Shown here piece by piece: positions 1 through 64,000 of a stretch of 64,000 bases of DNA. Numbering within the stretch: position 1 is the first letter of the stretch; each line of letters opens with the position of its first letter. The notes under the pieces were generated by a model, which was not told the origin of the DNA, made no database searches, and was given only the letters and a program-made list of their open reading frames with translations. The DNA lies in NCBI RefSeq assembly GCF_020921035.1, contig NC_063158.1, positions 6,244,001 to 6,308,000 on the forward strand, in the 5' to 3' direction. The stretch comes from Rhodamnia argentea. Lineage: Eukaryota; Streptophyta; Magnoliopsida; Myrtales; Myrtaceae. The position numbers and the translations under genes are program-made.

Positions 1-818
1 GTCTCTTGTTCTCTATTTTAATCTTTTTTTTTTGTTCTTGTCGTGCTCTGTAGAGAAAAGCTGAGTGCTGAACTGTGATGTAGGAAACTTGCTCTGTTTT
101 GTAAAATGATTTCATTAGGCTTGAAGGGAGAAGTTGTCTTCAGTAATCGATTTGCTGCTTCTGTTCAACAAGAACTGGCACAAATTATTAGCGCATATAA
201 TCCGATTCCTGAGTCGCCTGTTCTTCGAAAGTTCACGGAATTTTGTTCGCGCAATACACGCGTAAACGACTCTTTCGGGTTGCTCTTCAAATTCATCGAA
301 ATTAGACCTCGAGTTCATGTTTCGTGGGCATCTAATTGATCGACTTGCCAAAGTTTCTGCATAGAATATAATCACGTATGGTTGTAAATGGGAAGAAAGT
401 TCTCGATGCTTAGCGCTAATTGATGGCGTTTCAGGCCAATTATGTCTAAGCGCGTTAGTCAAATGACTCCACCGGGCCGGTTCGGCCCCTCCCCAGTAAG
501 AAGTCAACGATCCATCCCACGGTCAAAGCAACAAGCCTCGCTCGTGTGCCTCACGCCCCTTCCTCGAGGCTTATTGTTGCGCGCTCCCTCTGCGCATTGA
601 GTACCGACGTGACGAAACAACGGTATTCCAATCCAACGGGCGAGATGAATTGAGTAATTTCGGTCCTCAACCGACGCGCGTCCGATCTGCCACGTCACAT
701 CACTCCTTCTAGATAAAGCACCTTGAGTCCTCTACTTTTTGTTTTTTTTGGGTCGGAGAGTCCTCTATTTTAACCGCTTTATTCCGGTTTTTTACGCCCC
801 GGCCCACTCTCGTCCATC
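1..818. other. 5' flank of the hydrolase gene
   Basis: No convincing coding region is visible: the short open frames on both strands have no family features. The last 120 bases before the first ATG of the hydrolase gene are pyrimidine-rich and hold no clear TATA box, so the promoter may be TATA-less. Positions 680-700 carry an ACGT-containing stretch (CCACGTCAC). The first 100 bases could be the tail of a gene outside the window, but nothing proves it. Confidence 0.4.
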
Positions 819-3800
819 ATGCTGATTCTCCACGCGCCGCTTTCTTTGATAAAGCCACTCCGGTTCTTCACTTTTGCGCACTCTACCGTGTCGCTGAGCC
901 AACGCCCTCACCCGACGGTAATTAAGTTCTCTCGAAGATTCGCGTCCATGGCGGATTCCAGCGCCTCCAATGGCGACACCTCGCCGGAGCACGTCTCCGG
1001 AGAGTGGCATTCGGTGCCTGAGCTACGGCTCCGGGACCATCGCTTCACCGTTCCCCTCGATTATTCGGCAGATCGGAACATCTCGCAGAAGATCTCGGTC
1101 TTCGCTCGCGAAGTCGTTGCGGGTAATTCCGTTTACGAAGTCAGTTCTTACTGTTAAATTGCTGCAAACTTTGTTTCCTGAATCCAAGGCTTAGATTGTT
1201 TAGGAATGGGATTTGATTCTTATTCACAAATCACGTGGTAGTTCTCGTTGCTGGAATTGATAGATTCAACTTGTCAAAGTCTTCTCGGGCTTGGACCACA
1301 CTGATGAATTTTTGTTTCTTCGTTTTATTTTAGTTGATTCAATAAGCGAATCTCGTTGAAGGTCCATTTACATTCCTTTAATGGGTTTATTTCACCAATT
1401 CGAAGCTTACTCATAAGTCGACATCTTTTGACCTAACCAGTGTATAAAAGCCTTCTCTTGTCTTTACATTGTGGGGTGTCTCACACCTGTGATTTTTGAC
1501 TGTTAAAAGCATCCTATGCATCGGCGTACTAGTGTGACGACGAGGACAGCGACAACACGACACTTCCAGAGAAAAAAGGAGAAAAAAATAAAACATCCTT
1601 AGCCACTAGGTCTGTTCGAACTGAGCGAGGTCGATGCAAATGTATGGACGTCCAAGGGAAGTTCCACGCCCTGTAGTGATGAATACTGTTCATGCCTCCA
1701 CTATGTTGGAAGTGCAGGACAGCGATCGATTGTCTCCAATATATGAGAAAGTATTCAATTTTGTGGTGGAGCCACTTAATTGAGATATGGCGATTCTTCA
1801 TTTTCGTGGGATGTTCCTAGAAAGTAGTTTGAACAGAATTTGGATTGTTTAAATAGCGCGCGTTTGTACTATGACCTGCTGTACCGGTTTCTCAACCATG
1901 GAGCTGTCATGTGTATTCATCTTTAAAACGACGGGAACATTGCCAACTTAAAAAAAAAAATTGTCTGTTTAGAAAGATTTCCTATTTTCCGGCAATTTCT
2001 GCTTTCGCAGTTGAGTACACAATGCACAAATGTATTGGGTTTTTCTCTTTAAGCTCCTTAGAAGCACACTCAATGCTAATGCTTCATTTAAGAAATTATT
2101 TTTCTCACATCGGTGGATTCGTATGAAGAGAGAAGCATCCCACTAATTCAAAGTACAGTAATTTTTCGTTGTATTTATTGGCCTAAACAATCTTTTAACT
2201 ACATCTGTTTGACCTGTTTCTACCATTATAATTTTGTTTGCTTCAGTTGGGAAAGAAGAGCAACAACTGCCATACTTGTTGTATCTACAAGGCGGACCTG
2301 GTTTTGAGTCCCCAAGACCCACTGAATCCAGCGGATGGCTACACAGAGCGTGTGAAGAATTTCGTGTAATCTTGATGGATCAGGCATGATGTTGCAGGCA
2401 TTACCTAGAAAATTAGTCAGTGAAATTTAGTCTCAGAGTCAATATTTCCTTGCTCAATCTCATAAATGTTGTTGAACTGCAGCGCGGGACAGGCTTATCT
2501 ACTCCACTGACTGTTTCATCGATGTTGCAAATAAAATCTGCAGAGAACCTGGCTAATTATTTGATAAATTTTCGGGCGGATAATATTGTGAATGATGCTG
2601 AGTTTATTCGTGTGCGTCTTGTTCCTGAAGCTGGACCTTGGACAATTCTGGGTCAGGTATATCTGTTTTTCAGTCAACTGCTCTAGACTTTAGCGCATCA
2701 AGCATTCAGTGACAAGAATTTCAGTTTCTGAATTGCTGAGATGCTCGCACTTACTCTTAGTTAACAACAAGATGTAATTAGTTCTTCCATTTGTTTCCCT
2801 CTGTTCTCTCCTCCCGTACTTTGGTGTCATGATTAATTTTAGCAACACTCTTTACCCATTTTGCAGAGTTTCGGCGGTTTTTGTGCAGTAACTTATTTAA
2901 GTTTTGCTCCTCAAGGACTCAAACAAGTTCTTATAACTGGTGGAATCCCACCCATTGCAAATGGATGCACTGCAGATGCTGTATATAAAGCAAGCTCAGA
3001 GCAGGTTACTCTTCAAAGTGAGAAGTACTACAAGAGGTTTCCTCAGGATGCAGAAGTTGTTCGTGAAGTTGTAAAGTATTTGGCAGAATCTGAAGGTGGT
3101 GGGGTGAGGCATCGAGTAGATTAACGGAACTCTGGTGCTGTTAATGTTTGTGCTAAATTTCTCTTGTTTCTATTGAATTGCAGGTGATTCTTCCTTCTGG
3201 TGGCATCTTAACACCCAGGGGTTTGCAAACTCTCGGTTTTTCTGGCTTAGGATTCAGTGGTAGCTTTGAGCGATTGCACTACATGTAAGAGGATATATTT
3301 TCAAGTTCTAAACACGTATGCTTTGCAAAAAGGAAAGTATGTTCTGATTATATGACCATCCTTTCTTGTGATCTTGAACACAGGCTTGAGAGGGTTTGGG
3401 ATCCTATTTTAGTACCTGGGGAATCAAAGCAAATCAGCTACTTCTTCTTGAAAACTGTAAGATCTAATGACTTGTGACTACGTGATTTGTAGGTTGGTTA
3501 CAATACAAATAAAAATCAACCTTAGTCATTCGATGTGTGCAGTTTGAGAATTTGTTGGGTTTAGATACAAATCCTCTTTTTGCTCTTCTACATGAGCCCA
3601 TATACTGTCAGGTAAACATCCTCACCCCTTTCCATATTGATTATGATTGAAGCTTGCCAGTTTCTGCTTGCCTGACCAATTTTTATATGACTGTGGTGAA
3701 GTTACATTAGTCATTGAATGAGGTAATTTAGCGCAAGGAAGAATTGCCACAAGCATTTGATGCATTTGACTGATTGCTTCATTTATGTATAGGGTGCTTC

Positions 3801-4418
3801 ATCAGAGTGGTCTGCTCATAGATTGATAGGTGAAGATGAAAGCAAGTTTGATGCCATAAAGGCGGCAAAAGAAGGTCGTCCTGTTCTTTTTACAGGAGAG
3901 GTGGGAGGAAGCTTTGTAATACTGCAATTAATGGGTCACATATATATATTTGCCCCTTGTGTTGGGATTCATGACTTACTTTCCCACATTTGATTGTTAA
4001 GATGGATTGTTTCTATGCTCCAGATGATTTTCCCATGGATGTTTGACGAAATTCATGTCCTAAAGCCATTCAAAGAAGCTGCTCAGATATTGGCAGAGAA
4101 GAAGGATTGGCCTCCACTTTACGATGTCATTGCTCTCGCCAATAACAAGGTGCTTGGAAAACAATTGGCTTCCAATACAAATTGATTCTGGTTATCAGCC
4201 GACTTATTCGTCTTTGTTGACAGGTACCTGTAGCAGCCGCAGTCTATTACGAAGATATGTTTGTCAATTTCAAGTTGTCGATGGAGACAGCTTCTCAAAT
4301 AGCTGGTATCAGACTATGGGTAACCAACGAATACATGCATTCTGGTCTACGCGATGGGGGTGGTCGGGTTCTGGAACACCTGATGGCCATGTTGAATGGA
4401 AAGAAGCCTTTGTTCTAA
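819..4418 (+). CDS. proline iminopeptidase-like serine hydrolase (family S33, alpha/beta fold), 10 exons
   Basis: Exons by splice sites and reading frame: 819-1122, 2247-2383, 2483-2656, 2867-3103, 3184-3284, 3384-3456, 3543-3611, 3793-3900, 4024-4149, 4224-4418, giving 507 residues. The oxyanion-loop motif GGPG lies in exon 2. DQRGTG spans the exon 2/3 junction. The nucleophile elbow GQSFGG is split by intron 3 between Q and S. The likely catalytic Asp (YYEDMF) and His (YMHSG) are in the last exon. Together these mark the S33 prolyl aminopeptidase family, which removes N-terminal proline from peptides; the plant homologue is At3g61540-like. The first 43 residues are basic and hydroxylated, ending in FSRRFAS before a second in-frame ATG at 949. 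They look like an organelle transit peptide, so dual starts are possible. Intron 2 (2384-2482) starts with GC instead of GT. An inverted, truncated paralogue lies at the right edge of the window. Confidence 0.93.
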
Positions 4419-5029
4419 TCTCCGCGGGTCGTTTAGTTTTCTCGTCAAGCTCTTCCATCTGAGTATATTCCTCTCTACGGGAATAACAAGTCGGATCACT
4501 GATTAAAGAAAGCTTTCTGTTTCGTCTTACCGTACTTGTGGATATTCGGCTTCTGCCATATCCATAAGTCAAATGATTTAATTCTAAACGCTTTAAGGAC
4601 TTGAATGCTGGGCTACCCCGTACCAGATTATCAGTTCATCGACGTTTGAAATGTCATTGTTTGGTGAGCAGCGTTTGATCAAAACCCGGATTTAGTACGT
4701 CCCGAGCGGCGCATGTGTCTTTTGACTCTTGCGTGGCTCGAACACCGGAAAAGTCAAAAAGGGTTTGGACCAACGTTTCACCTGGTGGAGGTGTCGTGCT
4801 TCATAATCTATACAGAACAATACGTCAGTAAACATGATAGAGAAAGAGGGAAGCATGCGCAGGCGGTGAACACATTGCCTACACGTTCCGCCTTCCCTTG
4901 ATTTGCAAAGGTTAGTTGAACAGAAACAGGTGGATGTTTTGGTGGCTTTTACCTCACCATTTCTAGGGAATTCATATCGGGGTGAGATTATGAAAATAGG
5001 CCTAAGGCATTTTTGACACCATGATCTTT
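4419..5029. other. intergenic, hydrolase 3' flank
   Basis: No gene is seen. It holds the 3' UTR of the hydrolase gene and then non-repetitive sequence. Two W-box cores occur close together near 4720 (TTGACT, + strand) and 4750 (complement strand), about 1.2 kb upstream of the WRKY start. That is too far to assign with confidence. Confidence 0.35.
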
Positions 5030-5037
5030 ATAAAAAT

Positions 5038-5579
5038 TAGGGGCGAGCAATTTCATTATCAGTATGTGGAATCTGAAAATTACCAATCAGAATCGGTTCT
5101 CTAATTTTTGAAACCTAGAATCTACATATCACAGATTTTAGGATCGGTTTCAAGGTCTACTTAGGGACTATCTATTTTTTTAATTGAACAATTACAGTAA
5201 ATCATCATATTTAATGATCACATTTACTTCTATAATCTACCGACCACAACTTATACTTAGACACACGAAGAATATGAAACATTAACAAAGTAAAAGTCTT
5301 AACTATTGATATCGTTAGAAATGGAAGCTCGGACTAGTGGTTCCATATCATACACTCATCATCGAACACCATGGAATACCGCCGGATCGCATGAAGACAT
5401 ATAACAAGAAGAAGACAAAGGCTTGTTCCGGGTTCTATGGAACCTATCCATCGGAATCGGTTCTCCGGTTTCACAAAACCGAAACCTACCATGCATGTCT
5501 TAGAATCTGAAATCGGATCGGTTCCATCGATCTATTTCTCTAATTTCCTGTTACGCCTTGAAATCATGCTCACCCCCTA
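5038..5579. mobile_element. hAT-type MITE, 542 bp
   Basis: The left end reads TAGGGGCGAGCA and the right end, reverse-complemented, TAGGGGGTGAGCA, a short hAT-style terminal inverted repeat. The flanks are ATAAAAAT (5030-5037) and ATAGAAAT (5580-5587), an 8-bp target duplication with one mismatch, which is the hAT length. The interior repeats CGGTTC/GAATCGG motifs and has no transposase. The element at 43442-43975 has similar ends, interior and length. It lies upstream of the WRKY gene. Confidence 0.7.
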
Positions 5580-5945
5580 ATAGAAATTATTTATACCATG
5601 TACGGACCTTTTATCATGTTCTATAAAATTTTAGTAAGTCAGGAAACTTAATTGTATATATGGTTTTTTTTTAATAAAGTCGAACTCCCGTTAACTACTT
5701 TTACTTGCAGATGCACGTTAGGTACACATTTGAGAAGGAAAAAAAAAAAATCTTTTTCACGAGATGTATGAAGTACACCCAAACCAACTTGTTTTAAGTT
5801 AAATTGACATGCAGATTGTGTATTAAACAATGAAGAAAAAGACTGAAGGAGTTCCATATGTTCCAACTTCTCCACCTTCCATGACCATTTTCAGACCAAT
5901 ATCTTTTGAAATTCCTGTCCCTTGGCCCGATCTGAAATCTCCATA

Positions 5946-8250
5946 ATGGAACGACAAGAAGCTGCTCTTCCTCCACCTTTGCGACAGATCCCGTTGCCGC
6001 CGCCGCTACCTCAAAACCCTCCCTACCTTGTCGCCGATTCCTCATCGCACCCACCTCCTATAGACCACCAACTCCTGGCCGACATAAACAATTTGGTTAG
6101 TCTTGCTTCTGGTATTACTAGTGCTGGGTTCAATGAACGAAATACCCTTCGTGGGGACGCCGCCCGCCATGAAGCTTCTTTAGTGATGTCTGAGTATGCA
6201 ACGGCAGCCATGGAAGAGATCACAGAGAGGACATTGGAGAAGCGATCTAAGGCTGCCACGAGCAGTAGAACTCGAAAGGCGGCGAGCCCGAGGTTTGAGT
6301 TCCAAACGAGGACCGAGGACGACGTCCTCGACGATGGCTATCGTTGGAGGAAATACGGGCAGAAAGCTGTCAAGAACAGCACACACCCCAGGTCCGTATT
6401 CGCGTTGGCTAGACAATATTCATGTGCAAATCCATACGCAGTTTCTTAGTTTTATGTTTTTGGGAGGGCCCGGCGAAGACAAAGGCTCAGCTTATTTCAC
6501 AAAAAATGAATAATTTGGATGATATTTTTCTAGAAACAATAGTTTGTATCACTTTATATAATTAGTCAACGGAGCTTGTTTTCATCGTCGACAACAAATA
6601 CATGCCTAGTCGTTTTTGTAGATGATAAAAATATTTTCCGTTCATTCATTTTTATAAGCAATATAAGTGATCGTTTTTAGTAATATATTTTTCAAATCAT
6701 TCATTTTCTCGAAACAAACGGAGCCAAAATGAGGAAAAATTGATCTTGGTTTGGTTTTTTCCTTCATGTGGCTTAATATTTCCCCTGTAGAGAAGCCAAT
6801 GGTGAGCATATTATTTCATGAAGATTCTCATGCGTCGAGAATTATATTTGAGCTGTCTTTCTCTTGGGTCACGAGTCATTATAGCTGCATAAGCACAAAA
6901 TATTGACGGGAAATATAAAGCGTACAGGTTTGAACATCAATAGTTATGCGCAGAAAGGCAATTTTGAATCCGTCATCAATTATGTTTATGGAGATAGATC
7001 ATCCACGGTGTAAAGGACACATCACATGATAAGCAATCGTGAGGAAAAATTATGCAAAAAGTCCTAAATCTATTGCTCTTTTGCCAATTTAGTCCAAAAT
7101 CTTTTGATTTTGTCACTTGAGTACGAAACATTTTCATAGTTTGTCAATGGAGTCCATCTGATCAATTTTAATCGAAAATTGATGACATGGATGCCGGCCT
7201 CCTACGTGGCACGACCGGCATCGACATGGACAATTTTCAATAACATTTTAGTATTTTTTTCAATTTTTTTATTATATGTTTTTCTATTTTCCTTCCTTAC
7301 TTTTTTTTCTTTTTGCCTTTTTCCCTCTGTGGCCCTCGATGGCCGACGGAGGGAAAAAGAAAAGAGAAAAAAAAAAGTAAAGAAGGATAACATAAAACAA
7401 ATATTGAAATATAAAATTTGAAAAAATATTAGAATATTATTAAAAATTATCAATGTCAATCTTGGCCGTCCGGCTTGCCCCATAGGAGGGCCAAGATCCA
7501 CGTCGGCGATTTCACCGTGAATTGATTAGATTGATTCAATTGGCAAATCGTGAGTATGTTATGACTCGATTAACAAAATTAAAAATGTTTCAGACTAGAT
7601 TGATCAAAGTGCAATAAATTTAGGATCTTTTGGATAATTTCCCTGCAATTGTGGTAGGTTTGTTGATGTCACTATAAGAGAATGGGTCTACGGCAACCGG
7701 GAAGAATCTTGGTCTCGAAAAGGACTTTTGGCGACCAGGTACGAATTGGTTGCCAAAATGAATGTCCAGCGACCAAATTGATCATCTAACTTAAGTTCTG
7801 GATATAGACGGTTGTGGAGTATACAGGCACACCTCGTATAGATCACCTACAAGAGTAAAATCCAGCAAATGTACGTGTCATATCTGAAACAAACTTCGTG
7901 CAAATTTAATTTGCTTCTAGTGATCAACAATGGCATTTGAGCGATCAATGATGTGATGCACGCATTGAGATTGTCCTCCTTCGTGTCTTGACAATGTACA
8001 TTATTGTCCCATGCATGTGCTGATCTAATGTGATTGGTACTGTGTAACATGGTGCAAAAGGAGCTATTATCGCTGCGCGCACACCACGTGCAACGTGAAG
8101 AAACAAGTGCAAAGGTTGTCCGAGGACACGGGCATCGTCGTGACAACTTACGAAGGCGTTCACAACCATCCCTCCGAGAAGATAATGGAAACCCTATCTC
8201 CACTGCTGAGGCAGATTCAATTACTCTCCGGGTTTTCCCCTGACAAGTAA
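5946..8250 (+). CDS. WRKY transcription factor, group IIc (WRKY24/43/56-like), 2 exons
   Basis: Exon 1 is 5946-6391 and exon 2 is 8061-8250, giving 211 residues. The start is the first ATG after an in-frame stop at 5907. The DNA-binding heptad WRKYGQK is at residues 134-140, inside [17 protein letters not shown]. The zinc finger is C-x4-C-x23-H-x-H, the group IIc form. The intron interrupts the Arg codon of the PR dipeptide (phase 2), the conserved R-type WRKY intron position. The tail [11 protein letters not shown] resembles the Arabidopsis WRKY24/56/43 subgroup. WRKY proteins bind W-boxes (TTGACC/T) in the nucleus and act mostly in stress and defence control. The N-terminus is proline-rich, and a basic stretch before the domain ([13 protein letters not shown]) could be a nuclear signal. 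The 1669-bp intron contains two MITEs. Confidence 0.95.
6482..6727. mobile_element. MITE (about 246 bp) in WRKY intron
   Basis: The two ends are imperfect inverted repeats of about 60 bp: the left begins AAAGGCTCAGCTT and the reverse complement of the right begins TTTGGCTCCGTTTG, both running into AAAAAATGAATAATTTG-like sequence. The CTCCGTTTGTTTC end is typical of hAT-like plant MITEs. There is no coding content and I see no clear target duplication. Confidence 0.65.
7042..7644. mobile_element. Mutator-type foldback MITE, 603 bp, in WRKY intron
   Basis: The termini match as inverted repeats over more than 30 bp: AGGAAAAATTATGCAAAAAG on the left, AGGGAAATTATCCAAAAGAT on the right read in reverse complement. 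The flanks are GCAATCGTG (7033-7041) and GCAATTGTG (7645-7653), a 9-bp duplication with one mismatch, as Mutator-like elements make. Complementarity continues inward through pyrimidine and purine arms to a small GC-rich hairpin near 7335-7360, so the whole element folds back on itself. It encodes no transposase. Partial relatives occur at 17.2-18.5 kb, 27.57 kb and 62.4 kb. Confidence 0.8.
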
Positions 8251-8308
8251 TGACCCCGATTCAGTTGTTGGGCAATTTCTTAGATAATTCGTACGCATAC
8301 ATGTGCTC

Positions 8309-8942
8309 CTTGGGCCGTGTTTGTTTGGAGAAAAACTTCACGTTAAAAGAGAATCCTTGTCAGAAATCATTTTTCAAGAAAATGATTATTTTTCATTTAT
8401 TTGATGATATGGGACCGACAACATTTTCTAGCGTTTGAATCTTATTTAGAAAGTGATTTCAATCTCCTTACTTTATCTCAGGCAAAGAAAATATCAAATT
8501 TTAAAATAATGTTATTTATTTCTTTTTATTCCATTTCTTGTTGTCTTTTCTTTTTCCTTCTTCATCCATTGCGACAGGCCGGTGGTGGCCACGGATGAGC
8601 TCGAGCTCGCCGAGATCTAGTGACCTCAAGGATCGCCAGCCTCGGGCAAGCTCAAGGCTTGCCGGGATCCGATGAGCCTCGAGCTTGCCGGGCTCTAGCG
8701 ACCTTGAAGCTCGCCGCTCTCGGCCGACCTCAAGCTCGGCCATCACCGAAGCCCAAGGCTGGTAGAGGGAGAAGAAAAAAGAAAAAGAAAGAAAAGAAAA
8801 AACCAAGAAAATTTTAAAAATTTGAGGTACAATTCAAAAAAGGGTTTTCAACTCTTTAGATTTAGAAATTCATTTTTCTAATTTTACGCATGAATAAAGT
8901 GTTTTTTTGTTGACTAGATCATTTTCGGCGAACCAAACGTGT
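8309..8942. mobile_element. MITE-like repeat with GC-rich core, downstream of WRKY
   Basis: It begins with GCCGTGTTTGTTTGG and ends in CGAACCAAACGTGTG, roughly inverted ends of the hAT-like CGTGTTTG type. The interior has a pyrimidine tract (8515-8570), a core rich in GAGCTCG/GCTTGCCGG motifs (8580-8760) and a matching purine tract (8765-8815). This is the same layout as the foldback element in the WRKY intron. No target duplication is clear and the boundaries are approximate. Confidence 0.5.
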
Positions 8943-9009
8943 GAAAATCCGAAAAACGCCGAACTACGATTGACATCACATTACGAGATTCCCATCCGAG
9001 CGCATCATC

Positions 9010-9238
9010 GCCGACGAAGTGAGATTAAAACCCACAATCTCCGCGTCTCGCTCCTTAAATCAATCGAATAAACAGCCGCCGTTTGTCCTAAGATCTGTTT
9101 ACACGGGAATTCCCACGACCCCAGCACACGCGTAACCTCACCACGTGTCGCCGCGTCACCGGCTACCCGTCACCACAACCGCATTGTGGCAAGTGAACAT
9201 CACACGTGTCGCGGCCCGCTCTTGCTCTTGTATATAAA
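9010..9238 (+). promoter_or_regulatory. LEA14 promoter: DRE, two ABREs, TATA box
   Basis: Seen upstream of the LEA14 start: a DRE/CRT core GCCGAC at 9010-9015, ABRE CACGTGTC at 9142-9149, a second ABRE ACACGTGTC at 9202-9210, and TATATAAA at 9231-9238, about 98 bases before the ATG. An ACACGCG element (9126-9132), resembling the CE3 coupling element, sits just before the first ABRE. This set is what ABF/AREB bZIP and DREB factors use, so induction by ABA, drought or cold is the natural inference. Confidence 0.75.
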
Positions 9239-9335
9239 ATGCAGAGCCTCTGATCTCTTCTGGATCGAAACCACATTTACTTTAACCCGTCCCTTCTCTC
9301 CTGATTCGGACCGATCACAGTTCGAGAAGCGAGAC

Positions 9336-9920
9336 ATGTCGGAGTGGCTGGAGAAGGCGAAGAACTTCTTGGCCGAGAAGGTGGCCAACGTCCCGATGCC
9401 GGAGCCTTCCGTCACCGACGTCGATCTCAAGCACGTCTCCCGCGAGTGCGTCGAGTACAACGCCAAGGTCTCCGTCAAGAACCCCTACGGCCACTCCCTC
9501 CCCATCTGCGAGATCATTTACTCTCTCAAAAGCGCCGGCAGGTAAAATCACGCGGTGGTTTCAGGAATCGGGGTTCCGCGCGTGCGGTCCCCGCTCGATT
9601 TCTCGTGTTTGGATTTCGATTGTTGAATGAAATTTTGTCTGAATTGGCGTGTGGGCGGGGGTTGAATCAGGGAGATAGCTTCGGGGAAGATACCGGATCC
9701 GGGGTCGCTGAAGGCGAGCGACACGACGATGCTGGACGTGCCGGTGAAGACGCCGTACAGCATACTGGTGAGCCTGGCGAGGGACATCGGGCCGGATTGG
9801 GACATCGACTACCAGCTCGACATCGGCCTCGTCATCGATCTCCCCGTGATTGGGAACATCACCATCCCCGTCTCTACCAAGGGCGAGATCAAGCTCCCCA
9901 CGCTTTCCGACATCTTCTGA
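9336..9920 (+). CDS. LEA14: LEA14-type desiccation protectant (LEA_2 / WHy domain), 2 exons
   Basis: Exons 9336-9541 and 9671-9920 give 151 residues, the exact length of cotton Lea14-A and of Arabidopsis LEA14. The start MSEWLEKAKNFLAEKVANV and the following VDLKHVSRECVEYNAKVSVKNPY are characteristic; the rest forms the LEA_2 (WHy) beta-sandwich ending in EIKLPTLSDIF. The intron splits an Arg codon (phase 2) after KSAG. There is no signal peptide or membrane segment, so the protein is expected to be soluble and cytosolic. Family members accumulate in dehydration and seed maturation; unlike other LEA proteins they are folded, and no enzyme activity is known. The upstream ABRE/DRE/TATA set fits this role. 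Confidence 0.96.
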
Positions 9921-10555
9921 TGCGAGTGTATGATGAATACCAGGAAGAAGAATAAAAAGTTGGCCTTTTCCTTTCTGATTTCTTCCCCTTTCCGTAGTTG
10001 CGTTTCTTTATTGCTGTCGAATATATGATATGTTATGTTGGGTTTTTTTGCCCTTTTGTAGATAGATACTGTAAGATCTTGTGTGTTAAAAAAGTCCTAA
10101 ACTTTTAAATCAAAGCACCAATTTATGTTTAAATATTTTAATAGTCACCACTTTTTTAACTATTTCTTGACAGGTTTCGCATCATTGTGTGTATCGCGAT
10201 ATTAATCATGTATAATGTCAAAAATCTAATTATAACACGTGACCCATGTCATAGTACTTTTAAAACTTATCATATTCGAATAAAAATTGATTATATCATA
10301 TATATTGAGATACCTTTTCTTTTCAAATTAGACCTTTCAATTAGAATATATTCTCGAAATAGAGAGACAAGACATTCTTAATAATTGAAGACATAATCTC
10401 TTAAAATATTAGGAAACAAAATGATTCAATTTCAGATCCAAAGATTGTATTTCTTGATCCAGCTATCAAAGGCATTCTGGAGCATCCTCTCACATGTATG
10501 TTTTAGATTAGATATGATAATAATGTCATATATGGCAGATGAGTTGGACTATGTA
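9921..10555. other. intergenic, LEA14 3' flank
   Basis: This is the 3' UTR of LEA14 followed by AT-rich sequence without a recognisable gene. The open frames here are short and of low complexity. Confidence 0.5.
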
Positions 10556-11410
10556 GGGCATAATATCCTAAAAAAAGCTCAAACTTTAATTTTTGTCCCG
10601 CAAAAAACCCTTAACTTTAGGGGTGCGTTTAGCAAAAAAATGAGCAAAATGCTTTGCTTATATCGTTTAAAAAATATATACATATAAAAAAAAGAATAGA
10701 CTAGGCATAATATGGAGATAAAAAATATTTCCGTTCATTTATTTTCATAAGCGTAATAAGCGATTATTTTTTGAAAAATATTTTTCAGCTCACTTATTTT
10801 CTATGAAACGAACGCACCTTAGGTCTTGTCCCAGCTCTACCTTTTTTTTTGGTGTCCCTTGAAAAACTCTCAACTTCAGGTATTGTCCTAATTTTACTCA
10901 AACTTTTATAATCTCACAAAAACTCACAAATTTTTACTCGAGTCACAAATCTGCCCTTATTAACTCTCTTTCCAAAATTTCTTGTGAACAATGGAGAAAC
11001 GGGAAACTCATAAGCATGAGCTATTTGAGTGTCTCAAGCACGAGTTCTCCGATTGCGAGAGACGAAACATTTCCAAGCATGAGATATTGAAGACCGAGCA
11101 TAGAATCACTAAGGGGGGCTTCAACGGAGGGTTAATGAAGGCAGATTAAGGACTCAAGTAAAAGTTTATGATCTTTTTTATGAGACAAAAAATTAGAGTA
11201 AAATTGAAACTCGATCTAAAGCTAGATTTTTTTTATGAGACAAAAAATTTAAGGTAGAATTGGGATGGAACATAAAGTTGAGGGTTTTTATTGGACAAAA
11301 AAAGTTTATGGTACAATTGAGACTGCACTTAAAGTTGGAGATTTTTAATGGAATAAAAGTTAGAAACAAGACAAAAGTTAAAGTGAGAGATTTTATTAGG
11401 GTATTAGGCC
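10556..11410. mobile_element. Mutator-like foldback element with a nested MITE
   Basis: The left end GGGCATAATATCCTAA and the right end in reverse complement GGCCTAATACCCTAAT are inverted repeats, continuing into CAAACTTTAATTTTTGTC versus CACTTTAACTTTTGTC. The flanks GACTATGTA (10547-10555) and GAATACGTA (11411-11419) look like an old 9-bp target duplication (7 of 9 match). The right arm (11168-11390) is made of about four repeats of a 57-bp unit (gag/tggacaaaaa...). A second MITE is nested in the left arm at 10617-10821. There is no transposase. Confidence 0.65.
10617..10821. mobile_element. nested MITE, 205 bp
   Basis: Its ends are inverted: TTAGGGGTGCGTTT on the left, TAAGGTGCGTTCGTTTC on the right in reverse complement. 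Both run into short AT-rich arms (AATAAGCGATTA, GAAAAATATTTTTC). It interrupts the left arm of the surrounding foldback element and is therefore the younger insertion. Confidence 0.65.
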
Positions 11411-11460
11411 GAATACGTAGAGGGACCTCGATAGAAAACACTTTATCTTGACAAAGTGTT

Positions 11461-11622
11461 AGCCTCTGTTTTTCACAAAAAAGAATAGCTTGAAAAATAT
11501 TTTCCTAAATTTTATTATTTGTATCGTTTAAAAAAAAAATTCAGTGATTTTTTTGTGAGAGATACAAACAATAATTTTTTTATTTTAAATTATTTATTCT
11601 CTGCGAAACAAACACACCAGCA
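11461..11622. mobile_element. degenerate MITE, about 160 bp
   Basis: The ends GCCTCTGTTTTTCACAAAA and, reverse-complemented, GCTGGTGTGTTTGTTTCGC form an imperfect inverted repeat of the TGTTTGTTTCGC type seen elsewhere in the window. The interior is AT-rich and partly palindromic. Confidence 0.45.
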
Positions 11623-11777
11623 CCCAACTCCCTCGCTTTGATTCTAAAATGGCTCGATAAGGCTGGGCTGGGCTGGGCTTGGACATTATTTTGGGCCCAT
11701 TTGGCTTGGGTGGGCCGGTTGTCTTGACGGACGTTATCTTTGATTTATATTATGTATTGATGTCATCGTCGTGGCGT

Positions 11778-11850
11778 GGGGATGTAGCTCAGATGGTAGA
11801 GCGCTCGCTTAGCATGCGAGAGGTACGGGGATCGATACCCCGCATCTCCA
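11778..11850 (+). tRNA. tRNA-Ala (anticodon AGC)
   Basis: The 73-nt gene folds fully. The acceptor stem GGGGATG pairs with CATCTCC, with one G-T wobble, and the discriminator is A. The D-arm is GCTCAGATGGTAGAGC. The anticodon stem CTCGC/GCGAG encloses loop TTAGCAT with anticodon AGC. The T-arm is CGGGG/CCCCG with loop ATCGATA. There is no intron. The internal A and B boxes of RNA polymerase III promoters are contained in the D and T arms. It lies between two protein genes and has no relation to them. Confidence 0.97.
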
Positions 11851-12061
11851 CTACTCTATTTCTTCTATCCTTTTTACGCCTCAGCTCTTATGGTTTACGG
11901 TCTTTCTCGTGGGTATTCTTTTTTTTTTTTTTCGAGGAATTGTATACTAACTTGGCCGCCAATTTATAAGAACCAGAGAAAGAGAGAGGGACGAACCAGG
12001 TAGCCGGTCATCCTATCTTTCTCCAGTCAGCGATTCTAGAAACCCGACCGAAACATCCAAA

Positions 12062-12089
12062 AGTCAACCGCTGCATGTTGAAAAGTCAA
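12062..12089 (-). promoter_or_regulatory. pair of W-boxes upstream of the NHL-like gene
   Basis: Two W-boxes (TTGACT on the minus strand, seen as AGTCAA at 12062-12067 and 12084-12089) lie 22 bases apart, about 155-183 bases before the start codon of the LEA_2/NHL gene. Clustered W-boxes are the usual target of WRKY factors; regulation by a WRKY protein, not necessarily the one in this window, is an inference. Confidence 0.5.
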
Positions 12090-12244
12090 CACCTGGTTCG
12101 TACTTCAAACTCCCGAAGCCAAGTTTTTTCAAAATGCGTCGGCTGCTCCTCCTCCCCACCCACCTCTTTTTCTATCTCCTCTAAAAGAATTTCCCTATCA
12201 AGTCTTTAACCTTTCGTCTCTGAGCGACACAAACTAGAAGAGTT

Positions 12245-12895
12245 ATGGCCGAGCAGCACGGCGATCGATCTCATCCCTCTAGGATCGATGAAGAAAGGGC
12301 CGCCATGCCGGGCTTATCGCCGAAGTCCCTCCCGAGGCGGCGGAGAATCAAGTGGCTTGGTATCTCCATCGCATGCGTCTTGTTCGTGGTAGTCGTGATT
12401 GGCGTGCTCGCCCTCACCGTCTTCCGATTCCGGGACCCCGAACTCGAGCTGGAATCGATAGCCATAACCAACGTAAGCCTCTTCTCTCAAGCGCCGATAA
12501 CCTCGTCCTCGTCCTCGGCTTCCGTGAACCTGACCCTCAGGGAAGAGATCAGGGTGAGAAACCAGAACTGGGGCTCCTTCAAGATCGACGACAGCGTCAC
12601 TGTCTTGACGTTTCGAGGAGCTCGAATCTACAAGGGGGAGATAGCGAACCCCGATACTAGAGTGAAGAAGCGGAGCTCGAGAAGGGAAGCGGTGGCGATT
12701 GAAGCGGAGCTGATCAACGGCACGAGCTACGGTACTAATAACAGCTCGGAGGTTCTGGAGATAGGGACCTACGCTTACGTGTCCGGGAAGGTGAACTTGC
12801 TGAGCGGGATCAAGAGACGGAGGTCCGGGAGCCTGAACTGCACGGTGAGCCTCAGCTTAGCGACGCAGGCGGTTCAGAACTTCAGCTGTCGCTAG
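12245..12895 (+). CDS. NHL/LEA_2-family membrane glycoprotein (NDR1/HIN1-like), single exon
   Basis: The product has 216 residues. A basic cytosolic N-terminus with PRRRR at 30-34 precedes one hydrophobic segment at about 36-60 (IKWLGISIACVLFVVVVIGV). A LEA_2 (WHy) beta-domain follows, with the usual sequence about variable NVSL, LTLREEIRVRNQNWGSFK and YKGEIANP. Several N-glycosylation sequons (NVS, NLT, NGT, NNSS, NCT, NFS) fit a lumenal or apoplastic domain. NHL proteins sit in the plasma membrane and many are induced in defence. The start is the first ATG of the frame. LEA14, 2.3 kb upstream, carries the same fold without the membrane anchor, but the sequences are distant. Confidence 0.88.
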   Translation: MAEQHGDRSHPSRIDEERAAMPGLSPKSLPRRRRIKWLGISIACVLFVVVVIGVLALTVFRFRDPELELESIAITNVSLFSQAPITSSSSSASVNLTLREEIRVRNQNWGSFKIDDSVTVLTFRGARIYKGEIANPDTRVKKRSSRREAVAIEAELINGTSYGTNNSSEVLEIGTYAYVSGKVNLLSGIKRRRSGSLNCTVSLSLATQAVQNFSCR

Positions 12896-13020
12896 AGCAT
12901 CGCCGTCGTCGATCCTTCGGACTCTGATGTGGTCGTGGGCTCGAGGCCCATCAACCATGCCTTGGGAAAAGCCAAATATTGCTCGTGGGCTAGAGCCCAA
13001 AAGCTTCCCCGAGTGGCCAC

Positions 13021-13050
13021 TTCATCATCGTCGTCGTCGTCGTCATCGGC
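13021..13050. repeat. TCG/TCA trinucleotide microsatellite
   Basis: A run of TCA/TCG triplets lies in the 5' leader region of the ATL gene. It is a simple repeat and may be length-polymorphic. Confidence 0.8.
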
Positions 13051-13240
13051 CATCGCTTGCGTTGCTCGTCCTCAATTCAATTCGGCATCGCCAAGAATTA
13101 AATGCCCGTCTCTGTTCCTGAACCTAAAATTATTAAATGCACCAGCTGAATCGTCACCCAATCTACTTCCCCTTCCTCTCTCCTTCCTAACTCCTCCCCT
13201 CTTATGGATCCCCCTCTCTCCCCCTCCACCCTCCTCCTCC

Positions 13241-13852
13241 ATGTCCGCCGCCACCGCCCTGCCCCCGCCTCCCCCCCCGCCTCCCTCTGCCGCCAGCTAC
13301 CTCACCAACCTCGGTCTCGGCTACGCCATCGCCATCGCCCTCGGCTTCCTCGTCCTCCTCTCCTCCGTCCTCCTCGCCTCCTACCTCTGCTGCCGCTCCT
13401 CCTCCCGCCGCCGCCTCCTCCTCCTCCGCCAACAGCCCGCCGGCCCGGCCCCGCCCGGCAACCCGGTCTCCGACGGCATCATCCTCCCCCGCATCATCTT
13501 CGTGGCCGAGGACGACAACGAGGAGAGCGAGGCGGATCAGAGCGTGGCGGTGGGGCTCGACCCCAGCGTCATCAATTCGTACCCCAAGTTCGCTTTCTCT
13601 AGGGAGGCCGGTGGCGTCGGCGGCAGCACGACGTGCTCGATCTGCTTGTGCGAGTACAAGGATTCGGAGATGTTGAGGATGATGCCCGAGTGCCGCCACT
13701 TCTTCCACCTGCTCTGCCTCGACGCCTGGTTGAAGCTCAACGGGTCGTGCCCTGTCTGCCGGAACTCCCCCCTTCCCACTCCTCTCTCCACGCCCCTCTC
13801 CGAGGTCGTACCGCTCTCTCAGTACGGCGAAGACCGCCGTAGACGGCGCTGA
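13241..13852 (+). CDS. ATL-family RING-H2 E3 ubiquitin ligase (ATL67-like), single exon
   Basis: The product has 203 residues. A proline run (8-15) precedes SYLTNLGLGYAIAIALGFLV and a single membrane segment at about 28-50. The ATL signature GLDPSVINSYPKF is at about 105-117. The RING-H2 finger (about 132-174) has the pattern C-x2-C, C-R-H-x2-H-x2-C, C-x2-C, with the invariant Trp (DAWL) and Pro (CPVC) of ATLs. It ends PLSTPLSEVVPLSQY and five Arg. ATL proteins are membrane-anchored ligases that transfer ubiquitin from an E2, and many respond to stress. The start is the first ATG in the frame; upstream the frame stays open without an ATG. The coding sequence is very GC-rich, as is common for intronless ATL genes. 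Confidence 0.92.
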   Translation: MSAATALPPPPPPPPSAASYLTNLGLGYAIAIALGFLVLLSSVLLASYLCCRSSSRRRLLLLRQQPAGPAPPGNPVSDGIILPRIIFVAEDDNEESEADQSVAVGLDPSVINSYPKFAFSREAGGVGGSTTCSICLCEYKDSEMLRMMPECRHFFHLLCLDAWLKLNGSCPVCRNSPLPTPLSTPLSEVVPLSQYGEDRRRRR

Positions 13853-15345
13853 TTATTCCTTTCTTCCTTCTCCTTTTTTTCTTCGGGGTGGTTTGGTTGG
13901 TGGGTTTTTGGTTTCTGCGAGTGTTCTTGGTGGGAGTGTAAATTCTACAACAAACGAGGTCGAGGGATTGTATTGTGGGGATTCTCGTTCTCTCGTTTCA
14001 CTGAATTCGTCATTTTGATTGGTGATAGTTCTTTAGAGTGAAGAAGAGACACAAAAGTTCGGAATTTTGACATGTTTTCTCTGGTAGCAGTTCACTGTTA
14101 GATTGAATTTTCAATTTTTTTCGTCTGCTGGGCTTGTAATTCAGCTGAGAAGCTGACGATCTTTCCATTTTTCTGGGTAATTCGGAGCTTCCACTGATCG
14201 GACCAATTTGTTTCCGTCAACGCTTTCCGCAATCTTCGCAATCCCGTCGCCTCCATCTTTGGCTACCCAGACTTTGGGCTTACACGAGATTTGTATATTC
14301 ATGTGTAATCCAATGTTGAAGGGTTCGATTCAATCCGGAAATCCGAACTCTCCCAGTTGAGATATTTCCATTTTTTTTTTTTTTGGGCAAAGAAAGTCAA
14401 AGTCATCCAACGCTTCTCGACCACTTTTCCAATCCGACGACTTATGGCCCTGAATTCCGAGATGGCATCGCTTCAAACGCACTCTCCACCTTCCAACTAG
14501 TGGATTGAATACTATTAGCGACCACTAGACCTTGCTTAGGACGCTCAACGCCTGCATGCGGTTCAGGGAACAGCTCATCGTGATCCGACAGTGCTTAAGA
14601 TTTGAATTGACCGACTAACTAAAGATTTAGCTTTTAGCTTCTCGGATCCAACAAAGTATCCCATGCCCACTTCCAGATTCGCCGTCCAGATCACGAGGGA
14701 GAAGGAAAAATGAAAACTTGACGACTGTAGATGCTTCTCGTCCTCGTTCTTAAGGTTATGTTCTGTCCCACGAGCCTGCTTTTGCGTTTTCGATGCTTCT
14801 ATGCCGGCCTGGAATCCAGCAAACTGCAGTAAAAAAAGTCACGAGATTGACACATGGGCACGCTTCGTTGTGTACACGGTCGTAATTAATTATGCACATC
14901 GATGTGACTGGATGAAAGTGCCTGGATCCGAGGACCCGAGGTTGTAAAATATTTGGAGGGGCATATCCCAAACTAATCCAGGTCTCTCTTGAGTGCTGAA
15001 TCTCGGAGCTCTTGCTGACCCTTATAATCAAATAGTTCTACTGCAAGTTAAGGAAATAGGTTAAGGAGATATAAAATTCGGGGACTGCGTTGGCAAAAGT
15101 ATTCAAATCACTCCCACTTCTCAAGCTCTCAGCTTTGGTTTCTGAGCGACCACCCAAGCTTTGACTCCAGTATCAACCCGTCTCTGCTCCTGGCCAGAGC
15201 CTCAAGTGTCAAGATACAGGTACTTTCAACAAGTCTATTTCCCATTATCATGGTCCGTTTGGTTGTTTATGCGCCGGATATGGTGATTAGCTCCGGCTAG
15301 ACGGTGATCTCAGAAGGCAGTTGTCTTGAGCACAAGAAGTGAAAA
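13853..15345. other. intergenic between ATL and methyltransferase genes
   Basis: The first few hundred bases are the ATL 3' UTR. No gene is visible in the remainder. The last part is the 5' leader of the methyltransferase gene and probably contains an intron: ATACAG/GTACTT at 15219-15220 is a good donor and GGCAG/TTG at 15320 a good acceptor, 26 bases before the ATG. Confidence 0.5.
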
Positions 15346-16755
15346 ATGCGGAAACCGAATGTTCTTGGCAAGTTAGGGACCTGGAGGGCTATCCCTAATT
15401 TCTTTCTTGTTTTGGGCTGCTTCGGCTTTCTCATCTATGTCGCCACTTTGTTCAACTTCTACTCTCTTAGATCTCTTCATATTCCCAATACCTTTTGCAA
15501 TAGCATCAATCAAGACAGAGCTGGGACTCAGGTTAGAGCAACCATCGAAGCGGTTATTCGCAAAATCCAGGATGAAATCAGCACGGTAGCATATATGTCC
15601 GCCAACACGTCGTTGTCGGAGTTCACGTCGCGATACAGCCACTTTCTTGTGGATATCCTGGGGCTTATTGAGTCGGTGGACGCCTCATTGCCATTGGATC
15701 AGGGGACTGGCGAAATCGGGACTGTCCATCCTCTGGCAAAGCCGAAGGAGCGATCTGATGAGCCGGTCGATTACTTCCTCATCGAAGAGATACGCAAGTA
15801 CGTGAAGATTAAGCCCAACAGGTTGGGGAAACAGAACTTTATGGGAGCAAATGGGACTTTCACCAGCATTGGCCATGCTTGCTTTGCCATGAAGAAGGAT
15901 TTGGAGGAGTACATGGACTATGATGTTGGTGAGATCTGCAACGATGATTGGAAACTAGCTCAGAGGCTCATGGTCCACGGGTGCGACCTGCTCCCCAGGA
16001 GGAGGTGCTTCTCGAGGGCGCCGCAGCTGTACCACAAGCCGTTCCCCATCAACGAGTCCATATGGAAGCTGCCGGACAATCGCAACGTTCGTTGGGGCGG
16101 GTATCGGTGCAAAAACTTCACTTGTTTGGCGAGGAATTCTACTGGCAAAGGATTCTTCAAATGCTCGGACTGCTTCAATCTCACCAGTCATGAAACGCCC
16201 AGATGGGTTACACCCATTTACTTCGATCCGATTACCAATCTCACTACAGATTTTGTCATACCTGAAGTGCTTGCAATCAAGCCTGGAGAGATCAGAATTG
16301 GATTGGATTTCAGTGTCGGGACCGGGACTTTTGCTGCTAGGATGAAGGAGTTCAATGCCACTATCATCACGGCGACCATAAATCTCGGCGCACCTTTCAA
16401 TGAGATGATCGCTCTGCGCGGTTTCGTGCCTCTTTACTTGACAGTAAATCAGCGGCTTCCGTTCTTCGACAATACCCTCGATTTGATCCACACGACGAGG
16501 TTCTTGGACGGGTGGATAGACTTCATTCTTCTGGACTTTGTGTTGTATGATTGGGATCGAGTGTTGAGGCCTGGTGGCATTCTTTGGGTAGATAGCTTCT
16601 TCTGCTTGAAGGAGGATCTGGATGACTATTTGGAATCCTTCAAGATGCTGAGGTACAAGAGTCATAAATGGGTTGTGATACCAAAGTTGGATAAAGATGA
16701 CAAGGAGGTATTCTTCTCTGCCGTGCTCGAAAAGCCGCCGAGGCCCTTCCGATGA
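15346..16755 (+). CDS. SAM-dependent methyltransferase, At1g29790-like (DUF248-related), single coding exon
   Basis: The product has 469 residues. It is a type II membrane protein: short basic N-terminus, then one hydrophobic segment at about 16-38 (IPNFFLVLGCFGFLIYVATL). A stem region with sequons follows, then the C-terminal methyltransferase fold. Motif I is IGLDFSVGTGTFAARM at about 318-333 and the post-motif RPGGILWVDSFF at about 406-418. The cysteine-rich middle (KNFTCLARN, FFKCSDCF) and RWVTP are typical of this subgroup. Members are relatives of the Golgi QUASIMODO2-like proteins thought to methylate cell-wall polysaccharides; the substrate here is unknown. A probable 5' UTR intron lies at 15220-15320. 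Confidence 0.9.
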   Translation: MRKPNVLGKLGTWRAIPNFFLVLGCFGFLIYVATLFNFYSLRSLHIPNTFCNSINQDRAGTQVRATIEAVIRKIQDEISTVAYMSANTSLSEFTSRYSHFLVDILGLIESVDASLPLDQGTGEIGTVHPLAKPKERSDEPVDYFLIEEIRKYVKIKPNRLGKQNFMGANGTFTSIGHACFAMKKDLEEYMDYDVGEICNDDWKLAQRLMVHGCDLLPRRRCFSRAPQLYHKPFPINESIWKLPDNRNVRWGGYRCKNFTCLARNSTGKGFFKCSDCFNLTSHETPRWVTPIYFDPITNLTTDFVIPEVLAIKPGEIRIGLDFSVGTGTFAARMKEFNATIITATINLGAPFNEMIALRGFVPLYLTVNQRLPFFDNTLDLIHTTRFLDGWIDFILLDFVLYDWDRVLRPGGILWVDSFFCLKEDLDDYLESFKMLRYKSHKWVVIPKLDKDDKEVFFSAVLEKPPRPFR

Positions 16756-17150
16756 ATGCAAGTTCCAAACATTGCCCCGGTTCATGTATGTCCGCCTCGA
16801 TCGCTTTGTTTTGTAAGGGAAGATGTGTTCGGTTTTGCAATGTTGAATATAGATAGGCCTTTGTAGCTTTTGTTCTTACACATGACATGATGAATCAATT
16901 GGCTGATCAAGGAGTTGATTTCGTTTCTTGAGTCTTGAGCCCTCTACCGGAATGCCAATACTCATCCAACGATCAATAAAATTGTACCTCCTTGCCAAGA
17001 ACTTTCTTCGAGCGTTATATTTTCAGACGTTTGATTTGAAAATAACACTTCTGTGTCGGAACAATTATTCATGTCTCCATCTAATGCTTGGTTCTTGACC
17101 GAAACATCCGTAACATAAGAATCAGATTGTTCACAGAAAGAACTGAAAGT
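16756..17150. other. 3' flank of the methyltransferase gene
   Basis: This is the 3' UTR and downstream sequence. A stretch of about 100 bases at 16883-16985 (GATGAATCAATTGGCTGATC...ACTCATCCAACGATC) is repeated in diverged form at 59405-59565. No other gene is seen. Confidence 0.5.
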
Positions 17151-18497
17151 TATAGGAGAAAAGTACCCAAAGAGTTATAAACCCATCATGTTCGCATTGA
17201 TATCCATTCACTTCCAAACATTTTAATTGAACCAATTCAGTCATAAACTTTTTGCATTTATATCAATTCAGCTAATCTGGCCAATTTGACTTGAAACGAC
17301 CGACATAACGCCGGTCGTCTTATGTGACATGATCAATACTGATGTGAACAGATTTTATAATTTTATATTTTTTTTTCTTTTTCTTTTTCTTTTTGGCCAG
17401 CAAGGGTTGTGACACTCGCTCAGCCGAGAGGGAAAATAACAATCATTGAAAGGAAACATTTGTGATAACTTTTTGGAAAAGTACTAAAAAATCCACAAAT
17501 TTAATACATTATCTCAATTCAATCATAAATCTTTAGAACCAAAAAAATTGTAAACCTATTGTAATTATGTTAATTCAATCATAAACCTTTTTTTGGTTGC
17601 CAACCGAGTCCTAAACCTTTTACATTTACGCAAATTTAGTTCATTCCGCCAACTTTGGCCCGCCAGCACTATCGGTGCTCACGTGAAAAAGAAATAAAAA
17701 ATAATTCAAAAATATTAAAATATTATCACAAAAATATTTACGTCGGCGTCGGCCGGTCAAAGTTTACCAAAACGGACCGAATTAGTCAGCCAGTCATATT
17801 CGCATTGATATCAATTAAGTTTCAAACATATTAATTGAACCAATTCAGTCATAAACTTTTTACATTTATGCCAATTAATTTCATCCGGCCAATTTGATCT
17901 GAAATCACCGACATAACGGCGGCCGTTTTACGTGACATGATCGGTACGGATGTGGACAGACTTTATAATTTTATATTTTTTTTTTCTTGTTCTTTTTCAT
18001 TTTGGCCGTCAAGGGCTGTGACACTCGCCCAGCCCAAAGGGAAAATAACAATCATTAAAAGGAAACAATTGTGATAACTTTTGGGAAAAGTACTAAAAAA
18101 TCCATAAATTTATTACATTGGTTTCAATTCAATCATAAATCTTTAGAACAAAAAAAATCGTAAACCTATTGTAATTATGCAAATTTAATCACAAACCTTT
18201 TTTTGTTGCCAATCGAGTCTTAAACCTTTTACATTTATGCAAATTTAGTTCATCTTGCCAACTTTGGCTTGTCGGGGCTATCGGCGCTCGTGTGAAAATG
18301 AAACAAAATAAAAAATAATTCAAAAAATATTAAAATATTATTACAAAAATGTCCACGTTAGCGTCGGCCAGTCAAAGTTGACCAAAACGGACCGAATTAG
18401 TATAAATATAAAATTTTTAGAATTGAATTGAAAAAAAAATTTGAGACTGAATTTGCATAATTGCAATACGTTTAGAACATTTTTGGTAATTTCTCCT
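17151..18497. repeat. tandem duplication of a 608-bp Mutator-MITE-like unit
   Basis: Two direct copies occupy about 17187-17794 and 17795-18401. Both start CAT(G/A)TTCGCATTGATATC and end CGGACCGAATTAGT. Each contains GGAAAAGTACTAAAAAATCC, a relative of the terminal repeat of the 7042-7644 element. The outer limits GGAGAAAAGTACC (17154) and GGTAATTTCTCC (to about 18493) are inverted with respect to each other, so the whole block looks like one foldback element with an internal duplication. There is no coding content. Confidence 0.65.
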
Positions 18498-19220
18498 CAA
18501 TGATAATCTCATATAAATATATAATTCTTAAATTATGAAAATGTCGAGGTCATACGAATCAACTAGATTATAATTTTAATTGTGACGTATATTGTAAGAC
18601 CGTCACTGAAATTATTAAAATGATTATACTTGTTTTATATATAATTGCCAATCAAATTTTGCCCCCACTTAAATTCTAGACCTATTTTCTGAACAAAAAA
18701 AGAAAAAATTCTAGATCTGTCCCCGCGCACTATACGAACTTTGTCAAATGATTATAACAAAATAGCACAATACGCTTCATGAAAATCACATGATGTTTTT
18801 GTTTTTTTTTTATCAGAAATAACTTTTATTCATTAAGGCCCAACAGTTGCTCGGTCTATTTTTGAACCGGGATTGGCAACCCGACCCGATTGTTTGCTTC
18901 TCGTGGGTAGTGTAATAAGAGAAAGGCATAAACTACGTCCTAAATGGCACCGATCGATCGTTTAGTCCATTTTCAGGCTCTTCGAAAGACTCAAACTAGT
19001 CAAGGACAATTTCATACATTTCATGCATCACAATGACAAACATGTTCGGATGGATGATTTGGAATGTGAACGTATTTCAAAATTACTGCCGTGCTCTATC
19101 AATCAATCTTAACTTGTACTGCAATATGATGTCATAATTTGCATGTATTTCTGTCGGTAATAATGCATCTTAGAGTATATGTTCTAAAAAGAAAAGCCTC
19201 TTTTCATGATGATTTATTCG
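18498..19220. other. anonymous AT-rich sequence
   Basis: I see no gene, no inverted repeat with ends and no relation to other parts of the window. Confidence 0.5.
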
Positions 19221-20910
19221 AATGCTATGGTTGCGATGGAATGAGGATTTTCCATGATGCGATTAGATTAGTCAACCAACACCCAATTTATTAAGAACAA
19301 TTATAATATTAGGCCTTTTCACTTCAATTGCCAAGCCAAAAAAAAAAAAAAATGCTTTGAGCTTTCTGTTGTGTTAAGAGTTATTAGGGCAAAAGGACAC
19401 CTTATGTATACGGTGCTCACTTTGTGTCAATATATATATTTTTTAATCATGCTAATTTTTTTGAAAATGGTTATTTCAGTGTCTACTCTAGTGAGCTTTG
19501 TCGAAAATCATATGTGGCATCTACATGGCTTGTCGGAGCATCATAATCAGAAAAAAAAAGCTAATTTTTTTAAAAAAATTCACATAATATTACAATTTTA
19601 CAAATAAGTTAGAAATTTTTTTAAAAAAAATAAAAATCGTTAAAAAATAGCTAAAGAGCATGAGGACTTCAGCATTTTTATTTTGCAAAATGACAATGCA
19701 ATCTCCATCACTTTTATCTGCAAAAAATCCAAATTTGCTCACTTATTTGTAGAGAAATAATAGTAAATTATAAAATAAGCTAAATAACAAAAAAAAAAAA
19801 AAAAGGGTGCAGCAGCAAGGGTCAGCGGCGATTGCCGGCCCTCGTGCAATGGCTGGTACCTTGCCGATGGCTGGCGGGGGCTCGACCTTACAGATTTGGC
19901 TAGGTCTGGGGCAATGGTCTCGGGGAATGAATTCAACCCGATCGCCGCCGAGGGCTACAGCAAGATCGGGATTGCTAATGGCAAACAGCGACTTCAACGG
20001 GTTCAACTACGGGTGGAAGATGGGAACCCTAGTGGTAGCAACGATTTCAACACCTTCAATTTTTTTTTTGCCACGTGGACCATTTTAAACAAATTTGCCA
20101 TGAGGACTAATTTTGAATAAAAAATGACGCGGCGTTGAAATATTTTAACTATAAATGCCATGTATATTTTTTTGGCCGGAATCTCTCGCCATTAACACTT
20201 GGTAATTATTTTTTCTCCGATTTGATAATTAAGTGAGCCGCCGGAAAATATTGGCACCAAAATGAGTGCCGTACACAAATATTATCACTTAAGATGTCCT
20301 TCTGCTGAGTTATTAGTGTTTTTGTTTTCATCATAAAACAAGCAATTTTCCCTCTCAGAATCTGTAAAGGTTATAATAGGTGAAATTAAGCGGCTAAAGA
20401 TAGGGAAACAAGGTCAGAAACATTCGGAACTGTCTTATAGTAAGAGTCCTGGTTTGATGGGTTGATGTGATGCTCGAACGAAAAATTTGGCCAATTCCTA
20501 ATCCTTTCGAATGGGCTTCATGTCTGTCAATATTATCATAACACGCGGAATCTTATACCTAGTTCACGTTCTCATGACACATGGTTAATACATGTGAAAA
20601 GTGTCTTCACAACACATGGCAATTATACCAACCATTCATTTCACCAAACCTACATACCCATGAGGAAAAATCTCGTTCTTTGGTGGTTTTAACTGTCTCA
20701 CTATAAATAGCCAAATTGAATCACTCATTTGAATTTTTTTAGAAGAGACTTCGCCATTGAGATTTTTGACAAGGAGGAGATCCATCTTGTGTATTCCTTC
20801 TTCAACCTTGTCGCTTCGTGGCTTTCGTGAATACATTTCATGTGGTAACCAAGAAGGGTTTAATAACAGATCAATGGAACACGTGAATAATAAATGCTCC
20901 AACCTGAGTC
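19221..20910. repeat. duplicated promoter-like segment, copy 1 (with insertion)
   Basis: The segments 19221-19386 and 20307-20910 match 23743-24450 in the same order and orientation; shared landmarks are GATGCGATTAGATTAGTCAA, ATAATAGGTGAAATTAAGC and TATAAATAGCCAAATTGA. The last is a TATA box (20703 here, 24378 in copy 2) preceded by ACCCATGAGG and CTCGTTCTTTG. No recognisable coding region follows in either copy. Copy 1 is split by the 920-bp element at 19387-20306. Confidence 0.7.
19387..20306. mobile_element. Mutator-type non-autonomous element, 920 bp, perfect 9-bp target duplication
   Basis: The flanks are identical: GAGTTATTA at 19378-19386 and again at 20307-20315. The ends are inverted: GGGCAAAAGGACACCTTA on the left, AGCAGAAGGACATCTTAAG on the right in reverse complement. 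The paralogous segment at 23.9 kb has the uninterrupted site (AGTAATTAGTGTTTTTG), confirming an insertion. The interior has a poly-A/T stretch and a GC-rich core (19805-20040) without a transposase. Confidence 0.82.
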
Positions 20911-20923
20911 GTTGCTACTAGGA

Positions 20924-20971
20924 TATCCTTCCGCAGGTTTATCTATGCAAACCTTGTTACGACTTCTCCAA
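20924..20971 (-). other. fragment of 18S rRNA 3' end
   Basis: On the minus strand this reads GGAGAAGTCGTAACAAGG, then an altered central part, then AACCTGCGGAAGGAT. This is the conserved last 48 or so nucleotides of nuclear 18S rRNA with a handful of changes. The neighbouring sequence matches neither 18S further upstream nor an ITS, so it is an isolated scrap and not an rRNA gene. Confidence 0.75.
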
Positions 20972-22110
20972 GAAAATTTACTCATTTCTTTTGGAGGAGG
21001 AGACGTTCAAGAATTCTTGTTTTTGATTCAAGAACTCTTGTTCCGACATGGGCGTTAAAGAGTTCTCGACGTCCATGAAATGGAACTTCGTCAAAAGAAA
21101 ATACAATTATTAAGCCAATCTATTTCCACCGCATACTAAACAATATTAAAACTAGAAAACTCAATAACTATTCGTTGTTGTTGGGAGGAGGCATCTCCTA
21201 CTCCTTCCCAAACTTCTTTTGCGAGTCTGGTTCACCTGATGAATCAATAGACCCAATTTATGAAATGTTCGAAGGCATTCTTTAGCTCATCCTTTCCATT
21301 AATATGACCATCTAATAACAAACAGCCATCTCCAAAATTAACATTGAAGAGTTTCTCAAGTAATACAAGTCTAAAGAGCTGCAGAAATTATCATGGCAGA
21401 CAAAACTTAAATCTTCGATCCCCTTGCTTCATGAGAAGGGAAACAGATGAAACTTAGTAGGATAGGGAGACTTATCCAGAGTTCTTGATTCAAGACAAGA
21501 TGCCCACGAAATTGGTAACCTGTTGGGAAGATGCGGATCTTTCTTCAGCTATTTTTGCCTTTGATTTGCGTGTTGTATTAACTTACTGAAAGCTTTGAAA
21601 GTTTGACGCCATCGCTGACATCGGAATCCTTCCTCACCTCCATCGACATCCCTTCACAAGCATTCTTGTTCTTGGTATCCGGAATGGAGGTGCCGCCATT
21701 CTTCGTGGAACCTACCATCTCTTTTCTTCTCCTTCTTGGGCTACTCCTCCTTTTCCCGCTAACTTCTTTCTTTTCTTTCTATATTTTTTTCTCTCTCTAT
21801 GTCATTATGTGAGTAATAAGAATTGTATACATACAAACCCAAAAGCCCATTAAAAAAAAAAAATGCCACGTGTCCTACTCATAAGTCACGATAAATGCTT
21901 TTTCCACGTAGATCGATCACAAAAATTAATCTATGTGGACATTAGAGGGGATAAGAGAACAAAAATTATCTTTGTGGACAGATGAAACCGTAACACCATT
22001 TTCTAGGTGAAACCAACGGAAGAAAAATGGATTTTCGCTCATGTTGATTAATTCAACTTTGCCCGCACAATTTTGACTACTGATTTTGGTACTTTTCACT
22101 AAGGCTCCTT
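20972..22110. other. anonymous sequence
   Basis: No gene is recognised. There are pyrimidine-rich stretches at 21720-21800 and short frames without family features. Confidence 0.45.
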
Positions 22111-22111
22111 T

Positions 22112-22345
22112 TTTTTCGTGGAAAATAAATAATTTCGAAAATATTTTTCAGAAAATGATCGTTTGCGTCTCTTAGGATAATTAGTAAATGAAATATCTTC
22201 GCTATCAATAACAATCTATGTTCTAAATATTTTTGTGGGTGATGAAACATTTTTCATTTACTTATTTTTGTAAGAAATAAAAGCGATTATTTCTGAAAAA
22301 ATAATTTACAAGTTATTCATTTTTTGCGAAATAAACGAAGCCTAA
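22112..22345. mobile_element. MITE, about 234 bp
   Basis: The terminal inverted repeats are about 60 bp: CTAAGGCTCCTTTTTTTTCG on the left, CTTAGGCTTCGTTTATTTCG on the right in reverse complement, both leading to a shared TTTTTCAGAAA(A/T)(A/T)ATCG. It resembles the MITE at 6482-6727. No clear target duplication. Confidence 0.7.
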
Positions 22346-23742
22346 GTATATACTGTCTTTTTTTTTGGATGGATGAATGGGCACCGTCTTAACCAAGAAC
22401 ATGCCGATGGTAGGAACAAACATAATAGAAGTCCAAGCTTGGTTTACGAAGGAGATTGTGGTTATTTCTTCGTCAAATACTCATCTTGTGCTAGCTCGCT
22501 TGGCTCCATGCCGTTGCAATTAGAGCCATCAATTGGGTGGGTTCAATCGAAAATAGTTCGACCCATATTAAATCATTCAACTTGTTCTGACCTATTTTTA
22601 TGCTATACAATTCCAGCAACGCATACCCGACCGGACACATACCCAAGCCTATCCATATTGCTGAAACATTTCAATATTAAAATTCAGTTTAGAAACAATG
22701 ATAATTTTTTAAGAAATAATATCTTACTAAAACACTATGAACAATTTTCATAATTCTTAAAAAAATTTGTGATTTTTTATATATATTTCTTTCTTTCCTT
22801 TTCTTCTACATCCGGTGAGGGTTGTTGGCCGACTAGCAGTAGATGCTTGAATGCATGATATTCCAATGTGGCGATCGATGGTAATGCCCATGGAAATGGT
22901 GGCCCTTTGGGGCTTGACGAAGCCGATCGACCGATGTCCAATCCGATCCGATTTATATATACCCGATCATGTCTCGGATTTCTTATTTAGGATTGTAACT
23001 AATAATGATGTGGTTTGCATGTCTACATTCCAATTAGTAGTTAGCTGCTTTCCATACCGTGAGTGTTTATCTGTTTTGATCAATTGCCTGTTAATTGTTT
23101 TCCTAGATACTAGATAAAGGATCAAATAGGTAATTGCACGAAATAACAGAAAAACATTATGCATGATCGTCTAACACTAGTTAGACAGTTGGTAAGCTTA
23201 AAATGATATGCATAATGTATGATCACCTTAGAGAACATTAACTGGTTAGGTACTGAAAGGGTACCGATTATTAATTAGTGTAAACAAGTCCCCAAACCTA
23301 GAAGCTATAATTGCGTAGGAATCAAGATGACACTCCCATGTCTCAATTGGTTTTCGGCATATCCAATAGGCTAGTGGTGACCCATAATAACTTTTTAGGT
23401 TGCTAATTATGAAAATGAAATTCAACGTCACGTGAGGTACGACTTAGAAGAGTCTGCGCCATTAATCGATGACAATATCTCTAAACCCATCAGGACCCCC
23501 GGGAGGGACAAAAGGCAGGTCGTGATGCATTACATAGAAAAAAATTAGGGATCGACTTTCCACCCCTAAACAAAAATTAATTTGGTTTATTGCATATACA
23601 TATTAGGAGCATTTGCATAAAGTTTGCATATTTATTGTACTGGTGGTGGATGAACTCGAGTGGATAGTTCTAAGCTTAATTAAGCCAAGCGCGTAGTGAT
23701 GTCAATTCGACCTAGCCCATTAGTTCTCATGATAACTTAGTC
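22346..23742. other. anonymous sequence with a shared scrap
   Basis: No gene is seen. Positions about 23641-23735 (GGATGAACTCGAGTGGATAG onward) match the upstream modules of the DUF295 gene at about 46310-46390 and 55255-55290, a small dispersed piece of the same repeat. Confidence 0.5.
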
Positions 23743-24450
23743 GGATGCTATGGTTGTAATGGAATGAGAAGTTTCCGTGATGCGATTAGATTAGTCAACC
23801 AACACCCAACTTATCAAGAACAGTTATAATTAAAAAGAAATTAGGCCTTTCCATTATATCGTAATCGACAAGCCAAAAAAAAAAAAAATGGATGCTATGA
23901 ATTTCTGCTGTCTTAGAGTAATTAGTGTTTTTGTTTTTATCATAAAGCAAATATTTGTCCTTACTTGTAATTAAAAAGATTATAATAGGTGAAATTAAGC
24001 AAGTAAAGATCGGGAAACAAGGTCTGGTAAACATTCCACACTGTTTTTCTTTTCTTGCTGTGTCAGAGCAATTGGTAACTCCGTCATTTTTGCGCATAAC
24101 ATGAATAAGAACGACGTAACTTGATGTAACGGGCTCGGTGTGATCTCGATGGAAGATTTGGGCTATTTCTAATCCTTTCAAACGGGCTTCGTGTCTATCG
24201 ATAATTCAATATTGTCAATGTTGTGGAATTTTATATCTAGCTCTCGCCCTCTTGAGTCTTGACACATGGTAAAAGTGTCTTTATAACACGTGGGAGTTAA
24301 AGCAGCCATTGATTTCACTAATCCTACGTACCCATGTGGAATAATCTCGTTCTTTGATTGTTGGAACCATCTCCTTATAAATAGCCAAATTGATTCACAC
24401 ATTGAAAGAGCAAACTTACTTGTTTTTTTTTTTTTTACGAGGAGGAGACA
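23743..24450. repeat. duplicated promoter-like segment, copy 2 (empty site)
   Basis: This is the uninterrupted paralogue of 19221-20910. It contains a TATA box in CCTTATAAATAGCC (24375-24385) and the same upstream block, but no recognisable gene follows. It looks like the promoter of a lost or moved gene family. Confidence 0.65.
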
Positions 24451-24639
24451 ATCAACAGTTCTTGATTCATACTTTTTTTTGTTTTAATTTTTAGTTTTTT
24501 CATTAATTGGATTACCACGCCCGATGTTGCTGGTCATCTGTTCAAAACTTATTTTTGAACTGCTGTTTCTTGGTTTAGCCTTCAAGAACACAAGGAATGA
24601 AATTCGATATGCCCATAAGGCATGTTTCTTAGAAACAAA

Positions 24640-25335
24640 GTGATATGCGCAAACTTTATTTGTTGATGGCAACGACGAAATCAAACACTTAGAAGTGCAG
24701 ATTCGAAAAAATCAACAAAAACACAATAAAAGTCGCAACAAAAGTTGATTTCCGAGCAAATCCAAACCAAATAAACACTCAATCTAGATTAGTCAGACCT
24801 TCACCATCATCGCAAGCTATCTCAATTTGGTTTCGATTCAAACCGAGCCAAAATCCACAATAGCAGAACAATTATCGGCATTCTCTGTGTACTATCTTGA
24901 GTCTATTAGACTAATCTTTAAGCCAAATTATTCTTTATTGATGCACAATTACAACCGTTGTTAACAAATCAAAAAATTTCACTGTAATGCAAGCCTCGGT
25001 TTTTCCATATTGAAATGCAATAACCGTGTGGACTAGCAAATTTTGGTTTAAAAGTTGGTCATGAGAGGGTATTCATTTTATTTATCTGCTCCTTAAATCG
25101 TTCACTTGATCACTCTTTCGGCTTGAACCGCAAATGGCGATTCTCGGAGCCTCTAATCGCTCCACTCTCATTTTCTCATCACTATGAAGTGAGAATGGAG
25201 AAGAATCGAGCTTTGCGCACAGCTGGAATGGCTTTCATCCCCCTTTCAAACTCCCGCCCAAAAATTTGTTATGGCCAGCTGACGCACTTGTGTTCCATGC
25301 GCCGATGGTAGCTGGCCAGGATTGGGAGTGCATGG
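24640..25335. repeat. dispersed repeat shared with 50.76-51.11 kb
   Basis: Landmarks AATCAAACACTTAGAAGTGCAG, CCCCTTTCAAACTCCCGCCC and TTATGGCCAGCTG recur in the same order at 50756-51065. No protein family is recognised in any frame. It ends where the Copia fossil begins. Confidence 0.6.
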
Positions 25336-25349
25336 GTGAGTAGCTGGGT

Positions 25350-27546
25350 TGGAAGTATTGGAAAATTTCTTTAGGAATGGGATGAACAATGGAAGCAGAC
25401 TTTGAGGCGTGATAACACTCTCTTTAAGGATTTATTTGCCCCACATCGTTGCTAATGGTTTCCAGCAAATATCCTCCAGGATACAACAAAATCTCAATGA
25501 GAATAGCATATAACAATTCTGATATTTCTCGGCGATCTCTCTAGAAAATAATTGGAAAGAGTGGCTGTATTTCTTGTTTGGAAAGAAAACAAAAAAAAAA
25601 AAAAATGAAAGAAGAAGATGTAATGATTGAATAGAAACGATTAGTAATTTATAGTGAAATTATTTGAAGAGACATGATCTTTCAAAGGTTAAGAAATTAT
25701 GTCCGAACGGACGCAACCTTTCAAAGGTTAAGAAGTTATATTTGAATAGACACAATTCGGATGCACCTCTACAAATGTTGTAGGAGCCCTTTGTGAATAG
25801 TCACACTGCTTCAATAGGACGCAATGGTTATTGTTGATTGTGCCAAATCTAGTCCATATGCGCACTCACATCTTTTCGATGTGTGACAAGGCACCTAGTA
25901 GTTTATTTTACAAACAAATTACCAACAATTCCCAACTTTGTTTGTAAAAAAAATTACAAAATAAATTTTTTCAAAAAATACAACCAATATTTTTATGAGA
26001 TTAATATACCTACATAAAGATCTCTTTCGAGTTAAACCTTTATTTAGTGCAAGTATCTCAAAACTCTATTAAAGTTACAAATAACTTAGCTTTAAATTTG
26101 TTACTCTATGTAATAGAATCGGACATACCACACATATATTAACTTCTTGTTTCAACGAGATGTTCATATTTACTCAGCACTATTATGGCATTGATCTTGT
26201 ACCTGTTTCATGAGCTCTTTAGAAAGCAACCCTAACTTTCGTAAGAAGAGGCACCACTTCTAACCTCATATAGGTGAACTATTTTCACGTGTTTCTATTA
26301 CTAATAAACACGTTACTAAATCGTATTATACTTCATTAAGAGTATAACTCAGTCTCTAAAACATAACAGACAATGTGCTAGTATCGGGTCGGGTTACTAT
26401 TAGTGATGATTTTAAGTAAAGGGTTTCGGCCTCGTTTCATTTGAGGTCACCTTTACCACATCTCTGGATAGAGCCTTTGTAAAGGGATTGGCTAGATTTT
26501 TGCTTGATATCATATAAACAATTGTTATTGTACCATCCTGAATCAATTGTTTTACGTACTCATATCTAAGACTTATCATTTTATAAGTGCCACTATAAGC
26601 CCTTGCCAAAGTAGCATGATTGTCACAATAAATAGAAATAGGAGACTCTCCACACATCCGAACGTGCGCAGAGTACAAATAGAGAGGTAGATATTGCCCC
26701 GCCACAAACAAGGCAAATATTGCCTGCGAAAATTGGGAACGCGGCAAATTGTGGGGAATTAGGCAGGGGATTAGGCGAATTGGGGTTCATTTTGTTTCTT
26801 ATATATTTTATGTACTTACAATCGAAAACCTAATGCAACGTGTATTATTATATTCCATTTATTTTTTCAAAAAATGAATGATTTAGAAAATATTTTTCTA
26901 GAAAATTTTCAATTAAGGGCTTCAAATATCCTCATTTTATCAAATAAGGGCATGAAGTGATTTTTGTTTCAAATAAAGGCCCGAATGACTTTATTTAGAT
27001 TATGTCATAATTTGATATCCAACAGCAAATTTCTAATCCAGTAAGCCTCTTTTCTAGTTGCTGCTAAAGTAATGAATTCCGATTCCATCATTGAGTGAGT
27101 TATGCATGTTTGTTTCTTGCTCGCCCAAGATACATCACATCTCCCCAATGGGAAGATCCATCCAGAAGTGGAATGTTTATTTCTTACACTAGAAATTAAA
27201 CTAACATCAGTGTATCCTTCTAACACTGCCGGATAATCATTATAGAACAATCCTAAATTTTTAGTTCTCTTAAGATACACAAAAATTATGGTAACAACAT
27301 TCCAATATTCTATACTAGGATTACGAGTGTATTTGCTCAACTTATATACGGAAAAGCAATATCGGATTGAGTACAATGCATCGCATGCATTAAAGACCCT
27401 ATAAAACACGCATATTCAAGTTGTGCTACTGCTCTACCAGTATTATAACTTAATTTGATACTGGTATCAAATAGAGTAGTCATTTCTTTGAAACTAAGAT
27501 GTTTAAATTCATTTGACATCTTTTCAATATAATCACATTGACTCAA
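25350..27546 (-). mobile_element. Ty1/Copia LTR element fossil (3' part)
   Basis: On the minus strand, pieces of Copia reverse transcriptase/RNase H are recognisable at 27546-27005 (for example GYTDVSLISS, STSGWIFPLG, SWASKKQ) and 26747-26412 (RNase H end, with YCDNHA and HVDIKY-like surroundings). A purine tract and an LTR beginning TGTTGGTAATTTG (25927) follow and run to about 25350. Only the 3' part and one LTR are present; gag, integrase and the other LTR are absent. It is interrupted by an AT-rich repeat at about 26750-27000. It is broken in several places and looks old. Confidence 0.75.
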
Positions 27547-27570
27547 AGAATAACCCCACTATGCCTTTTA

Positions 27571-27730
27571 GCGGGAAAATTACTAAAAAAGTCCTAAATC
27601 TATTACAATTATACCAATTCAGTCCTAATTTTTTTTTTGCTGATTCAATCCTAAACCTTTTTCAATTTTGCCAATTTAGTCCATCCAATGAATTTTGGCT
27701 AGCCGGCCAACGACCTAATTGTTGACACCT
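27571..27730. mobile_element. partial Mutator-type MITE end
   Basis: GCGGGAAAATTACTAAAAAAGTCCTAAATCTATTAC at its start is the terminal repeat of the 7042-7644 family, followed by the usual CCAATTTAGTCC blocks. The opposite end is missing. It abuts the outer end of the left palindrome arm. Confidence 0.6.
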
Positions 27731-27734
27731 AATT

Positions 27735-28855
27735 CTTAATTAGTTTTTCTTTACATTTTTTTAAAAAAAAAATCCATAAAAATTCATAAAATTGAAAAAA
27801 TTAACTTTGGGAACCTTGGCCTAGAATAAGGAACCAATTTTGAAGAAAAAATAATGCTTCACATTTTTCGCATTTTTAATATTTTTCAAAAGTAGAAAAA
27901 TACCCAAAAATCATAAAAATTACATTTGTGGCCACAAAAATCTGGAAAAATATCCAATATTTTTATTTTAATTCCCTCTTCATTTTTCCCTATGAAAATT
28001 TGAAAAATTCAATTTGTGGATGCATGAGTCTTCACAAACGTAAACCCAAATTGAGCGAAAAAAATTCATTTGAGGTCTTTCTATTGTTTTTCTTACTTTG
28101 AGTCAGTTGTCACATTTGATTCCTACACCTTTAATTGCATTTTGGTCCAATCAATTTCAATTTTTAAGCAGTTTGTAAAGTGGACCTATTTGCATTTTCG
28201 ATTTAATCTCCGGTTTCCGATTATAGTCAAATTGACCATTTTAAAGATGAACCCATGCGCAAACAAACATTGACCCATAAGTTTTTTGGCATTCGAAACA
28301 CATTGGCAATGTGATATTGACGCAAATTAGTAATTAAGAGCCCCAATTGGTCAAATTTTACATCCAGGTCAAACTTACGTTTTGGGGCTTTTACACAAAA
28401 TTGAACCGATTTGATTCGAAGGTGACATTCCTAGATGATATCCATTCTTTACAATTCAATTTTGAGCTTAATTTCATAAGAATAGGTCAAATGTGCAATG
28501 ACTTGGACTAAAAATGTGAAATCGGGTCAACTGGGTCGGATTGATCCGACCTAGTCAACCCGGCTTGACCCAATTTGGGCTACAGACCAAAATATTGGTC
28601 TTTCTCTTGTTCTTTGCGCACCGATCACGGGCCAAAAGAGATGGTCAAACTGTTGACCAAGGAACCCACAGTACAGTTCCTTCATTCGCACACCCGGGGA
28701 GCTCCAAAAAACCACACGAATAGAAGAAGATCGGGAAGCTGGATTGAGTTCAAGAGCTGTCCAACCAACTTCCTCGATGCCAGCTATTAACGAAAATACA
28801 ATCTGTTATGATGGTTGTTAAAAAAAGGGGGATGAATTCGGTAGAGGGGGGTTTG
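27735..28855. repeat. giant palindrome, left arm, outer part
   Basis: Read forward, this matches the reverse complement of about 40105-41215 across its whole length, with roughly nine in ten bases identical where I compared. Shared landmarks include TTTGCGCACCGATCACGGGCC and CCCGGGGAGCTCC. It is separated from the rest of the left arm by the chromovirus at 28856-36321. No coding content is recognised. Confidence 0.85.
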
Positions 28856-28859
28856 TCCT

Positions 28860-31800
28860 TTGAAGTCCGTAATGCGGGCTCTTAACATATTCTCCAAAAT
28901 TTGTATGACTCTTTCTGATTGTCCATCCGTTTGAGGATGAAAGGCCGTGCTAAAGCGAAGTTTGGTTCCCAACGCATCTTGGAAACTTTTCCAAAACTTT
29001 GCCGTAAACCTTGGGTCTCTGTCCGAAGTGATACTCATAGGAACTCCATGTAGCCTCACGATCTGCTGAACATATAAATTGGCCAATTTCTCCAGGGTAT
29101 AGTCGGTTCGCACCGCCCGGAAATGGGCTGATTTGGTCAAACGGTCAACTATCACCCAAGTGGAATCATGACCTCGTGAAGTTCTCGGTAATCCTTGCAC
29201 AAAATCCATGGTGATATGTTCCCATTTCCACTCGGGAATTTCTAAAGGCTTTGACATTCCCGCCGGCTTAAAATGTTCTGCTTTTACCCGTTGACAAGTT
29301 AAGCATTTAGAAACATACCTGGCGATATCTGTTTTCATTCCGTTCCACCAATAATGTTGTCGAAGATTTCGGTACATCTTAGTGCTTCCAGGGTGAATAC
29401 TATAGTTACTCCGATGAGCTTCTGCTAAAATTTCTCTTTTTAAGTCTTCATCTCTAGGTACGCAGAGACGTCCTCGGAACTTGACGATCCCTTTCTTAGA
29501 CACTTGGAAGTCTGGTTTCTTACCTTCTAATGCCTCATTTTGAATTTTAGAGATCTCAGAATCTGATTGTTGCAATGTTTTGATCTTTTGTACCGGTTCG
29601 GGCACTATCCTAAGTGTAGCAAGAATGCCGGTGAGTTCATCTATTTCCACTTTGAATTTTGAGTTTGAGATCTCACTTAACAACCCCCATTCCTTACTCA
29701 TCATACTGGCCATGTATAATGTAGATTTCCTGCTAAGAGCATCGGCTACCCTGTTTGCCTTACCAGGGTGATATAAGATCTCACAATCATAGTCCTTCAA
29801 TAGTTCCATCCAACGTCGTTGTCTCATGTTCAACTCCTTCCGAGAGAATAAATATTTTAGACTTTTATGATCAGTAAAGATTTGGAACTTTTCCCCATAT
29901 AAGTAATGCCTCCACATCTTCAATGCAAAAATAATAGCCGCCGGTTCCAAATCATGCGTCGGATAATTCAATTCATAAGGTCGTAGTCGTCGCGAAGCAT
30001 AAGCGATTACTTTTCCATGTTGCATTAAAACACAACCCAAACCTTTGTGTGATGCATCACTATAAATCACAAATCCTCTAGACCCCGATGGTATTGTTAA
30101 TATTGGAGCGGAAGTTAACTTTCTCTTGAGCTCTTGGAAACTTCGTTCGCATTCCTCTATACATTCAAACTTGACTCCTTTTCGTGTCAATTGGGTCAAT
30201 GGACCAGCGATGCGGGAGAACCCTTCCACAAATCTTCGATAATATCCTGCCAACCCTAGAAAGCTTCGAATCTCCGTAACGGTTGTTGGTCGAGGCCAAT
30301 TTACTACAGCTTCAATCTTGGCCGGATCAACGGAGATTCCTTCTCCAATAACCATATGACCCAAAAATATCACACGATCTAGCCAGAATTCACACTTACT
30401 AAATTTGGCGTATAACTTATGTTCCTTCAAAGTCCGTAATGTCATCCTCGGATGTTCTTCGTGTTCCCTAGGCCCTTTAGAATACACCAGGATGTCATCG
30501 ATAAATACTATCACAAACCGATCCAAATAAGGCTTGAATACCCTATTCATTAAATCCATGAATGCCGCTGGAGCATTCGTTAGTCCAAATGGCATAACTA
30601 GAAACTCGTAATGGCCATATCTAGTTCGAAAGGCTGTCTTAGGGATATCTTCCTCCTTAATTCCCAACCGATGGTAACCCGATCTTAAATCGATCTTTGA
30701 AAAAACTGAAGTTCCTTGTAATTGGTCAAACAGGTCGTCAATTCGAGGTAGAGGATATTTGTTCTTTATGGTCATCTGGTTTAGTTGTCGGTAATCTATA
30801 CATAGACGGAATGATCCATCCTTTTTCTTGACAAATAATACCGGCGCACCCCATGGTGATGTGCTCGGCCTAATAAAGCCTTTGTCTAATAATTCCCGTA
30901 GCTGCACTTTTAATTCTTTTAACTCTGCCAAAGCCATTCTATATGGAGCCCTAGAAATAGGCTCGGTTCCCGGAGCCAATTCAATAGCAAACTCAACCTC
31001 TCGCTTAGGTGGTAATCCCAGAAACTCTTCCGGAAAGACGTCCAGGAATTTTTGAACAACTGGGATTTCCTCTATCTTGGCTTCCTTCTTAGTCAAATCC
31101 TTCACACATGCTAAATAACCTTGGCACCCCTTGTCAAGGAGCACGCAAACTTCAATTGCAGAAATAAGAGGTATTGACACCCCTATTTTGCTTCCTAAAA
31201 ATTTGAAACTATCTCCATTGGATGGGTTAAACTGAATCACCCTATTAAAACAATCCACATTGGCTCGCATCTTGTGCAACCAATCCATCCCTACGATTAT
31301 ATCAAAATCGGACAAGTCCATTACCACCAAATCAATTTCCTTACCTTGCCTGCCTATAAAGATCTTACATTCCTTGCATATTAGAGTGGTTATCACTTTG
31401 TCCTTCAAGGGCATAGCTACACCGAGCGGTACTTCAAGCAATTCAGGCTTTAATCCACATAATTCAGCAAATCTTGTTGATATAAAAGAATGAGTCGCGC
31501 CGGTGTCGAACAGTGCATTAGCATTCCTATTGCATAAGAAGACCATACCTGTAATAGTTGTTTTGGAGGTCTCTGCCTCCTCTTGGGTCATAGCCCGAAT
31601 CCTTCCTTGAGTTGGAGGCCTTTGCCGAATTCCTGGGGGTTTTATTCCGTCGAGTCGGGGTTGTTGAGTTGATACGGTACGCGGGGACTGTTGTCTCCTT
31701 TGTGGGCAATCTCTGATCGGGTGCCCCACCTGTCCGCAACCATAACATTCCCTCTCGAAAGTACAGGGTGCATTACCATGTGCCTTACCACATCGACGAC

Positions 31801-32683
31801 AGGTTCCATTCGGGCGTGGTACATTACCCATCGTCCGACTTACGCTAGTCCTTCCGAAATCTCCAAAATTGCGTCTCTTAGTAGGAACATTAAATGACCT
31901 CCCAAACATCCTTGGTCTCTTATTATCTCGCCTCATATTATCCTGCGATACCTGGCGACTTGATCCCGCCTTTTGCTCATTTTTATCCTTTTCTTTCAGC
32001 AACACTTGCTCCACGAGTTGAGCTCGCTCGTAGAGTTCGGGATAGTCCCTAATCCTCGGAGGTGCTAACTGCTTTTGAATTTCAATCTTAAGGCCATTCT
32101 GAAACCTTTTACACCTACGTTCCCGAGTATCTATCAACCGAGGTGCAAACCTGGATAGCTCGGAAAATCTCGCTTCATATTGAACCACGGTCTTGTCACC
32201 TTGAGTTAAGCTCATGAACTCGGTTATCTTCCGATCCTTGGCGCAATCAGAGAAGTATTGCCCATAAAAGGCGTTAATAAAAACTTCCCAACTTACTTCA
32301 ATACCATTCGGAAATACCACTTCCTTATTCGCATTCCACCAATGCCGAGCGTTATCCTCAAGTTGATATTCAGCTAGGGCTACTCGATCCACATCGTTAC
32401 AGTTCAACAACCTAAAAATCTTCTCCATACTCTTAATCCATTTCTCGGCTTCTTCAGGTTCTCCTAATCCCGTAAACTTCAACGGCTTCAATTTCAAAAA
32501 TTGCTCGATCAATCCTTGTAAACGGCGTTCGCCTCCTCCAGCATTTGCACCAGCTTGCGGTTGCTGCATTTGAGCTCCTATCACCGCACCCAAATTGGCC
32601 AAGGCTTGCAAGACTTCATCAATTCGATTGTCCGCTCCTGCATTCCCGCCTCCGCCAGTTGATGACCCCCCGGTCCTTACCAT
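28860..32683 (-). other. chromovirus gag-pol region (gag to integrase core)
   Basis: Domains by rough residue number: retrotransposon gag (about 60-230), zinc knuckle [14 protein letters not shown] (about 320), aspartic protease with [11 protein letters not shown] (about 390), reverse transcriptase with [10 protein letters not shown] (about 735), RNase H with [10 protein letters not shown] (about 860), integrase zinc finger [10 protein letters not shown]...CLTCQ (about 1095-1130) and integrase core with [11 protein letters not shown] (about 1255). The domain order RT-RNase H-integrase is that of Ty3/Gypsy. It is treated as a fossil and belongs to the element at 28856-36321. Confidence 0.9.
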
Positions 32684-32897
32684 TGTAAACTTTTAGTCCT
32701 CTACACCTTCATCCACGCCCAATCATGACCAATAGAATTAGCCTTATAAGTAACAAATGATACTAAAGCCTATGAGTAACCTAATGGTTACTTATTTCAC
32801 AAACAAATACAACAATCACAAGCATTAGTATTTAAATCACGCGCGCGTCTTAGCACCCCCAAACGCTTTCGCACCTTATCACTCCAGGTAAACCTAG

Positions 32898-32910
32898 GCT
32901 CTGATAACAA
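32898..32910 (-). other. chromovirus primer binding site
   Basis: On the minus strand TGTTATCAGAGCC closely matches the plant initiator tRNA-Met primer site (TGGTATCAGAGC). It lies a few bases after the LTR end and about 215 bases before the gag start. Confidence 0.7.
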
Positions 32911-32917
32911 AAAGAGC

Positions 32918-35599
32918 TGTGGCGTCCCAGGCACCACTTCTAACGTATTTGGCGACCTATTGTTTCATAAACTTAAAAATCAACTCGAGCACATAAGAAC
33001 ACCAAATGATTATAAATGAAAAGTTCTTAAGAACTATACCACTACGGATACTAGCTAGTGGAAAGGAAGAAAACAACAACATTTATATTAAACTTTTTCC
33101 TTTACTAGTATTTACATTCGTCAAGCACGATCCAAAAAAAAAAACATTCCGGTGATTGGGAGGTCCGGGTTCCTACTCCGGGTCTTATTTACTAGAGCCC
33201 AACACCCAAAAGAAATCCAGCACTTCCTTCTTTGTCTTCTCACGCCTAGTCATCAAGCAAAGTATCCTCTTCGAAAGGGTCATCTTCTTGTGCGACATCC
33301 TCCTGATTGATTGGTTCATCAGCGGAATCTAGAGCGCAGTATGGGAAAGGACCTATCGGTTGTCCTCCTACGGGTAAGTATACAGCATGAAACTTATGGG
33401 GAACGACTCCAGCTACAAATCCCTCGTCTACCCATAGGGTGAACTCATATACAACTAGCTGCAATTCTGGCATATCTAAGTGGATCATATCGTAGTGTGT
33501 CACTTCATACTCTATAGGTACTCCGAAACGTCCAGCAGGTGGAGTGGCCATGATAGCTAATTTGAAAAAAAAGAAAATAAAATAAAAGTGAGCTTATAAG
33601 CTCAGCAAGGAATACCCGACCTTGTCGCCTAAACCAACTCTCCTCAACTTTTAGATCGGCTACGCTAAACACAATTACTGGCAAGAACATTAGCTAGATA
33701 ATAAGATTATATAGCATAAATAACGAGCACACAAAAAAGGAATTTATAAATGCATGCTGTTTGAACATTGTGACTCAAATATCACTAAGAGAGATTAGCT
33801 AGAACTACATTTATCAACGCCAATAGTAGCTAGGTGTGATGTATGCAATTTGTCAATGATGTACGGTGCAACCATGATTCTCTCCCACAACGTCCAGCCA
33901 TGATTCAGAAGTTGATCAGAGCTTTCTTGGCTCAATTCCTTGATATAGTGATCACAGGGCCCTAGTATCCCCCGCACATAGCTCGGGGGTAATTCACTTT
34001 ATGGCGCTTCCCCGCACACAGCTCGGGGGCACCCACACCCACAATTCCAGATGGACAATGCTTGTAGATACTTCATTATATAATGCAATGGGTGAGCTGA
34101 TTATTGTATGCATCACCTTAAAGAAATAGCAGCCTCATTACACATTAAACCGAGAGTTTTATTGCTTACATAACCTGACAATCTAGCACAATGTTCACTT
34201 ACCACATCAATATTATTACACACGTAATATTTAAGGATACTAACAAACAATTCCAATACCAAAACGACTAGCAAGACTTTCGAACCTATGTTACTTTATT
34301 GTCCTCACTTCGAAGATGACCATTCACGTTGGAATAAACACTCTCAGGGTATCCTCTCGATGTACCTCTCTTTTTGTCCCAAGACTTCCTAATTTCGTAT
34401 GTAACTAGTTATGTCAAGCCATCCATCACAACGCCTGGCCCAAGCACTATCTCAACTCGGTCCTTAATCTCAACTAGGATAAGAATCGGAGACCGTTAAT
34501 AAACTTGCATATATCATCCCGATTTGAAACAATAACCTCTCGGTCCCCTACCTTCCCCCACAAGTTCACCTTGTTCCTCATCGCATGCGTTTTTCCTAAA
34601 TCCAGCCTTTCCCCAAGTCAACTTCTTAATTCCAACAAAAAGGCAATCTGTATTTGCTCTACTTGAGGTATACTAGCCTCTACGCATCACTTTCTGACCT
34701 AAAAGATAAACAGATTTAGGTAATGCTTCCCAACTTTTCAACGTCGTCGAACTCGAATCCTCGCTAAGTCCCTCGAGTAAATTCAGAATAATTCACCTTC
34801 CTATATTTGCAATTACTAACAACTAAAGAACAAGGTCAAGATGAATTCCTTGCCTGTGATGTTTAGGGTAGGAATTTGGCTTCGCTTCAATCTTTCGCTT
34901 CAGCCGTTTCACGAACAGAAATTGTCTTCGTAAAGACCCCAAAATGAAACTGAAGAAGATGACTCCCTTGCTCCATGCAAATGGTCTTTTGAGTGTTTGA
35001 GCGAAAAGATGACATTTGGGAGAGATTTTGGCAATGAGTTCGCCACTTGTAATAAGGATTAGGGAGGGGCTGACACTTGCTTTTCATGCTTCAATAGTGC
35101 TGTCCTAATAATAGTTAAATATATATTTTTTTTATTGCCTTGCCAAGTGTCATTTAGCTTGTGCTACATATACCATGATGGTGTCCCCAATCTATATTAC
35201 ATACAACAAGGCCGAAGGACCTGATCAATCCTCTACGCAAATGACCAACCCATCCAATATGTGCCGAACACAAATTAAGGCCCCCTCATGCGACATGCAC
35301 TTCATTTAAGTTTCGAACTTTTGTTAATCCTGCCGAAATCCATCTTGGCGAAGCTAAATGTGTCGAACCCGAATTATTCCATAACAATATTTTAGATTCT
35401 CGTTATGTGCAGTCAAAATATCACGCATATTCTTAAGATACTTGACCATACGTAGCTTAACAGTCACGGTCTGGCTCACCTCTATCAATACACATTCTCT
35501 CCCTGTTGGTAGTACGAATCTTCTAGTCATGAGTCAGTTTTCTAATCCACTTTGGTCTTTTCTCAATCGATTAATAATTAACAAAAACGGGTTGTGACA
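32918..35599 (-). repeat. chromovirus LTR (single copy)
   Basis: It is bounded on the minus strand by the polypurine tract and TGTCACAACCC at one end and GGGACGCCACA before the primer site at the other; the two ends are an imperfect inverted repeat, as LTR ends usually are. I found no second copy in the window. An acidic open frame of 101 codons lies inside it at 33551-33246 (minus); I do not recognise its product. Confidence 0.7.
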
Positions 35600-35652
35600 G
35601 TTTCTCCCTACCATATAAAAATTTCGTCCTCGAAATTTAGGGCTTTAATCCA

Positions 35653-36310
35653 TCACTCAAATAGATGAGGGTACCGTTGTTTCATTGTTTCCTCAAGTTC
35701 CCAAGTAGTCTCTTCCGAGCCGTGATGCCGCCATAAAACTTTTACCAACGGAATGACCCTGTTCCTCGGGATTTGTTCCTTTCGATCCGTGATTCGCATA
35801 GGCTCTTCTATATACTTGGCCCTTTCATCCACTTCTATGGTCTCATAACTCAACACATGGTCAAAATCAGGCTGGTATTTCCTTAACATCGATACATGAA
35901 ACACATCATGTATATTGGATAGTTTTGGGGGTAAGGCTACTTGATACGCCATTTCTCCTATTCTTTCCAGGATTTCAAAAGGTCCAACATATCTAGGACT
36001 CAATTTTCCTTTCTTTCCGAGCCTCGATATGCCCCTTATTGGTGAGACTTTCAAGAATACATGGTCACCTACTGTGAATTCAAGAGGCCTTCGACGTTTA
36101 TCGGCGTAACTTTTCTGACAACTTTGGGTAGCTTTAAGCTTATTTCGCACTACCTGTATTACTTCGGTTGTGATTTGTACTAGTTCTGGTCCAGTTATTC
36201 TCCGCTCTCCCACTTCGTCCCAACAAACAGGCGTTTGACATCTTCATCCATATAGGGCCTCAAATGGCGACATGTCAATGCTTTGCTGGTAGCTATTATT
36301 ATAGGCAAAT
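35653..36310 (-). other. chromovirus integrase C-terminal part with chromodomain-like end
   Basis: Motifs EFAYNNSYQ and SPFEALYG of the integrase tail, then YADKRRRPLEFTVGDHVFLK (GPY/F-type module) and a chromodomain-like end LWRHHGSEETTWELEE. The chromodomain places the element among chromoviruses of the Tekay/Del type. It belongs to the element at 28856-36321. Confidence 0.85.
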
Positions 36311-36321
36311 TCCGCCAAATG

Positions 36322-38183
36322 ATCAAGAGAGAGAGCGAGGCGGAAGGGGAGAGAAAAAGGCTCTCTGCAAGTGGTTGGAGCCACCATTGAAGGACCTCGG
36401 GTCCGAGAGTTTCGAGTTGGACTCTCCGACAATCCAGGCGGTTTTGAACGCTATTATCGCCACCATTAGCCTGATCTCAGCCTTGCGACCACGCTAAGCC
36501 TAGTCGGCTTCGATTGAAGCCCCGAAACAAGTGAACTCCTCTTCGACTCGGCGAAAGCTTCGTTAATGGCAGACCTCGTTCCATTAGCTCGTCCTTTAAT
36601 ATTTTAGGTCTAGATGAGTCTGGAGCACTTACTAATCACGAATCTTCCCTTGCTTTGTGTTTTTACTGCATAAAAACCTTGCATCGACTCCCAAACTTCT
36701 TGAACTGGCCGCGAGCTTCAAATCTCATTTCGCACGTAGGTGAAGTAATACAATCGTCGGGTAAGCTCTCTTAACTCATTATGATGCTACTGGATGTTTT
36801 GGAATGGAGTTTTGCACGAAGTGTGCCAGGTTGCGCTTTCGCCGAACATAGGTGCTCGGCCGGCTCTGGTTCAAGTATTTCTAGGGTAGATTTTAACATA
36901 GGACCGAGGCATATTGATGAGGAGGAAATGAAGAGTCGATTAGTATAAAAATCGTGGTATTTCGATGAAGTTTCGACGTCGGACACGAGTTTTTGGCGAG
37001 GCATCGGCGAGAATCGTCTTCTCCGACGGTCCGTTGATCGGCCAACCCTTGTTGACCGGTCAACATCGACGTGACGCCACGTCGGCGGGCCGTTGTCATC
37101 GAAATAACAAAAAAAATAAAACGTGATCCGACGGTGGTAGAAATGCCACGTGTCGCGATCTTGTCTTTCTGGAAAATAAATTGATTTTTTGAAATTATTT
37201 TGGTTTTTCGAAAATAAAAATATGATTTTGTGATCGCGCGGCTTAGGTTTGGTTGCGCGTCACCTTTTTGATTGTCGGATCAAGATTTATTTTTTCTAAT
37301 AAAAAGAAAATCATTTTCAATAATAAAAAAATGTTTCCGATCGAATGGCCACGGTTCAACCATGCGTTTCAATCGTGGATGTCAATTTCTTGCGTCTGAT
37401 CAGAGCATTCGAATGTCGCCATGTCGCATGTTCTAGTGCGTCGGCTAGTTTTAGGAGGGAAATCTGAAAATGAGTTCAAAAAAATCTATCAAAAATTTTT
37501 GAAAATTCAAAATAGAATGCTTGGAGCAACGTCATTTTGCCGAGGCTGATCGAGCCCATTTGGGCCGGGCCGGCCATCCGCTGGTTGTGGGCCGGGTCAC
37601 ACGACCCGGCCCGGATAATAACTTTTCTCAATAAAAAAATTTTGAAAATGATTTTTAAAAAATAAAAAAGGGGAAAATCATAGAAAATCCAAAAAAAAAA
37701 AAGGCAAATTTTGCAAAAAATTCCTAGAAAATTTCAGAAATTCTCAAAAATTGAGGAATAATCACAGTCAATCGGCCAATCCTATTTTTGAGATTTCTCC
37801 TTCCGATATTTCTGAAATAACGATTCTTCCCTTTAGGGGTAAATGCGTCCTGAAAAATTCCTGAGATTTGCGAAAATGCCAAAATTAGGATTTGGGTCGG
37901 GTTAGGCGACTAATCTTTTAGTTTGGGTTTTCGAATCTCATCAAGATTCTGAGATGACGATTTTACCCCTTAAAGGGCAAATCGCCTTCGAAATTTTTTT
38001 GAGTCGTGAAAATTGCAAGAATTAGGAGATAAATCAATTAGGTGGCTAATCCTTCTATCTAGGATTTTCATATCTCGTTTCATTGAGAAAATGACGATTT
38101 TACCCTTAAAGGGTAAATTGTCCCAAAAAATTCCTTGAAAATTTCAAAAAATTCTAAAAAATGTCGAATATTCTAGTAAAGCC
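36322..38183. repeat. giant palindrome, left arm, inner part
   Basis: It matches the reverse complement of about 38188-40071 throughout. Landmarks: AAAAAGGCTCTCTGCAAG, GTTGACCGGTCAAC and ATGCCACGTGTCGCGA. Near the centre the arm carries about three internal direct repeats of 134-138 bp, anchored by CGATT(T/C)T(A/T)CCC at about 37822, 37960 and 38094. No protein family is recognised. Confidence 0.88.
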
Positions 38184-38187
38184 CTAT

Positions 38188-41100
38188 TGGCTTAGAGAAT
38201 TTTCGACATTTTTTAGAATTTTCTGCAATTTTCATGGAATTTTTGGGGACAATTTACCCTTTAGGGTTAAAATCATCATTTTCTCAATGAAACAAGATAT
38301 GAAAATCCCAAATAGAAGGATTAGCCACCTAACCGACTCATCTCCTAATTCTAGCAATTATCACGACTCGCAAGGAATTTGAGGGCGATTTTCCCTTTGA
38401 GGGGTAAAATCATCATCTCAGAATATGGATGAGTTTCGAAAACCCAAACTGGAATATTAGTCACCTAACCCGACCCAAATTATAATTTTGGCATTTTCGC
38501 AAATTTCAGAAATTTTTCGGGACCGGTTTACCCCTAAAGGGTAGAATCGTCATTTCAGAAATATCAAAAGGAGAAATCTCAAAAATAGGATTGGCTAGTT
38601 GACTATGATCATTCCTCAATTTTTGACAATTTTTGGAATTTTTGGAATTTTCTAGGAATTTTTTGCACAATTTTCCTTTTTTTTTTTTTGGATTTTCTAT
38701 GATTTTCCCCTTTTTTAATTTTTTAAAATTAATTTTTGAATTTTTTTATTGAGAAAAATTATTATCTGAGCCAAGTCGGGTGACTCGGCCCACAACCCGC
38801 GGACGGCCGGCCCGGCCCGAATGGGACCCGATCAGCCTCGGTAAAACAACGTCGCTCCAAGCATTCTATTTTGAATTTTCAAAAAATTTTGATCGATTTT
38901 TTTTTACTCATTTTCAGATTTCCCGCCTAAAACTATCAAACACACTTGAACATGCCACGTTGTGACATTCGGATGCTCTGATTAGACGCAAGAAATCAAC
39001 GGCCACGATTGAAACGCATGGTTGAACTGTGGCCATTTGATTGGAAACATTTTTTTTATTACTGAAAATGATTTTCTTTTTATTAGAAAAAAGAAACCTT
39101 GATTAAATGATCGGAAAGGTGACGCGCGGCCAAACCTGGGCCGTGCGATCACAAAATCAGATTTTTATTTTCGAAAAACCAGAATAATTTTAAAAAATCA
39201 ATTTATTTTCCGAAAAGACAGGATCGCGACACGTGGCATTTCTACCACCGTCGTATCAAGTCTTATTTTTTTGTTATTTCGGTTACAACGGCCTGGCGAC
39301 GTGGCTGCCATGTAGCGTTATGTCGGCGTTGACCGGTCAACAAGGGTTGGCCTACCAACGGACCGCCGGAGAAGACGATTCTCGTCGACGCCTCACCGCA
39401 AACTCGTGCTCGACGTCGAAACTTCGTCGAAATACCACGATTTTTATACTAATCGACTCTTCATTGCCTCCTCATCAACATACCTCGGTCCTATGTTAAA
39501 ATCTACCCCGGAAATACTTGTACCAGAGCCGGCCGAGCAAATATGTTTGGCGAAAATGCAACCTGGCACACTTCGCGCAAAACTCCATTCCAAAACATCC
39601 AGTAGCATCATAATGAGTTAAGAGAGCTTACCCGATGATCGTATGACTTCACCTACGTGTGTAATGAGCTTTGAAGCTGCCGGCCAGTTCAAGAAGTTTG
39701 GGAGTCGACGCAAGGTTTTTATGCAAGAAAAACACAAAGCAAGGGAAGAGTCGTGATTAGTAAGTGCTCCAGACTCATCTAGACCTAAAATATTTAAGGA
39801 CAAGCTAATGGAACGAGGTCTGCCATTAATGAAGCTTTCACCGAGTCGAAGAGAAGTTCACCTGTTTCAGGGCTTCCAAATAAGCCGCCTAGGCTTAGCA
39901 TGTTCGCAAGGCCGAGATCGAGCCAATAGTGGCGGCGACGACGTTCAAAACCGCCCGGATCATCGAAGAGTCCAACTTGAAACTCTCGGACCCAAGGTCC
40001 TTCAATGGCGGCTCCAACCGCTTGCAGAGAGCCTTTTTCTCTCCCCCTCCGCCTCTCTTTCTCCTATTCTTTTTTTGGCCTCCCCTCCAAAAATCCCCAC
40101 GAACCCCCTCTATCGAATTCATCCCCCCTTTTTTACCAACCATCATAACAGATTTTATTTTTGTTACCATCCGGCGTCGTGGAAGTTGGTTGGACAGCTC
40201 TTGAACTCAGTCCAGCTTCCTCATCTTTCTCTGTTCGTGCATTTTTTTGGAGCTCCCCGGGCGTGCGAACGAAGGAACTGTTTTGTGGGTTCCTTGGTCA
40301 ACAGTTTGACCATCTCCTTTGGCCCGTGATCGGTGCGCAAAGAACGAGAGAAAGACCAATATTTTGGTTTGTAACCCAAATTGGGTCGAGCCCGATTGAC
40401 TAGGTCGGATCAATCCGACCCAGTTTACTCGATTTCACATTTTTAGTCCAATTCATTGCACATTTGACCTATTCTTGCGAAATTTAGCTCAAAATTGAAT
40501 TGTAAAGCATGGATATCACCTAGGAATGTCAACTTCAAATCAAATCGGTTCAATTTTGTGTAAAAGCCCCAAATCATAAGTTTGACCCGGATGTAAAATT
40601 TGACCAATTGGGCCTCTTAATCACTAATTTGTGTCAATCTCACCATGCCAATGTGTTTGGAATGCCAAAAAACTTATGGGTCAATGTTTTTTTGCGCATA
40701 GGTTCATTCTTAAAATGGCCAATTTGACCATAATCGGAAACCGAGGATTAAATCGGAAATGCAAATAGGTCCACTTTGTAAACTGCTCAAAAATTGAAAT
40801 TGATTGGACCAAAATGCAATTAAAGTTGTAGGAATCAAATGTCACAACTGACTCAAAGTAAGAAAAATAATAGAAAGACCTCAAATGAATTTTTTCACTC
40901 AATTTGGGTTTTCGTTTGTGAAGACTCATGCATCCACAAATTGAATTTTTCAAATTTCCATAGGGAAAAATGAAGAGGGAATTAAAATAAAAATATTGGA
41001 TATTTTTCTATATTTTTGTGGCCACAAATGTTATTTTTATGATTTTTGGGTATGTTTCTATTTTTGAAAAATATTAAAAATGCGAAAAATGTGAAGAATT

Positions 41101-41215
41101 ATTTTTTGTTTAAAACTGGTTCCTTATTCTAGGCTAAGGTTCCCAAAGTTGTTTTTTTCAATTTTATGAATTTTTATGGATTTTTTCCTAAAAATTTTCT
41201 AAAGAAAAGTCGATT
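38188..41215. repeat. giant palindrome, right arm (uninterrupted)
   Basis: This is the complete reverse-complement partner of 27735-28855 plus 36322-38183. The turn is at about 38184-38187, where GCC/CTATT/GGC and the flanking AATGTCGAA/TTCGACATT pair almost to the middle. The open frames here mirror those in the left arm and have no family features, so I treat the arm as non-coding. Confidence 0.88.
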
Positions 41216-41222
41216 AAAAATC

Positions 41223-41910
41223 GGGTTCCTTATACCATGAATCCCGCAAAAGCTCAAACCTGAAAATTTTTCGTTAACGAATGATGTGCCATTCTAGGAT
41301 CCGGGGATACCGGGAATCCCAAAGAAGCGTTATTCTGGGATCGGGGGTTACCAAGAATCCTGCCGAAACTTAGACCTGAAAATTTTTCCTTACCGAAAGA
41401 GGCGTCCTTTTAGGATCCGGGTTACTAGGAATCCTACATAAGCTTAAACTTACCGAAAGAGGCCATTTCGGGATTTAGGTTTACCGGGAATCCTGCAGAA
41501 GCTTAAACCTGAAAATGTTTTCTCACCAAAAGAGGCATCCTTTTGGGATTTGGGGTTACCGGGAATCCCGCAGAAACTTAGACTTCAAAATTTTTTTTTT
41601 CACAAAAGAAGTAGCGTTCTGGAATTTGGGGATACCAAGGATCCTGCAAAAGTTTAAACATGTAAATTCATTCTTACGTTTCGAGATCCGGGGATACTAG
41701 GGATCCTACATAAGTTTAAACATGTAAATTCTTTCTTACCAAGAGAGATAGCGTTATGAGGTCCGGGGATACCGGGGATCTTACATAAGCTTAAACTTGC
41801 AAACTCCTTCTTACCAAGAGATGTGATATTCTCCTGGGATCCGGGGTTACCGGGAATCCCGCAAAACTTTAAACATGAAAATTTTTCTCCACCAAGAGAA
41901 GATCATTGAT
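41223..41910. repeat. minisatellite, about ten units of about 75 bp
   Basis: The repeated core is TCCGGGGTTACCGGGAATCC, then GCAGAAGCTTAAACCTG, AAATTTTTCTCACC and AAGAGG. Unit starts are near 41223, 41299, 41340, 41420, 41475, 41549, 41623, 41686, 41761 and 41839. Some units are shortened, so the spacing varies from about 40 to 80 bp. The array starts directly at the outer end of the right palindrome arm and has no counterpart at the left arm. The unit contains no open frame maintained through the array. Confidence 0.85.
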
Positions 41911-43441
41911 CTTTTATGTGGTATCTATTATCGGATCGACAAAACTTTACAACTTAAATCAAAGTCGTGAAAAAGTTTGAGTGAATGCATTATGATGCCA
42001 GAGGTTATCCAAAATATCTTGCAACATGTTAAAGTGATAAAAAATCCCTTGTGGGAAAAGTTTGAATCCAACGATCTGAAATTACCAAAAGAGTTTAATT
42101 AAAACACTAATTGGAGTATTCTCACCAAAGAAGACTTCTCACCAATTTGAGATGACGGTTTTTTTTATTTATTTTGAAAACACTCGAATTTCCTATCAAA
42201 CCTATAGTTAGGATTCGGGACTATTCGCAATGTATACATTTCGATTAATCAGGAGGTCTTCCGAGGGACCGTAATGTCGGGCTTGGTCAACGGTTTTCAA
42301 GAGGGACTCACGAATGAGTCAAGGCTATTAAACGGAAATCTTCGTCATCTGCTCCAGGTCTACAAGTCAAGAACCCTGTAAAATGAGAAAGAAATAATCT
42401 TGCTCGTACTTCTTCGAGCGAAGCTTAGAATCATTTAACTCTACGTTAATCCAAGTGCCTTAATCGGAAAAGGATTTTCAGGACTGTAACGTAAGTGAGG
42501 ATTAAGGACTAAAAAGGTTTATTTTGGCTCTAGAATATACGAAAGGGTTTGACGCTGGTGATCATTGCAAATTTGCCACCAGTCCCGACCCTTTTGGATT
42601 ATTTTTCTAAGAGTATCTTTAGTTTTCGAAATATATCAATAGTCTTTGGGGAGCACCTCAAGTTTTCGAAGTGCACATTTATCTTCGGAGAACACCTCTA
42701 TTACGTCAAGATGGTTCAAACTTTTGTCTATGTTTTCATCACCTGAGTATGACATAACTATGTAGTATCTTTCGTGATCTAGCTCCCCTGGGGATTTTCT
42801 TTTACAACCATATCTCGCTGGGAATAAAGATATCATGGAATCTTTTAATGCTTACAAGATCAAACACATGATTTACAAGTGTACGAGTACTTCAATGGGC
42901 ATTGCCTTTGCTTTTTACCGGGCGCTTTGCTTTTCTTGATGCCCAGGATTAGCTTTTTCTCCCTTTTTCTTTTTCGCCTTTTTTTTTATTTATTGAAATC
43001 CCACCTTTTCCTTTCTTTTTAGAAACAGAATTTTCAATGATTATGCTAGGTATACAAATTGAATCCCAACATGTTTAAAATAAATCTGGGAATTCTCTAC
43101 AAATTCTGTCCTTCCGTCGCTTTGAAGTGATGTCCTCTTTGTGTTGAAATAGGTAATGATCACCAACGGGGTTTATGAAATGAATGTATAGGCTCAATTG
43201 GGCTGTGCAAAGTATAAAAGTGTATAGGATAGAGAAACGAATGCCTTTTGTCATCCTAAAGCACCCGAATTACCGTATAAGTTTAAATGTCAAGCAATAC
43301 ACGAAGATTGATGCTAGTCTGAACAAGAAAATTTATAACCATTTGCCTCCCGATACCACTCTCATTTGGCCTCGATGTGGGGTGGCTCTTGACAGAGGTA
43401 AAGAAATTAAACCACCGTTCAATGGGGTTATTAATGGTAAC
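41911..43441. other. anonymous, probably element-derived sequence
   Basis: No domain is recognised in any frame. A phrase GGATAGAGAAA(C/T)GAATG occurs at 43227 and again at 43991, on both sides of the MITE at 43442-43975. Continuity with the palindrome suggests an old non-coding element, but this is not proven. Confidence 0.35.
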
Positions 43442-43975
43442 TAGGGGTTTGCAAAAAAGATCGCTCGGACCGGACCGGGATCGATGGTCCGGTTCCCGAT
43501 TTTAGGGGGATTCGGTTCGGTTCTCGGTTCCTAAAATTGGAACCGGTGACCAGGCCGTCCGGTTCCCGATTCCAAGGCCCAGGACCGGACCGGACCGGTC
43601 CTTTTTAAATTTTTTTTTAAAAAAAAACAAACCTAACGTTTACCCGTTGTTTAGGTTTAGGTCATTTAGGGTTCGATCCAGAGCTGTCAATTGAAGAGGC
43701 ATTGACTTCGCCGAGCTCGTGGTACACCGACCCTTGTTTCCTCGATCTCGAGCTCAATCGCGTCTTTTATCAAAGTGTGTATCCACTTTTTGGAACCGCG
43801 GACCGGAAATCCTTAGAACCGCCCGGGAATCGAACCGGACTGATGGTCCAGTCCGGTTCCCAATTCCGAGGGTGGCTGGTCCGGTCCGCAGTTTGGAAAA
43901 GTGGGAACCGGGACCACCGGTTCGGTTCCCGATTTTTGATGGGAACCGGACCGGATCGGGAACTGCTCAACCCTA
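43442..43975. mobile_element. hAT-type MITE, 534 bp, rich in GGTTCC/GGACCGG
   Basis: Ends TAGGGGTTTGCAA and, reverse-complemented, TAGGGTTGAGCAG are inverted; both are preceded by GTAAC on their own strand, so the inverted repeat is slightly longer. The interior is built from CCGGTTCCCGATT and GGACCGGACC motifs in both orientations. It belongs to the same group as 5038-5579. No direct target duplication is visible. Confidence 0.65.
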
Positions 43976-45948
43976 GTTACTTGTAGTGTTTAGGATAGAG
44001 AAATGAATGTCTTCCATCTTCCCAATGTATGTTCTCACTGCGAATGACCCCTATGTCCGTAGGTTAAGGTTTTGCTATCTCTTCCACTCCACTCGTCTCT
44101 CAAGTGTGTGTAGGACGTGTTTGGATCGAGCTTGCTTCTGAGAAAACATCCTTTGAATAGTTAAAACAACTCTTGTTGAAAAAGTTCATTTCGTTTTCTT
44201 CAAAATTTTACCTCCCATTGGGATTTATGATGCATCATGCATGCTCTAGTCATGTTCAAATAACCTCCAATTTTTAAACATGAATACTAGCGAAGTGATT
44301 GTGAGAATTCTAAGCCTTTTCTAGACCTAAGAATTGAATACGTCCTAGATTCCTAGAAGTCTTAACATTCTAAGAAGAAAATACTCTGAAAGCTTTAAAC
44401 CCTAAGAGATTAGGAAAATGAATACTTACTTGCCCGTCATGACTGAATATCCCTAGGGATATAAAAGGAATATGTTAGTGTATGTTCTCGAATTTTTGAG
44501 AAAATTGGACCGATACAACTTATCCTCGGTTATGCGCTCCAATTTAAAGGAGAATGCATGGGATGTGGAAATCTGTAATTTACTTAACAAGATAGGATTG
44601 CTAAGTATTGTAAAACTTCTTGAAGTTTTGGAATTTTAGAGGGACGTGACATTTACTTGTCCACCGTGATGGCGAGTCTCTATCAAGTTCGAACATTAAG
44701 TGTCGGTTCATGTTTTCAAACCCAAGACAAGTTGAAACGACACGGCCTTACTTTTGATTAGGCATTCCAATGTATAGATTATAGAAACTTGGTTGTCATG
44801 TTGACAATCCCTCTTCCTGTACCGGTGATGAGTCTCTCCTAGTATATTTTTTTGAAGTCTTTCACTCTCTTCTGTCTTGTATGTTTGCACCGATAGGTCA
44901 TCTTTTTCAGGTTGTGTTAAACATTGCATGCCATTTTTCATCCTAAGAATTCCTGCTCAACAGCGTTGAATCCCTTTGGATGGGTCCATTGAGATTCTCG
45001 AAGTTCTTGACATTTCCTATTCAAGAAATAAGGAAACTTGCATTAGGATTTACATTAGAGAATGTGATGGAGGCGACACATTTTACTCTCCACTTGATCA
45101 AAGATCATTTCTTGAGCGTCCGATTTTCCAACGTTGATATTTCTTTTGATCCACGTGAGCCAACTCTTTCCTTCGAGTTCTTTTGAGTATCAATAATTTC
45201 CTGTTGAAAGGAGGACAAATTCATGTTAGGAATAGGATAATTGAAGATCAAATTAGAACGATATGAAGTTGCCCTTCACTTGAGTCAATATGTTGAAAAT
45301 TTTGAGATTTTGCTCTAATGTGAACGACCTCTGTTGAATCCATCCATTCTATTTTTTAGAGGTGTTACTTACGAGAAAACTTATACCAGGTTTGCTTGAT
45401 GGTTACGTATTTCTCTTGTGTCCATTGACTTGATAGAAATGAAATGTCTCACTTTCACATCCGGTTGCACAAACGATTCACTTACTCCGGCTAGGCGACA
45501 CTTGCTCCGGCTAGGTGACGTTTGCCCCGCTTAAAGGGTTTAATTCTTTTCCACATTTTTGTCCAATTTGGAATACCCTTTGTTTGGGATTTTGACTTCT
45601 TTCTTCTTGTTTACCTCCCTTTAGGGTATTGCATCTTCAATGTTTGAGAAATTGTCTTTTACAGATGTCTTGTCACTTGTTATCTCCCTGATGACATTTT
45701 CCCTTTATTGGAGTTAAGAAGATATCTTATCGACACATTCAATATGGACAATCTCTACCAAATTCTTCCACCCGTCCTTGAAGGAATTGACCATGAGAAA
45801 ACCCTTGCCTACATCAATGATCCATTTGCCCCAGTTGGGCGATGTCTGTCTCGGCCAAATGGCCTAGTACTTTTCCATATTCGCTTGCAATTTCCTATCC
45901 ACTTTAAGGATGTCTTTGTACCTACACACGAAGAAATGAATGTCAACT
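43976..45948. other. anonymous sequence
   Basis: No gene family is recognised. The longest frame (45708-45992, +) opens without a promoter or homologue I know. The sequence GCTCCGGCTAGG(C/T)GAC is repeated at 45487-45520. Confidence 0.35.
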
Positions 45949-46639
45949 CGTATTGTACGATATGTCATATGACCCAAGACAATATCTTCTAATTAAAATA
46001 ACTTACGGTGGACTTTAAAACTTACTGGATAATCGAGAGGAAAATTTTACTGGGTGTTGAACTAAACCAAAATTGAATTCGACAAAAACTAGAAAATTAC
46101 TCACCTTGTACGGATTGGATTAGGAATCGGTACACTTTCAAAGTAGTATATTAAAAGGACGACTTGCGCATACAAGTATCAAGTTTAGATTGGGAATACA
46201 TGAAGTCGACCATCAAACAATTCGCCCTTACTACACTTCCTATAAGCTGCCGCCGCTAGCCACGGTTTTTTTTCTTTTCTGCCGCACAACTCGCCCTTAT
46301 TTATTGGACCGGCGGTGGATGAACTCGAGCGGATAGTTCTAAGCTTAATTAAGCTATGGCTGCAGTGACCTAGCCCATTTGTTCTCACGGCCGAAATTAA
46401 TTGAGGATTAATTAAATTAAAGAAAGGAATGGAGAAATATATGAGAAAATTCGGCAAAAAAGGGATCTCGTGAAGGGACGTACATTCGTAATCAATGAAT
46501 AAAAGACAAGAACGAGAGAGAATTTGGCTGATTCTGTGGATATGGAAGTAAAACAAGAGAAGTAAATTAAATTTCAGCATGATTTCTTTCCTGAAAGAAC
46601 AATTCTCTCACCGTTTGGAAAGGCCACGCGGGCGTCGTC

Positions 46640-46647
46640 TATAAAAG
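46640..46647 (+). promoter_or_regulatory. TATA box of unit A
   Basis: TATAAAAG lies in GTCGTCTATAAAAGAGGAGG, conserved in unit B at 55515-55522. A GC-rich leader of about 330 bases follows. It lies 2.0 kb before the DUF295 start, so it would serve that gene only if the stretch between is a 5' UTR intron. The acceptor-like TTTGCAG at 48678-48684, five bases before the ATG, would fit. Confidence 0.45.
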
Positions 46648-48688
46648 AGGAGGCTTCACACCACACGCGGGGATTCCGAATTTGACGATACACGGCCGAA
46701 GACCCCCTCCGCCGTCGCCACCTGTTGAAGACTCGGCTTCCGCCGAGACCCCTTCCATTGACCGACGCTGCCTGGTGCAGCCTCGACGAGTCACTGTCCT
46801 TCCCCGACGACGAAGCCTCCATTCCAACAGCCTGCACCATTCCCCCGCCGCTGTCCCCGACGTCGATTTGGTGGCTGCCGTGCGACGACGTTGCTGCCCT
46901 CCCTTCACGACGACGGCAAGGCTACCAGTCAGGGAGCATCCCGAGGATCCATTGTTCGCGATCCCATCGGCGATTCGTTATCCGTTCGAATTTGGAACCT
47001 AATCTCCGCAAATTTGGTGAATATCTTTATCCGAATCTATTTGAACATTGGATAATCTGACGATATATTTTGAGCTAGGTAACCGGTTAGGATTTATTTC
47101 CTAATCCACAAATATCAGATAATTTTTTATAGGTGGTGAACTATTAATTTAGTGGGTATTACGAAATTTGATAATTGATCTACCAGGCATTATATCAATT
47201 ATCAAATTTAAATGAAATTGTGAAATATTCAAGTTGATTTTATCCGCTTTCCTTATTTGAATTGGTTCGAGTGGATCGTTATCTTGCATATCATTATCTG
47301 CATCTTTAAAAATTTTAAAAATTGTAGCTTATATATGAAATTTCATGTAGATTAAGTTTGCAAATTATTTTAGATAGAATTACATATTTTGAGTTAGATT
47401 GCATTCATAGGATAGAATTTTTTTATAGATACTAGATTTTAGAAAGACATTGCATTTAGGACAGAGTTTGCATGTTTCAAATAGCTTATCTTTAATAGGG
47501 ATATATATGCTTTTGACATAATTTAATCAGGCATGTCATTAAATCCGGAAATAATAAAAATTTCATTTGCATGTCACATTTGCCACAACATTTAAGCATC
47601 TCATATAGTCGCATGTTATGATAATTAATTCCTAATGTAGCTTGAATGTTGGATTAATGTTATTTAATTGCATGTCATGTAGAGTTAGTCATGTAATTAA
47701 TCAAGTTCATGCCATGTTAAATTAGAATTCACTTTCATGTCATTTTTGTATGCATTCGTCCTAGCTTAGATTGCATTCATTTATCTCCTTGATTAGAATT
47801 CATGTATTGCGCATAGTTTATTTCATATATAAGGTGAAAAACCAAAAAGAGAGAAATAATTGTTTTGCGTATGCTCCCTACCCACATTTACCTTGCATTT
47901 TTTGGTGCCTGATTTCATTGATTGCACATCTTAAAATCAATTAAGCTGCCTGCTATGTTTTCATAAATAAAATGAAATGGTATCGACAGGGCAATTCCTC
48001 GAACTCAAAATCTTTGGTTCGAAAGAATAGAATAATCCTCCACCTATTCGTAAACAGAATAGTGATGACTCCAAGTTAGACATATTGCATGTTAAGATAT
48101 GAATTTGGGAGAGTTCGAGCCAAGAGTTAATTAAATAATTAGCTTAGCAGTCCGTTAGCGTAGTTTTGACAAAATTTAGGTCGTGACACCAACGCGTTAT
48201 TAAAACAGTGGGATGACATCTTTCGATGCAAAATTCATTGGTAAAACTGGCTAAATTAGAGACTTGGGATGTTATGATGGTGACAAAGTTCATGACTCTA
48301 CGAACCATAGACCCGGTGCCGTTTCTTCAACAACGCTAGTTCTTCCGCACGTGCTTGGTTAGTTTCTCATTAATCAATAATAAGGATAACAATTTTATTC
48401 TAATGATTAAAAATAAATTAATTATTTGACACTATCCTCTTACCACTATACGAACTCACTTCTAGAAAGTGAACATTGAATGAATGTTTATAAAGTATAA
48501 CTTTTTAGTGGAAGGTGGGTAGCAAGCTTTTTTTAATTTACATGTTAATCCTTTCTCTTGGTCAACTTAATATGTAGATGAGGGTTAATTGGAAATTTAA
48601 AGCGAGACTGTTTACTTAGATATATAGATGTTTACTTGCTATAAGAGACTGAGGGGCTGTGCATATTGGTGTTGGCCTTTGCAGAAAG

Positions 48689-49636
48689 ATGGAAAAGGAT
48701 GCTTCGGAAGCTGTAAAACAAAAGCAAAAGAGCTACCTTAATCCTCCTCCTCCCGGCAATCGATCTTGTCCTTGGCTTGTGATATGCCATGGACGGGAAG
48801 GACAGAGGCAAACTTTCTACGACGTTTCAGAGTACCACCACCATACGAAAATCATTCCTGATCTGCACGACAAGTGGATCTGCCCTATTTCGAGTCACGA
48901 ATGGTTGTTCACGGGAGATCGAGATTCCGGCGATTGCTGCCTTTGGAATCCGGCTTCTCTGGAGAAAATCCGGCTCCCCCCTTTGGAAGACCTTGCATGC
49001 TCTTTTTGTTTCTTGTCGTCTTCGCCAGGCGATCCTCAATCATATGTTCTGGTGGTTGATCGGGGAGAGGACATCATTGGATATTGCAAATCCGGCGAGG
49101 ATACATTCAAGAGGCACAAGGTCGAACCTCACATCAGTTGTGCCACGATGTTCAAAGGGGAAATTTTCTTGCTGTTGCAGTATTGCGAATTGGCTATTGT
49201 CGACATAGAGAACTCAGAGCTGCGAATACGTATGTTGGGGAACAAAGATGTTAATTGTTCAAATCCCGAAGGCATACCGGCGTCGCGCGATTATCTAGTC
49301 CCATCCGGTGAAGACCTGTTAATTGTGGAAGAGATGATATTATTGGCGCTCCCGATGGGAAAAATCTACAGGTTCAATGTCTTCCGGATGAATTTTGAGG
49401 AAGGGACATGGGAGGAACTGAAAAGCATAGGCGACCGAGCAATTTTTCTTTCGGCTCATGGAGGAATTTCTTGCTCTCCAAAAGACTCAGGAGTTAAGAA
49501 AAATGCCATATATTTTGTAGAGGATGGCAATGGACATATTCGCATGTATGATTTGGAAGATCAGAGCATCTCAAAGGTATCGCCTTGCTCAAACATCAAT
49601 TACCGTTCATCCAATTTGTATTGGATCATGCTGTAG
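48689..49636 (+). CDS. DUF295 (KIB1-4 beta-propeller) domain protein, copy A
   Basis: The product has 315 residues in one exon. Features of the DUF295/KIB beta-propeller family: CPWLVICHG at 27-35, CCLWNPASLEKIRLPPLE at 83-100, the conserved block GTWEELKSIGDRAIFLS in the second half, and YFVEDGNGHIRMYDLEDQSI near the end. Most relatives, such as F-box/kelch At1g57790-like proteins, carry an N-terminal F-box and act in SCF ubiquitin ligases. None is visible here, so this may be a propeller-only protein, or its F-box exon may lie upstream: an acceptor-like TTTGCAG stands five bases before the ATG. The frame upstream begins with GTG where copy B has ATG (57900), so the ATG at 48689, conserved in both, is preferred. 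Substrates are unknown. Confidence 0.82.
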   Translation: MEKDASEAVKQKQKSYLNPPPPGNRSCPWLVICHGREGQRQTFYDVSEYHHHTKIIPDLHDKWICPISSHEWLFTGDRDSGDCCLWNPASLEKIRLPPLEDLACSFCFLSSSPGDPQSYVLVVDRGEDIIGYCKSGEDTFKRHKVEPHISCATMFKGEIFLLLQYCELAIVDIENSELRIRMLGNKDVNCSNPEGIPASRDYLVPSGEDLLIVEEMILLALPMGKIYRFNVFRMNFEEGTWEELKSIGDRAIFLSAHGGISCSPKDSGVKKNAIYFVEDGNGHIRMYDLEDQSISKVSPCSNINYRSSNLYWIML

Positions 49637-50135
49637 GATCAACAAAATCAATGCTACCAAATATAATAGTGTTTCCAACTCCCCTTTTTATACGACATCC
49701 AAAATACACTGTCTCTTTGCTCCATTATGGATTTAAAGATAAAGATTTTCAAAAAAAGACATCCTTCAATTTGCTCTATTTTATTTGCTATTGAACCAAA
49801 CCTAGCTATTTAAAATGGCTGTATTCAACTAACACTAGGAATGTTCCCTTTCAAGTTAACTCTCCTTGTAGGAATTATGTACTGGGAATCAGTGTAGCTT
49901 CAATCTAGGATAGTTATTTTAAACGAAGAGAGTTACCTACACATACGACTATCAATTTAGATCACGGATAATATTTCATCAACCGATCGAGTTACAATGC
50001 TACTTCGTTCGACTTGTAATGTGATCTTCACTTCTGCATTAAATTCTTGTATCCGTACATTTGCTACGAGAATGTACGTTTAAGACAATTGAGACAATGA
50101 GCGGTAACCCAATTATGCATGGAGCGGTAACACCG

Positions 50136-51411
50136 CTTGTAAATTGCTAAGCAGTAGCAGTGAAGTAGCACGACACCAGGAATAAAATGGAGGTGTCAGT
50201 ACTGGTGTCTAACCACGAGTTTCGATCAATTGGAGCCAGTGTAAGAAATGTCTGCTTGCAATTTTTACATTTGAACTGGTGCAGCTTTCCACTGACTTGC
50301 CGCTTGCCTTTTCTTGTTCGTGGGAGTAGGAATGGAGTGCTTCCTATTGCCTCACATCTTTCTCTTTAAAATGTAAAAGAAAGAAGTAGGTTAAAAAACC
50401 TCCCCGGAATATCTAGAGACCAAATTTGACATGTCCTCCCCGTCTAAATTCACCTAAATCAACAAATGAACCAATCCGAACCATATAACCTAGCCAACAT
50501 CGCCGGCGCCTGAATCGGCCAGCACAGCTCCGACCAAGTCTAGTTTTCCGGCGAAATTCGTTTTTGTAATTTTCATCGTCCGTCTTCAAATCAAATCAAC
50601 CAAAGAGGTGTACAGAGACTTACTGCTAGAGCTTCGACAGTGTTTTAGCTAGCAGTTCAAACAAAAAAAAAATGGACATAAGCTAAATTGAAACACAAAA
50701 CAAGTTCTACGATGCACGACTGAAGCTCAAAATCTAAATCGCACTAAAATCCATTAATCAAACACTTGGAAGTGCAGAATCACCGAATCAATGCTTAATT
50801 TAGAATCAGGTAAGTACAGGTAAAAACAGAGTTCGTGAGGGATCGAAATGGTGAACCTGTTGCAGCGGAGGAGCTCGCGATCGCTCCTTTGGCTCCACCA
50901 TCTGTCTCTCGTCGCTCTCTAACTCGTGGAAGTGAGAATGGATCACGAGCTCTGCGCACGCTGGAATGGCTAAAAACATATTCATCCCCCTTTCAAACTC
51001 CCGCCCAAATCTGTTATGGCCAGCTGGCACGCGTGTATTCCACACGCCGATGCCAGCTGGCCAGTGCCGGAGGTGCATGGGTGAGCGGCCACTCACTTGC
51101 TGGTTAAATTGCCTTCCAACTGTTGAAGGCCTCTTTAACGTGGGCCAAACCCGTGGCCCATCCGAAACATTTTGGAAGACTGCATTGTTCTTCTGGCCCA
51201 ACTAAAGGAGGTCCAAGTTATTTATTGTATCCGGGAAGCATACGATGTGCGGACTGGATTGCGAAAGCTCATGGGCTAAGACCTCTCCCCGCAATTGGAT
51301 TTCTAAGCCCCCGACTCTTTTTAGATTTGTTGTGCTTTTGATGCTAGTTATGTTCATCTTTCCGGTACTGAAAGTTAATGAAAGTTTGTTTATTTGACCC
51401 CAAAAAAAAAA
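50136..51411. other. between units A and C, with a dispersed repeat
   Basis: No gene is recognised. Positions 50756-51110 match 24640-25335 (shared CCCCTTTCAAACTCCCGCCC). The repeat contains a palindromic GCCAGCTGGC pair at 51022 and 51053. A poly-A run (51401-51411) directly precedes the truncated pseudogene. Confidence 0.5.
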
Positions 51412-51863
51412 AGTATTGCGAATTGGCTATAGCCGACATAGAGAACTCAGAGCTGCGACTACGTGCATTGGGGAACAAAGATGTTTAATGTTCAAATCCC
51501 AAAGGCATACCGGCATTGCGAGATCTAGTTCCATCCGGCGAAGACCCGTTAATCGTGGCAGAGTTTATTTTCTCGCTGCTGATGGGAAAAATCTATGGGT
51601 TCGAGATTTTTCAGATGAATTTTGCAAAAGGGACATGGGAGGAACTGAAAAGCACTGGTGACAGAGCAATTTTTTTTTCCTGCTCGTGGAGAAATTTCTT
51701 GTTCTTCAAAAGACTCGAGAGTTAAGAAAAATGCCATACATTTTGTGCAGCATGGCTATGGACATGTTTGCATGTATGATTTGGAAGATCACAGCATTTC
51801 AAACGTCTGGCCTTGCTCAAACATTCATTACCATTCATCCTATTTGTATTGGATCATGTTGTG
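51412..51863 (+). pseudogene. 5'-truncated DUF295 pseudogene, copy C
   Basis: It begins abruptly after a poly-A run at the position matching residue 165 or so of copy A (YCELAI) and runs to the normal stop. It has an in-frame TAA at 51486-51488 and one extra base in the T tract at 51670-51678, plus loss of one codon near 51520. The 3' flank to about 52330 is also shared with units A and B, so the truncation is on the 5' side only. The first half of the gene is absent. Confidence 0.88.
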
Positions 51864-52465
51864 ACGCTTAAAAAAAGGGTTCAGATACGCACTGCTACCA
51901 AATATAATCGTCATTTACTTGAGTTTAAATGCTTATATTTCGTTATTTGCCGCAAGAACGAACGCGCGCTTTGTTAAAGTTGCTTGACATTTGTAACCGT
52001 GATTTTCTAACATTTTTTTTTTTGGTCAGCGATTGAGAGGTGCTGGATTGGGAATCAGTGTGACTTCAAACTAGGACCGTCGTTTTATACTAAGAGAGCT
52101 ACCTACATATACAAGTATCAATTTAGATCGCGGATAATTTTTCATGAACTAATGGAGTTGCACCGCTACTTTGCTCAATTTGTAATATAATCTTCAATTT
52201 CGTTTTAAATTCTTGTAGTTAGACATTTGCTACGAGAATTAACGTTTAAGGTAATCGAGACAATCAACGCCGGATTTGGCGATCCAATAATGAGCGGAGC
52301 AGGAGAGAAAGGCTCGGCCACCACGAAAAGTTAAATTTATTTGATACTCGGGGGCGTATATATATGTGTGTGTGTCACTAAACTATTTTCCTACGATATT
52401 TATCAGCACGTTTAAGCATTTGCATTTATGCTTAAGCTTCCTATAATATGTATTTATTGAAACAA

Positions 52466-53352
52466 AAAGTTATATTTACTTGATCAAGATTTCAAAAGAG
52501 AATTTTTTTCTTAAATCACAAATAAAAGTGATAAAATAAAAGCACATTGTTAGGATGCGACAAGTGAGGGGTTTTCGGCTCCGACATGGGATTGCTAAAA
52601 GAGTTCATCGAGCAATATCCGAAATAAAATATCATAAATATTGGAAAATTTTTAAATAAGAGCACGAAATGTCTTCATTTTCTCCAATTAGGCTGTGAAG
52701 TGGACATTGTTCAAAATAAAGACATGAAGTGATCATGACAGTTTCAAATAAGGGTCCGACCTTCTCACTGGTAAGGGCATTTTTACCCTTTGCTCTCTTT
52801 TTTTTCTTTTTCGAGGATGGTCGGTTTCCGGCGATGGTCGGCCACTAGCTATGCCCAAAGAGGGCTGGCGATGATGCCCTCGAAGCAACCCACGAGAGCT
52901 TGGGCGAGTGACCCTCGCCAACCTCGATAAGGTTTGCCGAGCCCTCATCCAAGAGCTAATCGCAGCAAAGAAAAAAAGAAATGAGAAAAATGAAAAAAAA
53001 AGCAAATAAAAAATCAAAATTAAATTGCCTTTGGACGAAAATGCCATTGATCGGCAGAAATTTTTAGCCGACCTGCGAGGAAGAACCTTATTTGATATCG
53101 ACGTGGCCATTTCATGGCCTTATTCAAAATAAAGTCTACTTCATGCCCTTGTTTGAGAAAACAGTAGCACTTAAGGTCCTTAAACGAGGAAATATTATAT
53201 TTACTTGATCCATATTTCAAAAGTGATAAAGTTGTTTTACTTAAATCACAAGTAAAAGCCTATTGTTAGGATGCGAAAAGTTTTCAGCTCCGACATGGGA
53301 TTGCTACGAGAGCTCATTTGAGCAATATTCGAAATCGAATATCATAAATCAA
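52466..53352. repeat. direct repeat pair flanking an insertion
   Basis: GTTAGGATGCGA, GCTCCGACATGGGATTGCTA and GAGCAATAT(C/T)CGAAAT occur at about 52547-52625 and again at 53266-53335, preceded in both by TTACTTGATC...CTTAAATCACAA. Between them (about 52640-53200) lies a MITE-like repeat with AAATAAGGGCATGAAG-type ends and a GC-rich core flanked by pyrimidine and purine tracts; the same end motif occurs at 26935-26985 inside the Copia fossil. Confidence 0.6.
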
Positions 53353-54871
53353 TGTACTTCCTTTCCCCTCCCTTTCTTTATAGAGTTTTACTTTACATTG
53401 TTCTTTATTAAATTGATTTTTGTTTAGAATAATATACATTACTTATTTTAATCTCTTAATGTAAAAACCCGTTACATTAATATAATATGATAGCATTTAA
53501 TGGTGAAAAAATAATTGCGAATGGATCATGCGTCTTAGAAGGCTCAAATTTTACAAATATGTAAGGATCCGATAGTTATAGACTAATTTAAGTTAAACGG
53601 CATGAAAATAAAATCACCCCTAAAGTAAGTTTTTTCTTCCTGGTTACCTAATTTCTAGATAAATATCGAAAGCACTTTGATTTGAAAAAATATATATCCA
53701 ACACGAGTAATGAATATTACCGCACAAACTACTATAATTTAATAAATTCAAGCGATCATATGATCATACGTTGTATTTAAGGCCGCTGTTTGTTTTAGAT
53801 GATTAAGCTTCCGCATACGCCATCTATTAACTATAATATGAGATTAAAGCAGAGCTCGATAAGGTAAGGGATGCATTGGGACGTCCCGATCATTTCGGCG
53901 GCGGCCTTGAGGCATACTCTCTGCAATTTGAAACACTTCATATGAAAAAAGACCTTCTCTGCACAAGGAATCAATGAGATTCGAGAAAACAGCTTTGCTC
54001 ACTAGCAAATCCTCTTTGGCATTTCATTACCTCCCAGAGCCTGAAAATCAATTTCCTCGTCTTCTCCCATATAGTTGTCGAAAAAATCCATATGCCAAAA
54101 GACTATGAATTACGTTGAGGCTGAGCGAGGCGGATCGGTAGCCGCGGAGATAGAGGTGGTCAAGGATGAGGGCTTCGTCGACATCCCGGTGGTAAGTGGA
54201 AATGGCCCTGATTAGGATAGGCGAGCACAAGGACACGACCCTTCCCTTCCGATACAAAAAAAGACACGAAAGAGTGAAAAAAGTGTGGCCCTTGTTTTTA
54301 ATGTAAATTCATTCTAGGCTCCTTTTATTTATTTATTTATTTGTGAAATCATAAAATTGATATTTTATCATGAATATGTAAAATATACATTTACTATATA
54401 ACGTGTCTCAAAGTATCGCAATTCTTTATTTTTCTAGAAATCACGTATCGGTATATCGTGTCTCGTGTCCTGTGTCATGTCAATGCTAGAGGCTACGTAG
54501 CTGAGATGTCGTAAAAAGTTTGCGTCTGTTCTTCACAGCCATGGGAAAGATCGATGGCCCGGAGGAGGATCGCAATAGCTTTTTGGCTGCGCTTTTACAA
54601 AAGCCGAGGCATTTTTTTTCTTCTTCTGCATATTCGTAACAATACTAGATAAAATGCAAGTTAACATCTATATATCGAACAGAGAGAAAAAAAAAAATCG
54701 CTTTGAGCACTCGTCTACGTGATACTTTAATATTATATAGCAGACTATTATCTAACTGTAATTAAGCTTGACTAGGGTTAGTACCATGGAGAACACTTGT
54801 GACCTCTTTTGCCCTCCTAATATTTGCAGATAAAGGTTTTCAAAACAAGGCACATCCCTTAGTTTTCACTG
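53353..54871. other. anonymous sequence
   Basis: No supported gene is present. The stretch 54048-54260 has a GC content above its surroundings, but the frames there are short and unconvincing. Confidence 0.4.
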
Positions 54872-55514
54872 TATTGTACGATATGACCCAAGATGATACC
54901 TTCTAATTAAAACAACTTACGGTGGACTTTATAACTTACTTGATAATTGAGAAGAAAATTTTACCGGTTATTGAACCGAACCGAACCAAACCAAAATTGA
55001 AATCATAAAAAAAATAGGAAATGACTCACCTTGTACGGATTGGATTAGGAATCGGCATACTTTCAGAATGGGATACTCATTCTGTATTGAGATAGCGACT
55101 TGCGTATACAAGCATCAAGTTTAGATCGGGAATACATGAAACCAACCATCAAACAATTCGCCCTTTACTTGACGTCTTATAAGCTGCCGCCCGCCACTAG
55201 CCACGGTTCTTTTTCTTTTCCGCCGCACAATTCGCCCTTATTTATTGGACCGGCGGTGGATGAACTCGGGTGGATAGTTCTAAGCTACGGCCGAAATTAA
55301 TTGAGGATTAATTAAATTAAAGAAAGAAGTCAATCATGCAAGATTGGAACAGAATAATGATCTCGGGCGCGCCCATACGCAGTGGGAAGAAGGGAAATTG
55401 GCTGATTCTGTGGATATGGAAGTAAAACAAGAGAAATAAATTAAATTTCAGCATGACTTCTTTCCTAAAAAGGAAAAATCCCCCCACGTTTGGAAAGGCC
55501 ACACGGGTGTCGTC

Positions 55515-55522
55515 TATAAAAG
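55515..55522 (+). promoter_or_regulatory. TATA box of unit B
   Basis: TATAAAAG in the same context as 46640-46647 of unit A. A leader rich in GAGA (55555-55605) follows; this GAGA tract is absent from unit A. Confidence 0.45.
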
Positions 55523-57929
55523 AGGAGGCTTCACTCCATACGGCAGCGAAACTAAGAGAGCGTGAGAAGCAGAGAAAGAGAGAAACGAGAGAGAGAGAGG
55601 AAGTTCAGCCGAGGTCTCACGGCCGAAGACCCCCTTCCGCCGTCGCCACCCGTTGAAGGCTCTGCTTCTGCCGAGACTGCCCCCTTCCATCGACCGATGC
55701 TGCCCGGTCAATCCACGCCGAGCTAATCCCGCGTCAACAAGTCACTGTCCTTCCCCGACGACAAAGCCTCTGTTCCAACAGCCTGCGCCGTTCCCCCGCC
55801 GCTGTCCCCGACGTCGATTTGGTGGCTGCAGTGCGACAACGTTGCTGCCCTCCCTTCACAACGACGGCAAGGCTACCGGTAGTTTTCCAATTCAGTGAGC
55901 ATCCGGCGGAGCTATCGCTCGTGATCCCGTCCGCGATCGTTATCCATTCGAATTCGGAAAGTAATCTCTGCAAATTAGGTGAATATCTTCATCCGAATCA
56001 ATTTGAACATTGGATTATCTGAGATATTATCTGAGCCGGTTAGGATTTATTTCCTTATCCACAAATCACATATAATTTTTTATAGGGCCTTAGATGAATT
56101 ATTAGGTATTACAAAATTTGATAGGTTGATCTAGAAGGCATTATATCAATTATCATATTTAAGAGAAATTGCGAAATATTCTAACTTGATTTTATCCACT
56201 TTCTTTATTTGAATTGATTCAAGTGGATTGTTATCTTGCATATCTTTACCAGCATCTTTAAAAATTTTAAAAATATAGCTTATAGATAAGATTGCATGTA
56301 GATTAAGATTGCGAATTATTTTAGATATAGTTACAGATTTTGAATTAGTTTGCATTCACTGGATAAGAATTTTATAGATACTAGATTTTAGAAAGACATT
56401 GCATTTAGGATAGAATCTGCATGCTTAAAATAGTTTATGTTTAATAGGTTGGTTTAGGTCAATTTAATCCCTAAACTATAGTAGATAACTATTCTTTTGA
56501 CATAGTTTAATCAGGCATGTCATTAAATCCGGAAATAATAAAAATTTCATGTACATATCATATTATATGTCACATTTGCCACCTCATTGAAGCATCTCAT
56601 ATAGTCGCATGTTAGGGCAATTAATTCCTAATGTTGGTTGAATGTTTGATTAATGCTATTTAATTGCATGTTATGTAGAGTTAGTCATGCAATTAATCAA
56701 GTTCATGCCGTGTTAAATTAGAATTCACTTTCATGTCCTTTTTGTATGCATTCATCCTAGCTTAGATTGCATTTATTTATGTCCTTGATTAGAATTTATG
56801 CTGCACATAGTTTATTTCATATAAAAAGCGAAAACCAAAAAGAGAGGAATAATTGTGTTACGTATGCTACCTATTTATATTGAGTTTTTTGGTGTCTCAT
56901 TTCATTGATTGCGCACCTTAAAATCAATCAAGCTGCTTGCTACGTTTTCATAAATAAAATGAAATGGTATTGAAATGGCAAGCCTCCGAACTCAAAATCT
57001 CCGGGGGCAACTATTCATAGTCATCATGGAGAAATCCTTTATGAAGGAGACGTATACAATACTTGAATTCTCGATGTAGATGCTACATAGTTGGTTCTCA
57101 TCTTTAGAGACTACGAGTGTAATAGGAACATCCGTCGATAAAAGAATCGCCCTAAGATGATCATCTCATGGCTATTGAGAACGAATCAAATCAAATGATT
57201 TTATTTCTCAATCTTTCTGACTTTCTCTACGGAACCAAGGACGAAAAGATTCTTCGTAAAAATACTCCATATATTTGTGAATAGATTAGTGGCGACTCCA
57301 AGTTAGATATATTGCATGTTAACATATGAAGTTGGGAGAGTTCGAGCTAAGAGTTAATTAGATAATTAATTTAGCAATCCGTTATACTAGTTTCGGCGAA
57401 ATTTAGGTCGTGAAACATTCGCGTTATAAAAAAGAGTGGGATGACATCTTTTGATGCAAAATTCACACGTAAAACTGGCTAAATTAGGCTTGGGATATTA
57501 TGACGGTAACAAAGTTGACGATTCTCTGCAATTAACCAAGAAATATTTGCCTACCCGTTCTAGGTTTAGTCGATGCCAACTAAAGGCGGTGATTTGTGGT
57601 AGCACTCAAAGATAATCACCAAAGTCAGATTAAAGATTTGGACATACCGATCAAAATCACGAGTTGATTATCGGAGATGCTAAAAGCAAAGAATTGATTG
57701 CTTTTTTCCTATCCTTGATGTTCATCTTCTTGATAACCATATGATCTATCTTGTGTAACTTTTTTCGCTTTTTCAATTTACAAGTTAATCCTTTCTTTTT
57801 GCCAATTTAATACGTAGATGAGGATTAATTGGAAATTTAAATGAGACTGTTTGCTTAGATATATATAGATGTTTACTTGCTATAAGAGATTGAGGGGCTA
57901 TGCATATTGGTGTAGGTCTTTGCAGAAAG

Positions 57930-58877
57930 ATGGAAAGGGATGCCTCGGATGTTGTAAGACAAAAGCAAAAGAGCTACCTTAATCCTCCTCCCCGGGGCAA
58001 TCGATCTTGCCCTTGGCTTGTGATACTCCACGGATCGGAAGGACAGAGGCAAACCTTCTACGACATTTCGGAGGGCCGCCACCATACGACGATCACTCCC
58101 GATCTGCGCAACAAGTGGATCTGCCCTATTTCGAGTCACGAATGGCTGTTCACGGAAGATCAAGATTCCGGGGATTGCTGCCTTTGGAACCCCGCTTCTC
58201 TGGAGAAAATCCAGCTCCCCCCTTTGGAAGACCTTGCTTGCTCTTTTTGTTTCTTGTCGTCTTCGCCCAGCAATCCTCAATCATATGTTGTGGTGATTGA
58301 TCGGGGAGAGGACATCATCGGATATTGCAAACCCGGCGAGGATGCATTCAAGAGGCACAAGGTCGAACCTCACATCAGTTGTGCCACGATGTTCAAAGGG
58401 GAAATTTTCTTGCTGTTGAAGTATTGCGAATTGGCTATTGTCGACATAGAGAACTCAGCGCTGCGAGTACGTGCGTTGGGGAACAGAGATATTAATCGGT
58501 TAGATCCCAGAGGCATAGCGGCGGTGCGCAATTATCTAATCTCATCCGGCGAAGAATTGTTAATCGTACAAGAGATGATATTACTGGCACAACCGAAGGG
58601 GCAAATATACGGCTTTAAGGTTTTCCGGATGAATTTTGCAGAAGGGACATGGGAGGAACTGAAAAGCATCGGCGACCGAGCAATTTTCTTTTCTGCTTGT
58701 GGGGCAGTTTCTTGCTCTCCAAAAGACTCGAGAGTTAGAAAAAATGCCTTATACTTTGTGGAGAATGGCGATAGACATATCCGCATGTATGATTTGGAAG
58801 ATCAGAGCATTTCAAAGGTGTCGCCTTACTCAAACATCGATTGCCGTTCATCGTATTCACGATGGATTATGTGGTGA
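57930..58877 (+). CDS. DUF295 (KIB1-4 beta-propeller) domain protein, copy B
   Basis: The product has 315 residues in one exon, the same length as copy A without gaps. It shares CPWLVILHG, CCLWNPASLEKIQLPPLE, GTWEELKSIGDRAIFFS and MYDLEDQSISKVSP. Most differences from copy A are substitutions in the central part (about residues 180-235). Both frames intact after duplication suggests selection or a recent event. No F-box is seen. A longer start is possible at 57900 (ATG, ten codons upstream); I prefer 57930 because copy A has no ATG at the upstream site. An acceptor-like CTTTGCAG precedes the start here too. Confidence 0.83.
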   Translation: MERDASDVVRQKQKSYLNPPPRGNRSCPWLVILHGSEGQRQTFYDISEGRHHTTITPDLRNKWICPISSHEWLFTEDQDSGDCCLWNPASLEKIQLPPLEDLACSFCFLSSSPSNPQSYVVVIDRGEDIIGYCKPGEDAFKRHKVEPHISCATMFKGEIFLLLKYCELAIVDIENSALRVRALGNRDINRLDPRGIAAVRNYLISSGEELLIVQEMILLAQPKGQIYGFKVFRMNFAEGTWEELKSIGDRAIFFSACGAVSCSPKDSRVRKNALYFVENGDRHIRMYDLEDQSISKVSPYSNIDCRSSYSRWIMW

Positions 58878-59404
58878 CACTCGAAAAAAGATTGAGATAC
58901 GCACTGCCACCAAATATAATGGTTTTACTTCTGTTTAAGTGCTTATGCTTCGTTATTTGCTGCAAAAACGTACCCTGTTAAAGTTGCTTGACATTATAAT
59001 CGTGGTGTTCTAAGGTGCTGGATTTTGGAATCAGTGTAACTTCAAACTAGGATAGTTGTTTTATATACAAGTATCAATATAGATTACGACTTCATGAACC
59101 AATCGAGTTGCACGGCTACTTTGTTCAATTTGTGATATAATCTTCGATTCTGTTTTGAATTCTTGTATTCGGATGTTTTTCTACGAGAATCTACGTTTAA
59201 AGGCAATTGAGGCGATCAACACCGGGCGTGGTGATCCAATTACGAGTGGAGCAAGAGAGAAAGGCCCGGCCACCACCAAAACAAAACCCCGCTGATGAAA
59301 TGCATTCGCGGGAGACCGGTTGTCGTCAAACTGAATTGCGTATTGGGAGAATTCTTCAACAGAAATTTTCTTTCCGATCACTTTCGTCCTCGTTTCTACA
59401 CGCG

Positions 59405-59565
59405 ATGAAGCAATTAGCTGATCAAGGAATTGAGTTGGTCTCTTTGTTGGGAATCAAGAGCGAGAGAGTGGTTATCTTGTTAGGTGAAGCTCTCGAGTAT
59501 TGATCGATGCACAGTGATTGACCAATATTTCAATACTCATCGCATGATCCATAAATAAAAAAAAA
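59405..59565. other. diverged fragment resembling the methyltransferase 3' flank
   Basis: GCAATTAGCTGATCAAGGAATTGA and the later CAATACTCATCGCATGATCCATAAA match 16888-16985 (CAATTGGCTGATCAAGGAG...CAATACTCATCCAACGATCAATAAA) in the same order. There is no trace of the coding region nearby. Confidence 0.5.
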
Positions 59566-61829
59566 AGAAGAAGCTAAAATTAGAATTAACATAATAAAAA
59601 ATACAAACTTAATTAGATTAAAAAATAAACTAAAAATTCCAAAAAAGGACGTATGTATCAGATGTCTTTTAAAACTTACAAAAAGTGCATTCTAAGTCCT
59701 AAAACTTGTCGGTTTGGTGCAATCGAATTTTTCCTTTTAACTCCGTTAATTTGGACTAATGGAAAATACTGACATTTTTTTTTAATATTTTCTCTCTCTT
59801 ACGTGGTAATGATGTGGTTAAAAAAAATGTTGTTTTTGTCCAAATTGGTGCCTGATTTCCAACGTTATCTTCTTTTTTAATATAATTTTTAGCATACTTA
59901 TACGTCTATTTTGAATAAAATATATTTTAAGCAATTAGAGTTGGAGCTCATTTTTAAATTTAAGTTTAAATTATCTTAATTTATGTTAACTTTTTTAAGT
60001 TTAGAAGTCCATGTGATTTTTTTTTTTTTGTCGATTTAGCACTTAAGTGATCCTGCGCAAACTTTTGGTATTAAAACGAGCGCCGTACATGACTTTTGGT
60101 ACTTCTAGTATTCATTTGCCCTAGAAATCCGATGTGGCCTTTTTTTTAATTAACATTTGAAGCCAATGTGGCTCGCCGAATGTCCAGTCAAAATCCAACA
60201 CATAAAACAACGTCGTTTAATTAATTTCTCGAGCCTTTTTTATTTATTTTATTTTGAGCAAAATTTATATTTTAAGATAGATAACATCTTGCCATGTCAT
60301 TTAATTTAGTTTAGCATTGCATATAGCTTAGTTTGCATTAAATAAGAGAAAACCCAAAAAAAAATCATGTTATGACTGGCTTGGCTTGCATTTCTTTCGT
60401 TGATGCAATTTATTTACTTTGATTATTGGGTGTTATTTCTTGATTGCGCCCCCGCATGAACATCTTCACATATACTATAATTAGGTCCTAGAATGAATTC
60501 AAACTACCCGTAAAACATCCTTTTCAACGATACTGATTTTTCAATGGTATCGACATGGCGTTAGAGAAATCTAACGTAACCAAATCCCCGAATTCACAAT
60601 CTTTTTTTCGTAAAAGTAGAATAATCCTCCAGTTATTTTACTTTGGTGTCTAATTGACCTACCATAAATTGAGTAATTGCGAGAAAATTGATTTGCAAGT
60701 TAACAACTTCAATTAAGTTGTGGTATGGCCTTGGGAGAATACGAGCTAGATTTAAAAACTTACTTATCTAATAGCTTAATTTTAGATCGCGACAACTAAC
60801 CACCATTTTTTTCCTCTACCACAGAATCGCCATTAGCCACAGAGAATACGGTGCCTCGACAATTCTCGATCACAGTAACATGAAGGCGAATTCCGATCGG
60901 GTAAATATCAATTCTCGTCTTGTTTCTTCTTCTTTTAAAAAACACATGTTATTTTTCTTTGCTATCACTTGCGTCCTTCATCACTAAAAGATTATGCCAG
61001 TTGATTATGGTTTTGACTATTTATGTTGTGTTTGGTTGTTAGGATATAAGTCATGATAGGATGTATCTTGTCCTTTGTTTAGTACCTATCTAGGAAATGA
61101 TAAAAGGGATATAACTCGAAATAAAAAAATCCTAAAAGAGGGGGTGAAATAGATCATGATAGAATTTCTCAAAAGAATAAACACGGGAAGAACCTGATTT
61201 TTCCACAACCTTGTTATTTAATTGTTTGTTTAGCATGATATGATATCACGTCTCTCATTCTTTTACCGCTTTAAAATTTTCAACATTCGAAAGTGGTCTC
61301 GACATGCTATGAAAAACTCGATGTTGATCCTCATTCTTTAACCTTTTGGATAACCTATATGAGTGCATCTTCAATTTGTGAAAAAAATGTCGAATAATTA
61401 GATTGTTCATCACTTGTCTACTCACTTGACAAGACAATGAGCAAGGTCAATGGAGATTCTCAAAAGATTGGACTCCAAATCAAGTCCAGCAATTCTACTA
61501 GTTCTATTCCGTCGATGTTGTGCTCGAATTTAGGTAATACAAACATCTGCTCAATAATAACTCACTTGTCAAAACTCATTATTGAATAGTTTCTAAAGCA
61601 TCCATGTTTCAACAAAATAGAATCGATCTCGGCCACATCTTGCCTTTATTTATCTGACTTTAAATCTGTAATTTACCAAATAGTAGATATGTAATGACAA
61701 AATCCTTGGATATCTTATCCTATCCTATTCAGTTCTATCTGACTAAAAATATGGATGACCAAAAGTAACCTTAGTGTCTTGGAGGTCTACGTAATATTAC
61801 GGATAATGAAGACTTTTTTCTTTGGCCAA
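59566..61829. other. AT-rich non-coding region with a repeat
   Basis: No gene is seen. Positions about 60280-60800 are a diverged relative of the AT-rich blocks of units A and B (GGTATCGACA(T/G)GGC, AGAATAATCCTCCA, GGGAGA(A/G)T(A/T)CGAGC). The stretch 59690-59800 looks like a MITE arm of the GTCCTAAAACTT type without a recognisable partner. Confidence 0.45.
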
Positions 61830-62210
61830 TGCATTATTAAAAAAGTGGGATGACATCTTTTGATGCAAATTTCATTGGTGAAACTGGCTAAATTAGAGGC
61901 TTGGGATATTATGACGGTCACAAAGTTCAGGATTCTCTGCACTTAACCAAGAAATGTTTGCCTACCTGTTCTAGGTTTAGTTGATGCGAACAAAAGGCGA
62001 TGATTTGTCGTAGCAATCAAAGATAATTACCAAAGCCCGATTAAAGAAAACATAACTTGGACATACTGATCAAAATCACGAGCTGATTATCGAGAGGCAT
62101 AATCTTTTCCTGTTCTAGGTTCAGTTTATACAGAGTGTAACTTTTTCGCTTTTTTCAATTTACATGTTAATCCTATTCTTTTGGCCAATTTAATATCTAG
62201 ATGAGGGTTA
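61830..62210 (+). repeat. orphan upstream module of the DUF295 gene (unit D)
   Basis: It matches the sequence immediately upstream of copies A (48195-48600) and B (57425-57840): GTGGGATGACATCTTTTGATGC, CTGGCTAAATTAG, CAATTTACATGTTAATCC. It stops before the gene, and no DUF295 coding sequence follows. Confidence 0.75.
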
Positions 62211-62743
62211 AAATGCAGTTTGAATGCTACCTAAGGAAAGAGAGAAAAAAAACATTACAATGATATTTTAAAATATCCACGTCAGCACCCAGCAGTGCCA
62301 TGTAGGACTGCCGTTGACCATGAAATCGATTTTCAGCCAAAATTGACCTGACGTAATTAATTGGCAAAACATTAAGACTGAATTTACCACAATGCAATAG
62401 ACTTAGGAATTTTCGGACAGTTTTCCCATTATTCTCGAGATATACCTTTCGATGACAGGCATTTATATCTGATGGGAACCATTCCCTATACCTACACATG
62501 TATGAATTGCGGAATAATATGCCCAAAATCAATATGTAACACTGATCAAAAGTGTACGTCGAGCAAGGAACAGAGCATCTTTTGTTTGACCATGCCGGAT
62601 GTGAATAAGGAAAGTCATCTGTAACACTTAATTTGAATGGAGTGGTTAAGAGATGATGGAAATGATTTGAAGTTATTACGAAAGAGAGGAAAAGAAAAGA
62701 AATTGAGAGCTTGAGTAAAATGCAGTTTGAATGCTACTTAAGG
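62211..62743. repeat. 30-bp direct repeat bracketing a MITE end
   Basis: TAAAATGCAGTTTGAATGCTAC(C/T)TAAGGAAA occurs at 62212-62240 and 62716-62744. Between them, up to about 62430, lies sequence ending in GGAATTTTCGGACAGTTTTCCC, the terminal repeat of the 7042-7644 MITE family. This is the junction between the orphan DUF295 module and the hydrolase pseudogene. Confidence 0.55.
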
Positions 62744-62834
62744 AAAAAGAATTGAATATGTATGTAAAATGGATTAGGTACATTTTATGATATCAAGAGA
62801 ACCTAATAAATATTATAAATATATTTTATACACA

Positions 62835-64000
62835 CATGACCCATTAATTGCAGTATTACAGAGGTCCCTCCCACCTCTCCTGTAAAAAGAACAGGACGAC
62901 CTTCTTTTGCCACCTTTACGGCATCAAACTTGCTTTCATCTTCACCTATCAATCTATAAGCAGACCGCTCTGATGAAGCACCCTATACATAAATGAAGCG
63001 ATCAGTCAAATGCATCAAATGCTTGTGGCAATTCTTCATTGCGCTAAATTACCTCATTCAATGACTAACTTCACTTCACCGGCAAGCAGAAACTGGCAAG
63101 CTTCAATCATAATCAATATGGAAAGGGGGTGAAATGTTTACCTGACAGTATATGGGCTCATTTAGAAGAGCATAAAGAGGATTTGTATCAAAACCCAACC
63201 AATTCTCAAACTGCACACATCTATTGACTAAGGTTGAGTTTGATGTATATTGTAACCCACCAACAAATCATGTAGACGCACGTCATTAGATCTTACAGTT
63301 TTCAAGAAGAAGTAACTGATTTGCTTCAATGCCTCAGGTACTAAAATAGGATCCCAAGCACTCTCAAGCCTGTGTTCAAGTCCACAAGAAAGGATGGTCA
63401 TTAGAACTTGAAAATCTGTCCTCTTACATAGTGCGATCGCTCGAAGCTAGCACTGAATCCTAAGCCAGAAAGACCGAGAGTTTGGAAACCCCTAGGCGTC
63501 AAGATGCCACCAGAAGGAAGAATCACCTGCAATTCAATAGAAACAAGAGAAATTAAGCACAAACGTTAACAGCACCAGAGTTCTGTCAATCTACTTGATA
63601 TCTCACCCTACCACCTTCACATTCTGCAAAGTACTTTGCAACTTCACGAACAACTTCTGCATCCTGACGATACCTCTTGGAGTACTTCTCACTTTGAATA
63701 GTAACCTGCTCCGAGCTTGCTTTATATACAGCATCTGCAGTGCATCCATTTGCAATGGGTGGAATTCCACCAGTTATAAGGACTTGTTTGAGTCCTGGAG
63801 GAGCAAAACTCAAATAAGTTACTGCACAAAAACCGCTGAAACTCTGCAAAAAGGAGAAGAGAGTCACTAAAACTAATCATGACACCAAACGTATGGGGGG
63901 ATAGAACAGAGGGAAACAAATTGAAGAACTGATTACATCTTGTTGGTAACGAACGAGAGTAAGCACGCGCATTTCAGCAATTCAGAAAGCAAAATTCTTG
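62835..64000 (-). pseudogene. inverted, 3'-truncated copy of the proline iminopeptidase-like gene
   Basis: Exons matching exons 4-8 of the gene at 819-4418 are present on the minus strand: 63843-63607, 63526-63428, 63369-63297, 63210-63142, 62982-62875. Introns are also similar, so this is a DNA-level duplication and not a retrocopy. Exon 5 is two bases shorter than its parent at the donor end (63428), which puts an immediate TGA in frame after joining to the next exon. Homology ends at about 62835, so the last two exons with the likely catalytic Asp and His are missing. Exons 1-3 would lie beyond the window. The nucleophile motif Ser-Phe is changed only slightly (SFSGF in place of SFGGF at the codon level near 63835 is possible; the frame reads SFSGF). 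Confidence 0.85.

Follow-up and report, generated by a model that had tools for sequence, protein, structure and literature searches.

Fold-back inversions at DNA double-strand breaks are among the closest described systems to the locus reported here. In the yeast events described in PMC11724301, capture at the break involves microhomology of 0-5 bp (median 2), and the inversions span 2 to ~150 bp, longer ones being said there to have been reported earlier. Pol theta, as described in PMC11292364, extends stem-loops from two terminal base pairs. The present locus, a giant palindrome in Rhodamnia argentea, resembles these events in having an inverted copy, short microhomology, a small loop, and templated filler (PMC11724301, PMC11292364). 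However, its copy is 3 kb long, compared with 2 to ~150 bp for the inversions described in PMC11724301, and its mechanism has to be read from the scar. By extension from the short events, fold-back may plausibly reach 3 kb. Another close system is Mu killer of maize, in which part of a transposable element is likewise duplicated in inverted, rearranged form, with the potential to give a long hairpin RNA (PMC3440606). According to the account in PMC3440606, Mu killer duplicates transposase coding sequence of MuDR and silences MuDR in genetic tests, whereas the palindrome duplicates just the non-coding long terminal repeat (LTR) of a retrotransposon, has arms that are ~10% diverged, and is known here from its sequence.

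The window, that is, the whole stretch of 64,000 nt that was analyzed, was compared with itself. The self-comparison paired the two parts of the left arm (arm A) with the right arm (arm B) in inverted orientation, which confirmed the palindrome with ~3-kb arms described in an earlier note and slightly corrected its ends (Table 1). The outer parts of the arms (27745-28850 versus 41208-40104) are 91.95% identical over 1106 columns in blastn, and the inner parts, which run to the centre from 36329 on the left and from 40063 on the right, are 88% identical (1649/1872 columns). The near-absence of a spacer was also borne out, as only 25 nt (38173-38197) between the arms are unshared. In the predicted RNA fold of the central 971 nt (37700-38670), a stem with small mismatches continues to a 5-nt loop at 38184-38188, which is closed by a 5-bp stem (AAGCC/GGCTT) inside the 25-nt centre; the ~5-base loop placed at 38185 in the note thus holds for the predicted fold. 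A chance origin of the palindrome is excluded by its blastn E value of 0 and by its folding energy of -629 kcal/mol versus a mean of -219 for 20 shuffles. A check of the coding content of the arms found no Pfam match for their 190-aa frame (39757-40329), and no Rfam family reached its gathering score in 27000-46500.

Table 1. Features of the palindrome and its surroundings, in positions of the window.
Feature	Positions	Strand	Remarks
Left flank	27571-27719	.	~72% like part of the fold-back repeat 7040-7645; CTAAT just before the LTR start
Arm A, outer part	27720-28856	+	From the LTR first base (TGTTGACACC) to ~LTR position 1135; 92% to arm B
Insert in arm A, permuted one-LTR gypsy element	28857-36321	-	Boundaries from a relative
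Arm A, inner part	36322-38172	+	Continues from LTR ~position 1170 as far as the arm end at ~3.05 kb of the LTR
Centre, 27-nt LTR segment	38173-38199	-	Last 2 nt overlap arm B
Arm B, inverted LTR	38198-41226	-	From the common inner end back to ~LTR base 8
Family 3' non-coding internal region	41227-45949	-	~75-nt tandem repeats at 41233-41900
Right boundary	45950-45964	.	Retrotransposon sequence ends; duplicated KIB1-4 segment (matches 54871 onwards) starts

What are the arms? Sequence comparison indicates that each corresponds to about 3 kb from the start of a 3.8-kb LTR, and that this LTR belongs to a family, probably of gypsy type, that is abundant in the 347-Mb genome. In the earlier note the arm sequence was not recognized as a known transposon family, a view that gives way to the many related places in the genome and to a complete LTR pair of the family. 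Queried with 184 bp taken from the inner end of arm A, the genome yielded at least 50 matches (40/226 candidates scored); 601 bp taken from the outer part yielded at least 40 (40/2256 candidates scored). Such candidate totals are first-look numbers and not verified copies. The arms were recognized as LTRs because two of the matching loci, L016 and L022 (C11:23139-23156 kb), have in common a 3.8-kb direct repeat with defined terminal sequences and GTCTC on both outer sides. The two copies of this repeat are 98.8% identical and 13.9 kb apart; they start with TGTTGACACC (TGCTGACACC in the 3' copy) and end with GTCGCGACA. The element therefore has TG...CA ends, and the GTCTC represents a 5-bp target duplication (one pair checked). 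The palindrome itself has the 5' TG end alone, and no target duplication was found around it.

Among the 40 outer-query matches listed, six pairs of places are <20 kb apart. Four pairs lie on the same strand with a spacing of 12.9-13.9 kb (L016/L022 was aligned, the other three were not), and two lie on opposite strands, namely the palindrome locus and C1:1954430/1965598. LTRs are naturally inverted in DIRS elements. A naturally inverted-LTR retrotransposon was considered for the palindrome and found unsupported because 4/6 of the close pairs among these matches are on the same strand.

Loci of the family also carry coding sequence. Retrotrans_gag was matched by Pfam in L018:7472-8293 and L022:1142-2392, downstream of the 5' LTR, and this gag was the one gypsy-type protein retrieved for the family. 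In L025, a frame beside the LTR matches the copia-type reverse transcriptase (RT) domain RVT_2 in Pfam. This locus seems to be a solo LTR inserted into a copia element, and the copia RT was taken as belonging to the insertion target because copia-like sequence seems to flank the LTR on both sides. A search for an antisense Transposase_28 frame gave no Pfam match in two ORFs (≥90 aa) of L031, the one locus scanned. The internal region of the family is ~10 kb long, and ~75-nt tandem repeats before the 3' LTR, a Tat/Ogre/Retand trait, are present in the window as well as in L016, L046, and L047. Together with gag, the 5-bp target duplication, and the TG...CA ends, these features liken the family to the Tat/Ogre/Retand type. 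Its putative lineage is presumably that of the long-LTR, non-chromovirus gypsy elements of this type. Tandem repeats upstream of the 3' LTR are described as a Retand trait in PMC11963269, although the LTRs of the Retand set given there measure 315-1194 bp, compared with 3.8 kb in the arm family.

How are the two arms related to each other? Seven LTR fragments (arms A and B, L029, L030, L012, L018, and L025) were aligned with MAFFT. Arms A and B differ at 298 of 2966 columns (K=0.109). Their distances to L029 are K=0.316 and 0.322, respectively, those to L029 and L030 overall are about 0.32-0.37, and those to L012, L018, and L025 are 0.45-0.50. In other words, the arms are mutually closest, at K=0.109 versus at least 0.31 for the five other aligned LTRs. 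Searches of the genome agree with the alignment. The best own-genome match of the outer segment is the other arm (94%; the next is 84% among the matches listed), and the same is true for the middle segment (92%; the next is 83%; 7/7 candidates scored). Near-full-length matches to this middle segment number four genome-wide, and the palindrome accounts for two of these (7/7 candidates scored). Such mutual closeness points to one LTR source or to the two LTRs of one element and is unexpected for independent insertions. Both arms have decayed similarly: at sites where L029 and L030 agree there are 76 changes on arm A and 92 on arm B, most often C>T and G>A.

Arm A starts at the first base of the LTR, and arm B is without the first ~7 LTR bases. 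At the centre, both arms end at the identical LTR base, ~3072 of 3798 as counted on L016. The centre read in the direction of arm B is TTCTCTAAGCCAATAGGGCTTTACTAG, a 27-nt piece of LTR that lies 187-190 nt past the arm end in the nine relatives compared. This filler also occurs at 14 loci (11 places) beyond the palindrome (blastn-short; 13-27 nt, 87-100%), and in the set of 20 loci L009-L028 it was matched in 9 and had no match in the remaining 11. The junction overlaps at the centre, judged by eye, are TT and ATT (2-3 nt). No centre-spanning copy was found elsewhere in the genome among 40/251 candidates scored, and no second junction of arm B with the 3' tandem repeats among 40/409. The two-armed structure is absent in 20 family loci, 18 of which have the LTR on one strand; the other two, L019 and L027, are without near-identical inverted arms. 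A fold-back or terminal-inverted-repeat transposon was rejected as an identity for the palindrome because the structure was found once (40/251 centre candidates scored).

The outer flanks of the arms differ. To the left of arm A, the immediate flank (27571-27719) has relatives in the window that are just 67-77% alike over longer matches, and in a search for an empty site the sequence next to it (27380-27570) proved to be a dispersed repeat (40 of 3476 first-look candidates scored). The immediate flank does not resume at the right boundary in the comparisons made; its two weak matches at 62.2-62.4 kb (48 and 123 bp, 69-75%) lie well away from there. Likewise, CTAAT is absent at the right boundary, where the nearest occurrence is 40 bp on, within the duplicated gene segment and also in its other copy. 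To the right of arm B, the ~75-nt repeats correspond to sequence that relatives carry upstream of their 3' LTR. Compared with two relatives, this side is without ~1.1-1.4 kb of LTR-adjacent sequence: the stretch from the tandem repeats to the LTR is kept in L016 (~1.4 kb) and L046 (~1.1 kb), and in L047 the LTR was not reached. A deletion beside the 3' repeats as a subfamily trait found no support, as the junction was found just here (40/409 scored) and L016 and L046 keep the stretch. Within the 3' non-coding region there is a ~540-bp insert (43442-43982) with roughly inverted ends, CTAGGGGTTTGC...GCTCAACCCTAG, that is absent from L031. Beyond the right boundary, 45950-59281 holds duplicated segments with KIB1-4 beta-propeller frames at 48653-49636 and 57894-58877, ~8.9-9.2 kb apart.

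Little else of the element was detected in the window. For the last ~700 bp of the LTR and the first 4.1 kb of the family internal region, window matches were limited to the 27-nt centre and short stretches inside the arms. When the window was searched with the pol of the arm A insert, no second pol turned up.

Taken together, the palindrome is probably a private inverted duplication of one LTR that arose by fold-back or template switching in DNA repair, as a one-off accident. The pattern of fold-back and template switching is recognized from the common end point of the arms, the filler of 27 nt templated nearby, and the overlaps of 2-3 nt. The common end point lends support, because two independent breaks would seldom share one base. 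We infer the repair pathway and the order of events as follows. At a broken end or a stalled fork, synthesis would leave the LTR at position c, ~3.05 kb in. Then 25-27 nt would be copied backwards, from ~c+213 to c+187, before the strand folds back, a step in which ATTCT and AGAAT would be able to pair. The LTR would next be copied from c toward its start, or a sister copy of the same broken end would be joined. More joins would link the copy, at LTR base ~8, to the 3' tandem repeats of the element and lead on to the KIB1-4 region at 45949/45950. A pure fold-back would be expected to leave matching outer flanks, yet arm A ends precisely at the first LTR base beside unrelated DNA and arm B runs into the 3' repeats. 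Because of this mismatch, further switches or later deletions must be assumed under the fold-back reading.

A second locus of the family bears on how inverted copies are made. At C1:1950.9-1969.7 kb (L048, L049, and L051), a family member has an inverted LTR in the place of its 5' LTR. The inverted copy carries ~113 bp of the sequence preceding the 3' LTR and, past the end of the LTR, 9 bp of genomic flank; the two end stretches compared (167 and 192 bp) match the end regions of the element's own 3' LTR at 98%. The genomic flank in the copy suggests that inverted copying at the DNA level occurs in this family, with the caveat that five of the nine flank bases may be the target duplication and the other four may match by chance. 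In the literature listed on inverted or aberrant LTRs and palindromes, no paper was recognized as describing an arrangement like that of the palindrome, which is no proof of absence.

An inversion of the 3' part of a single element could also have brought two LTRs tail to tail, with arm A as the 5' LTR at its insertion site, arm B as the 3' LTR, and gag-pol and the remainders of both LTRs deleted. The differing outer flanks are better accounted for by such an inversion than by fold-back: arm A adjoins other DNA precisely where the LTR starts, and the 3' non-coding sequence beside arm B has the side and orientation expected at a 3' LTR. The two LTRs of a single element would also be mutual best matches, as the arms are. 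This origin is possible but unlikely, because both LTRs would have to be broken at one base with loss of everything beyond it, the end of the LTR and the start of the internal region are unmatched in the window apart from the centre and the short matches inside the arms, and the right boundary is without CTAAT. The accident may instead have happened during reverse transcription, when a strand switch would join a plus-strand LTR to a minus-strand copy of the 3' end in a hairpin cDNA that was then captured by the chromosome. Plus-strand DNA starts at the first base of the LTR, which is exactly where arm A starts, and short template-switch overlaps suit a reverse transcriptase as well as a repair polymerase. 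However, the palindrome showed no target duplication, its right end falls in internal sequence and not at an LTR end, and the comparable case on C1 has genomic flank in its inverted copy. A hairpin cDNA is therefore a doubtful source of the palindrome.

Two related elements that inserted independently and came to lie tail to tail by chance are a most improbable origin. There is a precedent for such an arrangement in L019 (C5:22215100-22225000), where a plus-strand LTR is followed by a minus-strand LTR within 365 bp. However, the arms in L019 are 70-74% alike in longer stretches, compared with 88-92% in the palindrome, whose arms are mutually closest and both end at the same LTR base. L019 (1373-7685) is in its own right a second tail-to-tail LTR pair of the family, and it probably represents two separate insertions because its arms are just 70-74% alike. 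An assembly artefact, made from fold-back reads or duplicate haplotypes, is equally improbable, even though palindromic chimeric reads are a known artefact of long-read sequencing. The arms differ at 298/2966 aligned columns, one arm only has an insert of 7.5 kb, and the outer flanks are different, all of which argue against an artefact; furthermore, the palindrome sits in a contig of 27.1 Mb. The preferred reading remains a fold-back duplication of one LTR.

The insert that interrupts arm A was called a chromovirus in the earlier note. It is indeed a gypsy element; a chromodomain had no match in its two main frames, and its circular permutation had been overlooked. Read along the minus strand, the insert has the C-terminal part of integrase (35653-36243, SH3_Tf2-1), an LTR, a primer site, gag-protease-RT-RNase H, and the first part of integrase. 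A single LTR-like stretch (TGTCACAACCCG...) runs from ~35599 to 32920 on the minus strand and is followed by the motif TATCAGAGC, which we take to be a typical primer-site-like sequence. Gag, protease, RT, RNase H, and the first part of integrase lie in a single open frame that is broken off at 28857. In a relative at C7:18631400-18631850, both integrase pieces stand side by side, separated by 19 nt. The insert itself yielded no repeat pair. The middle of its LTR is present at length in four places (one on C9, two on C7, and one split on C6; 17/17 candidates scored), and no normal two-LTR copy of the element was seen among them. From its arrangement, the insert looks like a one-LTR circle that was opened in integrase before a break captured it, the circle losing 19 nt and arm A some tens of bases. 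The same arrangement would result from a unit cut out of a tandem array. In the literature listed on circle reinsertion and permutation, no paper was recognized as describing this arrangement, which is no proof of absence. A captured one-LTR circle would be a possible route for extrachromosomal retrotransposon DNA back into the chromosome.

Other repeats were observed in the window. A dispersed element of ~3.9 kb is present at both window ends in opposite orientations (1-3938 and 62837-64000; 78-90% identity), and its right-end copy extends to ~6310492 on C9 (L032). A ~600-bp imperfect palindrome (~73%) at 7040-7645 is related to the left flank of arm A and looks like a fold-back miniature element. 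A tandem pair of ~610-bp copies with 87% identity occupies 17183-18401.

Could the palindrome give rise to a hairpin RNA? Each arm has a TATA-like motif that points to the centre, TATAAAAATCG at 36944 on the plus strand in arm A and 39438-39448 on the minus strand in arm B, and both motifs are putative promoters. A transcript from either of them would fold, and a stem of ~1 kb or more is physically possible. When arm A is divided into 2933 windows of 21 nt, perfect pairing with arm B is possible for 384, and 128 of these 384 occur exactly in other loci compared. It is conceivable, at a low probability, that convergent LTR promoters yield double-stranded RNA that is cut by Dicer-like enzymes into RNAs of 21-24 nt, which would silence the family in trans. 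If so, such a putative silencing hairpin would act as Mu killer does on MuDR, yet it would be aimed at the non-coding LTR of a many-copy family. The palindrome can be read as a scar in which a single LTR, its inversion point, the 27-nt filler drawn from a known place in the same LTR, and joins of 2-3 nt are all legible. Scars of this kind illustrate how plant retrotransposons can give rise to long inverted repeats, which serve as raw material for hairpin silencing loci.
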